Source: Mycolicibacterium komanii
GTDB taxonomy: Bacteria > Actinomycetota > Actinomycetes > Mycobacteriales > Mycobacteriaceae
Reading direction: 5' to 3'
DNA length: 64,000 bases
NCBI RefSeq assembly: GCF_001050035.1
Contig: NZ_CVTA01000065.1
Coordinates: 169,712 to 233,711, forward strand
The notes beneath the pieces are model-generated. The model did no database searches. It was not told the DNA's origin and saw nothing but the letters and a program-made list of their open reading frames with translations. The position numbers and the translations under genes were made by a program. Below, in pieces: positions 1 through 64,000 of this stretch (its first letter is position 1; the number at the start of each line of letters is the position of its first letter).

Positions 1-774
1 CGCCTTCAGGTCGGCGGGCGGCGCACCGGCATAAGAGCCGACCACGTTGAGTTCCGGGGCGTACGACTCGGCCATCTCGGCTGCCGACGCCGCGGCGCCC
101 CCGCCCTGCGAGTAACCCCAGAACGCCAGCGGACCGTCCGGCGTCAGCGAGGTATCGGGCAGGTTCTTCGCGGCGCGGGCGGCGTCGAGCATCGCATGCC
201 CCTGGGAAACTCGGTTCGCATAAGTGTGCAGCCCCGGGGTGCCCAGACCCTCGTAATCGGTCATGACGATCGCGAAACCGCGCGCGACCATCGTCGCGAC
301 GAAGAGCTCCTCGTAGTTGAACGCGAGGTCGAGGTACGGCGACCAGTGGATGCCTTGGTTGAACTGCCGCGACGGCGCACACTGGTCGCCCTGACCCTGG
401 GTGCCCGGGCCGTAGACGATCAGCGGGCGTGGCCCGCCGAACGGCCACGGCGCGTGCGGTTCGAAGTACGTGCCGGTGACGACGTCCGGATTTCCGCGAG
501 CGTCGTTGCTGCGGTACATGATTCGCGTGCCTTCGGCCATGATCATGCCGAGTTCGCCGGACGGTTCGAGCACCAGCCGCGACGGCTCCGTCCGGACCAG
601 GTCGCCAGGCTTGCCCGGCGGCAACGGGTCCGGCGGCGTGTAGAACGCCTGGTATTCGTCCTCGTTGAAGATGGGGTTGTGATCGTCGATGGTCGGGTCG
701 TCGGCGGATGCCGGCGGCGAGATTCCGACAACGGAGATCATGAGGGCAAACGCGATTCCGAGGATGCGGCCCAC
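1..774 (-). CDS. Secreted lipase, LIP family (3' end outside window)
   Basis: 258 codons are visible on the minus strand; the C-terminal part runs off the left edge. The reading begins with a GTG codon and a signal peptide of about 24 residues (hydrophobic core ILGIAFALMISVVGI, then SPPASADD, with likely cleavage after ASA). The mature part starts FYTPPDPLPPGKPGDL, a layout typical of the secretory lipase family (Pfam LIP, alpha/beta hydrolases). The nucleophile elbow GYSQGG is present near residue 222, and an earlier VYGPGTQGQGDQCAPS stretch is also typical of the family. Expected activity is hydrolysis of esters or triacylglycerol outside the cytoplasm. The catalytic Asp and His would lie in the missing part. 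The start is chosen because it gives a complete signal peptide; no strong ribosome binding site supports it. Confidence 0.85.
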   Translation of the reverse strand, partial: MGRILGIAFALMISVVGISPPASADDPTIDDHNPIFNEDEYQAFYTPPDPLPPGKPGDLVRTEPSRLVLEPSGELGMIMAEGTRIMYRSNDARGNPDVVTGTYFEPHAPWPFGGPRPLIVYGPGTQGQGDQCAPSRQFNQGIHWSPYLDLAFNYEELFVATMVARGFAIVMTDYEGLGTPGLHTYANRVSQGHAMLDAARAAKNLPDTSLTPDGPLAFWGYSQGGGAAASAAEMAESYAPELNVVGSYAGAPPADLKA

Positions 775-906
775 CGGTCGGACGTTAGCAACGAAACTGG
801 TTCCATGAGGCCCGTTTCCGCCTCAACCCGTCGTGTGACCGATGAGTTCGGGCGTCGATGCGAGTCTGTTTCGCCGAACCCATTCGTTATCGAGGAGGCA
901 GACGCC

Positions 907-1593
907 ATGACGACGCATCAGGTCGGAACGCGCGAACAGTGGCGCGCGGCCTACGAACAACAGCTCGCCCAGGAGAAGGAGCTGACCCGAAGGGCCGCCG
1001 AGCTCGCCGAGCAGCGACAGGCGCTGCCGTGGGTGCGGGTCGACAAGCCGTACGAGTTCGACACCACGTCCGGGCGGCGCACGCTCGCCGAACTGTTCGA
1101 CGGCCGATCACAGTTGATCGTGCGGCACTTCATGCACGGGCCGAACACGCCGGAGGGCTGCCCGGGCTGCACCTTCGAGACCGACAACCTGGTCGGCGCG
1201 GTGCCGCATCTGGCGCACAGGGACGTGACCTTCATCCTGTCGTCGCGCTCGCCGCTCCCGGTGCTGGGCGCCTACAAGCAGCGGATGGGCTGGGACATCG
1301 AGTGGGTGTCCTCAGGCGGCAGCGACTTCGACGCCGACTTCTTCGGCTACATGCATGTCCCGACGCCGCGACGCGACTTCGGCAGGGGCAGCGGCAGCAT
1401 GCTCGACGTCATGGAGCTGATGGCGCTCAGTTGCTTCGCCCTGGAGGACGGCGTGGTCTACCACACCTACTCGACCTACGACCGCGGCACCGAAGCACTG
1501 AACGCGACATGGCAGCTGTTGGACCGTGCCCCCAAGGGCCGCGGCGAGGATTTCTCCGACTGGCCCCGCAAACGCGACGAGTACCCGTCGTAG
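907..1593 (+). CDS. DUF899 family thioredoxin-like protein
   Basis: 228 residues. The sequence matches the DUF899 family (AhpC/TSA-like thioredoxin fold): an N-terminal helix with REQWRAAYEQQL, the core RHFMHGPN, and a GCPGCTFETDN segment with a CxxC pair where a thioredoxin active site would sit. Later motifs FILSSRSPLP and YHTYSTYDRG are also family hallmarks. No reaction is firmly established for the family; a redox role is inferred from the fold and the CxxC. The start is fixed by GAGGAGG 8 nt upstream of the ATG. The gene is convergent with ahcY, and a strong hairpin lies between the two stop codons. The reading frame is open far upstream, but that part is antisense to the lipase gene and lacks coding character. 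Confidence 0.85.
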   Translation: MTTHQVGTREQWRAAYEQQLAQEKELTRRAAELAEQRQALPWVRVDKPYEFDTTSGRRTLAELFDGRSQLIVRHFMHGPNTPEGCPGCTFETDNLVGAVPHLAHRDVTFILSSRSPLPVLGAYKQRMGWDIEWVSSGGSDFDADFFGYMHVPTPRRDFGRGSGSMLDVMELMALSCFALEDGVVYHTYSTYDRGTEALNATWQLLDRAPKGRGEDFSDWPRKRDEYPS

Positions 1594-1606
1594 CCCGCTA
1601 ACGCGA

Positions 1607-1656
1607 AACTGCGGAGAGATCGCAGAATTCGTGGGAATCGCGATCTCCCCGCAGTT
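1607..1656. terminator. Intergenic hairpin between convergent DUF899 and ahcY genes
   Basis: Two 17-nt arms (1607-1623 and 1640-1656) are inverted repeats with one mismatch, around a 16-nt loop. The arms begin AACTGCGG and end CCGCAGTT. No T-run follows, so this is the U-tract-less type often proposed for mycobacteria. It sits where a bidirectional terminator would be expected. The neighbouring bases ACGCGAAACTGC recur in the hairpin at 23275-23322. Confidence 0.6.
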
Positions 1657-1671
1657 GCGGTGAGGACGTGA

Positions 1672-3129
<1,458 letters not shown>

Positions 3130-3262
3130 ATAGAGCCCCTTTTCTTAGTTCATTGCCTATGAGCGCACAGATGTGCGCACGGCGACATCTGAGTAGACAT
3201 CCATAGCCTGCGGGCTCGCGGGACAGGCGCGTGCGGTTGAACCAGCCGTGGCGCTCTGACAG
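3130..3262 (-). promoter_or_regulatory. ahcY upstream region with palindrome
   Basis: The spacer between the TetR stop and ahcY contains a near-perfect dyad GCGCACA-GA-TGTGCGC (3163-3178) and, just beyond it, a direct repeat of GACATC 12 nt apart. The 11-mer CCTATGAGCGC (3156-3166, plus strand) also occurs upstream of whiB2 at 14863-14873 at nearly the same distance from the start codon. I see no SAH or SAM riboswitch fold that I can defend. A regulatory role is inference from position. Confidence 0.3.
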
Positions 3263-3940
3263 CTAAGGAATATCGATAACACCGTAGCGTTCGGCGAACG
3301 GCGTCATCAATCGGGCCAGGTCACGCGCCACGTCATGGTCGGCTTCTGGCGGCATCGAGACATAACTCATCGCGAGTCGGACGATGGCCCTGGCCAGCAC
3401 TCCGGCGTCCTCCTCGCTGGCCTTCACCCAGCTGTCGATGAACGTTTGCGTCAGCCGCTGGCTGCAATGGGTGATGATCGGCCCGCTGTCGGTGGTGATG
3501 AGCTGCAACAGGTCCGGTTTGGCCTCACCCGTCAGCAACGAGATCACTAGCGGGTCGGCGGCGGACTCGGTGAAGAAGTCGCGGAAGCCCTGGCTGAACG
3601 CCGCGAAGACGTCGCCGACGTTGCCTTCGATGGCGTCGTCGATCTGGTCGACCAGCCGGTCAGCCAACCGCACGGCGTACGCCTGGGCCAGGCCCTGCCG
3701 CGAGCCGAACTCGTTGTAGATGGTCTGGCGGCTGATGCCGGCGGCCTTGGCGACGTCGGACAGGGTGATCGCCGACCAGTCGCGGGTGAGCAGCAGTTCG
3801 CGCATCCCATCCAGGATGGAATCGCGCAGCAACACCCTCGACGCCTCGGCGTAGGGGATGCGCTGCGCGGTCCGGCGCGGGCTGTTCACACGCGCGACGT
3901 TAGTCTTTCCCGTCGCTTCGCTCGCCCAGAGCGTCGTCAC
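3263..3940 (-). CDS. TetR-family regulator of the alkane operon
   Basis: 225 residues from a GTG that overlaps the rubB stop codon (GTGA). The N-terminal TetR helix-turn-helix is clear: [46 protein letters not shown] (about residues 40-85). The C-terminal ligand domain is helical and ends [11 protein letters not shown]. It corresponds to Rv3249c, last gene of alkB-rubA-rubB-tetR. By analogy with other alkane operons it probably represses its own operon and is released by an alkane-derived acid or alcohol; the short palindrome over the alkB -35 box is a candidate operator. In-frame GTG codons about 15-18 codons downstream are alternative starts; the 4-nt overlap favours the one chosen. Confidence 0.85.
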
Positions 3941-4116
3941 GAACGGGCGACCTCGACCATCTCGAAGTCGGACTTGGCCGCGCCGCAGTCCGGGCAACTC
4001 CAGTCGTCGGGGATGTCGTCCCACCGCGTGCCGGGGGCGATACCGTCCTCCGGCCAGCCCTTCTCCTCGTCGTACTCGAATCCGCACTGCACGCAGACGA
4101 ACAGTTTGTAGTCCAT
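3937..4116 (-). CDS. rubB: Rubredoxin 2
   Basis: 59 residues. One-iron electron carrier that passes electrons from a rubredoxin reductase to the alkane hydroxylase. Two CxxC knuckles hold the iron: CVQCG (about residues 8-12) and CPDCGAAK (about 41-48). The spacing and the conserved DWSCPDCG are typical of AlkG2-type rubredoxins. The start is the ATG with AAGGAG five nt upstream; a GTG one codon earlier would crowd the ribosome site. The gene follows rubA after a 77-nt spacer that holds a long inverted repeat, and its stop overlaps the TetR start. Confidence 0.95.
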
Positions 4117-4137
4117 CACTTCTCCTTGTTCTCTTCA

Positions 4138-4198
4138 GTTGACTCTGCGCTCACGGCGAGGATCACTCGCACTTTCGCGCCGTGGACGCAGAGTCAAC
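4138..4198. repeat. Long inverted repeat inside the alkane operon (rubA-rubB)
   Basis: Arms at 4138-4158 and 4178-4198 are 21-nt inverted repeats with two mismatches, starting GTTGACTCTGCG and ending CGCAGAGTCAAC. The loop contains a further 5-bp stem (GCGAG 4156-4160, CTCGC 4166-4170). On the mRNA strand the structure begins inside the last codons of rubA and includes its stop codon. It is therefore transcribed within the operon and could set the ratio of alkB-rubA to rubB-tetR message. Confidence 0.6.
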
Positions 4199-4361
4199 GG
4201 GTAAGGGGTTCGAAGTCGACCTTCTCGCGCACCGCGCAATCGGGGCAGCTCCAGTCCTCGGGGATATCGCTCCACGGCGTGCTAGGCGAAAAGCCCTCCC
4301 GCGGAGCACCTTTCGTTTCGTCGTAGACATAGTCACAGCCCGGGCAACGGTAGGCGTTCAC
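4194..4361 (-). CDS. rubA: Rubredoxin 1
   Basis: 55 residues, from a GTG overlapping the alkB stop by 4 nt (GTGA). Iron-binding CxxC pairs are CPGCDY (about residues 6-11) and CPDCAVRE (about 39-46), with the conserved DIPEDWSCPDC segment. It reads GFSPSTPW where many rubredoxins have a GIAPGTPW-type stretch. It belongs to the AlkG1-like type, which in other bacteria often cannot replace the AlkG2 type in electron transfer to AlkB; whether that holds here is not known. It is translationally coupled to alkB. The tail encodes one arm of the inverted repeat described separately. Confidence 0.93.
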   Translation of the reverse strand: MNAYRCPGCDYVYDETKGAPREGFSPSTPWSDIPEDWSCPDCAVREKVDFEPLTR

Positions 4362-5572
4362 GCGTGCACTCCATGACGGGCCAGCACCTTGTCGCGCATA
4401 CGGGGGTGGACGTTCACGCGGGTGATGTCACCGTCGTAGTGGTCGAGCACCCGGTGGTCCATCACCCGGCGCCACACCGGCGGGAAGTACGTCAGCGCGA
4501 TCATCGACGCGTAGCCGCTCGGCAGGTTCGGCGCGCCCTCCATGCTGCGCAGCGTCTGGTAGCGCCGAGTCGGGTTGGCGTGGTGATCGCTGTGTCGCTG
4601 CAAGTGGTACAGGAACAGGTTGGTCACGACGTGATCGGAGTTCCAGCTGTGCACCGGCGCGCAGCGCTCGTAGCGCCCGCTTGCGGTCTTGCGCCGCAGC
4701 AGGCCGTAGTGCTCCAGGTAGTTGACCGTCTCGAGCAACGTGAAGCCGAACACCGCCGAGATGACGATGTAGGGGAGCAACGCCCAGCCGAACACCGCGA
4801 TCAGCGCGCCGTAGAACACGATCGACATCGCCCAGGCGTTGAGGACATCGTTGCTCCAGTGCCACCTGCTCTTGCCCGCCCGCTCGAGCCGCTTGGCCTC
4901 CAGCTCCCACGCCGACTTCAGTGACCCGAACACGCTGCGCGGCAAGAACTCCCAGAACGTCTCACCGAAGCGGGCCGACGCCGGGTCCTCGGGCGTGGCG
5001 ACGCGGACGTGGTGGCCGCGGTTGTGCTCGATGTAGAAGTGGCCGTAGCACGTCTGCGCCAGCGTGATCTTGGCCAGCCACCGCTCGAGCGAGTCCTTTT
5101 TGTGCCCCATTTCGTGGGCGGTGTTGATGCCGACCCCGCCGAGCAGACCGACCGAGAGCGCCAGGCCGATCTTGGCCGGCCAGCCCAGTCCCCCGTCGAA
5201 GCCGAGCCAGCTCAGGTCCGATGCGGTGAACAGGTACGCGCCGACGATCACGCTGGCGTACTGGAACGGGATGTAGGCGTAGGTGCAGTAGCGGTAGTAC
5301 TTGTCGTTCTCCAGCCGCTCCATCACCTCGTCGGGCGGGTTCTGCCCGTCCGGCCCGAACTTCAGGTCCAGCGCCGGTAGCACGATGTACAGCAGGATCG
5401 GCCCGATCCAGAACGGCACCTGCGCCGCGGCGTGCCAACCCCAGTGGTTGAAAGCCCACACCAGCGGCAGCATCACGAACAGCGCCGTCGGCGCGATCAA
5501 GCCCATCAGCCACAGGTAGCGCTTCTTGTCCCGCCATTGGATGGCGTCGAGTTCCGATGTCTGCGTGGTCAC
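4358..5572 (-). CDS. alkB: Alkane 1-monooxygenase
   Basis: 404 residues, integral membrane non-haem di-iron enzyme that hydroxylates the terminal carbon of medium-chain alkanes using rubredoxin electrons. Histidine boxes are present: HEMGH (153-157), EHNRGHH (182-188) and LQRHSDHH (324-331), plus the alkane-hydroxylase signature NYLEHYG (284-290). About six membrane segments are visible, the first near residues 25-45. The start is the GTG (VTTQTSELDA) with a perfect AGGAGG 7 nt upstream; an in-frame start ten codons earlier has no such site. Operon order alkB-rubA-rubB-tetR is that of Rv3252c-Rv3249c, all coupled or close. A promoter with a 17-nt spacer lies just upstream. Confidence 0.97.
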   Translation of the reverse strand: MTTQTSELDAIQWRDKKRYLWLMGLIAPTALFVMLPLVWAFNHWGWHAAAQVPFWIGPILLYIVLPALDLKFGPDGQNPPDEVMERLENDKYYRYCTYAYIPFQYASVIVGAYLFTASDLSWLGFDGGLGWPAKIGLALSVGLLGGVGINTAHEMGHKKDSLERWLAKITLAQTCYGHFYIEHNRGHHVRVATPEDPASARFGETFWEFLPRSVFGSLKSAWELEAKRLERAGKSRWHWSNDVLNAWAMSIVFYGALIAVFGWALLPYIVISAVFGFTLLETVNYLEHYGLLRRKTASGRYERCAPVHSWNSDHVVTNLFLYHLQRHSDHHANPTRRYQTLRSMEGAPNLPSGYASMIALTYFPPVWRRVMDHRVLDHYDGDITRVNVHPRMRDKVLARHGVHA

Positions 5573-5613
5573 TGCCAAGCCTCCTGAAGTGGGTGCTGTC
5601 ACGTCTGCAGTTG

Positions 5614-5646
5614 ACTATAGGAGCCATTTTGTCGTCTGTCTAGACA
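5614..5646 (-). promoter_or_regulatory. alkB promoter with palindrome over the -35 box
   Basis: On the minus strand TAGACA (5637-5642) and TATAGT (5614-5619) are separated by exactly 17 nt, a good sigma-70-type (SigA) promoter. The predicted transcription start is about 30 nt upstream of the alkB GTG. The perfect 10-bp palindrome TGTCTAGACA (5637-5646) covers the -35 box, where a repressor such as the operon TetR protein could block polymerase. The pairing of this site with that regulator is inferred. Confidence 0.55.
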
Positions 5647-5680
5647 CAGAGCCATATTTTGTAAAGCGCTACTGGCCGCG

Positions 5681-5733
5681 AGCGCGCACCCTTGTACGGT
5701 TTCGGACCCGAAATCTGTACAAGGCTGCGCGCT
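5681..5733. terminator. Hairpin downstream of permease gene, upstream of alkB
   Basis: Arms 5681-5697 and 5717-5733 are 17-nt inverted repeats with one mismatch (AGCGCGCA...TTGTAC / GTACAA...TGCGCGCT). Inside, TTCGG and CGAA can extend the stem. It lies 15 nt past the permease stop codon and about 35 nt before the alkB -35 box, so it probably ends permease transcription. A CTTGTAC/GTACAAG dyad of this size could also bind a protein. Confidence 0.5.
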
Positions 5734-5748
5734 CGGCAGCGGGGGTTA

Positions 5749-7218
5749 CTAGGGGGCGGTGATGGCTTCGCGTTCGCGGCGGCCCAACACCGAATGGCGG
5801 CGGCCGTAGGCGAAGTAGAGCGCGACGCCGATCGCCATCCAGATGAGGAAGCGGATCCATGTCAACGCGGTGAGGTTCAGCATCAGCCAGGCGCACGCGA
5901 CGATCGAGGCGATCGGCAGCCACGGCACGGCCGGCACCCGGAACCCGCGCTCGAGGTCGGGCCGCGAGCGTCGCAGCACGATCACGCCGGCGGACACCAG
6001 CACGAACGCGAACAGCGTGCCGATGTTGACCATCTCCTCGAGCTTGTCGATCGGGAACACTGAGGCGGTGATCGCGACGACCACGCCGACGATCAACGTG
6101 ATGCGCACCGGCGTTCCGTGGCGACCGGTCCTGGCCAGCGAGCGGGGCAACAACCCGTCACGCGACATCGCGAAGAACACCCGCGTCTGCCCGAGCACCA
6201 ACACGATCACCACCGTGGTCAGGCCCGCCAGCGCGCCGATCGAGATCACCTTCGCCGCCCAGTCGATTCCGTTGGCGCTGAACGCCGTTGCGAGGTTGGC
6301 CTTCTCCCCCGCCGCACGCAACTCGGTGTAGCGCACCATGCCAGTCAGGACGACCGACACCGCGACGTAGAGCACCGTCACGATCGCGAGCGAGGCCAGA
6401 ATGCCGCGGGAGACGTCGCGCTGCGGGTTCTTGGTCTCCTCCGCGGTGGTGGCCACGACATCGAACCCGATGAACGCGAAGAACACGATCGAGGCGCCGG
6501 CCAGCAGGCCGTACCACCCGTAGCTGCTGCCCTCGGCGCCGGTGATCAGCGACAGGAGTGACTGGTCGGTGCCCCGTCCGCCCTCACCCGCTTCGGCCGG
6601 CGGCAGAAACGGCGAGTAGTTGGAGGCCTTGATGTAGAAGGCGCCGACCGCGACGACCAGCAGCACCACCCCCACCTTGATCACGGTGATCGCCAGGCTG
6701 ACCCCGGCCGAGAGCTTGGTGCCGATGGCCAGGATGACGGTGACGAACGCGATGATCAGCAGGGCGCCCCAATCCAGTTGCAGCCAACCGAATTCCGCGG
6801 TTCCACCGCCGAAGTTGAACACCTCGCCGAGGTAGCTCGACCACCCCTTCGCGACGACGGCCGACGCGACCGCGAACTCGAGGATCAGGTCCCATCCGAT
6901 GACCCAGGCGACGAACTCCCCGAAGGTCGCGTAGGAGAACGTGTAGGCGCTGCCCGCGACCGGCACCGTCGAGGCGAATTCGGCGTAGCAGAGCGCGGCC
7001 AGCCCGCAGGCGATCGCGGCCAGCACGAACGAGATCGAGATCGCCGGGCCGGTGAGGTTGCCCGCGGTCGAGGCGGTGATGGTGAAGATGCCCGCGCCGA
7101 TCACCACGGACACCCCGAACACGGTGAGGTCCCACCAGTTCAGGTCTTTGCGCAAGCGGGTGTCGGGTTCATCGGTGTCGGCGATGGACTGCTCCACCGA
7201 CTTCGTCCGCCGAGCCAT
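5749..7218 (-). CDS. APC-family cationic amino-acid transporter
   Basis: 489 residues, about 12 hydrophobic segments. The APC superfamily start is clear: DLNWWDLTVFGVSVVIGAGIFTITASTAGNLTGPAI, with the unwound GAGIF of TM1 and YAEFAS in TM3. FIGFDVVATTAEETKNPQRD is the TM6-TM7 signature of the CAT (cationic amino-acid transporter) branch. The C-terminus ends AYGRRHSVLGRR. Orthologous position to Rv3253c. It should import amino acids by proton or sodium coupling; the substrate is not determined by sequence. The ATG is chosen because AGGAGG stands 7 nt before it; an earlier in-frame codon lacks a site. It runs toward alkB but is separated by a hairpin. Confidence 0.9.
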   Translation of the reverse strand: MARRTKSVEQSIADTDEPDTRLRKDLNWWDLTVFGVSVVIGAGIFTITASTAGNLTGPAISISFVLAAIACGLAALCYAEFASTVPVAGSAYTFSYATFGEFVAWVIGWDLILEFAVASAVVAKGWSSYLGEVFNFGGGTAEFGWLQLDWGALLIIAFVTVILAIGTKLSAGVSLAITVIKVGVVLLVVAVGAFYIKASNYSPFLPPAEAGEGGRGTDQSLLSLITGAEGSSYGWYGLLAGASIVFFAFIGFDVVATTAEETKNPQRDVSRGILASLAIVTVLYVAVSVVLTGMVRYTELRAAGEKANLATAFSANGIDWAAKVISIGALAGLTTVVIVLVLGQTRVFFAMSRDGLLPRSLARTGRHGTPVRITLIVGVVVAITASVFPIDKLEEMVNIGTLFAFVLVSAGVIVLRRSRPDLERGFRVPAVPWLPIASIVACAWLMLNLTALTWIRFLIWMAIGVALYFAYGRRHSVLGRREREAITAP

Positions 7219-7273
7219 CGCAGGTCCTCCTGGTTGGGTCCGTTCGCGCAATCTACCGAGTACCGTGCACCCA

Positions 7274-8638
7274 ATGGGGCGGAGTTATAAACACGTAGCT
7301 GTCATCGGGGGAAGTCTCGCGGGGATGTGTGCGGCCCGAGTGCTCTCCGATGTCAGCGACCGGGTCACCGTCTACGAGCGCGACGATCTGCCCGAAGACC
7401 CCGCCAACCGCGCGGCCGTGCCCCAGGGCCGCCACGTTCACCTGCTGATGGCCCGGGGCGCCGAGGAATTCGAAAGCCACTTCCCCGGCCTGTTGGCCGA
7501 CATGGTCGCCGACGGCGTCCCGATCCTGGAGAACCGGCCCGACTGCATTTACTTCGGCGCTGCCGGGCATGTGCTCGGCACGGCCCACCGGCTGCACGAC
7601 GAGTTCACCGCCTACGTGCCCAGCCGCCCGCAACTCGAATGGCAGATCCGCAAACGGGTAAAGGGCATCGCCAACGTCGACATCGTGCACGCCGTCGTCA
7701 CCGAACCCGTCTACGACGCAGGACGGGTGACAGGCGTGCTGCTCGACAGCGGTGAGACCGTCGACGCCGATCTGGTCGTCGACGCCACCGGTCGGGGCAC
7801 GCGGCTGCCCACATGGCTGCAGATGTGGGGTTTCGAACGTCCCACCGAGGAGACCGTCGACGTCGGCATCGCCTACGCCAGCCACCAGTTCCACGTTCCC
7901 GAAGGCCTGCTGGCCGAGAAGGTTGTGGTCGCGGGCGCCTCGCGGACCCAGCCGCTCGGCATCGGGATGCTGTTCTACGAGGACGGCAACTGGAACGTCA
8001 CCACCTTCGGCATCGGCAAGGTGCCGCCGCCGCAGACCGTCGAGCAGATGCTCGACCTGGCCGACGAGATCCTGCCTTCGCACGTCTCGTCCGCGCTGCG
8101 GCAGGCCACCCCGCTCGGCGAGATGGCGTTCCACCGCTATCCGACGAGTCGGTGGCGCCGCTACGACGCCCTGGAACGCTTCCCCGAGGGCATCATCCCG
8201 TTCGGCGATGCCGTCGTCAGCTTCAACCCGACCTTCGGCCAGGGCATGACGATGACGGCGATCCAGGCGAGCAACCTGCGTGCCGTCCTGCAGTCCGGCG
8301 ACCCCGACGTGGCGGGACGCCTCGCGAAGGCCACGGCGAAGACGACGTGGCCGGTGTGGATGATGACCACCATCGGTGATCTGACACTGCACAACGCGAC
8401 CGGCGAGTCGAAGTGGTGGTACAAGCCGGTCGGCGGGCTGTTCGACCAGTTCCTGGGCGCCGCGGAGACCGATCCCGTTCTCGCCGAATGGTTTCTGCGC
8501 CGGTTCAGCCTGCTCGACAGCCTCTACATGGTTCCGTCGCCGAAACTGGTCGGCCGCACCATCGCGCACAACCTGCGGCTGTGGCTGGCCGAGAGGCGCA
8601 CGGCCCGGCGCCGGACCGGGACACTGCAAACGGCTTGA
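7274..8638 (+). CDS. FAD-dependent oxidoreductase (Rv3254-like)
   Basis: 454 residues. N-terminal Rossmann dinucleotide fold HVAVIGGSLAGMCAARVLSD (GxGxxG variant GGSLAG, residues 12-17) followed by an acidic strand end VYERDDLP. A second FAD contact, IPFGDAVVSFNPTFGQGMTMTAIQA, matches the GD-containing motif of aromatic hydroxylase-like flavoproteins. Also ATGRGTRLPTWL. It resembles geranylgeranyl-reductase/hydroxylase type flavoproteins, but no substrate can be assigned. Divergent from the permease gene with 55 nt between starts. No strong Shine-Dalgarno sequence is visible, so translation may begin close to the mRNA end. Confidence 0.82.
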   Translation: MGRSYKHVAVIGGSLAGMCAARVLSDVSDRVTVYERDDLPEDPANRAAVPQGRHVHLLMARGAEEFESHFPGLLADMVADGVPILENRPDCIYFGAAGHVLGTAHRLHDEFTAYVPSRPQLEWQIRKRVKGIANVDIVHAVVTEPVYDAGRVTGVLLDSGETVDADLVVDATGRGTRLPTWLQMWGFERPTEETVDVGIAYASHQFHVPEGLLAEKVVVAGASRTQPLGIGMLFYEDGNWNVTTFGIGKVPPPQTVEQMLDLADEILPSHVSSALRQATPLGEMAFHRYPTSRWRRYDALERFPEGIIPFGDAVVSFNPTFGQGMTMTAIQASNLRAVLQSGDPDVAGRLAKATAKTTWPVWMMTTIGDLTLHNATGESKWWYKPVGGLFDQFLGAAETDPVLAEWFLRRFSLLDSLYMVPSPKLVGRTIAHNLRLWLAERRTARRRTGTLQTA

Positions 8639-8680
8639 GATCCGGACGCGCGGTAACTTCGTCACCATGACGAGGACGCG

Positions 8681-9631
8681 ATGAGCGCAGGACTGTTCGG
8701 GCTTCTCGACGATGTCGCGGTGCTGGCGCGGATGGCGGCCGCATCGGTCGACGACATCGGCGCGGCCGCGGGACGGGCGACCGCGAAGGCCGCCGGCGTC
8801 GTCGTCGACGACACCGCCGTGACGCCGCAGTACGTCCACGGCCTGGCGGCAGAGCGTGAGTTGCCGATCATCAAGCGCATCGCAATCGGATCGCTGCGCA
8901 ACAAGCTGGTCTTCATCCTCCCCGCCGCGCTGCTGCTCAGCCAGTTCGTGCCGTGGCTGCTGACGCCGCTGTTGATGCTCGGCGCGACGTACCTCTGCTA
9001 CGAGGGGGCCGAGAAGGTGTGGGGGCGAATCCGGGGTCACGACCACCACGCCGCGCCGGTCGCCGGGTCGGGCGAAGACGCCGAGAAGTTCATGGTCACC
9101 GGAGCCATCCGCACCGACTTCATCCTGTCGGCGGAGATCATGGTGATCGCGCTCAACGAGGTCGCCGACCAGTCGTTCTGGCCGCGGTTGATCATCCTGG
9201 TCTTCGTCGCCATCGTCATCACGATCGCGGTGTACGGCGTCGTCGCCGGCATCGTGAAGATGGACGACATCGGACTTCGGCTGGCTCAGCGCAGTTCGAA
9301 GTTCGCGAAGAAGGTCGGCCGCGGCCTGGTGGCCGGGATGCCGAAACTTCTTGCGGCGCTGTCGTTGATCGGCACGGTCGCGATGTTGTGGGTCGGCGGC
9401 CACATCCTGTTGCTCGGAACCGACGAGCTGGGCTGGCACCTGCCGTACAGCCTCGTGCACCACCTCGAGGAAAGCGTGCACCACGCCGTCGGCGGCATCG
9501 GCGGGGTGCTGGGTTGGCTGGTCAACACCGCCGCGTCGGCGGTCGTCGGGCTGCTGGTGGGCGCTGTCGTCGTCGCCGTGGTGCAGGTGCTGCCGTTCGG
9601 CCGGCGCACCAAGGAGAACGCTGCGCACTGA
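8681..9631 (+). CDS. DUF808 family membrane protein
   Basis: 316 residues. Starts MSAGLFGLLDDVAVLARMAAASVDD and contains YEGAEKVW, GAIRTDFILSAEIMVIAL and LHHLEESVHHAVGG, all typical of the DUF808 family of inner-membrane proteins. About four to six hydrophobic segments can be seen, including LVFILPAALLLSQFVPWLL and LIILVFVAIVITIAVYGVV. Function unknown for the family. The preceding GAGGACGCG gives a weak ribosome site. Its stop lies 3 nt from the manA stop on the other strand, leaving no room for a separate terminator. M. tuberculosis lacks this gene at the equivalent place. Confidence 0.85.
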   Translation: MSAGLFGLLDDVAVLARMAAASVDDIGAAAGRATAKAAGVVVDDTAVTPQYVHGLAAERELPIIKRIAIGSLRNKLVFILPAALLLSQFVPWLLTPLLMLGATYLCYEGAEKVWGRIRGHDHHAAPVAGSGEDAEKFMVTGAIRTDFILSAEIMVIALNEVADQSFWPRLIILVFVAIVITIAVYGVVAGIVKMDDIGLRLAQRSSKFAKKVGRGLVAGMPKLLAALSLIGTVAMLWVGGHILLLGTDELGWHLPYSLVHHLEESVHHAVGGIGGVLGWLVNTAASAVVGLLVGAVVVAVVQVLPFGRRTKENAAH

Positions 9632-9634
9632 GCG

Positions 9635-10861
9635 CTAGATACCGACCGTCGCCCGAAACAGCTTCGTCGGCTCGGTCGCGGCGAGCCGGATCGGCCCCTC
9701 GTCGGCGGGCACCCACGCCGCCGACCCCCGGTTCAGGGTGACGGTGCCACCCTTGGCGTGTACGACGGTCGACCCCTCGGCGCACAGGAGAAGTTGCGGG
9801 CCGTCGTGGCGCGTCGGCGCATCGATCTCGTGGCCGAGGCGCTCACCCTCGATGTGCAGTATTGACAGCGAGAACTCCTGCGCCGGCGTGTGATACACCC
9901 ACTCGATACCGTCTTCGACCTTCTCCGGGCGGACCACCAGGTCCTCGGCGGGCGTGAAGTCGAGCACGCGCAGCAACTCCGGGACGTCGACGTGCTTGGG
10001 GGTCAACCCACCGCGTAACACGTTGTCGGAGTTGGCCATCACCTCGACACCCACCCCGCTGAGATAGTTGTGCAGGTTGCCCGCGGGCAGGTAGATGCCC
10101 TCACCGGGCTTCAACGTGATGCGGTTGAGCAACAGGGACGCCAGCACGCCGGCGTCGCCGGGATACCGTTCGCCGAGTTCGAGCACCGTCTTGGCCTCGG
10201 CCGCGAATTCGCTTGCACCCGAACGTACATACTGGATGGCGCCGTCGATCACGGCGGGCACGAGGACATCGAGGTCGGGTTGCGGGGCGGTTATCCAGGT
10301 CGTGAACAACGCGCGCAGCCCGTCTCCGTCCGGTTGACCGGAGAGCAGGTTGACGAACGGATCGAGGTCGCTGACCTCCAGCGCCCGCATCAGCTCGATG
10401 GTGCGCGCGACGGGTCGGAACCCTGCCAGCGCCTCGAATGGCCTTACGGCGACGATCAATTCGGGTTTGTGGCTGGGATCGCGGTAGTTGCGGTTGGGCG
10501 CCGTGACGGGGATGCCGAGCTTGTTCTCGCGTTCATAACCCTCGACGGCCTGCTCGGCGCTGGGATGCGCCTGCAGCGACAGCGGTTCGTCGGCGGCCAA
10601 CACCTTGACCAGAAACGGGAGCATATCGCCGAAGCGCGCACAGACCGCCGCGCCCAACTGCCCCTCGGGGTCGTCGTGCAGCGCTTCGAGCAGCGAACGT
10701 TCCCCGTCAGCGGTCTCCAGCATGGCCGGGTCACCGGGATGGGCGCCGAACCACAGCTCGGCCTCGGGATGCGCTGTGGGACTTGGCCTTCCAGTGAACT
10801 CGGCAATGTCCGTGCGGGACCCCCAGGCATAGGTCCGCACCGCTCCGCGTAGCAAGTGCAC
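9635..10861 (-). CDS. manA: Mannose-6-phosphate isomerase
   Basis: 408 residues, type I phosphomannose isomerase converting fructose-6-phosphate to mannose-6-phosphate, the entry step for GDP-mannose, lipoarabinomannan and glycoproteins. Zinc ligands are visible in SLQAHPS (Gln and His) and DPSHKPELIVAV (His and Glu), with the later ligand His in YLPAGNLHNYLSG. Starts GTG-encoded MHLLRGAVRTYAWGSR, matching the known N-terminus of Rv3255c. Four nt separate it from the SIS-protein stop, so it is the last gene of the DUF3499-pmmA-SIS-manA operon. Confidence 0.96.
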   Translation of the reverse strand: MHLLRGAVRTYAWGSRTDIAEFTGRPSPTAHPEAELWFGAHPGDPAMLETADGERSLLEALHDDPEGQLGAAVCARFGDMLPFLVKVLAADEPLSLQAHPSAEQAVEGYERENKLGIPVTAPNRNYRDPSHKPELIVAVRPFEALAGFRPVARTIELMRALEVSDLDPFVNLLSGQPDGDGLRALFTTWITAPQPDLDVLVPAVIDGAIQYVRSGASEFAAEAKTVLELGERYPGDAGVLASLLLNRITLKPGEGIYLPAGNLHNYLSGVGVEVMANSDNVLRGGLTPKHVDVPELLRVLDFTPAEDLVVRPEKVEDGIEWVYHTPAQEFSLSILHIEGERLGHEIDAPTRHDGPQLLLCAEGSTVVHAKGGTVTLNRGSAAWVPADEGPIRLAATEPTKLFRATVGI

Positions 10862-10865
10862 TTGG

Positions 10866-11966
10866 CTAACCTCGAACTAGTTTCAGGTAGACGGCGGTCA
10901 TCTCGAAGCGGACGGCGAGCATGGCCAGTTGCTGCTCCATGCTGCCCGCCGCCGTCGAAGCATCCGGTACCGCAGCTGCCTCCGGCAGTTCCGGCACGTC
11001 CTGGGCGCTGATCACGTCGACGTCGTCCATATCCGCTGCCCGGGCCGCGACGAAGGACCGCTCCGCATCGGTGGTCAGCACCAGCGTCCGCATCCGGCGC
11101 GGAAGCGGACCGTCGAGCTGTTCGTCGTGGAAGATCGACCGCTCCCGGTTCGCCATCGACGCACCGGCCCTCAGCATCGCCAGCGCGTCCCCGAAACCGA
11201 CAGCGGCGACGACCCGTTGGGCGATGCGCAACAGAATCGCGGCACAGTGCCGGGCCAGCGCCAGCGTCGCCGCGCTGTCGCCGGCCAACACCACCTCGCG
11301 GTCCGACATCCGTTCGGCCAGTGTCTTGGCCGGGTTGGTGAACAACTCGCGGTTCGCGCTGTTGCGAAGCGCCTCGGCGTCGAGTTCGTCGGCCAGCGCC
11401 TCGAGGTCGACGTGCATGGTCGGATCGACCGCGGCGAGGGTCGCCAGCCCGGCGGCGAGGTAGCGCACGAACCCGAATTCGTCGGGCACCCACATCCGCG
11501 GCGACAGCACCGCCGCCCTGCCCGCGGCGACGTCGCGCAGGGGCCCTTCGTACGGGGCGACGACCGCCACGCGGGCGCCGCGGCGGATTCCGGTGGCGGC
11601 GCCGTTCACCAGGGCGGGATCGCCCGGGTCGTCGCCGGCGACGACGAGGACGTCGAGCGGGCCGATCCACGGCGGAACCTCGGCGGCGACGACGATCGGC
11701 GCAGCCACCGAACCTCCCCATGCCGATGCCAGCAGCGATCCCGCCGTCTCTGCGTTGCCGCGTCCGGCGACCCAGATCACCGTGCGGGGCGCCCCGTCGG
11801 CGCCCAGCGATTCGAGCTCACCTTCGGCGAGCGCGGCGGCGGTGGCGCGGACCTGGGCGCCGGCCATCGCGGAGGCGCGCAGCAGACCCTCGCGGTCGGC
11901 GCCGAGCAGGCCGTCGACGTCATCGAGGTCGACGGTCGCGGCAGAGGAGGACGGACCCGAAGTCAC
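10866..11966 (-). CDS. SIS-domain (TobH-like) protein between pmmA and manA
   Basis: 366 residues. Equivalent of Rv3256c. The N-terminal DLDDVDGLLGADREGLLRASAMAGAQVRA and the glycine-rich VIWVAGRGNAETAG and LDVLVVAGDDPGDPAL match sugar-isomerase (SIS) folds related to phosphoglucose/phosphomannose isomerase. The C-terminal half carries RMSDREVVLAGDSAATLALARHCA. Activity has not been assigned to my knowledge; the fixed position between two mannose-phosphate enzymes suggests a role with mannose or glucose phosphates. The GTG start overlaps the pmmA stop (GTGA). A much longer open frame exists upstream, but it is antisense-like shadow inside pmmA. Confidence 0.85.
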   Translation of the reverse strand: MTSGPSSSAATVDLDDVDGLLGADREGLLRASAMAGAQVRATAAALAEGELESLGADGAPRTVIWVAGRGNAETAGSLLASAWGGSVAAPIVVAAEVPPWIGPLDVLVVAGDDPGDPALVNGAATGIRRGARVAVVAPYEGPLRDVAAGRAAVLSPRMWVPDEFGFVRYLAAGLATLAAVDPTMHVDLEALADELDAEALRNSANRELFTNPAKTLAERMSDREVVLAGDSAATLALARHCAAILLRIAQRVVAAVGFGDALAMLRAGASMANRERSIFHDEQLDGPLPRRMRTLVLTTDAERSFVAARAADMDDVDVISAQDVPELPEAAAVPDASTAAGSMEQQLAMLAVRFEMTAVYLKLVRG

Positions 11967-13360
11967 GTCGCCGCCTCGGAATTCGACGGCACCCGCGCAC
12001 GCACGGTGTCGGAGACCTGGCCGACGATCTCGTCGACCTCTTCGGTACTGCGGGCTTCCACGTTGAGCCGGAGCAACGGCTCGGTGTTGGACATCCGCAG
12101 GTTGAACCATGTGCCCTCGCCCAGGTCGACGGTCACCCCGTCGAGGTGGTCGATCGAGTGGATCCGGGTGCCGAACGCCTTGAGCACATCGTCCACACAC
12201 CGCTCGGCGTCGGTGACCGTGAAGTTGATCTCGCCGGACGCCTCGTAGCGCTGGTAGTCGGCCATGATGTCCGACAGCGGCCGGTGTTGTTCGCCGAGCG
12301 CGGCCAGCACGTGCAGCGCGGCGAGCATGCCGGAGTCGGCACCCCAGAAGTCGCGGAAGTAATAGTGCGCGGAATGTTCGCCACCGAAGATCGCCCCGGT
12401 GTCGGCCATCAGCGCCTTGATATAGGAGTGGCCGACGCGGCTGCGCACGGGTGTACCGCCCCGCTCCGTCACCAGTTCGGGCACTGCCCGCGAGGTGATC
12501 AAATTGTGAATCACCGTGGCGCCGATCTCCCTGCCGAGTTCCCGCGCGGCGACCAACGCGGTCACCGCTGACGGCGAGACCGGATGCCCCTTCTCGTCGA
12601 CGACGAAACACCGGTCGGCGTCGCCGTCGAAGGCCAGCCCGATGTCGGCGCCGGTCTGTACGACGTAGGACTGCAGGTCGGTCAGGTTGGCCGGGTCCAG
12701 CGGGTTGGCTTCGTGGTTGGGGAAGGTGCCGTCGAGCTCGAAGTACAGCGGCGCCAGCGTGATCGGCGCGATCGGGCCCAGCACCGCGGGGGTGGTGTGG
12801 CCGGCCATGCCGTTGCCCGCGTCGACGGCGACCTTGAGTGGACGCAGGTCGGCCAGGCTCACCAGAGAGCGCAGGAACTCGCCGTAGTCGGCAAGCACGT
12901 CGCGGTCGCTGAGCGTGCCGGGCGGGCCGTCGTAACCCGGGACACCGGCGATCACCTCTTCGGCGATGGTCGACAGCCCGGTGTCCTTGCCCACGGGTTT
13001 GGCCCCGGCCCGGCAGAGCTTGATGCCGTTGTAGGACGCCGGGTTGTGGCTGGCGGTGAACATCGCGCCGGGGCAGTCCAGCAGGCCCGACGCGAAGTAC
13101 AACTGGTCGGTCGAGGCGAGGCCGATCCGCACCACGTCGAGGCCCTGCGCGGTCACCCCGTCCGCGAACGCCGCCGCCAGCGCGGGCGAACTGGCCCGCA
13201 TGTCGTAGCCGATGACCACCTGCGACGCGCCGTCGCGAACGAGGCGTGCGAAGGCGCCGCCCACGTCGGCGACGAACGGCTCGTCGAGTTCCGTACCGAC
13301 CAGGCCGCGCACGTCATAGGCCTTGATGACGCGATGAACCGCCGCGGCGGGCCGGGACAT
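11963..13360 (-). CDS. pmmA: Phosphomannomutase
   Basis: 465 residues, alpha-D-phosphohexomutase superfamily, converting mannose-6-phosphate to mannose-1-phosphate. The catalytic serine loop is FTASHNPASYNGIK (around residue 105), the magnesium loop is FDGDADRCF (around 250), the sugar-binding loop is GGEHSAHYYF (around 330), and the phosphate loop is RMSNTEPLLRLNVEA (around 425). All four mutase signatures are intact. Orthologue of Rv3257c. It feeds manB (18123-19199), the guanylyltransferase. Operon with the DUF3499 gene 66 nt upstream and the SIS gene overlapping downstream. Confidence 0.96.
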   Translation of the reverse strand: MSRPAAAVHRVIKAYDVRGLVGTELDEPFVADVGGAFARLVRDGASQVVIGYDMRASSPALAAAFADGVTAQGLDVVRIGLASTDQLYFASGLLDCPGAMFTASHNPASYNGIKLCRAGAKPVGKDTGLSTIAEEVIAGVPGYDGPPGTLSDRDVLADYGEFLRSLVSLADLRPLKVAVDAGNGMAGHTTPAVLGPIAPITLAPLYFELDGTFPNHEANPLDPANLTDLQSYVVQTGADIGLAFDGDADRCFVVDEKGHPVSPSAVTALVAARELGREIGATVIHNLITSRAVPELVTERGGTPVRSRVGHSYIKALMADTGAIFGGEHSAHYYFRDFWGADSGMLAALHVLAALGEQHRPLSDIMADYQRYEASGEINFTVTDAERCVDDVLKAFGTRIHSIDHLDGVTVDLGEGTWFNLRMSNTEPLLRLNVEARSTEEVDEIVGQVSDTVRARVPSNSEAAT

Positions 13361-13426
13361 AGGACTCCTCGTGACACGGACAACTACTGGCGCCAGCCTA
13401 ACCGTCCGGGCAGACGTGCAGGCCGT

Positions 13427-13846
13427 CTAGTCCGTGGGGTCCGGCAGCACGCGCAGATGGCCTCGGCGACGGCCGTTGGACTCCGGTCGCCGGGCGGGCG
13501 GCGCCATCAGCGAACCGCCGGGGGTTCCGGTGACGGGGTCGGAGAATCCGGTGGCCACCCGGTTGATCGGCGGAGCGACGTCACGCCCCTCCCGGACCGC
13601 GTCCGCGAGCGCGACGAGGTCGTCTTCGTCGGGGTGAGAGGGCAGCGGGCCGGCGTGACGCACCAGTTCCCAGCCGCGCGGGGCGGTGACGCGGCCGGCG
13701 TGCACGACGCACAGGTCCCATGAGTGCGGTTCGGCCACCGTCGCGAGGGGCCCGACGACCGCAGTGGAGTCGGCGTAGACGAATGTCAGCGTCGCGACCG
13801 CATAGTGCGGACACCCGGGCCGGCAACAGCGACGGGGAACGTTCAC
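13427..13846 (-). CDS. DUF3499 protein
   Basis: 139 residues from GTG. Starts MNVPRRCCRPGCPHYAVATLTFVYADSTAVVGPL, continuing with HSWDLCVVHAGRVTAPRGWE. The C-x4-C and the later CxxH are arranged like a small zinc ribbon. This is the DUF3499 family found next to pmmA throughout the actinobacteria (Rv3258c position). The C-terminal half is rich in Arg and Pro (PPARRPESNGRRRGHLR) and looks disordered. Function unknown; the fixed linkage suggests a role with the mannose operon or with the divergent zincin-fold gene. First gene of the manA operon. Confidence 0.85.
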   Translation of the reverse strand: MNVPRRCCRPGCPHYAVATLTFVYADSTAVVGPLATVAEPHSWDLCVVHAGRVTAPRGWELVRHAGPLPSHPDEDDLVALADAVREGRDVAPPINRVATGFSDPVTGTPGGSLMAPPARRPESNGRRRGHLRVLPDPTD

Positions 13847-13961
13847 AGCGGAAGGCTATCGTGGCCGCACTCCCCATGCCGCCGGACACGCGCAGCCTGC
13901 GGACGGCCGATCTCGAACCGTTACGATCCACTTCATCCCGCAGGAAAGGAGCACCCCAGCG

Positions 13962-14426
13962 GTGGCCAAGCGTGGACACCTGCGCTCGCGCCGGGGCCGC
14001 GAGATGCGCGGACCGTTACTTCCCCCGACAGTGCCGGGCTGGCGCAGTCGCGCCGAGAGGTTCGACATGGCGGTGCTGGAGGCCTACGAGCCGATCGAGC
14101 GGCGTTGGCAGGACCGGCTCGCGACGCTCGATGTCGCCGTCGACGAGATCCCGCGCCTCGCGCCGAAGGATCCCGACAGCGTGCAGTGGCCGCCGGAGGT
14201 GATCGCCGACGGGCCGATCGCGCTGGCCCGGCTGATCCCGGCGGGCGTGGACGTCAGGGGGAACGCCACACGCGCGCGAATTGTGCTGTTCCGCAAACCA
14301 ATCGAGCGCCGGGCCAAGGATTCCGTTGAGCTCGAAGAGCTTCTGCATGAAATCCTGGTGGCTCAGGTCGCCACCTATCTGGGCGTCGAGCCTTCCGTCA
14401 TCGACCCGACGATCGACGACGATTGA
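13962..14426 (+). CDS. Zincin-fold (MpN/Zincin_1) family protein without a full HExxH
   Basis: 154 residues, Rv3259 equivalent. N-terminal basic stretch RGHLRSRRGREMRGPLLPPTVPGWRSR, then a compact domain with VDEIP and ARIVLFRKPIERRAKDSVELEELLHEILVAQVATYLGVEP. Related bacterial proteins carry HExxH in the helix before YLG; here the helix reads HEILVAQVATYLG, so His-Glu is kept but the second metal His is replaced. Activity as a metalloprotease is therefore doubtful. GTG start with AGGAAAGGAGC upstream. Divergent from the DUF3499 gene with 115 nt between them; the upstream part holds the promoters of both. Confidence 0.78.
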   Translation: MAKRGHLRSRRGREMRGPLLPPTVPGWRSRAERFDMAVLEAYEPIERRWQDRLATLDVAVDEIPRLAPKDPDSVQWPPEVIADGPIALARLIPAGVDVRGNATRARIVLFRKPIERRAKDSVELEELLHEILVAQVATYLGVEPSVIDPTIDDD

Positions 14427-14435
14427 CCGCGCAGC

Positions 14436-14831
14436 TCAGATGATTCCGCGCTTGAGGCGGCGACGCTCGCGCTCGGACAGCCCGCCCCAGATGCCGAAGC
14501 GCTCGTCATGCGCCAAGGCGTACTCCAGGCACGCGTCGCGAACCTCGCAGCCCTGACAGATCCGCTTGGCTTCGCGCGTCGAGCCACCCTTCTCCGGGAA
14601 GAAAGCCTCCGGGTCGGTTTGAGCGCACAGCGCCTTCTCCTGCCAGAGCTCGTCCTCGGGTGTCAGTGCCGGCGCCACGTCGATCGGATCGGGCACCAGA
14701 CTTAACTGCGGACGCCGAGGCGTCTCAACCGGTGCCGGTTCCGAATGGGCGTGCGGCGCGCTGTCTACTGAGCCGAAGACTCGGGTGTCGAACCGAGCCA
14801 AACGATCGAAATCGCTGTACTCAAAAGACAT
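14436..14831 (-). CDS. whiB2: WhiB-family iron-sulfur transcription regulator WhiB2/WhmD
   Basis: 131 residues. The four cluster cysteines are C69, C92, C95 and C101 (ALCAQTD, ICQGCEVRDAC), followed by GIWGG (about 114-118) and the basic tail ERERRRLKRGII that contacts DNA. It binds a 4Fe-4S cluster and the primary sigma factor and is needed for septation; the M. smegmatis counterpart WhmD is essential. The N-terminal 65 residues are extra relative to the M. tuberculosis annotation and resemble WhmD. The ATG has AGGAGG 6 nt upstream. Convergent with the zincin-fold gene, only 9 nt apart. Confidence 0.95.
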   Translation of the reverse strand: MSFEYSDFDRLARFDTRVFGSVDSAPHAHSEPAPVETPRRPQLSLVPDPIDVAPALTPEDELWQEKALCAQTDPEAFFPEKGGSTREAKRICQGCEVRDACLEYALAHDERFGIWGGLSERERRRLKRGII

Positions 14832-15145
14832 CTTCCGCCTCCTCACCTGGTCTCGTTGATCCCCTATGAGCGCCCCACGAATCTGTAGGACACTTCCAAT
14901 TCGAACAAGTGATCGAATCTCGGTCTGCGGCACCGGAACCGGATGGCCTACCGGGAAATGACACTGGTGTGATTACACACGCGTCAGCTGCCCTGGTCAA
15001 GCTCTAGAACAGGAATTCATACCATTCCGTGATCGAAATACGGCGAGTCGTGACCTCGGCGTGTCCATCACACCCGAAATCATCGCCGTCCCGGCCCGAC
15101 TCCTGCCCGTACCCAATTCGATTGGACGGCCTACGCTCGGTCGAT
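14832..15145. promoter_or_regulatory. Divergent whiB2-fbiA intergenic region
   Basis: 314 nt without a convincing gene. On the whiB2 side the 11-mer CCTATGAGCGC (14863-14873) is shared with the ahcY upstream region. A short dyad TGTG-ATTA-CACA lies at 14968-14979. Composition is somewhat AT-richer than the surrounding genes (for example CACTTGTTCGAATTGG on the minus strand), as expected for promoters. I cannot assign a specific -35/-10 pair with confidence. A 65-codon open frame starting near 15061 overlaps fbiA out of frame and is not supported. Confidence 0.4.
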
Positions 15146-16165
15146 GTGAAGGTCACGGTACTGGTCGGCGGCGTCGGTGGCGCCCGGTTCCTGCTTGGCG
15201 TGCAACAGCTCTTGGGTCTCGGTCAGTTCGGTGGCGCGAAAGGTGCTGCTGGGACTGATGATACTACTGAGCATGAACTGACTGCAGTGGTCAATGTGGG
15301 CGATGACGCGTGGATGTTCGGCGTGCGGATCTGTCCCGACCTCGACACGTGCATGTACACCCTCGGCGGCGGTATCGATCCCGAGCGCGGCTGGGGCCAT
15401 CGCAACGAAACCTGGCATGCCAAGGAGGAACTCGCGGCCTACGGCGTGCAGCCGGACTGGTTCGGGCTCGGCGACCGGGATCTGGCGACACACCTGGTGC
15501 GCAGTCAGATGCTGCGTGCCGGCTATCCGCTGTCGCAAGTGACCGAGGCGCTGTGCACGCGATGGGCGCCGGGGGCCAGGCTGCTGCCCGCCAGTGACGA
15601 CCGCAGCGAAACCCACGTCGTCATCACCGATCCCGGACCCGGCGAGTTCGCCGGCGAGAAGCGCGCGATCCACTTCCAGGAATGGTGGGTGCGCTACCGC
15701 GCGAAAGTGCCAACCCACAGCTTCGCTTTCGTCGGCGCCGACAAGGCCACCGCGGGACCCGGCGTCGCGGAGGCCATCGCATCGGCCGATGTCGTCCTGA
15801 TCGCGCCGTCGAACCCGGTGGTGAGCATCGGCGCGATCCTCGCCGTGCCCGGCATCCGCGGCGCACTGCGCTCGACGCCGGCGCCCGTCATCGGCTACTC
15901 CCCCATCATCGGTGGAAAGCCGTTGCGGGGCATGGCCGACGAATGCCTGTCGGTGATCGGCGTGCCAAGCACCTCTGAAGCCGTCGGCAGACACTACGGC
16001 GCCCGCTCCGGGGTCGGCATCCTCGACGGCTGGTTGGTGCACGAAGGCGATCACGCCGACATCGACGGGGTCGACGTCCGCGCGGTGCCGCTGCTGATGA
16101 CCGATCCCGGCGCCACGGGTGAAATGGTCCGTGCGGGAATGGATCTGGCGGGCGTGAAGCCATGA
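15146..16165 (+). CDS. fbiA: FbiA, phosphoenolpyruvyl/lactyl transferase for coenzyme F420
   Basis: 339 residues, CofD family. It joins the guanylated three-carbon unit to the deazaflavin FO, giving (dehydro)F420-0. Starts [23 protein letters not shown], the known FbiA N-terminus with its GTP-site glycine loop; then [28 protein letters not shown], the conserved substrate pocket, and [18 protein letters not shown] and [15 protein letters not shown]. The GTG start aligns with the family; the longer open frame upstream has no homology. A short insertion ([11 protein letters not shown], about residues 29-40) near the N-terminus differs from other FbiA. It overlaps fbiB by 4 nt. Confidence 0.97.
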
Positions 16166-17538
16166 CCGACGTCGCATCGCCGGGGCCGTCCAGCGGCGAC
16201 CACGGCACCGCCGCCGCGGTGGAACTACTGCCCGTCGCAGGGTTGCCCGAGTTCCGTCCCGGTGACGATCTCGCGGCGTCGATCGCCGCGGCCGCACCGT
16301 GGCTGCGCGACCAGGACATCCTCGTGGTCACCAGCAAGGTGATGTCGAAGTGTGAGGGCCGCATCGTCGATGCGCCGATCGACCCCGAACAGCGCGACGC
16401 GCTGCGGCGCAAGCTGATCGACGCCGAGGCGGTTCGAGTGCTGGCGCGCAAGGGCCGCACCTTGATCACGGAGAACGCCATCGGTCTGGTTCAGGCGGCG
16501 GCGGGCGTCGACGGCTCGAACGTCGACTCCGCCGAACTCGCGCTGCTGCCGGTCGATCCCGACGCCAGCGCCGCGGCGCTGCAGTCGGCGTTGCGCGAAC
16601 GGCTCGGCGTGACCGTCGGCGTCGTCGTCACCGACACGATGGGCCGAGCTTGGCGCAACGGGCAGACCGACGTCGCCATCGGCGCCGCCGGTTTGACCGT
16701 GTTGCACGGATACGGCGGTTCGGTCGACCGACACGGAAACGAATTGATCGTCACCGAGATCGCCGTCGCCGATGAGATCGCCGCCGCCGCCGATCTGGTG
16801 AAGGGCAAGCTGACCGACATCCCGGTCGCGGTGGTGCGCGGGCTGCGGCTGCCCGACGACGGTTCCACCGCGCGCCGTCTGGTGCGGGCGGGCGAGGACG
16901 ACCTGTTCTGGCTCGGCACAGAGGAGGCCATCGCGCTGGGCCGCAGCCAAGCGCAGCTGCTGCGCCGCTCGGTGCGCCGGTTCTCGGCCGAACCGGTGGC
17001 GCCGGAACTCGTCGAATCCGCTGTGGGCGAAGCGCTCACCGCGCCGGCGCCCCACCACACACGGCCGGTGCGGTTCGTGTGGTTACAGGACCCGACCCGG
17101 CGCTCGGCGTTGCTGGACCGGATGAAGGACAAATGGCGCGCCGACCTCACGGCGGACGGACGCCCCGCCGATGCCGTCGAACGCCGCGTCGAACGCGGCC
17201 GGATCCTCTACGAAGCACCGGAGGTCGTCATCCCGTTCCTGGTGCCCGACGGGGCGCACAGCTATCCGGACGCCGACCGCACCGCCGCCGAACACACGAT
17301 GTTCACCGTCGCGGTCGGCGCCGCGGTGCAGGCGCTGCTGGTGGCGTTGGCCGTCCGTGGCGTCGGCAGCTGCTGGATCGGGTCGACGATCTTCGCCGCC
17401 GACATCGTCCGTACGGAGCTCGATCTTCCCGCCGACTGGGAACCGTTGGGCGCGATCGCGATCGGCTACCCCGATGACGAAACACCGCCCGGCCCGCGTC
17501 CTCCCGTGCCGACCGACGGACTGCTGGTGCGCAAGTGA
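16162..17538 (+). CDS. fbiB: FbiB, F420 glutamate ligase / dehydro-F420 reductase fusion
   Basis: 458 residues. The N-terminal CofE-type domain (about 15-250) adds gamma-linked glutamates to F420-0: [36 protein letters not shown] and the [17 protein letters not shown] stretch are its motifs. The C-terminal nitroreductase-fold domain (about 265-450; [39 protein letters not shown]) binds FMN and reduces the dehydro form. This two-domain fusion is typical of mycobacteria. Starts ATGA over the fbiA stop and ends over the Nudix gene start, so the three genes form one translationally coupled unit. Confidence 0.97.
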
Positions 17539-18071
17539 GCCTGCACGCCTCGGCCGTCGAATCGCTGACCCGTTGGCACGCACCGGACCCCGCACAGGAC
17601 ACCCTGCGGCACGCGGTGCTGGCGTTTCTGGCCGCCCGCTCCGATGGCTGCCTTCGCGAGTGCGCACCCGGTCACGTCACCGGATCGGCGCTGGTGCTCG
17701 ACCACACCGGCACTCGGGCGCTGCTGACCCTGCATCCCAGGTTCGGGCGGTGGCTGCAACTCGGCGGGCATTGTGAGCCAACCGATTCCGATATCGTCGC
17801 CGCCGCATTGCGGGAGGCCACCGAGGAGTCCGGCATCGACGGCCTCATGATCGATCCGGTGATGGCCGCGCTGCACGTGCATCCCGTCACGTGCTCGCTG
17901 GGGATGCCGACCCGCCACCTCGACATGCAGTTCATCGTGCGCGCGCCCGCCGACGCCGAAATCGTGGTCAGCGACGAGTCTTTGGACCTGCGGTGGTGGC
18001 CGTTGGACGCGCTGCCCGACGATTGCGATTTCGGCCTCACTCAATTGGCGGCGGCCGCCCGCGCCAGGTGA
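17535..18071 (+). CDS. Nudix hydrolase
   Basis: 178 residues from a GTG overlapping the fbiB stop (GTGA). The Nudix helix is seen as [10 protein letters not shown]...[10 protein letters not shown] (about residues 77-101). Compared with the classical box there is a Asp in place of the first Glu and one extra residue before REA, a variation found in several actinobacterial Nudix groups. The catalytic REATEESG part is intact, so pyrophosphohydrolase activity is likely. Substrate unknown. Tight coupling with fbiA-fbiB suggests, without proof, clean-up of a nucleotide by-product of F420 synthesis. A strong palindrome starts at its stop codon. Confidence 0.87.
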
Positions 18072-18118
18072 TTTCGGTGCACTACCGATCGCTGAGCGAT
18101 CGATTCTGCACCGAAATC
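18070..18118. repeat. Intergenic palindrome, TTTCGGTGC family, copy 1
   Basis: Outer arms GATTTCGGTGCA (18070-18081) and TGCACCGAAATC (18107-18118) pair perfectly over 12 bp. Inside, CGATCGCT (18086-18093) and AGCGATCG (18095-18102) form a second perfect stem. It begins in the Nudix stop codon and ends 4 nt before the convergent manB stop. Copies 2 and 3 are at 35831-35879 and 53889-53935. Likely role: bidirectional terminator or mobile-like repeat. Confidence 0.7.
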
Positions 18119-18122
18119 GCTC

Positions 18123-19199
18123 CTAAACGTCGGTAGAGAACCGGATTCCGCCGTCGGGAATCGTCACTCCCGGCCACACGCGCGCACCGCGCAGGAGTTC
18201 ACACCGCGCGCCGATGTCGGCGCCGTCGCCGATCACGCCGTCGCGGATCAGCGCCCGCGGACCGATGCGGGCCCCGAACCCGATGATCGAGCGTTCGATC
18301 ACCGCCCCGGCGCCCACCCGCGCGCCGTCGAAGATCACCGCGCCGTCCAGCCTTGCGCCACCGGCGATCTCGGCACCGCGGCCAACCACGGTGCCGCCGA
18401 TCAGCAGCGCACCGGGCGCGACGCCGGCGCCGTCGTGCACCAGTTTCTCGCCGCGGTGCCCGCCCAGCGCGGGTGACGGCGCGATACCACGCACCAGATC
18501 GGCTGAGCCCCGGACGAAGTCCTCCGGTGTGCCCATGTCGCGCCAGTAGGTGGAGTCGACGTAGCCGCACACGCGAAGCCCGTCCGACAGCAGCCCCGGG
18601 AACACCTCACGTTCGACCGAGAGCGCGCGGCCCTTCGGTATGCGCTCGATGACCTCGCGCTTGAACACATAACAGCCGGCGTTGATCTGATCGGTCGGCG
18701 GATCCTGGGTCTTCTCCAGAAAGGCGGTCACCATGCCCTCGGAGTCGGTTGGCACACAACCGAACGCCCGGGGGTCGCCGACGCGCACGAGGTGCAGCGT
18801 CACGTCGGCGGCGTTGTTCTCGTGGCAGTCCAGCAGCGCGCGCAGGTCGGCGCCGGACAACACGTCGCCGTTGAACACCAGCGCGGTGTCATGGCGCAGC
18901 TTGCCGGTGACGTTGGCGATGCCGCCGCCGGTGCCCAGCGGTTCGGTCTCGACCACGTACTCGATCTGCAGCCCGAACTTCGACCCGTCGCCGAACTCCG
19001 ACTCGAACACCGCGGCCTTGTACGACGTGCCGAGCACGACGTGTTCGATGCCGGCCTCGGCGATGCGCGACAGCAGATGCGTCAGGAATGGCAGGCCGGC
19101 CGTGGGCAGCATCGGCTTGGGAGCGGACAGGGTCAGCGGCCGCAACCGGGTCCCCAGCCCGCCGACGAGGATGACGGCGTCGACTTGTGCAGGATTCAC
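18123..19199 (-). CDS. manB: Mannose-1-phosphate guanylyltransferase
   Basis: 358 residues. Makes GDP-mannose from mannose-1-phosphate and GTP, the donor for phosphatidylinositol mannosides, lipoarabinomannan and protein mannosylation. The nucleotidyltransferase signature GGLGTRLRPLTLSAPKPMLP is at about residues 13-32; LVFNGDVLSG marks the metal site. The C-terminal third is a left-handed beta-helix with hexapeptide repeats (IGGTVVGRGAEI, VIFDGARVGAGAVI, DGVIGDGADIGARC). GTG start overlaps the wbbL stop. Corresponds to Rv3264c, named manB there; the longer upstream frame lies within wbbL and is not coding. Confidence 0.95.
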   Translation of the reverse strand: MNPAQVDAVILVGGLGTRLRPLTLSAPKPMLPTAGLPFLTHLLSRIAEAGIEHVVLGTSYKAAVFESEFGDGSKFGLQIEYVVETEPLGTGGGIANVTGKLRHDTALVFNGDVLSGADLRALLDCHENNAADVTLHLVRVGDPRAFGCVPTDSEGMVTAFLEKTQDPPTDQINAGCYVFKREVIERIPKGRALSVEREVFPGLLSDGLRVCGYVDSTYWRDMGTPEDFVRGSADLVRGIAPSPALGGHRGEKLVHDGAGVAPGALLIGGTVVGRGAEIAGGARLDGAVIFDGARVGAGAVIERSIIGFGARIGPRALIRDGVIGDGADIGARCELLRGARVWPGVTIPDGGIRFSTDV

Positions 19200-20083
19200 T
19201 TGCGCCGTCCTTTCGCCCCTCTGCGACGTGAGTTGCGGACCACCAGGCCCGCGCGCGCGGCGAGCGAACTCCGGATCGTCCACCGCAGCGGACCCTGCCA
19301 CCACCGGGGGTACCGATCCGCGAGAAAAGTGTAGGTGCTGGTGTGATGGGCGGCCAAGTTGCGCGCGGGGTCCTTGCCGGTCGCGTGCCCCTTGGCGTGC
19401 AAAACCTCGGCCGACGGGACGTACACGTTCTGCCAGCCGGACCGCGACAGCCGATCTCCGAGGTCGACGTCCTCCATGTACATGAAGTAGCGCTCGTCGA
19501 AGCCCGTGATCTGTTCGAACGCCGACCGGCGCAGCAACAGGCACGATCCCGACAGCCAGCCGACCGGGCGTTCGCTGGGCTCCTGACGCTCCTGGCGGTA
19601 TTCGGCGGTCCACGGGTTGGATTTCCAGAACGGTCCCACCACCGCGTGCATGCCACCGCGCACCAGGCTCGGCTGGTGGCGCGCCGACGGATACACCGAA
19701 CCGTCGGGGTCGCGGATCAGCGGCCCGAGCGAACCCGCGCGCGGCCAGCGCCCGGCGGCCTCGAGCATGATGTCGATGCTGCGCGGGCCCCACTGCACAT
19801 CGGGGTTGGCCACCACGAAGAAGTCGTTGTTGTCCGAGTCCTTCACGTACTCGGCGACCGCGCGGTTGATCGCGCTGCCGTAGCCGAGATTGCCGCCCAT
19901 GCGCAGCAATCGGACGTTGGGATAGCGCGCTAGCGCCTCTTCGGGTGCACCGTCGGTCGAACCGTTGTCGGCCATCACCACGGTCACCGGCCGGTCCGTG
20001 GCGTGCGACAGCGAGGCCAGGAACCGGTCGAGATGCGGGCCGGGTGAATACGTCACCGTGACGACGATCAACTCGTCACTCAT
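19196..20083 (-). CDS. wbbL: Rhamnosyltransferase WbbL (decaprenyl-PP-GlcNAc rhamnosyl transferase)
   Basis: 295 residues, GT2 family. Transfers rhamnose from dTDP-rhamnose to decaprenyl-diphospho-GlcNAc, completing the linker between peptidoglycan and arabinogalactan. GT-A motifs: VVTVTYSPGPHLDRFLASL, VVMADNGSTDGAPE (nucleotide-binding), FFVVANPDVQW (metal site), GWLSGSCLLLRRSAFEQITGFDERYFMYMEDVDLGDRL (acceptor region with ED). The C-terminus is basic (RNSRRRGAKGRRK), suited to membrane contact. Orthologue of Rv3265c (wbbL1). Lies 18 nt behind rmlD and overlaps manB. Confidence 0.95.
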   Translation of the reverse strand: MSDELIVVTVTYSPGPHLDRFLASLSHATDRPVTVVMADNGSTDGAPEEALARYPNVRLLRMGGNLGYGSAINRAVAEYVKDSDNNDFFVVANPDVQWGPRSIDIMLEAAGRWPRAGSLGPLIRDPDGSVYPSARHQPSLVRGGMHAVVGPFWKSNPWTAEYRQERQEPSERPVGWLSGSCLLLRRSAFEQITGFDERYFMYMEDVDLGDRLSRSGWQNVYVPSAEVLHAKGHATGKDPARNLAAHHTSTYTFLADRYPRWWQGPLRWTIRSSLAARAGLVVRNSRRRGAKGRRK

Positions 20084-20101
20084 GCGGCACCGGTTCCGAA
20101 C

Positions 20102-20998
20102 TCACGGCGTTGAGGGTAACGGGCCGCCAGGCCCGAACCTCGACAGCGCGTCCTGCAGCGCCTCGCGCCACGGTCGAAGCGGCGTGAGCCCGGCCTCGCC
20201 GGAGCGTCGACCCGACAGCGCGGAGTACGGCGGGCGTCGCGCCGGCCGGGGGTTGCTCTCGCTCGCCACGGGCCGCACCCGCTCGGGGTCCGCGCCGACG
20301 GCCTCGAACACCGCCCGCGCCTGGTCGTAGCGGCTGGCCTCACCGTCGTTGGCGGCGTGCAGCACCGGTTCGCGGATCGCGCCCTCGACGATCTCCAACA
20401 GCGCCAGGGCGAGGTCACCGGCGTAGGTCGGGGAGGCCATCTGGTCGGCCGCCGCCTCCACCGTGTCGTCACCGGCGGCCTTGCGCCGCATAGCCGCCGC
20501 GAAATCGGTTCCGTCGCCGCCTTCGTACACCCACGAGGTGCGGACGACGTGCGCACCGGGCAACGCGGCCAGCACCGCTCGCTCGCCCTCGAGTTTGGTG
20601 CGGCCGTAGACGTTCACGGGTCCCGTCTCGTCGTCGATCTCATACGGACGGCGCAGTGTGCCGGAGAACACGTAGTCGGTCGAGATGTGAATCAGGCGCG
20701 CCCCGGCGGCTGCGCACGCCCGCGCGAGGTGGGCGGGCCCCTTCACGTTGACGGCGTACGCCCGGTCCTGTTCGGTCTCGGCGGCGTCCACCTGGGTGTA
20801 CGCCGCGCAGTTGATCACCACGTCGCCGGGGGCGATGACACGCTCGGCGGCCGCGGCGTCGGTGATGTCGAGTTCCGACGACGTCAGTGCGAGTACCTCG
20901 CGCCCCTGCCGACGGGCCTGACCTGCGAGAACGCGACCCACCATCCCGCCTGCACCTGGAATAACGATTCGGCCCGGCTCGGAAAAAGACACGGTCAC
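20102..20998 (-). CDS. rmlD: dTDP-4-dehydrorhamnose reductase
   Basis: 298 residues from GTG. Last step of dTDP-rhamnose synthesis, providing the donor used by WbbL next door. Rossmann motif VIPGAGGMVGRVLAGQ (GxxGxxG, about residues 12-18), DITDAAAAERVI, NCAAYTQVDAAETE, and the short-chain dehydrogenase catalytic stretch HISTDYVFSGTLRRPYEIDDETGPVNVYGRTKLEGE with Tyr and Lys. GTG two codons downstream is an alternative start; neither has a strong Shine-Dalgarno. The gene is divergent from lcp1 with 61 nt between starts, which must hold both promoters. Confidence 0.94.
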   Translation of the reverse strand: MTVSFSEPGRIVIPGAGGMVGRVLAGQARRQGREVLALTSSELDITDAAAAERVIAPGDVVINCAAYTQVDAAETEQDRAYAVNVKGPAHLARACAAAGARLIHISTDYVFSGTLRRPYEIDDETGPVNVYGRTKLEGERAVLAALPGAHVVRTSWVYEGGDGTDFAAAMRRKAAGDDTVEAAADQMASPTYAGDLALALLEIVEGAIREPVLHAANDGEASRYDQARAVFEAVGADPERVRPVASESNPRPARRPPYSALSGRRSGEAGLTPLRPWREALQDALSRFGPGGPLPSTP

Positions 20999-21059
20999 GA
21001 GTCTGGCACGCCGACGCGCGCTACCCGCTCTGTGCCCGTCTCGCCAGTAGCCTGGGCTG

Positions 21060-22529
21060 ATGCCCGGTCGAATGCTTCGTGTCATCGCCGTGTCCGCGGC
21101 CTTGGCGATCGTGGTCGGTACGGGCGTCGCGTGGGGCAAGATCCGCTCGTTCGAATCCGGCATCAATCACATCTCGTCGATCGCGCTCGGCGAGGGCGGC
21201 GAGGACGGCGCGATCGACATCCTGCTCGTCGGGCTGGACAGCCGCACCGACGCGCACGGCAATCCCCTGTCCCAGGAGGAGCTGGCCACGCTGCGCGCGG
21301 GCGACGACGAGTCGACCAACACCGACACGATCATCCTGATCCGCGTGCCCAACAACGGAAAGTCAGCCACCGCCATCTCGATCCCCCGCGACTCCTATGT
21401 CGACGCACCGGGTATCGGCAAGATGAAGATCAACGGCGTCTACGGCTCGGAACATCTGGAGAAGATGACCGAGCTCGTCGAGGGGAAGGGTATGGACCCC
21501 GCCGAGGCCGAGCCGCAGGCGACGGAGGCCGGCCGCGAGGCCCTGATCAAGACGGTCGCCAACCTCACCGGCGTCACCGTCGACCACTACGCCGAGGTGG
21601 GCCTGCTGGGCTTCGCGTTGATCACCGACGCCCTGGGTGGCGTCGACGTGTGCTTGAAAGAGCCGGTCTACGAACCCCTTTCGGGTGCCGATTTCCCGGC
21701 GGGCTGGCAGAAGCTGAACGGTCCGCAGGCCTTGAGCTTCGTGCGCCAACGCCACGACCTGCCGCGCGGCGACCTCGACCGGGTGACGCGCCAACAGGCG
21801 GTGATGGCTTCGCTTGCGCACGAGGTGATCTCGGGTAAGACGCTGTCGAGCCCGGCCACGCTGAACCGGCTACAGGACGCGGTTCAGCGCTCGGTGGTGC
21901 TGTCCGACGGTTGGGACGTCATGGAATTCGCCGAGCAGCTGCAGAAGCTGGCCGGCGGCAACGTCGCGTTCGCCACCATTCCGGTGCTGCAGGAGAACGG
22001 CTGGAGCGACGACGGCATGCAGAGCGTCGTGCGGGTCGACCCCAGCGAGGTCAAGAGCTGGGTGGAAAGCCTGCTGCACGAGCAGGATCAGGGTAAGACC
22101 GAGGAGATCGCCTACTCGCCCGACAAGACCACCGTCGAGGTGGTCAACGCCACCGAAGTCAACGGCCTGGCCGCATCGGTGTCGCAGGTGCTGACCAACA
22201 AGGGCTTCAACCCCGGCCCCACGGGCAACCACGAGGGCGATCCGGTGGCCAACAGCCAGGTCCGCGCCCCGAAGGGCGACGACCTTGGTGCGCAGGCCGT
22301 TTCGGAGGATCTGGGCGGATTGGCGATCGTCGAGGACCCGTCGGTGGCGCCCGGCAACGTGCGGGTGGTGCTGGCCGACGACTACACGGGTCCCGGCTCG
22401 GGCCTGGACGGCAGCAGCGTTCCGACGCTGGCCGCCGATTCCATGACCGTCGGGTCGACCGAAACCGCACCACCGCCGCCGTCGCCGATCCTGACCGCCG
22501 GATCGAACGATCCCGCGTGCATCAACTAG
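21060..22529 (+). CDS. lcp1: LytR-CpsA-Psr ligase Lcp1
   Basis: 489 residues. Attaches arabinogalactan to peptidoglycan outside the membrane. An N-terminal membrane anchor (VIAVSAALAIVVGTGVAWG, about residues 8-26) precedes the LCP domain: DILLVGLDSRTDAHG, NTDTIILIRV, ATAISIPRDSYVDAPG, KINGVYG, and VRQRHDLPRGDLDRVTRQQ, which bind the polyprenyl diphosphate and catalytic arginines. A LytR_C domain (TTVEVVNATEVNGLAASVSQVL, about 355-440) follows, then a Pro/Ser-rich tail ending ACIN. Equivalent to Rv3267. Its neighbours rmlD-wbbL-manB make the linker it acts on. Confidence 0.94.
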   Translation: MPGRMLRVIAVSAALAIVVGTGVAWGKIRSFESGINHISSIALGEGGEDGAIDILLVGLDSRTDAHGNPLSQEELATLRAGDDESTNTDTIILIRVPNNGKSATAISIPRDSYVDAPGIGKMKINGVYGSEHLEKMTELVEGKGMDPAEAEPQATEAGREALIKTVANLTGVTVDHYAEVGLLGFALITDALGGVDVCLKEPVYEPLSGADFPAGWQKLNGPQALSFVRQRHDLPRGDLDRVTRQQAVMASLAHEVISGKTLSSPATLNRLQDAVQRSVVLSDGWDVMEFAEQLQKLAGGNVAFATIPVLQENGWSDDGMQSVVRVDPSEVKSWVESLLHEQDQGKTEEIAYSPDKTTVEVVNATEVNGLAASVSQVLTNKGFNPGPTGNHEGDPVANSQVRAPKGDDLGAQAVSEDLGGLAIVEDPSVAPGNVRVVLADDYTGPGSGLDGSSVPTLAADSMTVGSTETAPPPPSPILTAGSNDPACIN

Positions 22530-22530
22530 C

Positions 22531-23253
22531 GTGACGACGCTCAGCGGCGCGATCCTCGACCCGCTCATGGCGTCCGACCCGGCGGGCCCGCGGATCACCT
22601 ACTACGACGACGCCACCGGCGAGCGCATCGAATTGTCGACCGCCACGCTCGCGAACTGGGCCGCCAAGACCGCCAACCTGTTACGCGACGAGTTGGGCGC
22701 CGGCCCGTCGACGCGGGTCGCGGTCCTGCTGCCCGCCCACTGGCAGGGCGCCGCGGTGTACTTCGGCATCTGGTGGATCGGCGCCGAGGTGGTGCTCGGT
22801 GCCGACGGCCCCGCCGACGTCGCGCTGTGCACCGCGGACCGGATGGCCGAAGCCGACGAGATCGTGGGCATGGGCGGCGGAATAGGTGAGGTTGCGGTGC
22901 TGTCGCTGGACCCGTTCGGCAAACCCGCGGCCGACCTGCCGGTCGGGGTGACCGACTACGCCACCGCCGTTCGTGTTCACGGCGACCAGATCGTGCCCGA
23001 GCGCTCCCCCGGCCCCGCGCTGAACGGCCGCGGCGTCGACGAGGTGCACGCCGCGGCCCGCGAAGCCGCTGCGGCACAGGGCTTTACGGCCTCCGATCGC
23101 GTGCTGTCCAGCGCCGGCTGGGATACCGCCGACGAGCTCGTCGAGCACCTGTTGGCCGTCTTCGCCGTCGGCGCCTCGCTCGTGCAGGTGGCCAACCCCG
23201 ATCCCGCGCTGTTGGACCGTCGCAGGGCGACGGAAAAGGTCACCAAGGGCTGA
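22531..23253 (+). CDS. TIGR03089-type truncated adenylation-domain protein
   Basis: 240 residues from GTG, one nt after the lcp1 stop. Resembles the start of AMP-binding (acyl/aryl-CoA ligase) proteins: ITYYDDATGERIELSTATLANWAAKTANLLRDELGAGPSTRVAVLLPAHWQGAAVYFGIWWIGAEVV. The ATP phosphate loop and the C-terminal lid of true ligases are missing, so adenylation is unlikely. This short form is conserved in actinobacteria (TIGR03089, Rv3268). Function unknown; a binding or scaffold role is possible. Its fixed position next to the wall-linker genes is the main clue. Confidence 0.8.
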   Translation: MTTLSGAILDPLMASDPAGPRITYYDDATGERIELSTATLANWAAKTANLLRDELGAGPSTRVAVLLPAHWQGAAVYFGIWWIGAEVVLGADGPADVALCTADRMAEADEIVGMGGGIGEVAVLSLDPFGKPAADLPVGVTDYATAVRVHGDQIVPERSPGPALNGRGVDEVHAAAREAAAAQGFTASDRVLSSAGWDTADELVEHLLAVFAVGASLVQVANPDPALLDRRRATEKVTKG

Positions 23254-23274
23254 CCGTCGCCTTTCACGGCGAGC

Positions 23275-23322
23275 AGACGCGAAACTGCCCATTTCTCAGC
23301 GAAATGAGGCAGTTTTGCGTCT
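23275..23322. repeat. Intergenic hairpin with ACGCGAAACTGC arm
   Basis: Arms 23275-23295 and 23301-23322 pair over about 20 bp with a bulge and few mismatches around a 5-nt loop (AGACGCGAAACTG... / ...CAGTTTTGCGTCT). It sits between the TIGR03089 gene and the multicopper oxidase gene on the same strand, so it could end the lcp1 transcript. The first arm resembles the hairpin at 1607-1656, and GCGAGCAGACGCGA recurs at 24785-24798 without its partner arm. Confidence 0.55.
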
Positions 23323-23354
23323 ATTCGCGGGGCCGTGGTGCCACGCTGAAGAGC

Positions 23355-24779
23355 GTGATCGACCGGCGCGGATTCCTCGTGCTGTCGGCGGGCGCGGCGG
23401 CAGGCGTCGTGGGCGCGTGTTCCTCGCGTACCGAGCCGGCGCCGGCCGAAGGTGCCTCGGGGTTCGACATCACGTTCACGCCCGCGGAGGTGGACGTCGA
23501 CCTCGGCGGCGTCGCGGTCCGCACGTGGGGGTACGGCGACCGGGTGCCCGGGCCGGAGATCCGCATCCGCAGGGGCGAGAGAATGCGCGCGCAGTTGGAC
23601 AACAAGCTGCCCGCTCCGACCACCATCCACTGGCACGGCCTCGCGATACCCAACCCGATGGACGGCGTGCCCGTGCTGACGCAACCCGCCGTGCCCGCGG
23701 GCCAGTCGTTCACCTACGAATTCGTCGTGCCCGACGCCGGGACGTACTGGTACCACTCGCATGAGGGCACCCAGCTCGACCGCGGTCTGTACGGCCCGCT
23801 GATCATCGAGGATCCCGCCGACGGCGCCGACTACGACGACGAACTCGTCATCGTGCTCGACGACTGGGTCGACGGCACCGGCCGCACGCCCGACCAGGTG
23901 CTGGCGGAGCTGAACAAGGCAGGCATGGCGCCCATGCCGAACCTCCCGGACGCCGGTATCACCCCGGCCACGCCGCTCGGCGACGACGGCGGCGATGTCA
24001 CCTACCCGTACTACCTCGTCAACGGCCGCGTGACCGCCGATCCGCAAGTGGTCGATTACCGTGCCGGACAACGCATCCGACTGCGGATCATCAACGCGGG
24101 GTCGGACACCGCGTTCCAGGTCGGCGTGCCCGACCACCCGCTGCGCGTCATCGCAACCGACGGCTTCCCGGTCGAGCCCAAGCAGGTCGATTCGGTCATC
24201 CTCGGGATGGGTGAACGAGCCGACGCGATCATCACCTTGCAGGCGTCGGCTCCGGTCGTCGCCGCGGCTTACCGCAAGGACGGCTACGCCCGGCTCAACA
24301 TGCGCGTCGACAACAAGGCCGGCGCAGGAAAAATCGACGACTACGTCGCGGCCCTACGGCAGCAATCCCCGCTGGACACCGCGAGCCTGGCGGCCGCGCC
24401 CGACGTCAACCTGCCGAACCGCGCCGCCCAGCAGGTGATCGACATGCGGTTGGCCGGACCGGTGGACGGTTACACCTGGACGATCAACGGTCGGCGCTAC
24501 GATCCGCCCCGCGACGGATACGCGGTGACGCGCGACCAACGCGTCCGCATCCGGTATGTCAACGAGTCGAAGATGTTTCACCCCATGCATTTACACGGGC
24601 ACACGTTCCAGGTGATGGGGCCCGACGGCCCGCGGGCCCGCAAGGACACCGTGCTGGTCGCGCCGCTGCGCACCGTCGAGATCGATTTCGACACGGACAA
24701 TCCCGGTCGCTGGATCACCCACTGCCACAACACGTATCACCTCGAGGCGGGCATGGCCACGTTCATCGAGTACACCTGA
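23355..24779 (+). CDS. Multicopper oxidase, Tat-exported lipoprotein
   Basis: 474 residues. The N-terminus IDRRGFLVLSAGAAAGVVGAC combines a twin-arginine signal with a lipobox (VGAC, Cys22), so the enzyme is probably folded with copper inside the cell and then anchored outside. All copper motifs are present: HWHG (92-95), WYHSH (132-136), HPMHLHGH near residue 413 and HCHNTYHLEAGM near 455, the last with the type-1 His-Cys-His and Met ligands. Likely roles are Cu(I) detoxification or oxidation of phenolics or metals. Compare M. tuberculosis MmcO (Rv0846c). GTG start chosen because it begins the signal peptide; the gene is a single unit between a hairpin and fadE25. Confidence 0.92.
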   Translation: MIDRRGFLVLSAGAAAGVVGACSSRTEPAPAEGASGFDITFTPAEVDVDLGGVAVRTWGYGDRVPGPEIRIRRGERMRAQLDNKLPAPTTIHWHGLAIPNPMDGVPVLTQPAVPAGQSFTYEFVVPDAGTYWYHSHEGTQLDRGLYGPLIIEDPADGADYDDELVIVLDDWVDGTGRTPDQVLAELNKAGMAPMPNLPDAGITPATPLGDDGGDVTYPYYLVNGRVTADPQVVDYRAGQRIRLRIINAGSDTAFQVGVPDHPLRVIATDGFPVEPKQVDSVILGMGERADAIITLQASAPVVAAAYRKDGYARLNMRVDNKAGAGKIDDYVAALRQQSPLDTASLAAAPDVNLPNRAAQQVIDMRLAGPVDGYTWTINGRRYDPPRDGYAVTRDQRVRIRYVNESKMFHPMHLHGHTFQVMGPDGPRARKDTVLVAPLRTVEIDFDTDNPGRWITHCHNTYHLEAGMATFIEYT

Positions 24780-24813
24780 CTCCCGGCGAGCAGACGCGAG
24801 AGGAAAGGAGGGG

Positions 24814-25977
24814 CTACTTCAGCAGCGCGCGCGACATCACCACACGCTGAATCTGGTTGGTGCCCTCGTAGATCTGGGTGATCTTGGCGTCGCGCATGTA
24901 CCGCTCGACGGGGAAGTCGGTGGTGTAGCCGTAGCCGCCGAACAACTGCACGGCGTTGGTGGTCACCTCCATCGCGACGTCGGAGGCGAAACACTTCGAC
25001 GCAGAGGAGATGAAGCCGAGATCGGGCTCGCCGCGTTCGGCACGAGCGGCGGCGGAGTACACCGTCAGCCGCGCGGCCTCGATCTTCATCGCCATGTCGG
25101 CGAGCATGAACTGCACCGCCTGGAAGTCGCCGATCGGCTTGCCGAACTGCTTGCGCTCCTTGACATATGCGATCGAGGCATCGAGCGCGCCCTGCGCGAT
25201 GCCGACGGCTTGCGCGCCGATCGTCGGGCGGGTGTGGTCCAGGGTGGCCAGCGCGGTCTTGAACCCGGTGCCCTCGTCGCCGATGATCCGGTCGGCCGGA
25301 ATGCGGCAGTCCTCGAAGTACAGCTCGGTGGTGGGCGATCCCTTGATGCCCATCTTCTTCTCCTTGGCACCGATGGAGAAGCCGGGATCATCCTTGTGCA
25401 CGATGAACGCCGAGATGCCGTTGGCCTTCTTGTCCGGATCGGTCACCGCCATCACGGTGTACCAGGTCGACTGGCCGCCGTTGGAGATCCAGCACTTGGC
25501 GCCGTTGAGCGCCCACTCGTCACCCTCGCGGCGGGCCCTGGTGCGCATCGAGGCGGCGTCGCTGCCCGCCTCGCGCTCCGAGAGCGCATACGACGCGACG
25601 GCCTCACCCGCGGCGATCGAGGGCAGCACCTGCTTCTTGAGTTCCTCGCTGCCGCGCAGCAGCAGCCCCATGGTGCCGAGCTTGTTGCAGATCGGGATCA
25701 GCGACGACGACGCGCACACCCTCGCGACCTCTTCGATCACGATGCACGCCGCGATCGAATCGCCGCCCTGACCGCCGTACTCCTCGGGAATGTGGATGGC
25801 AGCCATGCCGGAGGAAGTGAGCGCCACTAGAGCTTCACTGGTGTAACGCGCCTTCTCGTCGACGTCGGCGGCGTGCGGGGCGATCTCCTTCTCGCAGAGG
25901 TCGCGCAGCACGGCGCGCAGCTCGTTGTGCTCGTCGGAGAGCTGAAAGAGGTCGAATGACGGGTTGCCGATGGTCAT
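24814..25977 (-). CDS. fadE25: Acyl-CoA dehydrogenase FadE25
   Basis: 387 residues. FAD-dependent oxidation of acyl-CoA to trans-2-enoyl-CoA, first step of beta-oxidation. Domain order is that of the family: helical N-terminus (EHNELRAVLRDLCEKEIAPHA), beta domain (YALSEREAGSDAASM, CWISNGGQSTWY), helical C-terminus with QLFGGYGYTTDFPVERYMRDAKITQIYEGTNQIQRVVMSR, where the Glu of YEGT is the usual catalytic base. Orthologue of Rv3274c, an abundant mycobacterial protein. AAGGAG stands 6 nt before the ATG. Lies 52 nt downstream of purE on the same strand and is convergent with the oxidase gene. Confidence 0.95.
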   Translation of the reverse strand: MTIGNPSFDLFQLSDEHNELRAVLRDLCEKEIAPHAADVDEKARYTSEALVALTSSGMAAIHIPEEYGGQGGDSIAACIVIEEVARVCASSSLIPICNKLGTMGLLLRGSEELKKQVLPSIAAGEAVASYALSEREAGSDAASMRTRARREGDEWALNGAKCWISNGGQSTWYTVMAVTDPDKKANGISAFIVHKDDPGFSIGAKEKKMGIKGSPTTELYFEDCRIPADRIIGDEGTGFKTALATLDHTRPTIGAQAVGIAQGALDASIAYVKERKQFGKPIGDFQAVQFMLADMAMKIEAARLTVYSAAARAERGEPDLGFISSASKCFASDVAMEVTTNAVQLFGGYGYTTDFPVERYMRDAKITQIYEGTNQIQRVVMSRALLK

Positions 25978-26029
25978 GAAAACTCCTTGCTACTCGCCGG
26001 TAACCCTACTCTCGCGGGTCCCGGTCGAC

Positions 26030-26542
26030 CTATTCGCCGAGCAGGCGGTCGCGCAGCGCCGCATCCTTCTGAAGCACCGTGTCATGCAGGTCGGCCTGGA
26101 ACTGCACGACCCGTTCGCGCAGAGCGGTGTCCGCCGCCCCCAGGATCCGCACCGCCAACAACCCCGCGTTGCGGGCCCCGCCGATCGACACCGTGGCCAC
26201 CGGCACCCCGGCAGGCATCTGCACGATCGACAGCAGCGAGTCCAGGCCGTCGAGTTTGGCCAGCGGCACCGGCACGCCGATGACGGGTAGCGGGGTCGCC
26301 GAGGCCACCATGCCGGGCAGGTGCGCCGCCCCGCCCGCACCGGCGATGATCACCTCGATGCCGCGGTCGGCCGCGCTCTGGGCGTATTCGAGCATGCGGA
26401 CCGGCGTGCGATGGGCGGAGACGACGCCGACCTCGAAGGGCACCTCGAACTCGGCCAGCGCGTGGGCGGCGTCCTCCATCACCGACCAGTCGCTGTCGCT
26501 GCCCATGATCAGGCCGACGCGCGGCGCAGGAGCGCTACTCAT
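26030..26542 (-). CDS. purE: N5-carboxyaminoimidazole ribonucleotide mutase
   Basis: 170 residues. Converts N5-CAIR, the product of PurK, to CAIR in purine synthesis. Motifs: [13 protein letters not shown] (about residues 10-22), VVSAHRTP with the catalytic His (about 40-47), [16 protein letters not shown] and [21 protein letters not shown] [16 protein letters not shown]. The ATG overlaps the purK end (ATGAGTAG), an 8-nt overlap that couples translation. The frame continues upstream without homology. Confidence 0.97.
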
Positions 26543-27761
26543 GTGGGTCCCATCCGTCCGTCCATTCCGCATGCGACAACCAGTGTGCCGCCCTGACCGC
26601 GCGTTCGCGCACATCGGCGACGTACGCGTCGTCGTCCAGCGAACCCGTGGCCTCGCCGAGCACGTTGACGTGGCCGATCTTTCGGCCCGGCCGCTCGCCC
26701 TTCCCGTACAGGTGGACCTTGGCGCCGGGCATCCTCGCGAACAGGTGATGCAGCCTCTCGTCCATCGTCATCGCCGGAGCCTCCTGCGCGCCAAGGACAT
26801 TGGCCATGACGGTGACCGGAACGATGGGCGCGGTGTCTCCAAGTGGATAGTCGAGTACCGCGCGCAGGTGCTGTTCGAACTGGCTGGTGTGCGCACCGTC
26901 CATGGTCCAGTGCCCGGAGTTGTGCGGGCGCATCGCGAGCTCGTTGACCAGCAGCGCGCCGTCGACGGTTTCGAACAATTCTACGGCCAACACGCCGACG
27001 ACACCGAGTTCGGAAGCCAGCCGCAGCCCCAATTCACCTGCCGCCGAACGTAACTCGTCATCGAGACCCGGCGCGGGGGCGACCACCTCGACGCAGATGC
27101 CGTCGCGCTGCACGGTCTCCACCACCGGCCACGCGGCGCCCTGCCCGAACGGCGAACGCGCCACCAGAGCCGCGAGTTCGCGCCGCATCGCGACCTTCTC
27201 CTCGACGAGGACCTCCGCCCCGCCGTCCAGATACCGCTGCGCGGCAACCCGTGCCTCGGCGACGTCTCCGGCCAGCGTGACCCCGCGCCCGTCGTAGCCT
27301 CCGCGCACGGTCTTGACGACGACCGGGCCGCCGACCCGCGCCGCGAACGCGTCGACGTCGGCCAGCCTCTCCACCGCCGCGAACCGCGGCACCGGCGCGC
27401 CGAGCGCCTCCAGCCTGCGGCGCATGACCAGCTTGTCCTGGGCGTGCACCAGTGCCGACGGCGGCGGCGCCACGTTGACGCCGTCGGCGAGCAGCTTCTC
27501 CAGCAGCTCTGTCGGCACGTGTTCGTGGTCGAAGGTCAGCGCGTCGGCGCCGGCGGCGACGCGGCGCAGCGCGTCGAGATCGGTGTGTGTGCCCAGCACC
27601 ACATCAGGGCTGACCTGCGCGGCCGGATCACCGGTATCGACGGCGAGCACACGCAGCGTCTGGCCGAGCGCGATCGCGGCCTGATGGGTCATCCGGGCCA
27701 GCTGACCACCGCCGACCATGGCGACCACCGGGGGCCCTTTGGGGTTCTGCGACACGTCCAC
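26535..27761 (-). CDS. purK: N5-carboxyaminoimidazole ribonucleotide synthase
   Basis: 408 residues, ATP-grasp enzyme that carboxylates aminoimidazole ribonucleotide using ATP and bicarbonate. [21 protein letters not shown] at the N-terminus is the PurK signature; [14 protein letters not shown] is the ATP-grasp lysine and glycine loop; [26 protein letters not shown] binds magnesium and substrate. Length is normal. GTG start. First gene of purK-purE. Divergent from the GtrA-like gene with 97 nt between starts. Confidence 0.97.
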
Positions 27762-28490
27762 ATGGTGTCATGACGACCGGTCCGGGTCGGCCCCCGCGTA
27801 CCCACCTCGACCTGCATGGGTACACGTAGGCTGCCGGATTTACGTACACTGCCCTGTTGTGTCCTTTACCGATGCGACGATCGCGCGGCTGCCGAAACCG
27901 GTCCGGCCGTACTTCGAACGGCATCACGAACTCATCAAGTTCGCGATAGTCGGCGCGACGACGTTCATCATCGACACGTCCGTCTTCTACACGCTCAAGC
28001 TCACGGTGCTCGAGCCCAAGCCGGTCACGGCGAAGATCATCGCGGGCATTGTCGCGGTGATCGCGTCCTACATCCTCAATCGCGAGTGGAGCTTCCGCGA
28101 CCGCGGCGGACGCGAGCGTCATCACGAGGCGCTGCTGTTCTTCGGCTTCTCCGGCGTCGGCGTGCTGTTGAGCATGGCACCGCTGTGGTTCTCCAGCTAC
28201 GTGCTGATGTTGCGGGTGCCCGAGGTCAGCCTGACCGTCGAGAACATCTCCGACTTCATCGCTGCCTACATCATCGGCAACCTGCTGCAGATGGCGTTCC
28301 GGTTCTGGGCGTTCCGGCGCTGGGTGTTCCCCGACGAGTTCGGTCGCAACCCCGACAAGGCGGTCGAATCTCTCACCGCGGGCGGGCTCGCCGAGCTCAT
28401 GGAGGACCACCACGAGCACGTCGATCACGTCGACGGCGAGGGGAATGTCACCCCGCTTCGCCGGCCGGGCCGACACGCAGGCAAGGTGAC

Positions 28491-31937
<3,447 letters not shown>

Positions 31938-31941
<4 letters not shown>

Positions 31942-32579
31942 CGCGCGTCGTCCTCGCCTCGGCCTCCTCCGGCCGTCGAAAAGTGTTGCGGCAGGCTGGA
32001 ATCGATCCGCTGATCGTGGTCTCCGGGGTCGACGAGGACGCCGTCGTCGCCGAACTCGACCCGTCGGCGACACCTGCGGAGGTGACGGTGGCACTCGCGA
32101 CGGCCAAGGCCGACGCCGTCGTCGCCGAACTCGATCCGGCCGTCGGCAGGGACTGTGTCGTGATCGGCTGCGACTCCATGCTGCAGCGCGATGGCGCGTT
32201 GGTCGGCAAGCCGGCCTCGGCCGAGACTGCGCTGGACGACTGGCTCCAGATGGCGGGCACCTCCGGCCTGCTGTACACGGGTCACTGCGTGATTCGCCTG
32301 CGCGACAACGAGATTGCGTGCCGACTGGCCGAGGCCACCTCCACCACGGTGCACTTCTCGACGCCGTCGAACGGTGACATCAAGGCCTACGTCGCCAGCG
32401 GGGAGCCCACAGCGGTGGCGGGCGGCTTCACCCTCGACGGTTTGGGCGGCTGGTTCATCGACGGCGTCGAGGGCGACCCGTCCTCGGTGATCGGCATCGG
32501 CCTACCGCTGGTCCGCGGCATGTTCGAGCGTGCCGGGCTGTCGCTGGCCGACCTCTGGCGCGACAACCCGGTCACCTGA
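31938..32579 (+). CDS. maf: Maf-family nucleotide pyrophosphatase
   Basis: 213 residues. Maf proteins remove pyrophosphate from non-canonical or modified nucleotides and affect septation. [17 protein letters not shown] (about residues 5-21) is the phosphate-binding SxSxxR motif, followed by [18 protein letters not shown] and [35 protein letters not shown]. The typical GAYxIQ motif reads AGGFTLDG, as in other actinobacterial members. ATG overlaps the accE5 stop (ATGA); the longer upstream frame lies in accE5. Rv3282 equivalent. Confidence 0.94.
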
Positions 32580-32616
32580 TCCCACGGGATACGCGTGCCT
32601 CGGTAGGCTCGGGTTT

Positions 32617-33504
32617 GTGCCTCTGCCTGCCGATCCAGACCCCGCCCTGCAGTCGTATGCCCATCCCGAACGCCTGGTGACCGCCGACTGGTTGTCGGCG
32701 AACCTGGGCAGACCGGGGCTCGCCATCGTCGAGTCCGACGAGGACGTGCTGCTCTACGACACCGGCCACATCCCGGGTGCGGTCAAGATCGACTGGCACA
32801 CCGACCTCAACGATCCCCACGTGCGCGACTACATCACCGGTGAAGAGTTCGCCGACCTGATGAACCGCAAGGGCATCTCCCGCGACGACACCGTGGTGAT
32901 CTACGGCGACAAGAGCAACTGGTGGGCCGCGTACGCCCTGTGGGTGTTCACGTTGTTCGGCCATCCGGACGTCCGCCTCCTCAACGGGGGGCGTGACCTG
33001 TGGATCTCCGACGGCCGCGAGACCACCCTCGACGTGCCGACCAAGACGAGCTCCGGTTACCCCGTCGTCGAGCGCGACGACGCGCCCATCCGCGCATTCA
33101 AGGAAGACGTGCTCGACGTGCTCGGCCAGGCGCCCCTGATCGACGTCCGCTCACCGCAGGAGTACACCGGCGAGCGCACCCACATGCCCGACTATCCCGA
33201 GGAGGGCGCGCTGCGGGGCGGCCACATCCCCACCGCGCGCTCTATTCCGTGGGCCAAGGCTGCCGACGACAGCGGCCGGTTCCGCAGCCGCGCCGAGCTC
33301 GAGGACCTGTACGGCTTCTTGACGCCCGACGACAAGACGATCGTCTACTGCCGCATCGGCGAGCGCTCGAGCCACACCTGGTTCGTGCTGACGCACCTGC
33401 TGGGACTGCCAGGGGTTCGCAATTACGACGGCTCGTGGACCGAGTGGGGCAACGCCGTGCGGGTCCCGGTGGTCGTAGGGGAATCGCCGGGCGAAGCGCC
33501 ATGA
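32617..33504 (+). CDS. sseA: Thiosulfate sulfurtransferase SseA
   Basis: 295 residues, two rhodanese domains. The first (about 20-140) lacks a catalytic cysteine ([15 protein letters not shown]); the second carries the active loop [12 protein letters not shown] (Cys near residue 245). It transfers sulfane sulfur, and in M. tuberculosis (Rv3283) it has been linked to oxidative stress defence with a SodA-associated complex. GTG start 37 nt behind maf. The downstream SufE-like gene overlaps its stop, which suggests that the two act together in persulfide transfer. Confidence 0.94.
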
Positions 33505-33911
33505 GCGTGCCGGCCGCACTGGCCGAGGTGGTGTCGGACTTCAGGGAGATGCAGGGACAGGACAAGCTGCAACTGCTCCTGGAGTTCGCGAACGAGCTGC
33601 CGCCGCTGCCCGCCGACCTCGAGGAGGCGGCGATGGAACCGGTTCCCGAATGCCAGTCGCCGCTGTTCCTGCACGTCGACGCCGAGAACCGCGAGCACGT
33701 CCGGCTGTACTTCAGCGCACCCGCCGAAGCCCCAACGACGCGCGGGTTCGCCGCGATCCTGGCCGCGGGACTCGACGACCACTCCGCCGACGAGATTCTC
33801 GCCGTGCCCGACGACTTCTACTCCGAGCTGGGGCTCGCCGCGCTGATCAGCCCGCTGCGGTTGCGTGGGATGTCGGCGATGCTGGCCCGCATCAAGAAGC
33901 GGCTTCGCTGA
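33501..33911 (+). CDS. SufE-like sulfur acceptor
   Basis: 136 residues, Rv3284 equivalent. SufE family: [28 protein letters not shown] at the N-terminus, the active cysteine in [13 protein letters not shown] (Cys51), then [21 protein letters not shown] and [26 protein letters not shown]. It accepts persulfide sulfur from a cysteine desulfurase or, given the overlap with sseA (ATGA), from the rhodanese. It fills the usual SufE length. The long Cys-free remainder fits a single-cysteine relay. Confidence 0.93.
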
Positions 33912-33995
33912 GGCGCTTCCGTCGGTTACCGACGGGTAAGGGACCGGCTCACGGGGACCTCAGAGACGACGCATAAACTTCCCCCAGTTACATTC

Positions 33996-35830
<1,835 letters not shown>

Positions 35831-35832
<2 letters not shown>

Positions 35833-35879
35833 TTTCGGTGCGCAACCGATCGCGCAGCGAGCGTTAGCGCACCGAAATC
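35831..35879. repeat. Intergenic palindrome, TTTCGGTGC family, copy 2
   Basis: GATTTCGGTGCGC (35831-35843) and GCGCACCGAAATC (35867-35879) pair over 13 bp. The loop starts AACCGATCGC and resembles the loops of copies 1 and 3. The first arm overlaps the accA3 stop codon and the second ends 3 nt before the next ATG on the same strand. Confidence 0.7.
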
Positions 35880-35882
35880 GCC

Positions 35883-36212
35883 ATGGAGCCCGTCGAGATC
35901 AACGCCGGCGCTTGGTATTTGCGCGCGCCGCGCGATGACGAACTCATCGACGACGGCCCCGCGCTCGCCGACATGGGTGAGACGGATCCGGGTTACATCA
36001 CGCGCTGCCGCGCGCAGTGGGCCTCCGACACCGCATACACCTGGGCGGTCTGCGAGCCGACCACCGGGGAGATGCTGGCCGAGATCACGCTCGATCCGCA
36101 TGCCGCGTTGCTGCGCACCCGGTGCCGCGAGGGACACGCCGACGCGGCAGCGATCTCCGAACAGTCCGTGCGCCGGTTCGCGACGGGGATGCTGGGCCTC
36201 ACGGTGCGTTGA
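35883..36212 (+). CDS. Small protein resembling the N-terminal half of a GNAT acetyltransferase
   Basis: 109 residues. WYLRAPRDDELIDDGPALADMGETDPGYITRCRAQWASDTAYTWAVCEPTTGEMLAEITLDP resembles the first strands and helices of RimJ-like GNAT proteins, including a beta strand where GE(M/V)LAEI(T/G)L normally leads to the acetyl-CoA loop. The acetyl-CoA-binding R/QxxGxG/A loop is absent, so it is either a degenerate member or a domain fragment. The start follows a palindrome directly, with no clear Shine-Dalgarno sequence. It ends 2 nt before the convergent cytidylyltransferase-like gene. Real expression is uncertain. Confidence 0.55.
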   Translation: MEPVEINAGAWYLRAPRDDELIDDGPALADMGETDPGYITRCRAQWASDTAYTWAVCEPTTGEMLAEITLDPHAALLRTRCREGHADAAAISEQSVRRFATGMLGLTVR

Positions 36213-36214
36213 CG

Positions 36215-36745
36215 TCAGCCGACGTCGATGTCGCGACCCGTCGCCAGATCCGAACAGTCGACCGCCACGACGTCGTCGCGGCCGGCCAGGAACGAGCGTG
36301 CGCCCTCGTCGCCGTGCACCTGCGCCAGCAGTGCGGCCCAGTGCCTGCGGGCGATGACCACCGGATGGCCGGGCGCCTGCCCGTAGCGGGCACGCGCGAG
36401 ACCCGACTCCGAAGCGGTCGCCGCGGCCACTACGCGGCGCACCACGTCGGCACCGACGTCGGGTGTGTCGACGGTGTGGAGCACCGCGAAGTCCGCCTCG
36501 ATCGCCAACAACCCGGCCCGCAGTGAAGCCGACAACCCGTCCGCCCAGGCCTCTGCGAAAACGGCGCGCGCCGGCGGTGGCACCTCGACCATCGCCGCGC
36601 CCAACACCACCACCACATCGTCACATCCGCCGGCGTGCAGCGCGTTCACCGCGGTGTTGAGCCACTCACCTTGCGCCGCAAGCACTTTGGGCATCCCGTA
36701 GCGGGTGCCGGCACCGGCGGCCAGCAACACACCGGCGAGTGTCAC
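36215..36745 (-). CDS. MobA-like nucleotidyltransferase (molybdenum-cofactor cytidylyltransferase type)
   Basis: 176 residues from GTG. LAGVLLAAGAGTRYGMPKVLA is the NTP-transferase signature (LxAGxGxRxGxxK) of the MobA/MocA group. DVVVVLGAA, FAVLHTVDTPDVGADVV (metal-binding Asp region, usually D-x-P) and GQAPGHPVVIARRHWAALL support a cytidylyl- or guanylyltransferase acting on molybdopterin. The start lies 9 nt from a CGGAG; an earlier in-frame codon gives an unlikely Asn/Arg-rich extension. Divergent from the STAS gene across 279 nt. No molybdoenzyme is nearby in the window. Confidence 0.82.
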   Translation of the reverse strand: MTLAGVLLAAGAGTRYGMPKVLAAQGEWLNTAVNALHAGGCDDVVVVLGAAMVEVPPPARAVFAEAWADGLSASLRAGLLAIEADFAVLHTVDTPDVGADVVRRVVAAATASESGLARARYGQAPGHPVVIARRHWAALLAQVHGDEGARSFLAGRDDVVAVDCSDLATGRDIDVG

Positions 36746-37024
36746 GTCACGAGTCTCCGATGTGGATCGAGTTTCGACAAAATTGCCATTTCTCAGCATT
36801 CCGAACGTTCTGACCAGCGGTTACGGTAGCGATTTCGATATTGATTGTGCATGGTCAGTAAGCAGCGTAGGGTTCAATCCAGGTTGAGTTCACAGCCAAG
36901 CTGGAACGTCATCGACGTGCAGGGCAGAACTCCCGCCCATGCTGCGAAGGCTTTGAATACGCAGGGCCCCAAATTTTTGACGTGAACCACAGTACGAATG
37001 ATGCATTCACTGATGGAGTCACAC
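36746..37024. promoter_or_regulatory. Divergent region upstream of the STAS gene
   Basis: 279 nt, noticeably less GC-rich than the flanks (for example CCCAAATTTTTGACG near the STAS gene). I searched for the SigF pattern and did not find a good match on either strand. An ATG at 36998 is an alternative STAS start nine codons earlier. No other gene-like frame is seen. Confidence 0.3.
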
Positions 37025-37468
37025 ATGTCTATTTCTCATTGCACATCCCTTTCCATTGCCGGAGCACAGTCGGTTGAAACACGCGATTGCCACACCGCGC
37101 ATTTCGCCACGCGCCGGCTGACAGCCGACACCGCGATCGTCTCCGCCCACGGTGAGATCGACGCGGCGAACTCCCAGGAGTTCGTCAACTACGCGATGCG
37201 CAACGCCGACGAGCTCGAGCGCCTCGTGATCGATCTGTCAGGCGTCGAATTCTTCGGCACCGCAGGTTTTTCCGCGCTGCACACGCTCAATGTGCGCACT
37301 GCGGGCGAGAAGATCGACTGGGCGTTGGTGCCGAGCACATCGGTCAGCCGGCTGCTGCGGATCTGCGATCCGGATGCTGCGTTGCCCGTCCGCGACAGCG
37401 TTTCGTCGGCGCTCTCTCCCGACGAGCCAAACCGGCCGTTACTGCAACTGGTCCCGGAGTCGCGCTAG
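37025..37468 (+). CDS. STAS-domain protein, putative anti-anti-sigma factor
   Basis: 147 residues. STAS fold: TADTAIVSAHGEIDAANSQEFVNYAMRNADELERLVIDLSGVEFFGTAGFSALHTLN. In anti-anti-sigma factors the residue after D/G in the LSGVxFxDSSG loop is phosphorylated by the RsbW-type kinase; here the loop is FFGTAGF, so Thr79 is the candidate site. The start has GGAG 6 nt upstream. It is convergent with sigF and their coding ends overlap by 30 nt. Binding to the RsbW protein encoded 750 nt away is an inference from the pairing; M. tuberculosis uses the unlinked RsfA and RsfB for this job. Confidence 0.85.
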   Translation: MSISHCTSLSIAGAQSVETRDCHTAHFATRRLTADTAIVSAHGEIDAANSQEFVNYAMRNADELERLVIDLSGVEFFGTAGFSALHTLNVRTAGEKIDWALVPSTSVSRLLRICDPDAALPVRDSVSSALSPDEPNRPLLQLVPESR

Positions 37469-38227
37469 CGATTTCGCGAGCAATCGCGACACGTGCATCT
37501 GCGAGATGCCCACGCGCTCGGCGATCTGCGTCTGGGTGAGCGACTCGAAGAAGCGCAGCAACAACACCGTTCGTTCGCGCTCCGGCAGCGCAGCGAGCAA
37601 GGGCCGCAACGCTTCCCGGTTCTCGATCTGGTCGAGACCGAGGTCGACGTCGCCCAGGGTGTCGGCGATTGCCGGGGCGTCCTCAGTCCCGCTGCCGCCG
37701 CTGTCGATCGACAACGTGTTGTAGGAGCTGCCTGCCACCAGGCCCTCGACGACCTCATCGCGGTCCATGCCCAGCTCCGCGGCCAGCTCCGACGCCGTCG
37801 GGGCGCGGCCGAGCCGCTGGGACAACTCCGCGGTGGCTGCGCCGAGGCGCAGGTGGAGTTCCTTGAGTCGCCGCGGCACCTTCACCGACCAACTGTTGTC
37901 GCGGAAGTGCCGACGGACCTCACCCATGATGGTGGGCACCGCGAACGAAACGAAGTCCGAGCCGGCTTCGACGTCGAACCGGATCACCGCGTTCACCAGT
38001 CCGACGCGGGCCACCTGGACGAGGTCCTCGCGCGGCTCACCGCGCCCGTCGAAGCGACGCGCGATGTGGTCGGCCAACGGTAGACAGCGCTCGACGATGC
38101 GGTCGCGCTGCCGCTGGAATTTCGGCGAGTCCTCCGGCACGTTCTTCAGCTCGCGGAACATGTCGGCGACATCCGCGTACTCAGAGTTCGAACGCGACGA
38201 CGAACCCTGTGACGTCGACGGCGTCAC
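37439..38227 (-). CDS. sigF: RNA polymerase sigma factor SigF
   Basis: 262 residues. Group 3 sigma factor of the SigB/SigF/SigG type for general stress and stationary phase. Region 2: ADHIARRFDGRGEPREDLVQVARVGLVNAVIRFD, FVSFAVPTIMGEVRRHFRDNSWSVKVPRRLKEL. Region 3: GRAPTASELAAELGMDRDEVVEGL. Region 4: LPERERTVLLLRFFESLTQTQIAERVGISQMHVSRLLAKSLARLR. GTG start overlaps the rsbW stop, so production is coupled to its antagonist. Rv3286c equivalent. The upstream continuation of the frame lies in rsbW and is not coding. Confidence 0.96.
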   Translation of the reverse strand: MTPSTSQGSSSRSNSEYADVADMFRELKNVPEDSPKFQRQRDRIVERCLPLADHIARRFDGRGEPREDLVQVARVGLVNAVIRFDVEAGSDFVSFAVPTIMGEVRRHFRDNSWSVKVPRRLKELHLRLGAATAELSQRLGRAPTASELAAELGMDRDEVVEGLVAGSSYNTLSIDSGGSGTEDAPAIADTLGDVDLGLDQIENREALRPLLAALPERERTVLLLRFFESLTQTQIAERVGISQMHVSRLLAKSLARLRDQLQ

Positions 38228-38655
38228 TGCAGCGTCGCTCGTCTCGTCGTCATGGAGATCCCGAACACCTGAGCGTTCTCGGGCCCCTGCCCATTCTCGA
38301 AGGTCTTCACTTCGTCGGTCAGTGAGCTCAGCACGTGCCAGCTGAAGCTTCCCGGCGCCAGAATGTCGGAACTCTTGCACGTCGTGGACGCGTCGATGAC
38401 GACCGCATCCTCGCGTGGGTCGATGACGAGCAGCAGTGTGGAGTTGGGCACCGCGGACCGGATCAGCCTCGTACACGCTTCGTCGACCGCTAGGCGCAGG
38501 TCGGCGACGGCATCGAAGTCCAGATCCTCGAAGGTCGCCACCGCGGCGACCAGGGTGCGCAGAACCGCTAGGTTCTCGAGTTCGGCGGCGACCCGGAGTT
38601 CCACCGACCGCGCGCCGTGCCCGTGCCCATTGTTCTTTTTGGCGACGTCGGCCAT
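38224..38655 (-). CDS. rsbW: Anti-sigma F factor (RsbW/UsfX)
   Basis: 143 residues, GHKL ATPase/serine kinase-type anti-sigma factor that holds SigF inactive. N-box VDEACTRLI (usually DEACTNAI) around residue 58 and SFSWHVLSSLTDEV near 104 fit the fold; the glycine-rich G1 box is weak, as in the mycobacterial UsfX group. GGGAGG lies 4-6 nt before the ATG. Rv3287c equivalent. A SigF-type promoter sits about 30 nt upstream of the ATG, implying feedback control of the rsbW-sigF operon. Confidence 0.93.
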   Translation of the reverse strand: MADVAKKNNGHGHGARSVELRVAAELENLAVLRTLVAAVATFEDLDFDAVADLRLAVDEACTRLIRSAVPNSTLLLVIDPREDAVVIDASTTCKSSDILAPGSFSWHVLSSLTDEVKTFENGQGPENAQVFGISMTTRRATLQ

Positions 38656-38683
38656 TTGACCTCCCGGCAATGTCGAAGCGAGA

Positions 38684-38710
38684 TTACCCCAGGTCGGATC
38701 CCACCTAACC
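38684..38710 (-). promoter_or_regulatory. SigF-type promoter of rsbW-sigF
   Basis: Minus strand GGTTA (-35, 38706-38710), 16 nt, GGGTAA (-10, 38684-38689). The mycobacterial SigF consensus is about GGTTT-N15/17-GGGTA. The expected start is near 38677, 22 nt before the ATG. One of six comparable sites between 38.6 and 45.8 kb. Confidence 0.65.
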
Positions 38711-38741
38711 ACGAGTACTCCGCCTACCCGCGGACGATGAC

Positions 38742-38766
38742 GTGTGCCGCACGCCAGCGCGGGTAT
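38742..38766 (+). promoter_or_regulatory. Weak SigF-like promoter toward topoisomerase IB
   Basis: Plus strand GTGT (38742-38745), 15 nt, GGGTAT (38761-38766): the -10 is perfect but the -35 has one mismatch. It would produce a leader of about 140 nt before the topoisomerase ATG, containing a 27-codon frame and overlapping G/C-run hairpins. Lower confidence than the other sites. Confidence 0.35.
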
Positions 38767-38875
38767 TTACCCCGCCATGGAGAAGGCCCCACCGCGCACG
38801 CGCCCGCTCGAAAGGCGAACACGACTGTGACGAGCGGCGTTTTGATGGCGCGACGAAGTAAGACTTCTCCATGGT

Positions 38876-38905
38876 GGGGGTTCAGTACCCCCCTGCACTC
38901 GGGGG
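38876..38905 (+). promoter_or_regulatory. Mutually exclusive hairpins at the topoisomerase IB ribosome site
   Basis: A GGGGG run (38876-38880), a CCCCCC run (38888-38893) and a second GGGGG run (38901-38905) are spaced by 7 nt loops. The C-run can pair with either G-run. The second G-run lies 6 nt before the ATG at 38912 and is the only Shine-Dalgarno-like element there, so pairing choice could open or close the start. A short frame (38845-38928) runs through this leader. Structure-based inference. Confidence 0.35.
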
Positions 38906-38911
38906 CCAAAC

Positions 38912-39943
38912 ATGCGTCTACGCCGTAGCGTTGTCAGCCGCCCCGGCCTGCGCCGGGTACGTCGCGGCCGCGGGTTCTCCTACGAACACGCCGACGGCAG
39001 CCCGGTCACCGACGAGAAGACCCTGCAGCGCATCAAGGATCTGGTCATCCCACCCGCCTGGAAGAAGGTGTGGATCTGCCCCTACCCCAACGGGCATATC
39101 CAAGCGGTGGGCACCGACGCCGCGGGGCGGCGCCAGTACCTCTACCACCAGAGGTGGCAGGAGGAGCGCAACGAGGAGAAGTTCGACCGCGTCCTGGAGA
39201 TGTCGGCTGCATTGCCCGAGATGCGCAGGAGCATCGCCGCGGATCTTCGCCGTCGCGGGCTGCACCGCGACCGGGTGCTCGCCCTCGCGCTGCACCTGGC
39301 CGACCTCGGATACTTCCGGGCGGGCTCCGAGCAGTACGCCGAGGAGAACAACTCGTACGGCATCGCGACGCTGCTCTGCGAGCACGTCACGCTGCAGCGC
39401 AATGCCATCGAGTTCGACTTCCCCGCCAAGAGCGGCGTGCGGCGCACCCTGCTGATCGACGACCCCGAGGCGGTCCGCTCGATCCGCGCGCTGTTGCGCC
39501 GCCCGGAACGCACCGAGCGGCTGCTGGTGTGCCGCAACGGTTCGGGCTGGATCGACATCCACGCCGACGACCTGAACACCCGGTTCAAGGAACTCGTCGG
39601 CGACCGGTACACGATCAAGGACCTGCGCACCTGGCATGGCACGGTGCTGGCCGCCGCCGCATTCGTGGACGCGGACCCACCCGTCAACAAGACCGTCATC
39701 AAGCGGGTCGAGTCCGCGGTGATGAAGGAGGTCGCCGAGGAACTCGGCAACACGCCCGCGGTGGCCCGTAGCTCGTACGTCGATCCGCGAGTCGTGCAGG
39801 CCTACGAGTCCGAGCTCACGATCGCGGCGGCCGTCAAGCGCGCCGCGAAGGCGAAGACCCTGGCCGACCGCCAGGAGGTGCTCGATCGCAGCACGGCACG
39901 CCTCATCCGCAAAGCGGCGCGTCAGGCGGACGCTCGCAGCTGA
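38912..39943 (+). CDS. DNA topoisomerase IB
   Basis: 343 residues. Eukaryote/poxvirus-type topoisomerase that nicks and religates one strand to relax supercoils of both signs. N-terminal VRRGRGFSYEHADGSPVTDEKTLQRIKDLVIPPAWKKVWICP and GHIQAVGTDAAGRRQYLYH are family hallmarks. Catalytic residues: Arg in RAGSEQYAEENNSYG, Lys nearby, TIKDLRTWHGT (Arg and His), and the nucleophile Tyr in SSYVDPRV (about residue 289). A counterpart has been described in M. smegmatis, while M. tuberculosis lacks it. Its 3' end overlaps the glycosyltransferase gene by 22 nt. Location in a SigF-type cluster suggests a role under stress. Confidence 0.93.
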   Translation: MRLRRSVVSRPGLRRVRRGRGFSYEHADGSPVTDEKTLQRIKDLVIPPAWKKVWICPYPNGHIQAVGTDAAGRRQYLYHQRWQEERNEEKFDRVLEMSAALPEMRRSIAADLRRRGLHRDRVLALALHLADLGYFRAGSEQYAEENNSYGIATLLCEHVTLQRNAIEFDFPAKSGVRRTLLIDDPEAVRSIRALLRRPERTERLLVCRNGSGWIDIHADDLNTRFKELVGDRYTIKDLRTWHGTVLAAAAFVDADPPVNKTVIKRVESAVMKEVAEELGNTPAVARSSYVDPRVVQAYESELTIAAAVKRAAKAKTLADRQEVLDRSTARLIRKAARQADARS

Positions 39944-41049
39944 CTCAACCGGCTGTAGATCTGTTCACAGTCGGATGCGACCCGATCCCACGAGTAGCGG
40001 GCCCGCGCGCGGTCACGCCCCGCGGCCCCCATGCTCTGACGTAGGAAGTCATCGTGGAGCAACCGGTTCACCGCCTTCGGCAACTCACCCGGTCGTGACG
40101 GGTTGATCAGGTAACCGGTGACGTCGTGCACAACCGCGTCGACCATCACGCCGCACGTCGCCACAACCGGCACACCGCACGCCATCGCTTCCAAACCGCC
40201 GGCATTCTCCGGCGTGCAGACCACGACGTCAGCGGACCTGAGTACCGCGGGTAGCTCCTCGCGTGGTATCGAAGCCCGGATCTGCAACCGATGCGCCACA
40301 CCCAGTTTCGCGGCCAGCCCAGTCAACTGATCCGACTCCGAATCGAAGTCGCTACCGGAGCCGTCGAACCCACCGATGAGTAGCAACTCCGCGTGGGCGA
40401 TGTTCGGTAACGCCCGGATGATTGTGTCGAAACCGCTGCGCGACACCAACTGACCGATGCTCACAATGCGCTGCACGTCACTTCGGGCAGCGACAGGGCC
40501 GTCCGAATTGAAGAGTTGTAGGTCCACTCCGGTGGGAACTACGGAAAGTCGGCCGCGCGGCACACCCAGACGCAACAGTCGAGAACCGTCGTCGGTCGAG
40601 GCAGCCGTGACCCAGGAGGCACTTCGGGCTACCAGCGCGTCGAGGTGACGACGCGGATGGCCGCTCTCGACGGCGACGCGGTGCGCATCAGATGCGTGGG
40701 CGGGAAGGGTCTGAACCGTCGGCAGATCGAGATGGCGCGCAGCGAGTTGCGCCGCAACGCCGGACATTCCGAAATGGCCATGCACCGTGTCGGGGCGGTC
40801 GGCCGCCCACTCCGCGTCGAAAAATCGGGCCAACGACTCCGTGCATGCAGGAAGATCGCCTTCGGGAAGCGGGGCCGGGCCCTCCGGTAGGTGCACAACG
40901 GAATAGCCCCGCGGTGTCAGCGTGCGATCGCGCGACCCTCCATGGTCACCGTGGGAATACACCGTCACGAGGTGGCCGCTTCTCGCCAATGCGGACGCCA
41001 GCTCTGCGATACGCATGTGGTGAGCATCGGACACCATGGCGATCTTCAT
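39922..41049 (-). CDS. GT4-family glycosyltransferase
   Basis: 375 residues. GT-B fold: MKIAMVSDAHHMRIAELASALARSGHLVTVYSHGD starts the N-terminal Rossmann domain, and the C-terminal domain has VSIGQLVSRSGFDTIIRAL, the donor site ENAGGLEAMACGVPVVAT (E-x-GG-x-EAMA), and VTGYLINP. SVVPTGVDLQLFNSDG is the usual inter-domain linker. Donor and acceptor are unknown. A SigF-type promoter is found about 100 nt upstream. GAGG lies 5-6 nt before the ATG. Possible role in a stress-induced glycolipid, saccharide or glycosylated compound. Confidence 0.88.
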   Translation of the reverse strand: MKIAMVSDAHHMRIAELASALARSGHLVTVYSHGDHGGSRDRTLTPRGYSVVHLPEGPAPLPEGDLPACTESLARFFDAEWAADRPDTVHGHFGMSGVAAQLAARHLDLPTVQTLPAHASDAHRVAVESGHPRRHLDALVARSASWVTAASTDDGSRLLRLGVPRGRLSVVPTGVDLQLFNSDGPVAARSDVQRIVSIGQLVSRSGFDTIIRALPNIAHAELLLIGGFDGSGSDFDSESDQLTGLAAKLGVAHRLQIRASIPREELPAVLRSADVVVCTPENAGGLEAMACGVPVVATCGVMVDAVVHDVTGYLINPSRPGELPKAVNRLLHDDFLRQSMGAAGRDRARARYSWDRVASDCEQIYSRLSQLRASA

Positions 41050-41150
41050 CAGTGCCTCGGCCCCCGACCGAACGGCCGAATACGCTGGGCGCGCGCACAT
41101 TCGGGCCGATCGGACACCCGAGTTAGCGACGGCGGAGACACAAGGGCCGC

Positions 41151-41176
41151 CTACCCGAGCGATTCTGCGCCAAAAC
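41151..41176 (-). promoter_or_regulatory. SigF-type promoter of the glycosyltransferase gene
   Basis: Minus strand GTTT (41173-41176), 16 nt, GGGTAG (41151-41156). The expected start is near 41144, with a leader of about 95 nt. It is back to back with the plus-strand site at 41271-41295, so one spacer carries two divergent SigF-type promoters. Confidence 0.6.
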
Positions 41177-41270
41177 GGTCCGCGGATCACTCTTCGCACG
41201 CCGGATAAACCTCGTTCGCAATACGGACTATCGACCTCCCCGGCCGTCATGTGCCGCGTCCGCGACGATC

Positions 41271-41295
41271 GTTTCGCCCTGCACGGCCCGGGTAC
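41271..41295 (+). promoter_or_regulatory. SigF-type promoter of the Nramp/PRC operon
   Basis: Plus strand GTTT (41271-41274), 15 nt, GGGTAC (41290-41295). The -10 is inside a CGGGTACCCG palindrome. The start would fall near 41302, so the first ORF (ATG at 41305) would be almost leaderless, which fits the absence of a Shine-Dalgarno sequence. Confidence 0.65.
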
Positions 41296-41304
41296 CCGAC
41301 CGAC

Positions 41305-41508
41305 ATGTCAGACAGCGAACGCCTGCCCGACGACGTTCCCGTCGCCGACGCGGTGGAGCAGCAGCGCGACACCCGCGAACCGGTACTCGACGAGGAAGCC
41401 AGCGCAGAGCCCGAGCAGAATCCGCCGCTGGAGGCCCCGCCCGCGGACTGGCAGGAGCAGCTCGAGCCGGTGGAGATCGACGACGAGGACGACACCGTCG
41501 GGGACTGA
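41305..41508 (+). CDS. Small acidic protein, unknown
   Basis: 67 residues, very acidic: about 23 Asp/Glu and few bases (DSERLPDDVPVADAVEQQRD, DWQEQLEPVEIDDEDDTVGD). Proline-rich and without predicted helix breaks other than prolines; probably disordered. I recognise no family motif. First gene of a likely five-gene operon (next start 14 nt after its stop). The ATG at 41305 rather than an upstream start is chosen because it lies just behind a SigF-type promoter; the upstream 18 codons (arginine-rich) read through that promoter. Could act as an ion-binding or protein-interaction partner of the downstream transporter (inference). Confidence 0.6.
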   Translation: MSDSERLPDDVPVADAVEQQRDTREPVLDEEASAEPEQNPPLEAPPADWQEQLEPVEIDDEDDTVGD

Positions 41509-41522
41509 TTGGCAACCGTCCG

Positions 41523-41984
41523 ATGGCCGGCCGCGAGGGCATTCGACGTCTCCAGGGACCACTGGCCCTGCTGGTAATACTCGTCGCGCTCGGGCTGCTG
41601 CTCACGTGCTGCCCGGCCAATCGCGACGGGATGCCGGGCCAACTCGCCAGTGCGATGGAGGAGACGGCGTCAGCCGCGCGCAGCGGCGCCGCGGCGTTGG
41701 AGCTGTGGTCGCAGGGACGGTCAACCGCTCAGCTGGCGGGTGTGCAGCTCTCGGACGCCCGCACTGACGTCGTGAAGGCGTATCAGGGGGTCGCCGATCT
41801 GCGCGCCCGCGATTCCGTCGACGTCGGGCGTCAGCGCATGCTGACCGACTCGATGACCGACATCATCGGCATCCTCAACGCCGCAGCGGCCAGTATCAGA
41901 CAGGTCAACAGCGAACCGGCCCCGCAGCGGGCCCGCGCTAAACTCCTGGCCGCGGCGACCGCGCTCGAAAGCCGTTACCGCTGA
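41523..41984 (+). CDS. Membrane-anchored or lipoprotein-like protein, unknown
   Basis: 153 residues. Basic N-terminus (MAGREGIRRL), a hydrophobic segment PLALLVILVALGLLL (13-27), then TCCPANRD. The LLTC sequence is a poor lipobox (Thr before Cys), so it is either a lipoprotein or a single-pass anchored protein. The remaining 120 residues are Ala-rich helices (QLASAMEETASAARSGAAALELWSQGRS; VDVGRQRMLTDSMTDIIGILNAAAASIRQV), likely a coiled-coil bundle facing outward. No family recognised. Its stop overlaps the Nramp-like start by 1 nt (TGATG), so the two products are probably made together. Confidence 0.72.
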   Translation: MAGREGIRRLQGPLALLVILVALGLLLTCCPANRDGMPGQLASAMEETASAARSGAAALELWSQGRSTAQLAGVQLSDARTDVVKAYQGVADLRARDSVDVGRQRMLTDSMTDIIGILNAAAASIRQVNSEPAPQRARAKLLAAATALESRYR

Positions 41985-43213
41985 TGAAGAAGCTCCTGTC
42001 GGTCGCGCTCGGGATACTGACCGCGATCGGCGGATTCGTCGACATCGGCGATCTGGTCACCAACGCGGTGGTGGGGTCGCGATTCGGAATGGGACTGGCC
42101 TGGGTCGTGGTCGTCGGCGTCGCGGGAATCTGCCTGTACGCCAACATGGCCGGCCGGGTAGCGGCCGTCAGCGGTCGCGCGACCTTCGAGATCATCAGAG
42201 AGCGGCTCGGCCCGCGCACCGCGGCCGCGAACCTCGCGGCGTCGTTCTTCATCACGCTGATGACGTTGACCGCCGAGATCGGCGGGGTGGCCCTGGCCCT
42301 GCAACTGGCCACGGACGTCGGCCCGATGATGTGGATTCCCGTTGCGGCGTTCGCGGTCTGGGTGGTGGTATGGCGGGTCAAGTTCAAGATCATGGAAAAC
42401 GTCGCGGGCCTGTTGGGCCTGTTCTTGATCGTATTTCTCGTCAGTGTGTTTCTGCTGCAACCGGATTGGGCCGACCTCGCCGACCAGGCGATGACTCCCG
42501 TCATCCCTGAGCAGGAATCCGCGGCCACCTACTGGTACTTCGCCATCGCCCTGTTCGGTGCGGCGATGACGCCGTACGAGGTCTTCTTCTTCTCCTCCGG
42601 AGCCGTCGAAGAGCATTGGACCCGAAAGGATCTGAGCACATCCCGGGTCAACGTGCTCGTCGGTTTTCCTCTCGGGGGTCTCCTGTCGCTCGGCATCGCG
42701 GCCTCGGCAGCGATCGTCCTACTCCCCCAACAGATCGAGGTGACCTCGCTGTCGCAGACGGTCATGCCGGTCGTGGCCGCCGGCGGAAAGCTCGCGCTGG
42801 CGTTCGTGATCGTGGGCGTCGTCGCGGCGACGTTCGGCGCGGCCCTGGAAACGGCGCTGTCCAGCGGATACATCCTGGCCCAGTTCCTCGGCTGGCCGTG
42901 GGGCAAGTTCCGGCGTCCCGCCGAAGCCGCCCGCTTCCACGTCGTCATCTTCGTTGCGATCGTCGCCTGCGCGGCGGTGTTGTTCACCGGAGTCGACCCC
43001 ATCCTCGTCACCGAGTACTCCGTCGTGTTCTCCGCCATCGCGCTTCCGCTGACCTACCTGCCAATCCTGATCGTGGCCAACGACTCTCAGTACATGGGCG
43101 GCGAGACCAACGGAAGGGTGACGAACACGCTCGCCTCGGTGTATTTGGTGGTCATCGTCGCCGCCTCAGTGGCGGCGATCCCGTTGATGATCGTGACAGG
43201 AGCGGGACAGTGA
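41984..43213 (+). CDS. Nramp-related metal carrier with altered metal-site motifs
   Basis: 409 residues, about 11 membrane segments. The overall order follows Nramp/SLC11, but the two hallmark loops differ: TM1 normally DPGN reads DIGD (D20-D23, GGFVDIGDLVTN) and TM6 normally MPHN reads TPYE (about 196-199, FGAAMTPYEVFFFSS). Loss of the TM6 Met ligand and gain of acidic residues resemble Nramp relatives that move harder ions such as Mg2+ rather than Mn2+/Fe2+. The ion is not proven. Middle gene of an operon with PRC-barrel-like proteins. Overlaps the next gene by 4 nt (GTGA). Confidence 0.82.
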   Translation: MKKLLSVALGILTAIGGFVDIGDLVTNAVVGSRFGMGLAWVVVVGVAGICLYANMAGRVAAVSGRATFEIIRERLGPRTAAANLAASFFITLMTLTAEIGGVALALQLATDVGPMMWIPVAAFAVWVVVWRVKFKIMENVAGLLGLFLIVFLVSVFLLQPDWADLADQAMTPVIPEQESAATYWYFAIALFGAAMTPYEVFFFSSGAVEEHWTRKDLSTSRVNVLVGFPLGGLLSLGIAASAAIVLLPQQIEVTSLSQTVMPVVAAGGKLALAFVIVGVVAATFGAALETALSSGYILAQFLGWPWGKFRRPAEAARFHVVIFVAIVACAAVLFTGVDPILVTEYSVVFSAIALPLTYLPILIVANDSQYMGGETNGRVTNTLASVYLVVIVAASVAAIPLMIVTGAGQ

Positions 43214-43605
43214 GCGATCTTCCGGTCAAACGTCATCGCGGTCACCTACTCGACGCCCGACTGCATCTGCTGGACCGCCAGATGCTCGACGACGCGGGCG
43301 ATCCCGTCGGGATCGTCGACGACATCGAGTTGACCGGCATCGAGATGGATCACGAGGTCGCCGCCAACGCCCAGCCGCCGCGGGTGAGTGCTCTGCTCTC
43401 AGGGCAGGTGGTGGCGACGCGCATCTTGGGCGGATCACCTCCTCGTTCGCGGCTGCAGGAGATTCCCTGGCGCCTGGTTGCCTCGGTCGGGGTGGTCGTC
43501 AGGCTCAAGCCCACAGACTTGACGTTCGATGTCGGCTGGGTTGAACGCTGGCTGCGCGACCACATCGTCAAACGCGTTCCGGGAGGCCGACATGCGGCTG
43601 AGTGA
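43210..43605 (+). CDS. PRC-barrel-like protein A
   Basis: 131 residues from GTG over the Nramp-like stop. RGHLLDARLHLLDRQMLDDAGDPVGIVDDIELTGIEM resembles the PRC-barrel start (LLDRQLVDxxGxxVGKVDDLEL), the small beta barrel also found in RimM and in some magnesium-transport proteins. The C-terminal part VGVVVRLKPTDLTFDVGWVERWLRDHIVKRVPGG is not assigned. Likely soluble. The pairing with an Nramp-like carrier suggests an accessory or sensor role. Overlaps the next gene by 14 nt. Confidence 0.7.
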   Translation: MSDLPVKRHRGHLLDARLHLLDRQMLDDAGDPVGIVDDIELTGIEMDHEVAANAQPPRVSALLSGQVVATRILGGSPPRSRLQEIPWRLVASVGVVVRLKPTDLTFDVGWVERWLRDHIVKRVPGGRHAAE

Positions 43606-43936
43606 ACTGCTGGGGCTGCGCGTCGTCGACGCCCGCAACCAGCGGGTCGGCACGGTGATCGACGTCCGCCTCGCCATCAGCGGCGACCCGGCCGACGACC
43701 CGCCGGCGCCGCGGGTGCTGGGACTCGTCGTGAGCCCCAAGACGCGGTCGTCGTTCTGGGGTTTCGAGCGGTCGGGGGCGACCGCCCCGGCGCTGCTGGC
43801 GCGGATCGCCAGGTGGCGACACCGCGGAACGTTCCTCGCGGCGTGGGAGGACGTCGCCCGTGTCGGTTCGGACAGCGTGCGGTTGCGGGCCGATTACACG
43901 CGCTTCTCGGCGATGCTGCCCGGCGCGGGCGTTTAG
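43592..43936 (+). CDS. PRC-barrel-like protein B
   Basis: 114 residues. MRLSELLGLRVVDARNQRVGTVIDVRLAISGD matches a PRC-barrel N-terminus (LLGxxVxDxxGxxVGxVxDVRL), and RVLGLVVSPKTRSSFWGF continues the barrel. GGGAGG lies just before the ATG, inside the end of the previous gene. The two PRC-like genes look like separately encoded barrels that could pair. The stop (TTTAG) overlaps the -35 of the csbD promoter. Confidence 0.7.
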   Translation: MRLSELLGLRVVDARNQRVGTVIDVRLAISGDPADDPPAPRVLGLVVSPKTRSSFWGFERSGATAPALLARIARWRHRGTFLAAWEDVARVGSDSVRLRADYTRFSAMLPGAGV

Positions 43937-43956
43937 CCGGTGAGGGCCTCGGGAAC
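43931..43956 (+). promoter_or_regulatory. SigF-like promoter of the csbD gene
   Basis: Plus strand GTTT (43931-43934, overlapping the stop codon of the preceding gene), 16 nt, GGGAAC (43951-43956). The same -10 variant occurs at 45777-45782 with the same 16-nt spacer. The start would be near 43963, 58 nt before the CsbD ATG. Confidence 0.5.
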
Positions 43957-44020
43957 CCGACACCTGCGCGAGGAAGTTCCTCGTGATTGGACTGAATCCA
44001 CTCCACTGCGGAAGGTGAAC

Positions 44021-44257
44021 ATGACCGAGAAGAACAGTGGCCCTGAAGAAGGCATCAAGGGCGTCGTCGAAGACGTCAAGGGCAAGGCGAAGGAAACGGT
44101 CGGCACTGTCACCGGCCGCGACGACATGGTTCGCGAGGGCAAGGCCCAGCAGGACAAGGCCGATGCCCAGCAGGATGCGGCCAAGAAGGAAGCCGAGGCG
44201 GAGTCCGCTCGCGCAGGCGCCGAAGCCGCTGAGAAGCGCCAGGAAAACGAGCAGTAA
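44021..44257 (+). CDS. CsbD-family stress protein
   Basis: 78 residues, very hydrophilic. GIKGVVEDVKGKAKETVGTVTGRDDMVREGKAQQDKADAQQDAAKKEAEAE is the CsbD signature (GxxKxxxGKxKExxGxxTGxxxxxxEGKxQxxxGxxQ), followed by an Ala/Glu-rich helix. CsbD is controlled by SigB in Bacillus subtilis; its biochemical function is unknown. GAAGGTG precedes the ATG. It has its own SigF-like promoter and ends at a bidirectional terminator. Confidence 0.9.
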   Translation: MTEKNSGPEEGIKGVVEDVKGKAKETVGTVTGRDDMVREGKAQQDKADAQQDAAKKEAEAESARAGAEAAEKRQENEQ

Positions 44258-44271
44258 TTCGGATCGAAAGC

Positions 44272-44303
44272 AGAAAAGCCCAGCCGATCGGCTGGGCTTT
44301 TCT
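44272..44303. terminator. Bidirectional intrinsic terminator
   Basis: A perfect 32-bp palindrome (core AAGCCCAGCCGATCGGCTGGGCTT) bounded by CAGAAAAG and CTTTTCTCTTT. The GC-rich stem is followed by T-runs on both strands, so it can end transcription from both the csbD gene and the convergent UsfY-like gene (stop 44314). It is the most canonical terminator in the window. Confidence 0.9.
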
Positions 44304-44313
44304 CTTTCCTACT

Positions 44314-44622
44314 TCAGCTACTGGGTCGTTGCCGCTGAGCGTCGGGATGTTCTGCGTACCAACGTTCTTCGATCTTGCGCACTCGCAGGTGCTCGACCAG
44401 CAGCCACCCGCCGCCGATGATCAACAGCGCGGCAGATCCGCAACCCAGGCCGATACCCACACTGTGATGGCTGGCACCGTGGGCCGCCAGCGCCGAAACG
44501 AACAGCACCAGGGCCACTCCGATGAGGATCAGTCCCGGCAGGTCCTTGCTGTCCTTCATCGTCTCTCCGGCGTGTGGACGTGTCGTCCTCGCGTGATCGA
44601 CGGGATCCTTCGGGCTCTTCAT
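44314..44622 (-). CDS. UsfY-like membrane protein
   Basis: 102 residues. DPVDHARTTRPHAGETMKDSK at the N-terminus and VRKIEERWYAEHPDAQRQ at the C-terminus flank two hydrophobic segments (PGLILIGVALVLFVSALAA; GIGLGCGSAALLIIGGGWLL). The DHxRTTRPxAGE and RRIEERWYAEHP motifs are what I recall for the UsfY family, which in M. tuberculosis is encoded beside sigF (Rv3288c) and in M. smegmatis is strongly SigF-dependent. AGGAG stands 5 nt before the ATG, and a SigF-type promoter is upstream. Role unknown. Confidence 0.75.
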   Translation of the reverse strand: MKSPKDPVDHARTTRPHAGETMKDSKDLPGLILIGVALVLFVSALAAHGASHHSVGIGLGCGSAALLIIGGGWLLVEHLRVRKIEERWYAEHPDAQRQRPSS

Positions 44623-44679
44623 CGGTACTCCTCTCTCGGCATACCTCCGCCCGGCTATGGGCTACTGACAACGCTAGAA

Positions 44680-44704
44680 CTACCCGACCCCAGATGGAAG
44701 AAAC
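44680..44704 (-). promoter_or_regulatory. SigF-type promoter of the UsfY-like gene
   Basis: Minus strand GTTT (44701-44704), 15 nt, GGGTAG (44680-44685). The start is expected near 44673, giving a leader of about 50 nt with AGGAG before the ATG at 44622. The site lies just downstream of the oxidoreductase stop codon. Confidence 0.65.
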
Positions 44705-44719
44705 GGGACCGAAAGGGCC

Positions 44720-45352
44720 TTACCGATAGGACGGGTACACCTCGGCCCGCAGGGCCTTCGCGAGGTGAGCGGCGTTGCGGGCCAACGCAGCAGTCGTCGA
44801 CGCGACCGGCTCGGGGACCTCGTCGAGGTCCCTGTAGTCCGTGCTCTGCATCGCCTCACCCGTCCAGTAGGTGCCCCCCTGGGCCGGAATGCTGTAACCG
44901 ATGTCGTTCAGGCCCTGGAAGCAGTCGGCGATCACCTTGTGCGCACCGTCCTCGTTGCCGACGACCCCGACCACGGCGACCTTGCCGACCATGATCGGCC
45001 GGTCCTCGCCGTCGGTGTTCGACAGCTCGGCATCGAGACGTTCCAGCACCCGTTGCGTCACGCTGGCGGGGTGTCCCAGCCAGATGGGGGTGGACAACAC
45101 CAGGATGTCGGCGCCCAACAGCTTTTCGCGGATCTGCGGCCACTCGTCGCCGTCGCCCATGTCCGCCTCGACGCCCGGTGCGATGGCGTAGTCGACGCAT
45201 CGCACGATCTCGGTCTGGACGCCGGCGGCGCGCAAGTTCCCGCAGATGTGCTCGGCCATCAGCGCGCTGCTCGACTCGGCGGGGCTGGGTTTGAGGCTGC
45301 AGACCAGAGCGACGGCGGTCAACGGGCGGTCGGCGTTCGCCGGTGCGCTCAT
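44720..45352 (-). CDS. Flavodoxin-like NAD(P)H-dependent oxidoreductase
   Basis: 210 residues. VALVCSLKPSPAESSSALMAEHICGNLRAAG (phosphate-binding loop of the NADPH-dependent FMN reductase group) and ADILVLSTPIWLGHPASVTQRVLERLDAEL (the TPIYxG-type flavin loop) identify the flavodoxin fold. VAVVGVVGNEDGAHKVIADCFQGLNDIGY follows. A quinone or FMN reductase activity is likely. ATG overlaps the stop of the upstream membrane-protein gene (ATGA), so both are in one unit with a SigF-like promoter. Confidence 0.87.
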   Translation of the reverse strand: MSAPANADRPLTAVALVCSLKPSPAESSSALMAEHICGNLRAAGVQTEIVRCVDYAIAPGVEADMGDGDEWPQIREKLLGADILVLSTPIWLGHPASVTQRVLERLDAELSNTDGEDRPIMVGKVAVVGVVGNEDGAHKVIADCFQGLNDIGYSIPAQGGTYWTGEAMQSTDYRDLDEVPEPVASTTAALARNAAHLAKALRAEVYPSYR

Positions 45353-45720
45353 CCGCCGAACACCGCGGAACCGGTGAGGGCGGGCATGCTCGTCGTGAGC
45401 ACAAGCAGCATCGACGTCAACAGGAACCATCCCGCGCCCTGCCACGCCGTCGACATCTCGCCTCTGCGCCAGTTCAGATAGGCGCGGAAGAAGGCGCGCG
45501 CCCCGCCCAGGAGCAGAACAGCAGGTGCCGCGAGCGCCAGCAGGGCCCGCTGAGGCGCGCCGCAGGACAGGGTGTCGGCCGTCGCGCCCTGGCAGGTACT
45601 CACCCACACCATCGCGCCGAGCAGGAAGATGGCGCCGGTGGCGCCGATGCCGATGGCGAACCGCACCGCATCGCGGATGCTGGTGTCGACATGTCTCAGC
45701 TCGCTGGAACCGTGGTACAC
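45349..45720 (-). CDS. Three-segment membrane protein, unknown
   Basis: 123 residues from GTG with GGGAG 8 nt upstream. Three hydrophobic segments: AVRFAIGIGATGAIFLLGAMVWV (about 18-40), ALLALAAPAVLLLGGARAFF (about 59-78) and GWFLLTSMLLVLTTSMPAL (about 97-115). Two cysteines (TCQGATADTLSCG) sit in the first loop, likely outside and able to form a disulfide. No family recognised. Encoded before and overlapping the oxidoreductase gene; a membrane quinone link is possible but speculative. Confidence 0.72.
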   Translation of the reverse strand: MYHGSSELRHVDTSIRDAVRFAIGIGATGAIFLLGAMVWVSTCQGATADTLSCGAPQRALLALAAPAVLLLGGARAFFRAYLNWRRGEMSTAWQGAGWFLLTSMLLVLTTSMPALTGSAVFGG

Positions 45721-45776
45721 GACGAGAACTCCCGAATTTGCTGCGCAATCAGCGATATGAATCAGACGCAGAGGGT

Positions 45777-45802
45777 GTTCCCGGCCGTTCGGCTCGGTAA
45801 AC
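45777..45802 (-). promoter_or_regulatory. SigF-like promoter of the membrane protein-oxidoreductase unit
   Basis: Minus strand GTTT (45799-45802), 16 nt, GGGAAC (45777-45782), identical in -35, spacing and -10 to the csbD site. The start would be near 45770, 50 nt before the GTG. It directly follows the PAS-ANTAR stop codon. Confidence 0.5.
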
Positions 45803-45803
45803 C

Positions 45804-46478
45804 TCAGTTTTGAGCGCGATAGTGCGCGGTCAGCAGGAGCCGGTCATAGGTCGAGCGGGGCGGCAACTCTTCGTCGTAGTTCAGCCCGAGGAAGTCCTTG
45901 GCGATTTGCTCGGAGAGGATCCGCAGCTTGGTGTTGGTCTCCTGCGAGCGCCACCGGAGCAACTCGAACGCCGAGTCGGCGGAGATGCGGTAGACCAGCA
46001 TCAGCATGCCCTTGGCCTGCTCGATCGGGCCGCGGGCCTCGGCCATCTCGGTGACGGCCGCACTGAAAACCCGGTCGTGCCGCAGAGACGGGGTGACGTC
46101 GACATAGAACCCGTGCGTTCCCACCACCTGATCGCCGTCGTCGAAGAGTTGGTCGCCGACCACGACGACATGGTGCACCTCGCCGCGGGTGTCGATGATC
46201 CGGTGACGGGTGGAGAACGCGCCCGACGTCCGGCGAATCTCGTCGAGCGTCGCCGCCACCTGCCGGTAGTCGTCGGGATGTTTGTGCGACAGCACCAGTT
46301 CGGTCGTCGGCTGTGCGGTACCCGGCTCGTAGCCGTGCATCCGCTCGACTTGCGGCGACCACTCCCAGTGTTCGTCGGCGAAATAGAACCGGAACCAGCC
46401 CACGCGGTGCGGGTCGCCGCCGGCAAGGGCCTGCTCGACGGGGGTCTGCCCGTTGGACTCGGGCAGCTCGTCTGTCAT
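45804..46478 (-). CDS. PAS-ANTAR RNA-binding regulator
   Basis: 224 residues. N-terminal PAS domain (about 20-140): WFRFYFADEHWEWSPQVERMHGYEPGT, LSHKHPDDYRQV, STRHRIIDTRGEVHHVVVVGD, then a C-terminal ANTAR helix bundle (about 143-205): RGPIEQAKGMLMLVYRISADSAFELLRWRSQETNTKLRILSEQIAKDF, with the conserved EQAKG. ANTAR proteins bind paired hairpins in RNA and stop termination. PAS-ANTAR proteins are frequent in mycobacteria. Target unknown. Divergent from the Mrr-like gene over a spacer containing a palindrome. Confidence 0.9.
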   Translation of the reverse strand: MTDELPESNGQTPVEQALAGGDPHRVGWFRFYFADEHWEWSPQVERMHGYEPGTAQPTTELVLSHKHPDDYRQVAATLDEIRRTSGAFSTRHRIIDTRGEVHHVVVVGDQLFDDGDQVVGTHGFYVDVTPSLRHDRVFSAAVTEMAEARGPIEQAKGMLMLVYRISADSAFELLRWRSQETNTKLRILSEQIAKDFLGLNYDEELPPRSTYDRLLLTAHYRAQN

Positions 46479-46534
46479 GTTCGCAGGTTAACGCCGGTGA
46501 CCGCACACGTGTACTGCAGCAATTCCGTTCGTTC

Positions 46535-46549
46535 GTTTATCGGATAAAC
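46535..46549. promoter_or_regulatory. Palindrome between PAS-ANTAR and Mrr-like genes
   Basis: GTTTATC-G-GATAAAC, 7-bp perfect arms around one base, preceded by a TTCGTTCG repeat. It lies in the divergent spacer, 57 nt before one start and 52 nt before the other, as an operator for both genes would. Which protein binds is unknown. Confidence 0.4.
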
Positions 46550-46600
46550 GGGGTGCCGGGTTCGGGCCGCATGTCGGGCCCGAACCTTAGGATCCGTCGG

Positions 46601-47164
46601 GTGACCGTGAAGGTGTACCTGGCTGCGGCCGCGGCGGCGGGGGTCGGGGCGTGGCTTCTCGGGGCCGCTGCCCAGTGGAGTGTCGCGATCGGTCTCGTCG
46701 ACCCGCTGCTGCTGGCCGCCGCCCCCCGCTTTCTCGCCGGCACGCTCGCGGGTGTCACCACCGCCGGCGCGCGCGAGGATCCCACCGCGGCGATGTCCGG
46801 CCCCGAGTTCGAGGATTACGTAGCGCGAGTGGCGCGGTCCTGCGGGGCTCCGGTGATCATGACGGCGATGACGGGAGATTGGGGAGTCGACATCATCGTC
46901 GGCAGGCGACCGAATCGTGTTGCGATCCAGTGCAAGCGGCAGTCACGCCCGGTCGGGGCCGGCGCCGTACAGGAAGTCGTGGCGGGCGCGCCGATGCAGG
47001 ACTGCACTCAGACGATGGTGGTGACGAATCACGAATTCACCGCTGCCGCACGCAAACTCGCCGAGCTTCACGGCTGCGTGCTCGTCGGCGGCGCCGATCT
47101 GCCCCGGTTGCGTGCGACGATCCGGCGGCTGCTGGAGCCGTCGGCGCCAACTCAGGTCACCTGA
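46601..47164 (+). CDS. Membrane-anchored Mrr-like nuclease
   Basis: 187 residues from GTG. Two hydrophobic segments (YLAAAAAAGVGAWLLGAA, about 6-23; LVDPLLLAAAPRFLAGTLAGV, about 32-52) precede an Mrr-type restriction endonuclease domain: SGPEFEDYVARVARSCG, then GDWGVDIIVGRRPNRVAIQCKRQ with the metal/catalytic D97 and QxK (Q110, K112). AVQEVVAGAPMQDCTQTMVVTN follows. No methyltransferase is nearby, so it is not a classical restriction system; a membrane-tethered DNase is suggested. An in-frame ATG at 46571 would add ten residues. Overlaps the lat gene end by 8 nt. Confidence 0.82.
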   Translation: MTVKVYLAAAAAAGVGAWLLGAAAQWSVAIGLVDPLLLAAAPRFLAGTLAGVTTAGAREDPTAAMSGPEFEDYVARVARSCGAPVIMTAMTGDWGVDIIVGRRPNRVAIQCKRQSRPVGAGAVQEVVAGAPMQDCTQTMVVTNHEFTAAARKLAELHGCVLVGGADLPRLRATIRRLLEPSAPTQVT

Positions 47165-48500
47165 GCGCGTCGCGCACGGCCGCGATCGCCGCGTCGATGT
47201 CCTCCCGCGACACCGTCAGAGCTGGCCGGAATCGCACACTGGTCCCTCCGCTCGGGAGCATGATCACGCGCCGCTCCCACAGCCTGCGGACCAACTCGTC
47301 GCGCAGCGCCGGGGTGGGCAGGCTGAACGCGCACATCAGTCCCCGGCCCCGAACGTCGAGCACGACGCCGGGGAACTCCGCCGACAGCGCCTCGAGCCGG
47401 CGCAACAGGTAGCGGCCGATTTCGGCCGCACCAGCCACCAGTCCGTCGGCCTCGATCACCTCGAGGATGCGGCGGGCTCGCACCATGTCGGTGAGGTTGC
47501 CACCCCACGTTGAGTTCAGCCGCGAGCTCACGGTGAAGACGTTGTCGGGCACGGCGTCGACCCGGCGGCCTGCCATGATGCCGCAGACCTGGGTCTTCTT
47601 ACCGAAGGCGATCACGTCGGGGGTCACGCCGAGCTGTTGGTAGGCCCACCTCGTCCCCGTCAGCCCGCAGCCCGTCTGCACCTCGTCGAAGATCAACAGC
47701 GCGTCGAACTCGTCGCACAGGTCGCGCATCGCCGCGAAGAACTGCGGCCGGAAGTGCCGGTCACCGCCCTCACCCTGGATCGGTTCGGCGATGAAGCATG
47801 CGATGTCGTGCCGATGGGCCTCGAACGCCGCGCGGGCCTGACGCAGGGATTCGGCTTCGATCGCGTCCATGTGGGCACCGGGGCGCAGATACGGCGCATC
47901 GATGCGCGGCCAGTCGAACTTCGGGAAGCGCGCCACCTTGTTCGGGTCGGTGTTGGTCAGCGACAAGGTGTAGCCGCTGCGGCCGTGGAACGCGCCGCGC
48001 AGGTGCAGAACCTTGGTGCCCAGCGCGGGATCTCGCCCCTCGGCCTCGTTGAGCCGGCTCTTCCAATCGAACGCCACCTTCAGCGCGTTCTCCACCGCGA
48101 GCGCCCCGCCGTCGACGAAGAACAGGTGCGGCAACGCCGGATCCCCGAGCACGCGCACGAACGTGTCGACGAACCGCGCCATCGGCACCGTGTACACATC
48201 GGAATTGCTCGGTTTGTTGACGGCGGCCGCCGCGAGCTCGGCGCGGAACTCCTCGTCGTCGGCCAGCGCCGGGTGGTTCATCCCCAGCGCGGACGACGCG
48301 AAGAACGTGAACATGTCCAGGAAGCGTTCGCCTTCTCCCTCAGCGCAGCGCGCGTCGACCAGATACGAACCCGACGACCGCCGCATGTCGAGGACCAGAT
48401 CCATGCCGTCGGCCAGGATGCTGCGCGACAACACTGCATGCACCTCATCTGGCCCGATGCCCGGTGGAGCGAGATCGGGGCGCGTCAACAGATCGGTCAT
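47157..48500 (-). CDS. lat: L-lysine epsilon-aminotransferase
   Basis: 447 residues, PLP class III aminotransferase. Moves the epsilon-amino group of lysine to 2-oxoglutarate, giving piperideine-6-carboxylate. Motifs: FFVDGGALAVENALKVAFDWK, GAFHGRSGYTLSLTNTDP, IFDEVQTGCGLTGT, and IAFGKKTQVCGIMAGRRVD with the PLP lysine near residue 300. Orthologue of Rv3290c, strongly induced in non-growing M. tuberculosis. A TATAAAT lies 16 nt before the ATG, in the 52-nt spacer after lrpA. Works with pcd (50292-51836). Confidence 0.96.
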   Translation of the reverse strand: MTDLLTRPDLAPPGIGPDEVHAVLSRSILADGMDLVLDMRRSSGSYLVDARCAEGEGERFLDMFTFFASSALGMNHPALADDEEFRAELAAAAVNKPSNSDVYTVPMARFVDTFVRVLGDPALPHLFFVDGGALAVENALKVAFDWKSRLNEAEGRDPALGTKVLHLRGAFHGRSGYTLSLTNTDPNKVARFPKFDWPRIDAPYLRPGAHMDAIEAESLRQARAAFEAHRHDIACFIAEPIQGEGGDRHFRPQFFAAMRDLCDEFDALLIFDEVQTGCGLTGTRWAYQQLGVTPDVIAFGKKTQVCGIMAGRRVDAVPDNVFTVSSRLNSTWGGNLTDMVRARRILEVIEADGLVAGAAEIGRYLLRRLEALSAEFPGVVLDVRGRGLMCAFSLPTPALRDELVRRLWERRVIMLPSGGTSVRFRPALTVSREDIDAAIAAVRDALR

Positions 48501-48552
48501 ATCGCCAGGCTACCAGAATTTATACGGCTAACTCGGCTTTGGATCGGAATAG

Positions 48553-49032
48553 TTACGGTATGAAGTCGCGACGCTCGTAAAAAGTCTGTAGGATGATCGT
48601 GCTTCGGGTCCGCACGTTGGCCGCGGTGCGAATCTGCTGTAACAGGTCTTCGAGCGCCCGCGCCGACTCGACGCGGACCAACAGGACGTAGCTCTCGTCC
48701 CCGGCCACCGAATGACAGGACTCGATGGCCTCGATGTGTTGAAGACGCGCCGGCGCGTCGTCGGGCTGCGAGGGATCGAGAGGAGTGATCGCCACGAACG
48801 CCGAGAGCATCTTGCCGACCGCTTCGGGGTTGATCCGGGCCGAGTATCCGGTCACCACGCCGCGGGCCTCGAGCCGCCGCACCCGCGACTGGACCGCCGA
48901 GACCGACAGTCCCGCGGTCGCCGCCAGGTGCGCCAGTGTGGCGCGGCCGTCGGCGATCAGTTCACGGACCAGGGTGCGATCGATCTCGTCGAGATGCGTC
49001 GCGGTGTGGGGCTGTTCGTCGGCTCCAGCCAT
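48553..49032 (-). CDS. lrpA: Lrp/AsnC-family regulator LrpA
   Basis: 159 residues. N-terminal winged HTH: IDRTLVRELIADGRATLAHLAATAGLSVSAVQSRVRRLEARGVVTGYSARINPEAVG, then an RAM ligand domain with AFVAITPLDPS and SCHSVAGDESYVLLVRVES. Rv3291c, whose M. tuberculosis protein binds amino acids including lysine and controls lat. The start is the ATG of MAGADEQPHT; only about 30 nt separate it from the divergent HglS-like gene, so its promoter must overlap that gene. Confidence 0.93.
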   Translation of the reverse strand: MAGADEQPHTATHLDEIDRTLVRELIADGRATLAHLAATAGLSVSAVQSRVRRLEARGVVTGYSARINPEAVGKMLSAFVAITPLDPSQPDDAPARLQHIEAIESCHSVAGDESYVLLVRVESARALEDLLQQIRTAANVRTRSTIILQTFYERRDFIP

Positions 49033-49062
49033 GGCGGCACTGTATCCGAGGCGGTGCCCGCG

Positions 49063-50295
49063 GTGACCCCGAAGATCCTCGAACCATGGCAACTGCGGGC
49101 CCGGTTCGCCGCCGAACTGTCCCGGATGTACGGCGCCGAGGTGCCCGCCTACACCACGCTGGTGGAGGTCGCCTCCGAGGTCAACCGCGATCACGCCGCC
49201 GGCGCATCGGACGCCGAGCGATTCGGCTCGCTCGAGCGCGTCACCGCCGAACGGCACGGAGCGATCCGGGTGGGCAGTGCCGCCGAACTCGCCGACGTCG
49301 CCGACCTGTTCGCGGCGTTCGGCATGTACCCGGTCGGCTTCTACGATCTGCGTGAGGCGGTATCGCCGGTTCCGGTGGTGTCGACGGCGTTTCGTCCGAC
49401 CGATTCGGATGAATTGGCCCGCAACCCGTTTCGGGTGTTCACGTCGATGCTCGCCACCGCCGACGCCCGCTTCTTCACCGCCGCGCTAAAGGGCCGGGTC
49501 GAGGAGTTCGTGGCGCGTCGTCAGCTGTTCGACCCGGACCTGATCGCCGAGGCCAGGCGCATCGCCGCGATGGGCACGGTCGACCAAGACCGGGGTGAAC
49601 GGTTCGTCGCCGCCGCGGTGGCCGCGTTCGCGTTGTCGCGCGCACCCATCGACCGCGGGTGGTACGAGGAGCTGAGCAGGGTCTCCGCGGTGGCGGCCGA
49701 CATCGCGGGCGTCACCACCACCCATATCAACCACCTCACGCCGCGGGTGCTCGACATCGACGAGCTGTATCGGCGGATGACGGATCGCGGTATCACGATG
49801 ATCGACGCGATCCAGGGCCCACCGCGTGTCGACGGCCCACCGGTGCTGTTGCGGCAGACGTCTTTTCGCGCGCTCACTGAGCAGCGGTGCTTCCGCGAAC
49901 CGGACGGTTCGGTCTCGCAGGACGCGCTGCGGGTGCGCTTCGGCGAAGCCGAGGCCCGCGGCGTGGCGCTGACACCCCGAGGCCGCGAGCGCTACGACGC
50001 CGCGATGGCCACACCGGATCCGGCCGCCGTATGGGCTCAGTACTTTCCGGCTACCGACGAAGAGCTGGCCGCATCCGGGCTGGCCTACTACCGCGGCGGC
50101 GACCCGTCGAAACCGGTTGTCTACGAGGATTTCCTTCCCGCTTCCGCGGCGGGCATCTTCCGGTCCAACCTCGATGACGACGCACGGGCCGACGAGTCCG
50201 CCGGTGGCTTCGACTACAGCACGGCTTGGCTGTCCGACCGGATCGGCCGGCCCGTCCACGACCCTTACGAGCTCTACGAGAAAGCAGCACAATGA
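49063..50295 (+). CDS. DUF1338 / HglS-like 2-oxoadipate dioxygenase/decarboxylase
   Basis: 410 residues, Rv3292 position. DUF1338 members such as Pseudomonas putida HglS convert 2-oxoadipate to 2-hydroxyglutarate in lysine catabolism, with an iron centre held by two His and one Glu. The matching residues appear to be H65 (TAERHGAIRVG), H221 or H224 (TTTHINHLTPRVLDID) and E295 (VRFGEAEARGVALTPRGRERYD). Together with lat and pcd it completes a route from lysine to the TCA cycle side. Start is a GTG; another lies three codons earlier, and the longer frame upstream is antisense to lrpA. Overlaps pcd by 4 nt. Confidence 0.85.
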   Translation: MTPKILEPWQLRARFAAELSRMYGAEVPAYTTLVEVASEVNRDHAAGASDAERFGSLERVTAERHGAIRVGSAAELADVADLFAAFGMYPVGFYDLREAVSPVPVVSTAFRPTDSDELARNPFRVFTSMLATADARFFTAALKGRVEEFVARRQLFDPDLIAEARRIAAMGTVDQDRGERFVAAAVAAFALSRAPIDRGWYEELSRVSAVAADIAGVTTTHINHLTPRVLDIDELYRRMTDRGITMIDAIQGPPRVDGPPVLLRQTSFRALTEQRCFREPDGSVSQDALRVRFGEAEARGVALTPRGRERYDAAMATPDPAAVWAQYFPATDEELAASGLAYYRGGDPSKPVVYEDFLPASAAGIFRSNLDDDARADESAGGFDYSTAWLSDRIGRPVHDPYELYEKAAQ

Positions 50296-51836
50296 CGACC
50301 ATGGCGACAGCGGCACTTCCCTCCGTCGAGATACTGCGCACGCGTGCACTCGACGCACTCCACGCGGTTGGCTTCGAGGGTGACCTCGGTGCTCCGGGGG
50401 ACCACGGATTGCAGGCCAGCACACCGATCACCGGTGGGGTGCTGTTCACCGTCCCGGAGACGACGGGCGAGCGCGCCGACCGCGCGATCGCCGAAGCGGC
50501 TCAAGCCTTCACGACGTGGCGCACCACGCCTGCGCCGGCCCGTGGCGCGCTGGTGGGGCGGTTGGGCGAACTGCTGTCCGCCCACAAGGCCGACGTCGCC
50601 GCGCTGGTGACGCTGGAGGCCGGAAAGATCACGTCCGAGGCCCTCGGTGAGGTGCAGGAGATGATCGACGTCTGCCAGTTCGCCGTCGGGCTCTCGCGCC
50701 AGCTCTACGGCCGCACGATCGCTTCCGAGCGCCCCGGTCACCGGCTGATGGAGACCTGGCATCCGCTCGGGGTGGTCGGCGTGATCACCGCATTCAACTT
50801 CCCCGTCGCGGTGTGGGCGTGGAACGCAGCGGTGGCGTTGGTGTGCGGCGACACCGTGGTGTGGAAGCCGTCGGAGCTGACCCCGTTGACCGCGCTGGCG
50901 TGTCAGGCGTTGATCGACCGCGCCGCCCGCGATGTCGGGGCGCCACCCGAGGTGAGCCGGTTGATCCAGGGCGGCCGCGAGATCGGTGAACGCCTCGTCG
51001 ACGATCCGCGCGTCGCGCTGCTCAGCGCCACGGGCTCGGTGCGGATGGGCAGCCAGGTCGGTCCGCGGGTGGCCCAGCGGTTCGGCAAGGTCCTGCTCGA
51101 GCTCGGCGGCAACAACGCCGCAATCGTGACGCCGTCGGCGGATCTCGAATTGGCGGTGCGCGCCATCGTGTTCAGTGCCGCGGGCACGGCGGGTCAGCGG
51201 TGCACGACGCTGCGCAGGCTGATCGTGCACTCCTCCATCGCCGACGACGTGATTCAGCGGATCACCGCCGCCTACCGGCAACTTCCCGTCGGCGATCCGT
51301 CGGCCGACGGCACGCTCGTCGGCCCGTTGATCCACGAGACCGCGTATCGAGACATGGTGCGCGCGTTGGAGATCGCCCGCGCCGACGGCGGTGAGGTCAT
51401 CGGCGGACAGCGCCAAGACGTCGGCGACGAGAGCGCCTACTACGTCGCGCCGGCGGTGGTGCGCATGCCCGCCCAGACCGAGGTCGTGCATGCCGAGACC
51501 TTCGCCCCGATCCTGTACGTGATGACGTACGATACCCTCGACGGGGCGATCGCGATGAACAACGCTGTCCCGCAGGGTCTTTCGTCGTCTATCTTCACCC
51601 TCGACATGCGCGAGGCGGAGCGGTTCCTGGCCGCCGACGGTTCGGACTGCGGAATCGCCAACGTCAACATCGGCACCTCGGGCGCCGAGATCGGAGGCGC
51701 GTTCGGCGGCGAGAAGCAGACCGGCGGCGGCCGCGAGTCGGGCTCGGACTCGTGGAAGGCCTACATGCGGCGAGCCACCAACACCGTCAACTACTCGACG
51801 GAGCTACCGCTGGCACAAGGGGTGCACTTCGGCTAG
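50292..51836 (+). CDS. pcd: Aminoadipate semialdehyde / piperideine-6-carboxylate dehydrogenase
   Basis: 514 residues, ALDH7 family (AmaB/antiquitin-like). Oxidises 2-aminoadipate 6-semialdehyde from Lat to 2-aminoadipate with NAD. Motifs: ITAFNFPVAVWAWNAAVALVCGDTVVWKPSE (cofactor site), GKVLLELGGNNAAIV (catalytic Glu), AGTAGQRCTTLRRLIVH (catalytic Cys), and VHAETFAPILYVM. The ATG overlaps the HglS-like stop, giving one unit. Rv3293 equivalent. Its stop codon shares bases (CTAG) with the stop of the convergent SRPBCC gene. Confidence 0.95.
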   Translation: MTTMATAALPSVEILRTRALDALHAVGFEGDLGAPGDHGLQASTPITGGVLFTVPETTGERADRAIAEAAQAFTTWRTTPAPARGALVGRLGELLSAHKADVAALVTLEAGKITSEALGEVQEMIDVCQFAVGLSRQLYGRTIASERPGHRLMETWHPLGVVGVITAFNFPVAVWAWNAAVALVCGDTVVWKPSELTPLTALACQALIDRAARDVGAPPEVSRLIQGGREIGERLVDDPRVALLSATGSVRMGSQVGPRVAQRFGKVLLELGGNNAAIVTPSADLELAVRAIVFSAAGTAGQRCTTLRRLIVHSSIADDVIQRITAAYRQLPVGDPSADGTLVGPLIHETAYRDMVRALEIARADGGEVIGGQRQDVGDESAYYVAPAVVRMPAQTEVVHAETFAPILYVMTYDTLDGAIAMNNAVPQGLSSSIFTLDMREAERFLAADGSDCGIANVNIGTSGAEIGGAFGGEKQTGGGRESGSDSWKAYMRRATNTVNYSTELPLAQGVHFG

Positions 51837-52267
51837 GACGTCTCCAACGCCCTGGCGCAGCCGTCGAGAATGGCCGCAAAGCTCCACCGGAGCAGCCGCG
51901 AACTCACAGGCTCGAAGGCCTTTCCACCGGACCAGAGCGGATGGGTGTATCTGGTCACCCACTGGACGTGGGTACCGGCGCCTGCGGGGGTGAACGTCAG
52001 CGTGCCGCCTTCGTGAACGAAACCCGGAACCGAGCGCAGGATGAGATAGGAGTAGCTGTGCGGCGGGTCGTAAGCCGTGTACTCCTCTTCGAACCACATG
52101 CCGGTACCGGTCACGGTCCGAACCGCCCCGGCCTTCAACTCCGACGTGCCCTTCAGCCTGGCGCCCAGGACAAGCGGCGCCGCCGTGAGGCCTTTCGGAT
52201 CGGCGAGCCAGTCGAATACGCGCTCGGGTGCCGCGGCGATGGTGCGCTCGACGCGCAACTCGATCAT
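51833..52267 (-). CDS. SRPBCC (START-like) protein
   Basis: 144 residues. MIELRVERTIAAAPERVFDWLADPKGLTAAPLVLGARL is the standard N-terminus of the polyketide-cyclase/START fold, with a hydrophobic ligand cavity. GAVRTVTGTGMWFEEEYTAYDPPHSYSYLI and THVQWVTRYTHPL follow. Ligand unknown. The start is the first ATG; the SDR gene ends 21 nt upstream on the same strand, so the two are probably cotranscribed. Confidence 0.83.
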   Translation of the reverse strand: MIELRVERTIAAAPERVFDWLADPKGLTAAPLVLGARLKGTSELKAGAVRTVTGTGMWFEEEYTAYDPPHSYSYLILRSVPGFVHEGGTLTFTPAGAGTHVQWVTRYTHPLWSGGKAFEPVSSRLLRWSFAAILDGCARALETS

Positions 52268-52288
52268 CGCGTCATTGTATGAGTTCGG

Positions 52289-53128
52289 CTACAGGATCGG
52301 CCTGCCGCCGGTCACCGCGATCCGCGCACCCGTCACGTAACTCGCCTCGTCCGACGCGAGCATCACGTAGACCGGTGCCAATTCGACCGGTTGGCCCGCA
52401 CGGCCCAGCGGCGTGTTCTCGCCGAACTGCTTGACCTTCTCCGGCGGCATCGTCGAGGGGATCAGCGGCGTCCAGATCGGCCCAGGCGCCACGCTGTTGG
52501 CACGAATGCCCTTCTCCCCCAGCATCTCCGCCAGACTTGCCGAGAAGTTGGAGATGGCGGCCTTGGTCGCCGCGTAGGGCGCCAATTTCGGGTTCGGCAT
52601 GTCGGAGTTCACCGACGAACTGCCGATGATCGAGGCGCCGGGCCCCATGTGCGGCAGGGCAGCCTTGACGAGGTAGAAGTACGCGCCGATGTTGAGCCGG
52701 AACGTGTAATCCCACTCCTCGTCGCTGATCTCGTCGAGGGTGTCGTGCGTCATCTGGTAGGCGGCGTTGTTGACGAGCACATCGATACCGCCGAATTCCG
52801 CGACGGCGCGGTCGACGACGGCGCGGCAGTGCGCCGGATCCGACAGATCGCCCGGCACGAGTACGCATTTGCGCCCGGCGTCCTCGACGTACTTCTGCAC
52901 CTCTTTGGCGTCGCCGTCCTCGTTCAGGTAAGCGATCAGCACGTCGGCACCCTCGCGCGCGTAGGCGATCGCGACCGCGCGGCCGATTCCGCTGTCGCCA
53001 CCGGTGATGATCGCGCGCTTGCCGGTCAGCCGGCCCGATCCGCGGTAGTTCGTCTCACCGCAGTCGGGAGCGGGGGTCATCTCACTTTGCACACCGGGCG
53101 GGGACTGCTGTTGTTCTGGAAAACTCAT
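52289..53128 (-). CDS. Short-chain dehydrogenase of the general stress type
   Basis: 279 residues. The N-terminal extension PDCGETNYRGSGRLTGKRAIITGGDSGIGRAVAIAYAREGADV places it with the YdaD/YhdF/YhxC-like SDRs (B. subtilis general stress protein 39). Cofactor loop GGDSGIG, then NNAAYQM, catalytic SSSVNSD...YAATKAAI (Ser, Tyr, Lys). Substrate unknown. GAGAGG lies 6 nt before the ATG. Divergent from a TetR gene across a 104-nt spacer with two dyads; that TetR is the likely controller. No clear SigF promoter is seen despite the stress-type relatives. Confidence 0.87.
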   Translation of the reverse strand: MSFPEQQQSPPGVQSEMTPAPDCGETNYRGSGRLTGKRAIITGGDSGIGRAVAIAYAREGADVLIAYLNEDGDAKEVQKYVEDAGRKCVLVPGDLSDPAHCRAVVDRAVAEFGGIDVLVNNAAYQMTHDTLDEISDEEWDYTFRLNIGAYFYLVKAALPHMGPGASIIGSSSVNSDMPNPKLAPYAATKAAISNFSASLAEMLGEKGIRANSVAPGPIWTPLIPSTMPPEKVKQFGENTPLGRAGQPVELAPVYVMLASDEASYVTGARIAVTGGRPIL

Positions 53129-53159
53129 CGATCGCCTCTCATCTGATGTCTGTTCTTGC

Positions 53160-53195
53160 GCGGGGTTACCCCGCAGCGGTCCGAATACTCCGGAC
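53160..53195. promoter_or_regulatory. Two dyads in the SDR-TetR divergent spacer
   Basis: GCGGGGT-T-ACCCCGC (53160-53174) is a perfect palindrome, and GTCCG-N7-CGGAC (53179-53195) follows after 4 nt. Both lie between the SDR and TetR starts and are candidate operators for the TetR protein. Confidence 0.45.
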
Positions 53196-53232
53196 GCACC
53201 GCTGTTTGACATGTGTTCACTACGATGGCGGC

Positions 53233-53883
53233 ATGGCCGAGCCCCGACGGCGGCTGTCGCCCGCCGACCGACGCAGCGAACTGCTGACGCTCGGCGCCGA
53301 AGTGTTCGGGCAACGGCCCTACGACGAGGTCCGCATCGACGAGATCGCCGAGCGGGCCGGGGTGTCGCGTGCGCTGATGTACCACTACTTCCCCGACAAG
53401 CGGGCGTTCTTCGCAGCGGTGATCCGCGCCGAGGGCGAGCGACTGTTCGAAGCGACCAACACGCCGCCGCGGCCCGGCCAGAGCCTGTTCGACCAGATTC
53501 GTGAGGGTGTGCTCGCGTACCTGCACTACGACGACGATCATCCCCACGGCGCCTGGGCGGCGTACGTCGGATCGGGCCGCTCCGATCCCGTGCTGCGGGG
53601 CATCGAGGACACCGATAACGACCGCCAGGCCAACCGGATACTCGGCCGCATCCACACCGCCGTCGGCGACGAGTTGGACTCCAAGGTCGAGCGCGACCTG
53701 CGCATCACCGTCTACGGCTGGCTCGCGTTCACCCTGGAGATGTGCCGCCAACGGCTGATGGACCCGTCCATCGACGCCGGTCAGGTCGCCGACGCATGCG
53801 CGCACGCCCTGCTCGACGCCGTCGGGCGGGTCCCCGGCATCCCCGCTTCCCTGCGCGAAGCGGTGTCTCCGAAACGCCGCTGA
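53233..53883 (+). CDS. TetR-family regulator (Rv3295-like)
   Basis: 216 residues. HTH: RRSELLTLGAEVFGQRPYDEVRIDEIAERAGVSRALMYHYFPDKRAFFAAVI (about 13-65). The ligand domain contains WAAYVGSGRSDPVLRGIEDTDNDRQANRIL. Preceded by GATGGCGGC without a strong Shine-Dalgarno. Located divergently from the stress-type SDR, which it may repress together with itself. It ends 6 nt before the third palindrome of the TTTCGGTGC family. Confidence 0.88.
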   Translation: MAEPRRRLSPADRRSELLTLGAEVFGQRPYDEVRIDEIAERAGVSRALMYHYFPDKRAFFAAVIRAEGERLFEATNTPPRPGQSLFDQIREGVLAYLHYDDDHPHGAWAAYVGSGRSDPVLRGIEDTDNDRQANRILGRIHTAVGDELDSKVERDLRITVYGWLAFTLEMCRQRLMDPSIDAGQVADACAHALLDAVGRVPGIPASLREAVSPKRR

Positions 53884-53888
53884 CCACT

Positions 53889-53935
53889 GATTTCGGTGCA
53901 CTAACCATCGCTGGGCGACACCTAGCGCACCGAAA
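53889..53935. repeat. Intergenic palindrome, TTTCGGTGC family, copy 3
   Basis: TTTCGGTGCACTA (53891-53903) and TAGCGCACCGAAA (53923-53935) pair over 13 bp with one mismatch. The loop AACCATCGCTGGGCGACACC resembles the loops of copies 1 and 2. It lies between the TetR stop and lhr on the same strand. Confidence 0.65.
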
Positions 53936-53971
53936 CCACCGAAGAGTTGTCGGTGGTGGGGTGCACCATGG

Positions 53972-56900
53972 ATGTCGATGAGCAAATCCCCCCTCGCCCG
54001 GTTCAGCGACCTGACCCGCGAGTGGTTCACCGGCACGTTCGCCGAACCGACGCCCGCCCAGGCCCAAGCCTGGACGGCGATCGCCGACGGGGACAACACG
54101 CTCGTCATCGCGCCGACGGGTTCGGGTAAGACGCTCGCGGCCTTCCTGTGGGCCATCGACCAGCTGGCGTCCGCCCCCGCCGAACCGCGCGCCGGCACCA
54201 AGGTGCTCTACGTCTCGCCGCTGAAGGCGCTGGCCGTCGACGTCGAGCGCAACCTGCGCACACCGTTGACCGGGATCGCGCGCGTGGCCGACCGGCGCGG
54301 GGTCCCGGCCCCGGAGATCAGCGTCGGAGTCCGGTCGGGCGACACCTCCCCCGCGCAACGCCGCGAATTGATCGCCCGCCCGCCCGACATCCTGATCACC
54401 ACGCCCGAGTCGCTGTTTCTGATGTTGACCTCGGCGGCACGCGACACCCTGGCCGGTATCGAAACCGTCATCGTCGACGAGGTGCACGCCGTCGCGGCCA
54501 CCAAGCGCGGCGCCCACCTCGCGCTGTCGCTCGAACGGCTGGATCAACTTCTCGACACCCCCGCGCAGCGGATCGGGTTGTCGGCCACCGTCCGCCCGCC
54601 CGAAGAGGTGGCGCGGTTCCTGTCGGGTCAGGCACGCACGACCATCGTGGCGCCACCGGCGGCCAAGACGTTCGATCTGTCGGTCCAGGTGCCGGTGCCC
54701 GATATGGCCAACCTGGAGAACAACACGATCTGGCCGGATGTCGAGGAACGCATCGTCGACCTGATCGAGGCGCACAACTCGTCGATCGTGTTCTCCAACT
54801 CGCGCCGGCTCGCCGAGCGACTGACATCGCGGCTCAACGAGATTCACGCCGAACGTACCGGCCAGGAGCTGCAGACCGGACCCAACACCGGCGTCGCAGG
54901 CGGTTCGCCCGCCCACATCATGGGTAGCGGCCAGGCGTCGGGTGCGCCGACGCTGCTGGCCCGGGCGCACCACGGTTCGGTCAGCAAGGAACAGCGAGCG
55001 ATCGTCGAGGACGACCTCAAGAGCGGCCGACTCAAGGCCGTCGTCGCCACCTCCAGCCTCGAACTCGGAATCGACATGGGCGCAGTCGATCTCGTCATCC
55101 AGGTCGAGGCGCCGCCATCGGTGGCGAGCGGGCTGCAACGCATCGGCCGCGCAGGCCACCAGGTCGGCGAGATATCGCAGGGCGTGCTGTTCCCCAAGCA
55201 CCGCACCGACCTGATCGGGTGCGCGGTGACCGTCAAGCGCATGCTGTCCGGCGAGATCGAGACCATGCGGGTGCCCACCAACCCGCTCGACGTGCTGGCG
55301 CAGCACACCGTGGCGGCCTGCGCACTCGAACCGGTCGACGCCGACCGCTGGTTCGACGCGGTGCGGCGCAGCGCCCCGTTCGCCACCCTGCCGCGCAGCG
55401 CATTTGAGGCCACACTGGATCTGCTGTCCGGCAAGTACCCGTCGACGGAGTTCGCCGAGCTGCGGCCCCGCCTGGTGTACGACCGCGACACGGGCACCCT
55501 GACCGCCCGCCCCGGCGCCCAGCGCCTCGCCGTCACCAGCGGCGGCGCGATCCCGGATCGCGGACTGTTCACCGTCTACCTGGCCACCGATTCCGAAAAG
55601 CCCTCGCGCGTAGGCGAACTCGACGAGGAAATGGTCTACGAGTCGCGCCCCGGTGATGTCATCTCGCTCGGCGCGACGAGTTGGCGGATCACCGAGATCA
55701 CCCACGATCGCGTCCTGGTGGTCCCCGCGCCGGGCCAGCCGGCGCGGCTCCCGTTCTGGCGCGGCGATGGCGTGGGCCGGCCGGCCGAGCTCGGGGCAGC
55801 GGTCGGCGCGTACACCGGCGAGCTGGCCCGGTTGGGTAAGGAGGAGTTCGACCAGCGGTGCCGGGCAATGGGTTTCGATGACTTCGCCACCGACAACCTA
55901 TGGCAGCTGATCGACGACCAGCGGCAGGCGACCGGCGTCGTCCCGTCCGATACGACGTTCGTCGTCGAACGGTTCCGCGACGAACTCGGCGACTGGCGCG
56001 TCATCCTGCACTCGCCGTACGGCCTGCGGGTGCACGGCCCGCTCGCGCTCGCGGTGTCGCGACGACTGCGTGAGCGCTACGGCATCGAGGAGAAGCCCAC
56101 CGCCTCCGACGACGGCATCATCGTGCGCCTGCCCGACACCGAAGATGCGCCCCCGGGGGCCGACCTGTTCGTGTTCGACGCCGACGAGATCGAGCCGATC
56201 GTCACCGCCGAGGTGGGTGGCTCGGCCCTGTTCGCGTCGCGGTTCCGCGAATGCGCCGCCCGCGCACTGCTTCTGCCGCGCCGACATCCGGGCAAGCGCT
56301 CCCCACTGTGGCATCAACGGCAGCGCGCCGCGCAGCTCCTGGACGTCGCGCGCAAGTATCCCGACTTCCCGATCGTGCTCGAGGCGGTACGGGAGTGCCT
56401 GCAGGACGTCTACGACGTACCCGCGTTGACGGAGCTGATGCACCGCGTCGCCCAGCGGCGGTTGCGCCTCGTCGAGGTGGAGACCACGACGCCGTCCCCG
56501 TTCGCAGCGTCGCTGCTGTTCGGGTACGTCGGCGCCTTCATGTACGAGGGTGACAGCCCGCTGGCCGAGCGGCGCGCCGCCGCACTGTCGTTGGACAGTG
56601 TGCTGTTGGCCGAACTGCTGGGCCGCGTCGAGCTGCGGGAGCTGCTCGATCCACAGGTCATCACGAGCACGACGCGCCAGCTTCAACATCTCAGCGACGA
56701 CCGTCGGGCCCGCGACGCCGAGGGCATCGCCGATCTGCTGCGACTGCTGGGCCCGCTGACCGAGCCCGAAATCGCCGAGCGCTGCACGACGTCCGACATC
56801 GGCGGATGGCTCGACGGGCTGCGTGGCGCCAAGCGCGCGCTGACGGTCTCCTTCGCCGACCGCACCTGGTGGGTGGCCATCGAGGACATCGGCCTGCTGC

Positions 56901-58516
56901 GCGACGGCGTGGGCGTCGCCGTCCCGGTCGGTGTGCCGACCGCGTTCACCGAGTCGGTCGACGACCCGCTGGGCGAGCTGCTGGGCCGCTACGCCCGCAC
57001 CCGCGGACCGTTCACCACACACGAAGCGGCCGCCCGGTTCGGGCTGGGCCTGCGCGTCACCGCCGACGTGCTGGGCCGAATGGCCATCGACGGCAAGTTG
57101 ATTCGCGGTGAATTCACGGATCTGCCGGTCTCGGACCCCGCAGCCGCCGAGCAGTGGTGCGACGCCGATGTGCTCAAGATTCTGCGGCGCCGCTCGCTGG
57201 CCGCGCTGCGCGCGCAGATCGAACCGGTCAGCACCGCGGCATACGGCCGCTTCCTGCCCGCCTGGCAGTCGGTCGGCTCGACGCACAACAGCGGCGTCGA
57301 CGGGCTCGCCACCGTGATCGATCAGCTTGCGGGCGTTCCGATTCCGGCGTCGGCCGTCGAACCACTGGTGTTCGGTCAACGCGTCCGCGACTATCAGCCC
57401 GCGATGCTCGACGAACTGCTGGCGTCCGGAGAGGTCATGTGGTCGGGCGCGGGACAGATCTCAGCGGGTGACGGCTGGATCGCGTTCCACTCCGCCGAGT
57501 CGGCGCCGTTGACGTTGAACGCTCCCATCGAGATCGAGTTCACCGACGTCCACCGGTCGCTCCTCGAGGCACTCGATCGCGGCGGTGCCTTCTTCTTCCG
57601 GCAGCTCGCCGACAATGCGACCGACGACCACAAGAGCGCGCTGTGGGATCTGGTCTGGGCGGGCTGGGTCACCGGCGACACGTTCGCGCCGGTGCGCGCG
57701 AAGCTGATGGGCACCCGCGGGCCGGCCGGGCGGCGCAGCGCACCCGCACACCGGCAGCGCCGACGTGCGCCCCGCCTGAGCAGCTACAGCGTCGCGCACG
57801 CCCAGACCCGCAACGCCGACCCGACGGTGGCGGGCCGGTGGTCGGCGCTGCCCGTCGCCGAACCGGAGTCGACCGTTCGCGCACACTTCCAGGCCGAGCT
57901 GCTTCTCGGCAGGCACGGGGTGCTGACCAAGGGTGCGGTCGGCGCCGAGGGCGTGCCCGGCGGCTTCGCGATGCTCTACAAGGTGCTGACCGCATTCGAG
58001 GACGCAGGCCGTTGCCAGCGCGGCTATTTCGTCGAGTCGCTCGGCGGCGCCCAATTCGCCGTTGCGTCGACGGTCGACCGGTTGCGCACCTATCTGGACA
58101 GCGTCGACCAGGACCACCGCGAATATCGGGCGATCGTCCTGGCGGCGGCCGATCCGGCGAACCCCTACGGCGCAGCACTCCCATGGCCGACGAGGCGATC
58201 CGATGACGACGTCACGCACCGCCCGGGCCGCAAGGCCGGTGCACTGGTCGCGATGGTCGACGGCGAACTGGCGTGGTTCCTCGAGCGCGGGGGGCGCTCG
58301 CTGCTGAGCTTCACCGGCGACGCCGATGCGCACATCGCGGCGGCAGGGGCCCTCGCCGAGCTGGTCAGCAGCGGACGGGTGGGATCGTTCCTCGTCGAGA
58401 AGGTCAACGGGGTGCCGGTGCTCGAACCGGGTGCCGAAGGCGAGCGAGCGGCGGTGCACGACGCACTGCTGGGCGCGGGCTTCGTCCGGACGCCGCGCGG
58501 CCTGCGGTTACGGTGA
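53972..58516 (+). CDS. lhr: Large helicase-related protein Lhr
   Basis: 1514 residues, the full length of mycobacterial Lhr (Rv3296, 1513 residues). ATP-dependent 3'-5' DNA translocase and helicase active on RNA:DNA hybrids, linked to DNA repair. Walker A APTGSGKTLAAFLW (48-54 core), VDEVHAV (about 168-174), SATVRPPEEVA, and motif VI IGRAGHQVGEIS are in the N-terminal RecA pair; the winged helix and Lhr-specific domain follow, then a long C-terminal region with further winged helices (to 1514). ATG at 53972; an in-frame ATG two codons later is possible. Just upstream of nei2, which fits a repair unit. Confidence 0.96.
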   Translation: MSMSKSPLARFSDLTREWFTGTFAEPTPAQAQAWTAIADGDNTLVIAPTGSGKTLAAFLWAIDQLASAPAEPRAGTKVLYVSPLKALAVDVERNLRTPLTGIARVADRRGVPAPEISVGVRSGDTSPAQRRELIARPPDILITTPESLFLMLTSAARDTLAGIETVIVDEVHAVAATKRGAHLALSLERLDQLLDTPAQRIGLSATVRPPEEVARFLSGQARTTIVAPPAAKTFDLSVQVPVPDMANLENNTIWPDVEERIVDLIEAHNSSIVFSNSRRLAERLTSRLNEIHAERTGQELQTGPNTGVAGGSPAHIMGSGQASGAPTLLARAHHGSVSKEQRAIVEDDLKSGRLKAVVATSSLELGIDMGAVDLVIQVEAPPSVASGLQRIGRAGHQVGEISQGVLFPKHRTDLIGCAVTVKRMLSGEIETMRVPTNPLDVLAQHTVAACALEPVDADRWFDAVRRSAPFATLPRSAFEATLDLLSGKYPSTEFAELRPRLVYDRDTGTLTARPGAQRLAVTSGGAIPDRGLFTVYLATDSEKPSRVGELDEEMVYESRPGDVISLGATSWRITEITHDRVLVVPAPGQPARLPFWRGDGVGRPAELGAAVGAYTGELARLGKEEFDQRCRAMGFDDFATDNLWQLIDDQRQATGVVPSDTTFVVERFRDELGDWRVILHSPYGLRVHGPLALAVSRRLRERYGIEEKPTASDDGIIVRLPDTEDAPPGADLFVFDADEIEPIVTAEVGGSALFASRFRECAARALLLPRRHPGKRSPLWHQRQRAAQLLDVARKYPDFPIVLEAVRECLQDVYDVPALTELMHRVAQRRLRLVEVETTTPSPFAASLLFGYVGAFMYEGDSPLAERRAAALSLDSVLLAELLGRVELRELLDPQVITSTTRQLQHLSDDRRARDAEGIADLLRLLGPLTEPEIAERCTTSDIGGWLDGLRGAKRALTVSFADRTWWVAIEDIGLLRDGVGVAVPVGVPTAFTESVDDPLGELLGRYARTRGPFTTHEAAARFGLGLRVTADVLGRMAIDGKLIRGEFTDLPVSDPAAAEQWCDADVLKILRRRSLAALRAQIEPVSTAAYGRFLPAWQSVGSTHNSGVDGLATVIDQLAGVPIPASAVEPLVFGQRVRDYQPAMLDELLASGEVMWSGAGQISAGDGWIAFHSAESAPLTLNAPIEIEFTDVHRSLLEALDRGGAFFFRQLADNATDDHKSALWDLVWAGWVTGDTFAPVRAKLMGTRGPAGRRSAPAHRQRRRAPRLSSYSVAHAQTRNADPTVAGRWSALPVAEPESTVRAHFQAELLLGRHGVLTKGAVGAEGVPGGFAMLYKVLTAFEDAGRCQRGYFVESLGGAQFAVASTVDRLRTYLDSVDQDHREYRAIVLAAADPANPYGAALPWPTRRSDDDVTHRPGRKAGALVAMVDGELAWFLERGGRSLLSFTGDADAHIAAAGALAELVSSGRVGSFLVEKVNGVPVLEPGAEGERAAVHDALLGAGFVRTPRGLRLR

Positions 58517-58551
58517 TGAGAGCTTCCGCGAAGAACAGAAGGCGCTGACGC

Positions 58552-59325
58552 ATGCCCGAAGGTGACACGGTCTACCGCGCCGCCACCAAACTGCGTGAGG
58601 CGTTGGAGGGCAGGGAACTCACGCGCTGCGACGTGCGGGTGCCCAAGTTCGCGACGGTCGACCTGACGGGATCGGTCGTCGACGAGGTTCTCAGCCGCGG
58701 TAAGCACCTGTTCATCCGCGTCGGGGACGCCAGCATCCACTCGCATCTGAAGATGGAGGGCGCCTGGCTGATCGGCGGCCAGATTCGGCGGGTGCCGGAG
58801 TACAAGATCCGGATCCTGTTGCACACCAGCGACTCCCGCGCCGCGGGCGTCGACCTCGGCGTGCTGGAGATCTTGCCACGCGATCGCGATATGGAGGCCG
58901 TCGCCCACCTCGGGCCGGACCTGCTGGGCGACGACTGGGAACCACGCGTCGCCAGGACCAACCTCGTCGAGGACCCGCAGCGGCCGCTGGCCGAGGCGCT
59001 GTTGGATCAGCGGGTGATGGCCGGTGTCGGCAACGTCTACGCCAACGAGCTCTGCTTCGTCACCGGCTATCTGCCTACCACCCCGGTCGGCAATGTCAAG
59101 GACCCGCTGCGGATGGTGCAGCGGGCCCGAGACATGCTGTGGCTGAACAGGTCCCGCGTGAACCGGACCACGACGGGCGACACCCGCAGCGGCCGCGACC
59201 TGTGGGTCTACGGCCGACGGGGACGGCCATGTCGCCGGTGCGGCACACCGATCCAGTCGGACTCACCCCGCCCGGGCAACCCGGGCGATCGCGTCTCCTA
59301 CTGGTGTCCGGTCTGCCAGACCTGA
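58552..59325 (+). CDS. nei: Endonuclease VIII-type DNA glycosylase Nei2
   Basis: 257 residues. Removes oxidised pyrimidines and cuts at the abasic site. Starts [14 protein letters not shown]: after loss of Met, Pro2 is the nucleophile and Glu3 the acid. [23 protein letters not shown] is the helix-two-turn-helix DNA-binding motif; the zinc finger is [10 protein letters not shown]...SYWCPVCQT (about 231-257) with four Cys. Corresponds to Rv3297. Located 35 nt behind lhr and probably cotranscribed. Confidence 0.96.
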
Positions 59326-59332
59326 CGCTTGC

Positions 59333-60454
59333 TCACCCGGGCAGCGCCAACCGGACGATTTTGCGCACCACCGTCGCGAACTGCCGCGGCAGCGATCCCT
59401 TGTTGTACGGAATCCCGTAGCGGGTGCAGATCTCCTTGACCTCTTCGGAGATCTCGGCGAGTCGGTGCGCCGGGATGTCCGGGAACAGGTGGTGCTCGAT
59501 CTGGAACGAGAGGTTTCCGCTGAGGATGTGAAACAGCTTGCCCCCGGTGAGGTTCGCCGAACCGAGCACCTGGCGGAAGTACCACTGACCCCGCGTCTCG
59601 GCCTTGGTCTCCTCGACCGAGAACTCCTGGACGTCGTCGGGAAAGTGGCCGCAGAAGATGATCATGTACGACCACACGTTGCGCATCAGGTTCGCGGTCA
59701 GGTTGCCCGCGACGACCCACGGCGCGAACGGCCCGGCGAGCAACGGAAACGCGACGTAGTCCTTGAGCGTCTGGCGCTTGGTCTTACGCCAGATGCCCTC
59801 GAGGATCTCGCGCTTGTCGGCGATCGTGATCTCGCCGGCGCGGATGCGTTCGGTCTCGAGCTCGTGCAGCGCGACGCCGTACTGGAACAACACCATCAGC
59901 AGGAAGGCGTAAACCGGGTTGCCGAGGAAGTACGGACTCCACTTCTGGTCCTTGCTCATCCGCAGGATGCCGTAACCCACGTCGCGGTCCATGCCGACGA
60001 TGTTCGTGTACGTGTGGTGCATGTAATTGTGCGAGTGCCGCCACTGCTCCCCCGGGCACGCGGTGTCCCACTCGAAGCCGCGGCTGGAGATGGCCGGGTC
60101 GCCCATCCAGTCGTACTGGCCGTGCATGACGTTGTGGCCGATCTCCATGTTGTCGAGGATCTTCGACAGCCCGAGCAGCGCGGTGCCCGCCAGCCAGAAC
60201 GGCGGGAAGACACCGCCGAACAGCAGTGCACGGCCGCCGAGCTCGAAAGCCCGCTGGGTCTTGATGATTCGACGGATGTAGGTGGCGTCGCGCTCGCCGA
60301 GGTCGGCGACCACGCGTTCCTTGAGCGCATCGAGTTCCCGGCCGAAGGCCTCGGCCTGCTCGGCGGTCATGCGGACCTTCTTGCCGGCCACGGTCTTCTC
60401 GAGAGCGCGCGGCTCTTGCAAGGTGAGCGGTTGGGTGTCGGTGATGACGGTCAT
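59333..60454 (-). CDS. Acyl-CoA delta-9 desaturase (DesA3 type)
   Basis: 373 residues, integral membrane di-iron desaturase that makes oleate from stearoyl-CoA. Histidine boxes: HNVMHG (107-112), HSHNYMHH (140-147) and QIEHH (318-322). Hydrophobic pairs around residues 75-97 and 180-195, 240-270 span the membrane. Similar to Rv3229c (DesA3) from another place in M. tuberculosis. The N-terminus ITDTQPLTLQEPRALEKTVAGKKVRMTAEQ is soluble and conserved in the group. Downstream of its reductase by 16 nt. Convergent with nei. Confidence 0.94.
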   Translation of the reverse strand: MTVITDTQPLTLQEPRALEKTVAGKKVRMTAEQAEAFGRELDALKERVVADLGERDATYIRRIIKTQRAFELGGRALLFGGVFPPFWLAGTALLGLSKILDNMEIGHNVMHGQYDWMGDPAISSRGFEWDTACPGEQWRHSHNYMHHTYTNIVGMDRDVGYGILRMSKDQKWSPYFLGNPVYAFLLMVLFQYGVALHELETERIRAGEITIADKREILEGIWRKTKRQTLKDYVAFPLLAGPFAPWVVAGNLTANLMRNVWSYMIIFCGHFPDDVQEFSVEETKAETRGQWYFRQVLGSANLTGGKLFHILSGNLSFQIEHHLFPDIPAHRLAEISEEVKEICTRYGIPYNKGSLPRQFATVVRKIVRLALPG

Positions 60455-60470
60455 GTCGATCTCCTTCGGG

Positions 60471-61538
60471 TTAGAGCGCGATGTCGACGTCGCCGACGGG
60501 AGTCGAGACGCAGATCTGCACGTCCTCCTCCTCGGCGTCGGACACCGCGCCGGTGATCAGGTTCTTCACCGCGCCGCGCGTCTTGCGGCGAGTGCAGCTG
60601 TGGCAGATGCCCATTCGGCATCCGCTCTCGGGGCTCAGGCCGGCGCTCTCGGCCTGCTCCAGCAAGGGGCGACCGTCGTCGGTCACCTCGACCCCGCTGG
60701 CGGCGAACGTGACGGTGCCGCCGGAGGGTTCGGCGGGCAGGTCGTAGGTCGGCGGGACGAAGCTCTCCGAGCGCACGTCGGTGCAGTGCTCACGCACGGC
60801 GGACGCGAGTTCGGGCGGGCCGCAAACGAAGACCGCGTCGGGCGCCGGCATGGCCGCGGCGAGGTGCGCAGGGCCGAACCGGCCGTCCAGGTCGGATCCG
60901 GCCGCCGTGCGTGTGTAGCCGTGCATCACCCGCACACCGGTCATCGCGTCGAGCTCGGCGCGGTAACACGCGTCCTCGAGCGAACGGGCGTAGTGGATGA
61001 ACGCGATTTCGCCGCCGTAGCCGCGGGCCCGCAGCGTCCGCACCATCGACATCACCGGGGTGATGCCGCTGCCGCCGGACACGAACAGGAGGCGTCGCGG
61101 CGCGTCATCGGGGAGTACGAAGTCACCGCCGACCGAATCAAGACCCACCACCATGCCGGGGCGGGCGTGGTCACACAGGTAGCCGGAGACCAGGCCGCCG
61201 TCGTGGCGCCCCACCGTGAGCTCGAGATAGCGAGCCCCCTCGGCGTTGGCCGGCGAGTAGGGCCGCGTGCGACGGCGACCGTCGATCTCGACGGTGAGGT
61301 TGATGTGCTGTCCGGCGCGAAAACCGGTGAACGCCTGATTCGGCTCCAGCGTGAGCGTGACGCTGCGCGGGGTCTGCCGGCGCACCGCGACGACCTCCGC
61401 GCGAGCCTCCCCCCGCGTCCAGGTGGGCGCGACGAGCTCGGTGTATCGGTCCACGCCGTGCGGCCCGGTAAGCAGGTCGACCAGCGGTGACGCGAGCACC
61501 CGGTCCCGGATGCCCCGTGTCAACGTTTGAGTGAACAT
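60471..61538 (-). CDS. Ferredoxin-NADP-type oxidoreductase partner of the desaturase
   Basis: 355 residues, Rv3230c-like. FAD domain with GQHINLTVEIDGRRRTRPYSPAN (RxYS motif), NAD(P) domain with LLFVSGGSGITPVMSMVRTL (GGSGITP) and VFVCGPPELASAV, and a plant-type 2Fe-2S domain at the C-terminus: CRMGICHSCTRRKT ... QICVS (CxxxxCxxC, then Cys about 29 residues later). It passes electrons from NADPH to the desaturase. The ATG lies within a dyad (GTGAACATATGTACAC), so expression may be shut by a repressor bound there. Confidence 0.93.
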   Translation of the reverse strand: MFTQTLTRGIRDRVLASPLVDLLTGPHGVDRYTELVAPTWTRGEARAEVVAVRRQTPRSVTLTLEPNQAFTGFRAGQHINLTVEIDGRRRTRPYSPANAEGARYLELTVGRHDGGLVSGYLCDHARPGMVVGLDSVGGDFVLPDDAPRRLLFVSGGSGITPVMSMVRTLRARGYGGEIAFIHYARSLEDACYRAELDAMTGVRVMHGYTRTAAGSDLDGRFGPAHLAAAMPAPDAVFVCGPPELASAVREHCTDVRSESFVPPTYDLPAEPSGGTVTFAASGVEVTDDGRPLLEQAESAGLSPESGCRMGICHSCTRRKTRGAVKNLITGAVSDAEEEDVQICVSTPVGDVDIAL

Positions 61539-61613
61539 ATGTACACCGTGACCTCTCCTGCAGCACCTCGTCAACCCATTCACCCAGGTTGTGGTAGGTT
61601 TCACATAGTGAAC
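61530..61613. promoter_or_regulatory. Divergent control region with two GTGAAC dyads
   Basis: Site A GTGAACATATGTACAC (61531-61546) covers the reductase start codon. Site B GTTTCAC-AT-AGTGAAC (61598-61613) lies at the TetR gene start. Both contain the half-site GTGAAC. Pseudomonas DesT, the TetR repressor of a homologous desaturase/reductase pair, also recognises an AGTGAAC-type half-site as I recall. The spacing of about 67 nt could allow looping. Confidence 0.5.
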
Positions 61614-62285
61614 AGTCGTACGCCTGGTTCACGGCCGAGCCGGTCGGGTCGATCACGATCCCGCGATTCGACGATGTCCCGGGAGGCGCGCAAGGAGGCC
61701 ACCCGGCAGGCGATCGTCTCCGCCGGGCTGAAACTCCTCGAGGACCGCAGCTTCTCCGCGTTGAGCCTGCGGGAGGTCACCCGCGAGGCGGGCATCGTGC
61801 CCGCGGCGTTCTACCGGCACTTCGAGTCGATGGAGGCCCTCGGCCTCGTACTGATCGACGAGTCGTTCCGCAGCCTGCGGGACATGCTGCGCGGGGCCCG
61901 CGCCGGCAGGCTCGACCCGAAGCGGGTCATCGAGTCGAGCGTCGACATCCTCATCGACGGCGTGAACGAACGCCGCGAGCACTGGCGCTTCATCGGCCGC
62001 GAGCGCAACAGCGGCGTCACCGTGCTGCGGTACGCCATCCGCACCGAGATCCGCCTCATCACCTCCGAGCTGGCGATCGACCTGGCCCGCTTTCCGGGCT
62101 TGAATTCCTGGAGCAGTGAAGACCTCAACATCCTGGCGAGCCTGTTCGTCAACGCGATGATCGTGATCGCCGAGGCCATCGAGGACGCCCACGACCAGGC
62201 TGCGCTCAACGAGATCAAACGCGTGGCGGTCAAACAGCTGCGGATGATCGCGGTCGGCGTCGCGGGATGGCGCAGCAGCGTGTGA
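61608..62285 (+). CDS. TetR-family regulator of the desaturase operon (DesT-like)
   Basis: 225 residues if GTG is used; an ATG at 61674 (MSREARKEATRQAI) gives 203 and is nearly as likely. HTH: ATRQAIVSAGLKLLEDRSFSALSLREVTREAGIVPAAFYRHFESMEALGLVLIDES. It lies divergently from the reductase-desaturase unit, the arrangement of the DesT fatty-acid sensor in Pseudomonas, which senses the ratio of saturated to unsaturated acyl-CoA. Role here is inferred from synteny and the paired GTGAAC dyads. N-terminal RTPGSRPSRSGRSRSRDST is disordered and basic if translated. Confidence 0.85.
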   Translation: MNSRTPGSRPSRSGRSRSRDSTMSREARKEATRQAIVSAGLKLLEDRSFSALSLREVTREAGIVPAAFYRHFESMEALGLVLIDESFRSLRDMLRGARAGRLDPKRVIESSVDILIDGVNERREHWRFIGRERNSGVTVLRYAIRTEIRLITSELAIDLARFPGLNSWSSEDLNILASLFVNAMIVIAEAIEDAHDQAALNEIKRVAVKQLRMIAVGVAGWRSSV

Positions 62286-62311
62286 AACCGGGCGCGGGTT
62301 AGCGTGTGCGC

Positions 62312-63100
62312 ATGCCGCACCTCGAACTGGCCTACCCGCGTCCCGACATCGCCGTGCTGACGCTCAACCGCCCCGAGAAGCTCAACGCGCTGTCCTACGA
62401 ACTCGTCGAGGATCTCCACGCGACGCTGGAGCAGATCGATTCCAACAACGAGTGCCGAGTCGTCGTGCTCACCGGCGCCGGACGGGGCTTCTGCTCGGGC
62501 CTGGACCTCACCGATCCCAATCCCAACAAGGCGGGCGAGGGCACGGAGTTCCCGCGTTCGGGAATGCGATGGCAAGAACGCATCGCCGACCTGACCGCAC
62601 GCATCCACCGGCTGCGCCAACCCGTCATCGCCGCGGTCAACGGGGTTGCCTACGGCGGCGGAATGGGCATCGCGCTGGCCTGCGACATCCGCATCGCCTC
62701 GGAGTCGGCGCGCTTCTGCACTCAGTTCATCAAGTTGGGGCTCGGCGGCTGCGACATCGGCGTCAGCTACACGCTCCCGCGGATCATCGGTGCGGGCGCC
62801 GCGTTCGATCTCATCCTGACCGCGCGGGCGGTCGACGCCCCCGAAGCCCTGCGGCTCGGCCTGGTGTCGCGGGTGTCGACCGACGAGGCCGTCGTCTTCG
62901 ACGCCATGGCAATCGCCGAGACGCTGTGCGGCTACGGAAAGTTCGGGCTCGAGTCGACGAAGCAGGTGCTGTGGGCGAACCTCGAGGCGTCGAGCCTGGA
63001 GGCGGCCCTGCACCTGGAGAACCGCAGCCAGATCCTGGCCTCGACCAGCGGTGAGATGCGGGAGGCTAGCGAGGCGTTCCGCCGCCGTCCACGATCATGA
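62312..63100 (+). CDS. Enoyl-CoA hydratase/isomerase family protein
   Basis: 262 residues, crotonase fold. LTLNRPEKLNALSYELVEDL, the oxyanion hole GRGFCSGLDL (about 54-63) and VNGVAYGGGMGIALACDIRIASESARF (about 111-137) are the family motifs. The second Glu of hydratases is replaced (LGLGGCDIGVSYTLPR), so an isomerase or hydrolase activity is as likely as hydration. Start ATG; a GTG two codons earlier is less likely. Its last 35 nt overlap the end of the SDR gene on the other strand. Confidence 0.9.
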   Translation: MPHLELAYPRPDIAVLTLNRPEKLNALSYELVEDLHATLEQIDSNNECRVVVLTGAGRGFCSGLDLTDPNPNKAGEGTEFPRSGMRWQERIADLTARIHRLRQPVIAAVNGVAYGGGMGIALACDIRIASESARFCTQFIKLGLGGCDIGVSYTLPRIIGAGAAFDLILTARAVDAPEALRLGLVSRVSTDEAVVFDAMAIAETLCGYGKFGLESTKQVLWANLEASSLEAALHLENRSQILASTSGEMREASEAFRRRPRS

Positions 63101-63836
63101 CCGTGCCGGTGATGTAGCTGCCGGCATCCGACGCCAACAGCAGTGCCGTGCCGACCATCTCGTCGGGTGACGCGAGCCGCTTGAGGAACGTGCTGCGCGC
63201 CATTGCGTCGACGGCCTCCTGCGGGTTGTTGCGCATCATGTCGGTGTCCACCGGCCCGGGAGCGATCGCGTTCACCCGGATGCCCGACGACGCGAACTCG
63301 ACGGCCATCGACCGGGTGAACGACATCAGCGCGGCCTTGTTCGAGGAGTAGATCGAGGTCACCGCCGAGAAGTTGAACGCCCCGACCGAGACCATGTTGA
63401 TCACACTGGCTTTCGCGCTCGCCTTGAGATAGGGCAGCGCGGCCTGCACGAGGAACACCGGCCCGCGCAGGTTCACCTCGAAGGACTTCGCCAACGCCTC
63501 GGGCGTCATCTCACCGAGCGGTTGCGCCAGCGCGTTCGCCGCGTTGTTGACCACCACGTCGATCCCGCCGAACTCGTCGACAGTGCGCTGCACCAGCGCC
63601 TCGAGCGCGTCGACGTCCCCGATGTGCGTGGGCACGCCGATGGCCTGTCCGCCGAGACCGCGCAGATGCTCCGCGGTCCGCTCGCAGGCGTCGGGTTTGC
63701 GGCTGGCCACCACGACGCGGGCACCGGCCAGGACGAAGCCCTCGGCCAGCGCGAGGCCGATGCCCCTGGTTCCGCCCGTGACGATCACGGTGCGGTCGGT
63801 CATGTCGAAGAGACGGTCGAACGAAGCGCGGTCCAC
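63066..63836 (-). CDS. Short-chain dehydrogenase/reductase
   Basis: 256 residues. Rossmann motif VIVTGGTRGIGLALAEGF (TGxxxGIG, about 18-31), NNAAN (about 96-100), catalytic SVGAFNFSAVTSIYSSNKAAL with Ser-Tyr-x3-Lys, and PGPVDTDMMRNNP. The C-terminus ends MIVDGGGTPR, as in FabG-like classical SDRs. Substrate unknown; its overlap with a crotonase gene hints at a fatty-acid or related pathway. GTG start; the longer family start is not seen. Confidence 0.92.
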   Translation of the reverse strand: MDRASFDRLFDMTDRTVIVTGGTRGIGLALAEGFVLAGARVVVASRKPDACERTAEHLRGLGGQAIGVPTHIGDVDALEALVQRTVDEFGGIDVVVNNAANALAQPLGEMTPEALAKSFEVNLRGPVFLVQAALPYLKASAKASVINMVSVGAFNFSAVTSIYSSNKAALMSFTRSMAVEFASSGIRVNAIAPGPVDTDMMRNNPQEAVDAMARSTFLKRLASPDEMVGTALLLASDAGSYITGTVMIVDGGGTPR

Positions 63837-63865
63837 GGCCGTCAGTCAAGCAGATGGGCCAGCGA

Positions 63866-64000
63866 TCAGATGCAACCGCTCACGCTGATCCGTCGCCCGA
63901 CGTTCGCGCACACATTGACGTTCGGCGCCGGCGGTACGTATGCCGGCGGAGTCGGAGGCGGTGGTGGAGGTGGCGGTGGTGGCGGCGGCGCGGGCGCACC
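63866..64000 (-). CDS. Proline-rich protein, C-terminal end (rest outside window)
   Basis: 45 codons at the right edge, minus strand. The visible part starts with a run of more than ten prolines (APAPPPPPP), then PPAYVPPAPNVNVCANVGRRISVSGCI and a stop. The two cysteines near the end and the CANVGRRIS segment resemble tails of small secreted or wall-associated mycobacterial proteins. Identity is unknown without the N-terminus. The plus-strand GGTGG repeats at the window end are the complement of the proline run. Confidence 0.7.
   Translation of the reverse strand, partial: GAPAPPPPPPPPPPPPTPPAYVPPAPNVNVCANVGRRISVSGCI

Follow-up and report, generated by a model that had tools for sequence, protein, structure and literature searches.

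The sigF locus of Mycolicibacterium komanii: a compact block of stress genes with their own SigF-type promoters

The block at 36998..46490 is the usual mycobacterial accA3-sigF-rsbW...lat region. Its best explanation, taken jointly with the working inferred for it below, is very probably a mycobacterial sigF locus where several neighbouring stress genes have SigF promoters of their own. The evidence consists of the sites, their conservation, their geometry and the fact that such sites are nearly lacking before the control genes nearby. The following features were recognised in the window, the whole 64 kb stretch of DNA that was analysed.

36998..37468, plus strand: STAS protein, RsfA-like, possible anti-anti-sigma factor (Pfam STAS, 45.5 bits)
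37439..38227, minus strand: sigF, 262 aa (NCBIfam SigF NF005514)
38224..38655, minus strand: rsbW/usfX, anti-sigma factor of the RsbW1 type (Pfam HATPase_c_2, 33 bits)
38681..38710, minus strand: rsbW-proximal promoter, probably SigF-independent, TAATCT at 38681-38686 (conserved element in orthologues)
38742-38765, plus strand: promoter towards the small ORF and topoIB, GTGT-N15-GGGTA (conserved in topoIB loci)
38777..38830, plus strand: 17-codon ORF, starting 11 nt after GGGTA
38886-38911, minus strand: likely distal rsbW-sigF promoter, GTTT-N17-GGGTA (N15-17 scan, alignment, opposing-site counts)
38912..39943, plus strand: DNA topoisomerase IB, topoIB (Pfam Topoisom_I and Top1B_N_bact)
39922..41049, minus strand: GT4 glycosyltransferase, GT (Pfam; alignment to orthologues)
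41152-41176, minus strand: SigF-type promoter towards GT, GTTT-N16-GGGTA (exact match; also in the nearest genome, G001)
41271-41294, plus strand: SigF-type promoter of the Nramp operon, GTTT-N15-GGGTA (exact match)
41305..43936, plus strand: probable Nramp operon (gene order, Pfam)
43931-43955, plus strand: SigF-type promoter of csbD, GTTT-N16-GGGAA (exact match)
44021..44257, plus strand: csbD (Pfam CsbD, 41.6 bits)
44314..44622, minus strand: usfY (NCBIfam UsfY NF041247, 137 bits, cut-off 100)
44681-44704, minus strand: SigF-type promoter of usfY, GTTT-N15-GGGTA (exact match)
44720-45352, minus strand: FMN-reductase-like protein (Pfam FMN_red)
45349-45720, minus strand: membrane protein (no Pfam match)
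45778-45802, minus strand: SigF-type promoter of the membrane protein/FMN reductase pair, GTTT-N16-GGGAA (exact match)

The sigma factor belongs to the SigF subfamily, with 490 bits against NF005514 (cut-off 372). Its GTG start overlaps the stop of rsbW/usfX, which lies directly upstream with accA3 nearby, as in relatives; this identifies the mycobacterial SigF locus. The 3' end of the STAS gene, whose start codon is uncertain, overlaps that of sigF. The STAS protein is 44% identical to a STAS protein of L023 that is convergent with an rsbW3-like gene there. In a STAS alignment, several G001 rows were in wrong frames and were left out. No SigF site lies upstream of the STAS gene in the window or in its orthologues (0/25). 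The Nramp operon consists of two small proteins (41305, 41523), Nramp (41984-43213) and two further small proteins (43210, 43592), of which the second matches PRC weakly; the same order is found in L005, L015 and L019. The membrane protein and the FMN-reductase-like protein form a pair at 44720..45720 (minus strand). The GT protein is diverged and is shortened at conserved stretches.

In M. tuberculosis, the order of the region is lat-Rv3289c-usfY-usfX-sigF-accA3. Both regions place sigF-rsbW near accA3, with usfY and the gene of a small membrane protein upstream and lat beyond, but here topoIB, GT, the Nramp operon, csbD and the FMN reductase lie between.

The original prediction named six SigF promoters. 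Five of them, all at gene starts, match GTTT-N15/16-GGG(T/A)A exactly, with coordinates that needed shifting by no more than one base, and the window holds no others (100 shuffles gave a mean of 0.33 and a maximum of 3). With spacers of 15 to 17 there are six matches, all from 38886 to 45802, and the reversed pattern has none. The prediction had also called for the density of the block to be compared with the rest of the genome. This comparison was made with the genomes of relatives, of which G001 is the nearest: at the density of 19 same-genus genomes 0.15 matches would be expected in 36998-46490 as against the 6 found (Poisson 1.3e-8), and the block is far denser, about 40 times their average. 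In these genomes the pattern occurs 1588 times in 102 Mb and the reversed control 770 times. Since the control reaches about half of the real count, a single match is weak evidence, and the assumption that every exact match is a promoter was rejected. The clustering of the sites, by these counts, and the identities of SigF and UsfY, by NCBIfam scores above the cut-offs, are upheld.

G001 has 103 matches (100 of them listed), and the same five sites recur at C85:71830-76469 with order and orientation unchanged. By a rough scan estimate, the chance of so dense a cluster anywhere in that genome is 2e-4. Another cluster in G001, on C18, has four sites within 6.7 kb; it was set aside, since by eye its ORFs did not resemble a SigF island.

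Conservation distinguishes the sites further. A SigF site is found upstream of csbD in 20 of 22 orthologues, of the membrane protein in 26 of 34, and of the first Nramp operon gene in 4 of 7; in the window, the ATG of the latter follows its site by 10 nt. The control genes have none (accA3 0/57, sigF 0/51, lat 0/16, HGLS 0/18), mobA has one in 11 orthologues, and the reversed control of these counts is 0. Conservation above chance was found for csbD, the membrane protein, the Nramp operon, topoIB (in the GTGT form) and the distal rsbW site. It is weak for GT (1/6, within 350 nt) and for usfY (1/34; among those examined, the site is also present in G001 and L006).

The sixth predicted site, which reads GTTA at 38685-38710 before rsbW-sigF, is a real conserved element, but it is probably not a SigF promoter. 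At a fixed spacing from the ribosome-binding site, TANNNT is present in 56 of 69 orthologues and in 34 of 1311 control windows. Because TANNNT is the conserved part, the proximal site (38681..38710) is probably a SigF-independent promoter. In the window it also reads GGTT-N17-GGGTA, so dual use is possible. This reading, together with the SigF-dependent promoter that drives the usfX-sigF operon of M. tuberculosis in excerpts of PMC7693655, would favour the original view of a genuine SigF promoter. That view is nevertheless improbable: many relatives lack GGG (GGGTA in 28/69) while keeping TANNNT at its spacing, and in M. smegmatis a promoter independent of SigF lies directly before rsbW. If RsbW starts at the upstream codon at 38712, the conservation of the element could partly be coding.

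The likely autoregulatory promoter of rsbW-sigF is the distal site at 38886-38911, which was absent from the original prediction and which abuts the topoIB ATG. In the alignment its spacer has diverged while GTTT and GGGTA were kept. Only 33 of 69 orthologues have an exact site no more than 800 nt away; a relaxed pattern (59/69) was counted without a matching control and was given no weight. The predicted sigF leader RNA folds with a z of -3.7.

A seventh site, at 38742-38766 in the original prediction, had been called weaker. It was rated too low, being a conserved GTGT-N15-GGGTA promoter towards topoIB. Such a site, GTGT or GTTT, is found in 75 of 90 topoIB loci, with GTGT in 71 of the 75 (12 of 102 genomes with a topoIB match were omitted, mostly as partial, split or near contig ends). 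Likewise, GTGT sites occur upstream of topoIB in 14 of 15 cases and in none of ten control gene sets. The 17-codon ORF behind the site is probably, to judge from relatives, the remnant of a near-leaderless gene for a small membrane protein that some of them possess. In head-on loci, the start codon follows GGGWA by 10-11 nt in 32/32 and a hydrophobic segment is present in 6/32. Excerpts of PMC10454040 report that in cold-shocked M. smegmatis the topoisomerase MSMEG_1784 rises 4.7-fold while at least 50 genes of the SigF regulon fall; topoIB is therefore under further control too.

The promoters at 38886-38911 (minus) and 38742-38765 (plus) face each other head-on and are crossed, so that their leaders are predicted to overlap by 106 nt. 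Among the 90 loci, the crossed pair occurs in 32 of the 36 where topoIB adjoins rsbW, and a site opposing topoIB is present in 34 of these 36 as against 0 of the 54 others (reversed control 0). Where both sites exist, 32 of 33 loci are crossed (27 beside rsbW1-sigF, 4 rsbW3-like, 1 rsbW1-like), with overlaps of 40-219 nt (median 106) predicted from promoter positions. In a literature search of titles and abstract openings, no earlier description of the pair was found among the matches listed. The Excludon concept describes overlapping divergent transcripts with long antisense leaders. Here, too, two divergent genes have predicted 5' leaders that overlap in antisense, but both promoters appear to share one sigma factor, and the overlap is a prediction from promoter positions.

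The pair may be a regulatory device that damps or times the autoamplification of sigF and the production of topoisomerase IB, a tentative and rather unlikely reading. Active SigF would fire both promoters, and colliding polymerases or paired 5' leaders (~106 nt) would act. Its crossing in nearly all two-site loci, in two contexts, the restriction of the opposing site to rsbW-adjacent loci and the predicted overlap speak for this. Yet the arrangement is mostly inherited, with 4 label changes on the tree, so the 32 crossed loci are not 32 independent events; the overlap may also merely result from the small ORF between the promoters. A fuller version is somewhat less probable still. In it, the crossed promoters would be kept so that activation drives polymerases head-on over ~40-220 bp, as a built-in sigF brake or timer acting by collision, antisense pairing and local supercoiling relieved by the topoisomerase IB made. 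A large mycobacterial clade would have kept this arrangement by inheritance, and it is also found before rsbW3-like genes.

The sigB operon of B. subtilis is a known example of partner switching. The block resembles it in having a SigB/F/G-type sigma factor, an RsbW-type anti-sigma factor and a STAS protein. It differs in that the STAS gene is convergent with sigF and stands outside the sigF operon; the block also showed no recognisable additional kinase or phosphatase partner. Homology places both an anti-sigma (RsbW) and a putative anti-anti-sigma (STAS) factor there, with one RsbW-type protein found. The claim that the island is self-contained fails, because the nearest genome carries additional STAS and RsbW-like genes at other loci. 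G001 has 12 STAS matches, and of its 18 HATPase_c_2 matches 13 exceed the cut-off; many of the 18 are in long frames that are likely sensor kinases. The matches are spread genome-wide, with one of each at the sigF locus. On C41, a HATPase frame of 138 aa lies next to a STAS frame. In M. smegmatis, the genes for the main antagonist, RsfB, and for its kinase, RsbW2, are not near sigF either (PMC7693655).

In the proposed working of the block, the housekeeping-type promoter just 5' of rsbW would supply a standing pool of inactive RsbW-SigF. Anti-anti-sigma proteins, mostly encoded elsewhere, would remove RsbW and release SigF. Free SigF would drive csbD, the membrane protein/FMN reductase pair, the Nramp operon, usfY, GT and topoIB, and would raise rsbW-sigF through the distal N17 promoter at 38886-38911. 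In this working, each transcript would depend on SigF in Mycolicibacterium komanii, and the block may act jointly as one stress module. Alternatively, and with about an even chance, the clustering reflects shared ancestry and local gene shuffling, with SigF-promoter genes persisting near sigF without benefit. For instance, csbD retains its site in differing places, by rsbW-sigF (L008, L017) or by PRC-like genes (L015, L019), and in G001 some 14 kb separate the five-site block from the sigF promoter. Against this, SigF sites are 7.5 times as dense near sigF as in the genome on average (150 sites in the 1.28 Mb around 70 loci, as against 4 for the reversed control), so their persistence needs some reason.

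Clustering of SigF genes by sigF is already known from M. smegmatis, matched here by gene names and not by sequence alignment. As counted from Table 1 of PMC4694148, 28 of 39 locus numbers in MSMEG_1766-1804 are down in a sigF mutant. The type I topoisomerase MSMEG_1784, with GTGT-N16-GGGTA, is among the genes reported there as down. Excerpts of PMC5445863 term MSMEG_1750-1804 a stress response gene cluster. Both regions have UsfY, a type I topoisomerase, rsbW and sigF, with GTTT/GTGT-N-GGGWA at many genes (PMC4694148). By gene names, the block here differs in being ~9.5 kb and ~15 genes long and in having one RsbW-type protein; topoIB directly adjoins rsbW-sigF with 256 bp between, so there is no chaB there. 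A literature search of titles and abstract openings returned no SigF-heptose link. Since the M. smegmatis counterpart is largely sigF-dependent, the island is a compact further case of a known type of cluster.

This compact, well-conserved SigF island offers material for comparative work. It corrects which site likely autoregulates sigF, 38886-38911 instead of 38685-38710. The sites at topoIB loci suggest that topoisomerase IB may be a widespread mycobacterial SigF target, and the head-on pair provides a concrete hypothesis on how a self-amplifying stress sigma factor may be restrained.

By its sequence, the region is the usual mycobacterial sigF region. The gene order is accA3, a MobA-like gene, a STAS gene, sigF, rsbW, topoisomerase IB (topoIB), a GT4 glycosyltransferase gene (GT), an Nramp operon, csbD and usfY, followed by a membrane protein with an FMN-reductase-like protein, a PAS-ANTAR protein and lat. 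SigF is 100% identical in the best named relatives, Mycobacterium sp. 1164985.4 and 852002-51961, 98% in E740, 96% in M. elephantis and 95% in M. deserti. The nearest genome compared, G001, shares 24% of sampled words with the window; its contig C85 and L003 (strain 852002-51961) are one and the same contig by sequence. The main features are as follows.

36998-46490: block proposed as a SigF island
38685-38710, minus: site proximal to rsbW-sigF
38742-38765, plus: GTGT-N15-GGGTA, toward topoIB
38886-38911, minus: distal site, GTTT-N17-GGGTA, 230 nt upstream of rsbW
38912-39943, plus: topoIB
39922-41049, minus: GT
44268-44303: inverted repeat between convergent csbD and usfY, resembling a two-way terminator (sequence; reverse-strand self-match)
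45804-46478: gene for a PAS-ANTAR protein that may be an RNA-binding antiterminator, immediately upstream of the SigF-type membrane protein pair

The clustering of SigF-type sites proposed in the original prediction is borne out. The 64 kb window holds five exact GTTT-N15/16-GGGWA sites (shuffles: mean 0.33, maximum 3), all of which had already been listed. With N15-17 there are six, spanning 38886 to 45802, and none of the reversed pattern. In 102 Mb from nineteen same-genus genomes there are 1588 exact matches, and 770 for the reversed control; thus 0.15 would be expected in the block, against 6 observed (N15-17). In G001 the same five sites occur in unchanged order (C85:71830-76469); an intervening sugar-gene cassette puts them about 14 kb away from the sigF promoter.

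Conservation was examined in 70 sigF loci (L002-L071, including a few actinobacterial MAGs; the non-mycobacterial or paralogous L072-L081 were excluded). Over a total of 1.28 Mb they carry 150 sites, a density 7.5 times that of whole genomes on average, and four reversed ones. Counting exact same-strand sites up to 350 nt upstream of orthologues, csbD (20/22) and the membrane protein (26/34) have them most often. In the Nramp operon the first gene has one in 4/7, the second in 1/2 and Nramp itself in 0/4; rsbW has one in 20/59, GT in 1/6, usfY in 1/34, topoIB (GTTT form) in 1/15 and mobA in 1/11. None was found for accA3 (0/57), sigF (0/51), STAS (0/25), lat (0/16) or HGLS (0/18), nor any reversed match upstream of the gene sets counted.

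The proximal site, originally read as the SigF promoter of rsbW-sigF, probably does not have that role. It can be aligned between the window and 21 hits (two being one and the same contig), and its conserved part is TANNNT, which precedes the ribosome-binding site by 19-20 nt in 56/69 rsbW orthologues (background 34/1311 control windows), rather than GGGTA (28/69). PMC7693655 and PMC7390352 describe a SigF-independent promoter immediately upstream of M. smegmatis rsbW; by position and sequence, the proximal site probably matches this first of their two promoters. The second most likely corresponds to the distal site, which the original prediction had missed. Its counterparts in L004, L005, L006 and L009 retain GTTT and GGGTA with an altered spacer, and an exact site lies within 800 nt of 33/69 rsbW orthologues. 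The predicted leader (38656-38879) folds better than shuffles (z -3.7). Upstream, the rsbW frame continues without a stop as far as a GTG at 38712, where several relatives have ATG (38655-38712), so RsbW may be longer at its N-terminus.

The site toward topoIB had been noted as a weak seventh. That rating was too low: the GTGT form is conserved before topoIB. In sigF loci GTGT-N15-17-GGGTA lies within 300 nt upstream of 14/15 topoIB genes, with no same-strand match at rsbW or in ten control sets (accA3, mobA, STAS, sigF, csbD, membrane protein, GT, usfY, lat, HGLS); the reversed control matched once, at rsbW. In a wider sample topoIB was matched in 102/148 genomes, and loci from 90 of these were analysed: 75 have a GTGT or GTTT site toward topoIB, 71 of them GTGT (reversed control 0). 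According to PMC4694148, MSMEG_1783-1784 has GTGT-N16-GGGTA and both genes are down in a sigF mutant. Early cold-shock data in PMC10454040 speak against a simple SigF picture for topoIB: MSMEG_1784 rises 4.7-fold while at least 50 SigF-regulon genes fall and MSMEG_1787 (rsbW3) drops more than 8-fold. Six loci (L005, L006, L009, L012, L019, L064) encode a near-leaderless, membrane-like protein of about 39-55 residues upstream of topoIB, starting 7-11 nt after GTGT-N-GGGTA; its probable remnant in the window has 17 codons.

An rsbW gene adjoins topoIB in 36/90 loci (30 with sigF, 5 rsbW3-like, 1 rsbW1-like). An opposing GTTT-N15-17-GGGWA site occurs in 34 of these 36 and in 0/54 loci without rsbW, and the promoters cross in 32/36. 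L120 and L124 lack the opposing site, L168 lacks the topoIB-side site, and L172 is back to back. Assuming a start 7 nt after the -10, the predicted leader overlap ranges from 40 to 219 nt, with a median of 106. A start codon follows the topoIB-side GGGWA by 10-11 nt in 32/32 crossed loci, compared with 6/43 other loci with a topoIB site and 18% by chance at offsets 7-13; 6/32 encode a small ORF with a clear hydrophobic segment. On a tree of topoIB fragments the head-on label needs four changes, and the arrangement is therefore mostly inherited. No earlier report of crossed topoIB/rsbW promoters was found among the listed titles and abstract openings of open-licence papers.

The window GT may be decaying, judging from its sequence. 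It lacks two stretches (near the N-terminus and in the C-terminal half) retained in G001, L005 and L006, and is only 54% identical to its G001 counterpart, against 87-100% for the other genes from topoIB to the membrane protein. In G001 about 13 kb of sugar genes lie between topoIB and the Nramp operon (L082, the C85 stretch, 6680-19451). They encode two heptosyltransferase-family proteins, PfkB-cytidylyltransferase and SIS proteins, a carbamoyltransferase, an NDP-sugar epimerase, an NDP-sugar dehydrogenase and glycosyltransferases; SigF-type sites stand at 16686 and 19831. L002, L004, L007, L012, L013, L023, L063 and L064 carry parts of the cassette at the corresponding position.

The block was also called self-contained, which is not upheld. 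Across its genome G001 has 12 STAS and 18 HATPase_c_2 matches. Of the latter, 13 exceed the cut-off and many lie in long frames that are probably sensor kinases; one is a short frame next to a STAS frame on contig C41. In M. smegmatis the main antagonist RsfB and the kinase RsbW2 are both encoded elsewhere (PMC7693655). The window STAS protein is a plausible antagonist. It is 44% identical to that of L023, which is convergent with an rsbW3-like gene and was taken as RsfA-like by place and cysteines; RsfA has redox cysteines (PMC10950880). The cysteine-rich GACCFAC of L023 is GTAGFSA in the window.

A larger cluster is known in M. smegmatis. By our own count, Table 1 of PMC4694148 gives lowered expression in the sigF mutant for 28 of the 39 loci numbered MSMEG_1766 to MSMEG_1804 (for MSMEG_1803 only in stationary phase), and PMC5445863 terms MSMEG_1750-1804 a stress response gene cluster. 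Given this published, largely sigF-dependent cluster, the window block represents a compact further example of a known cluster type.
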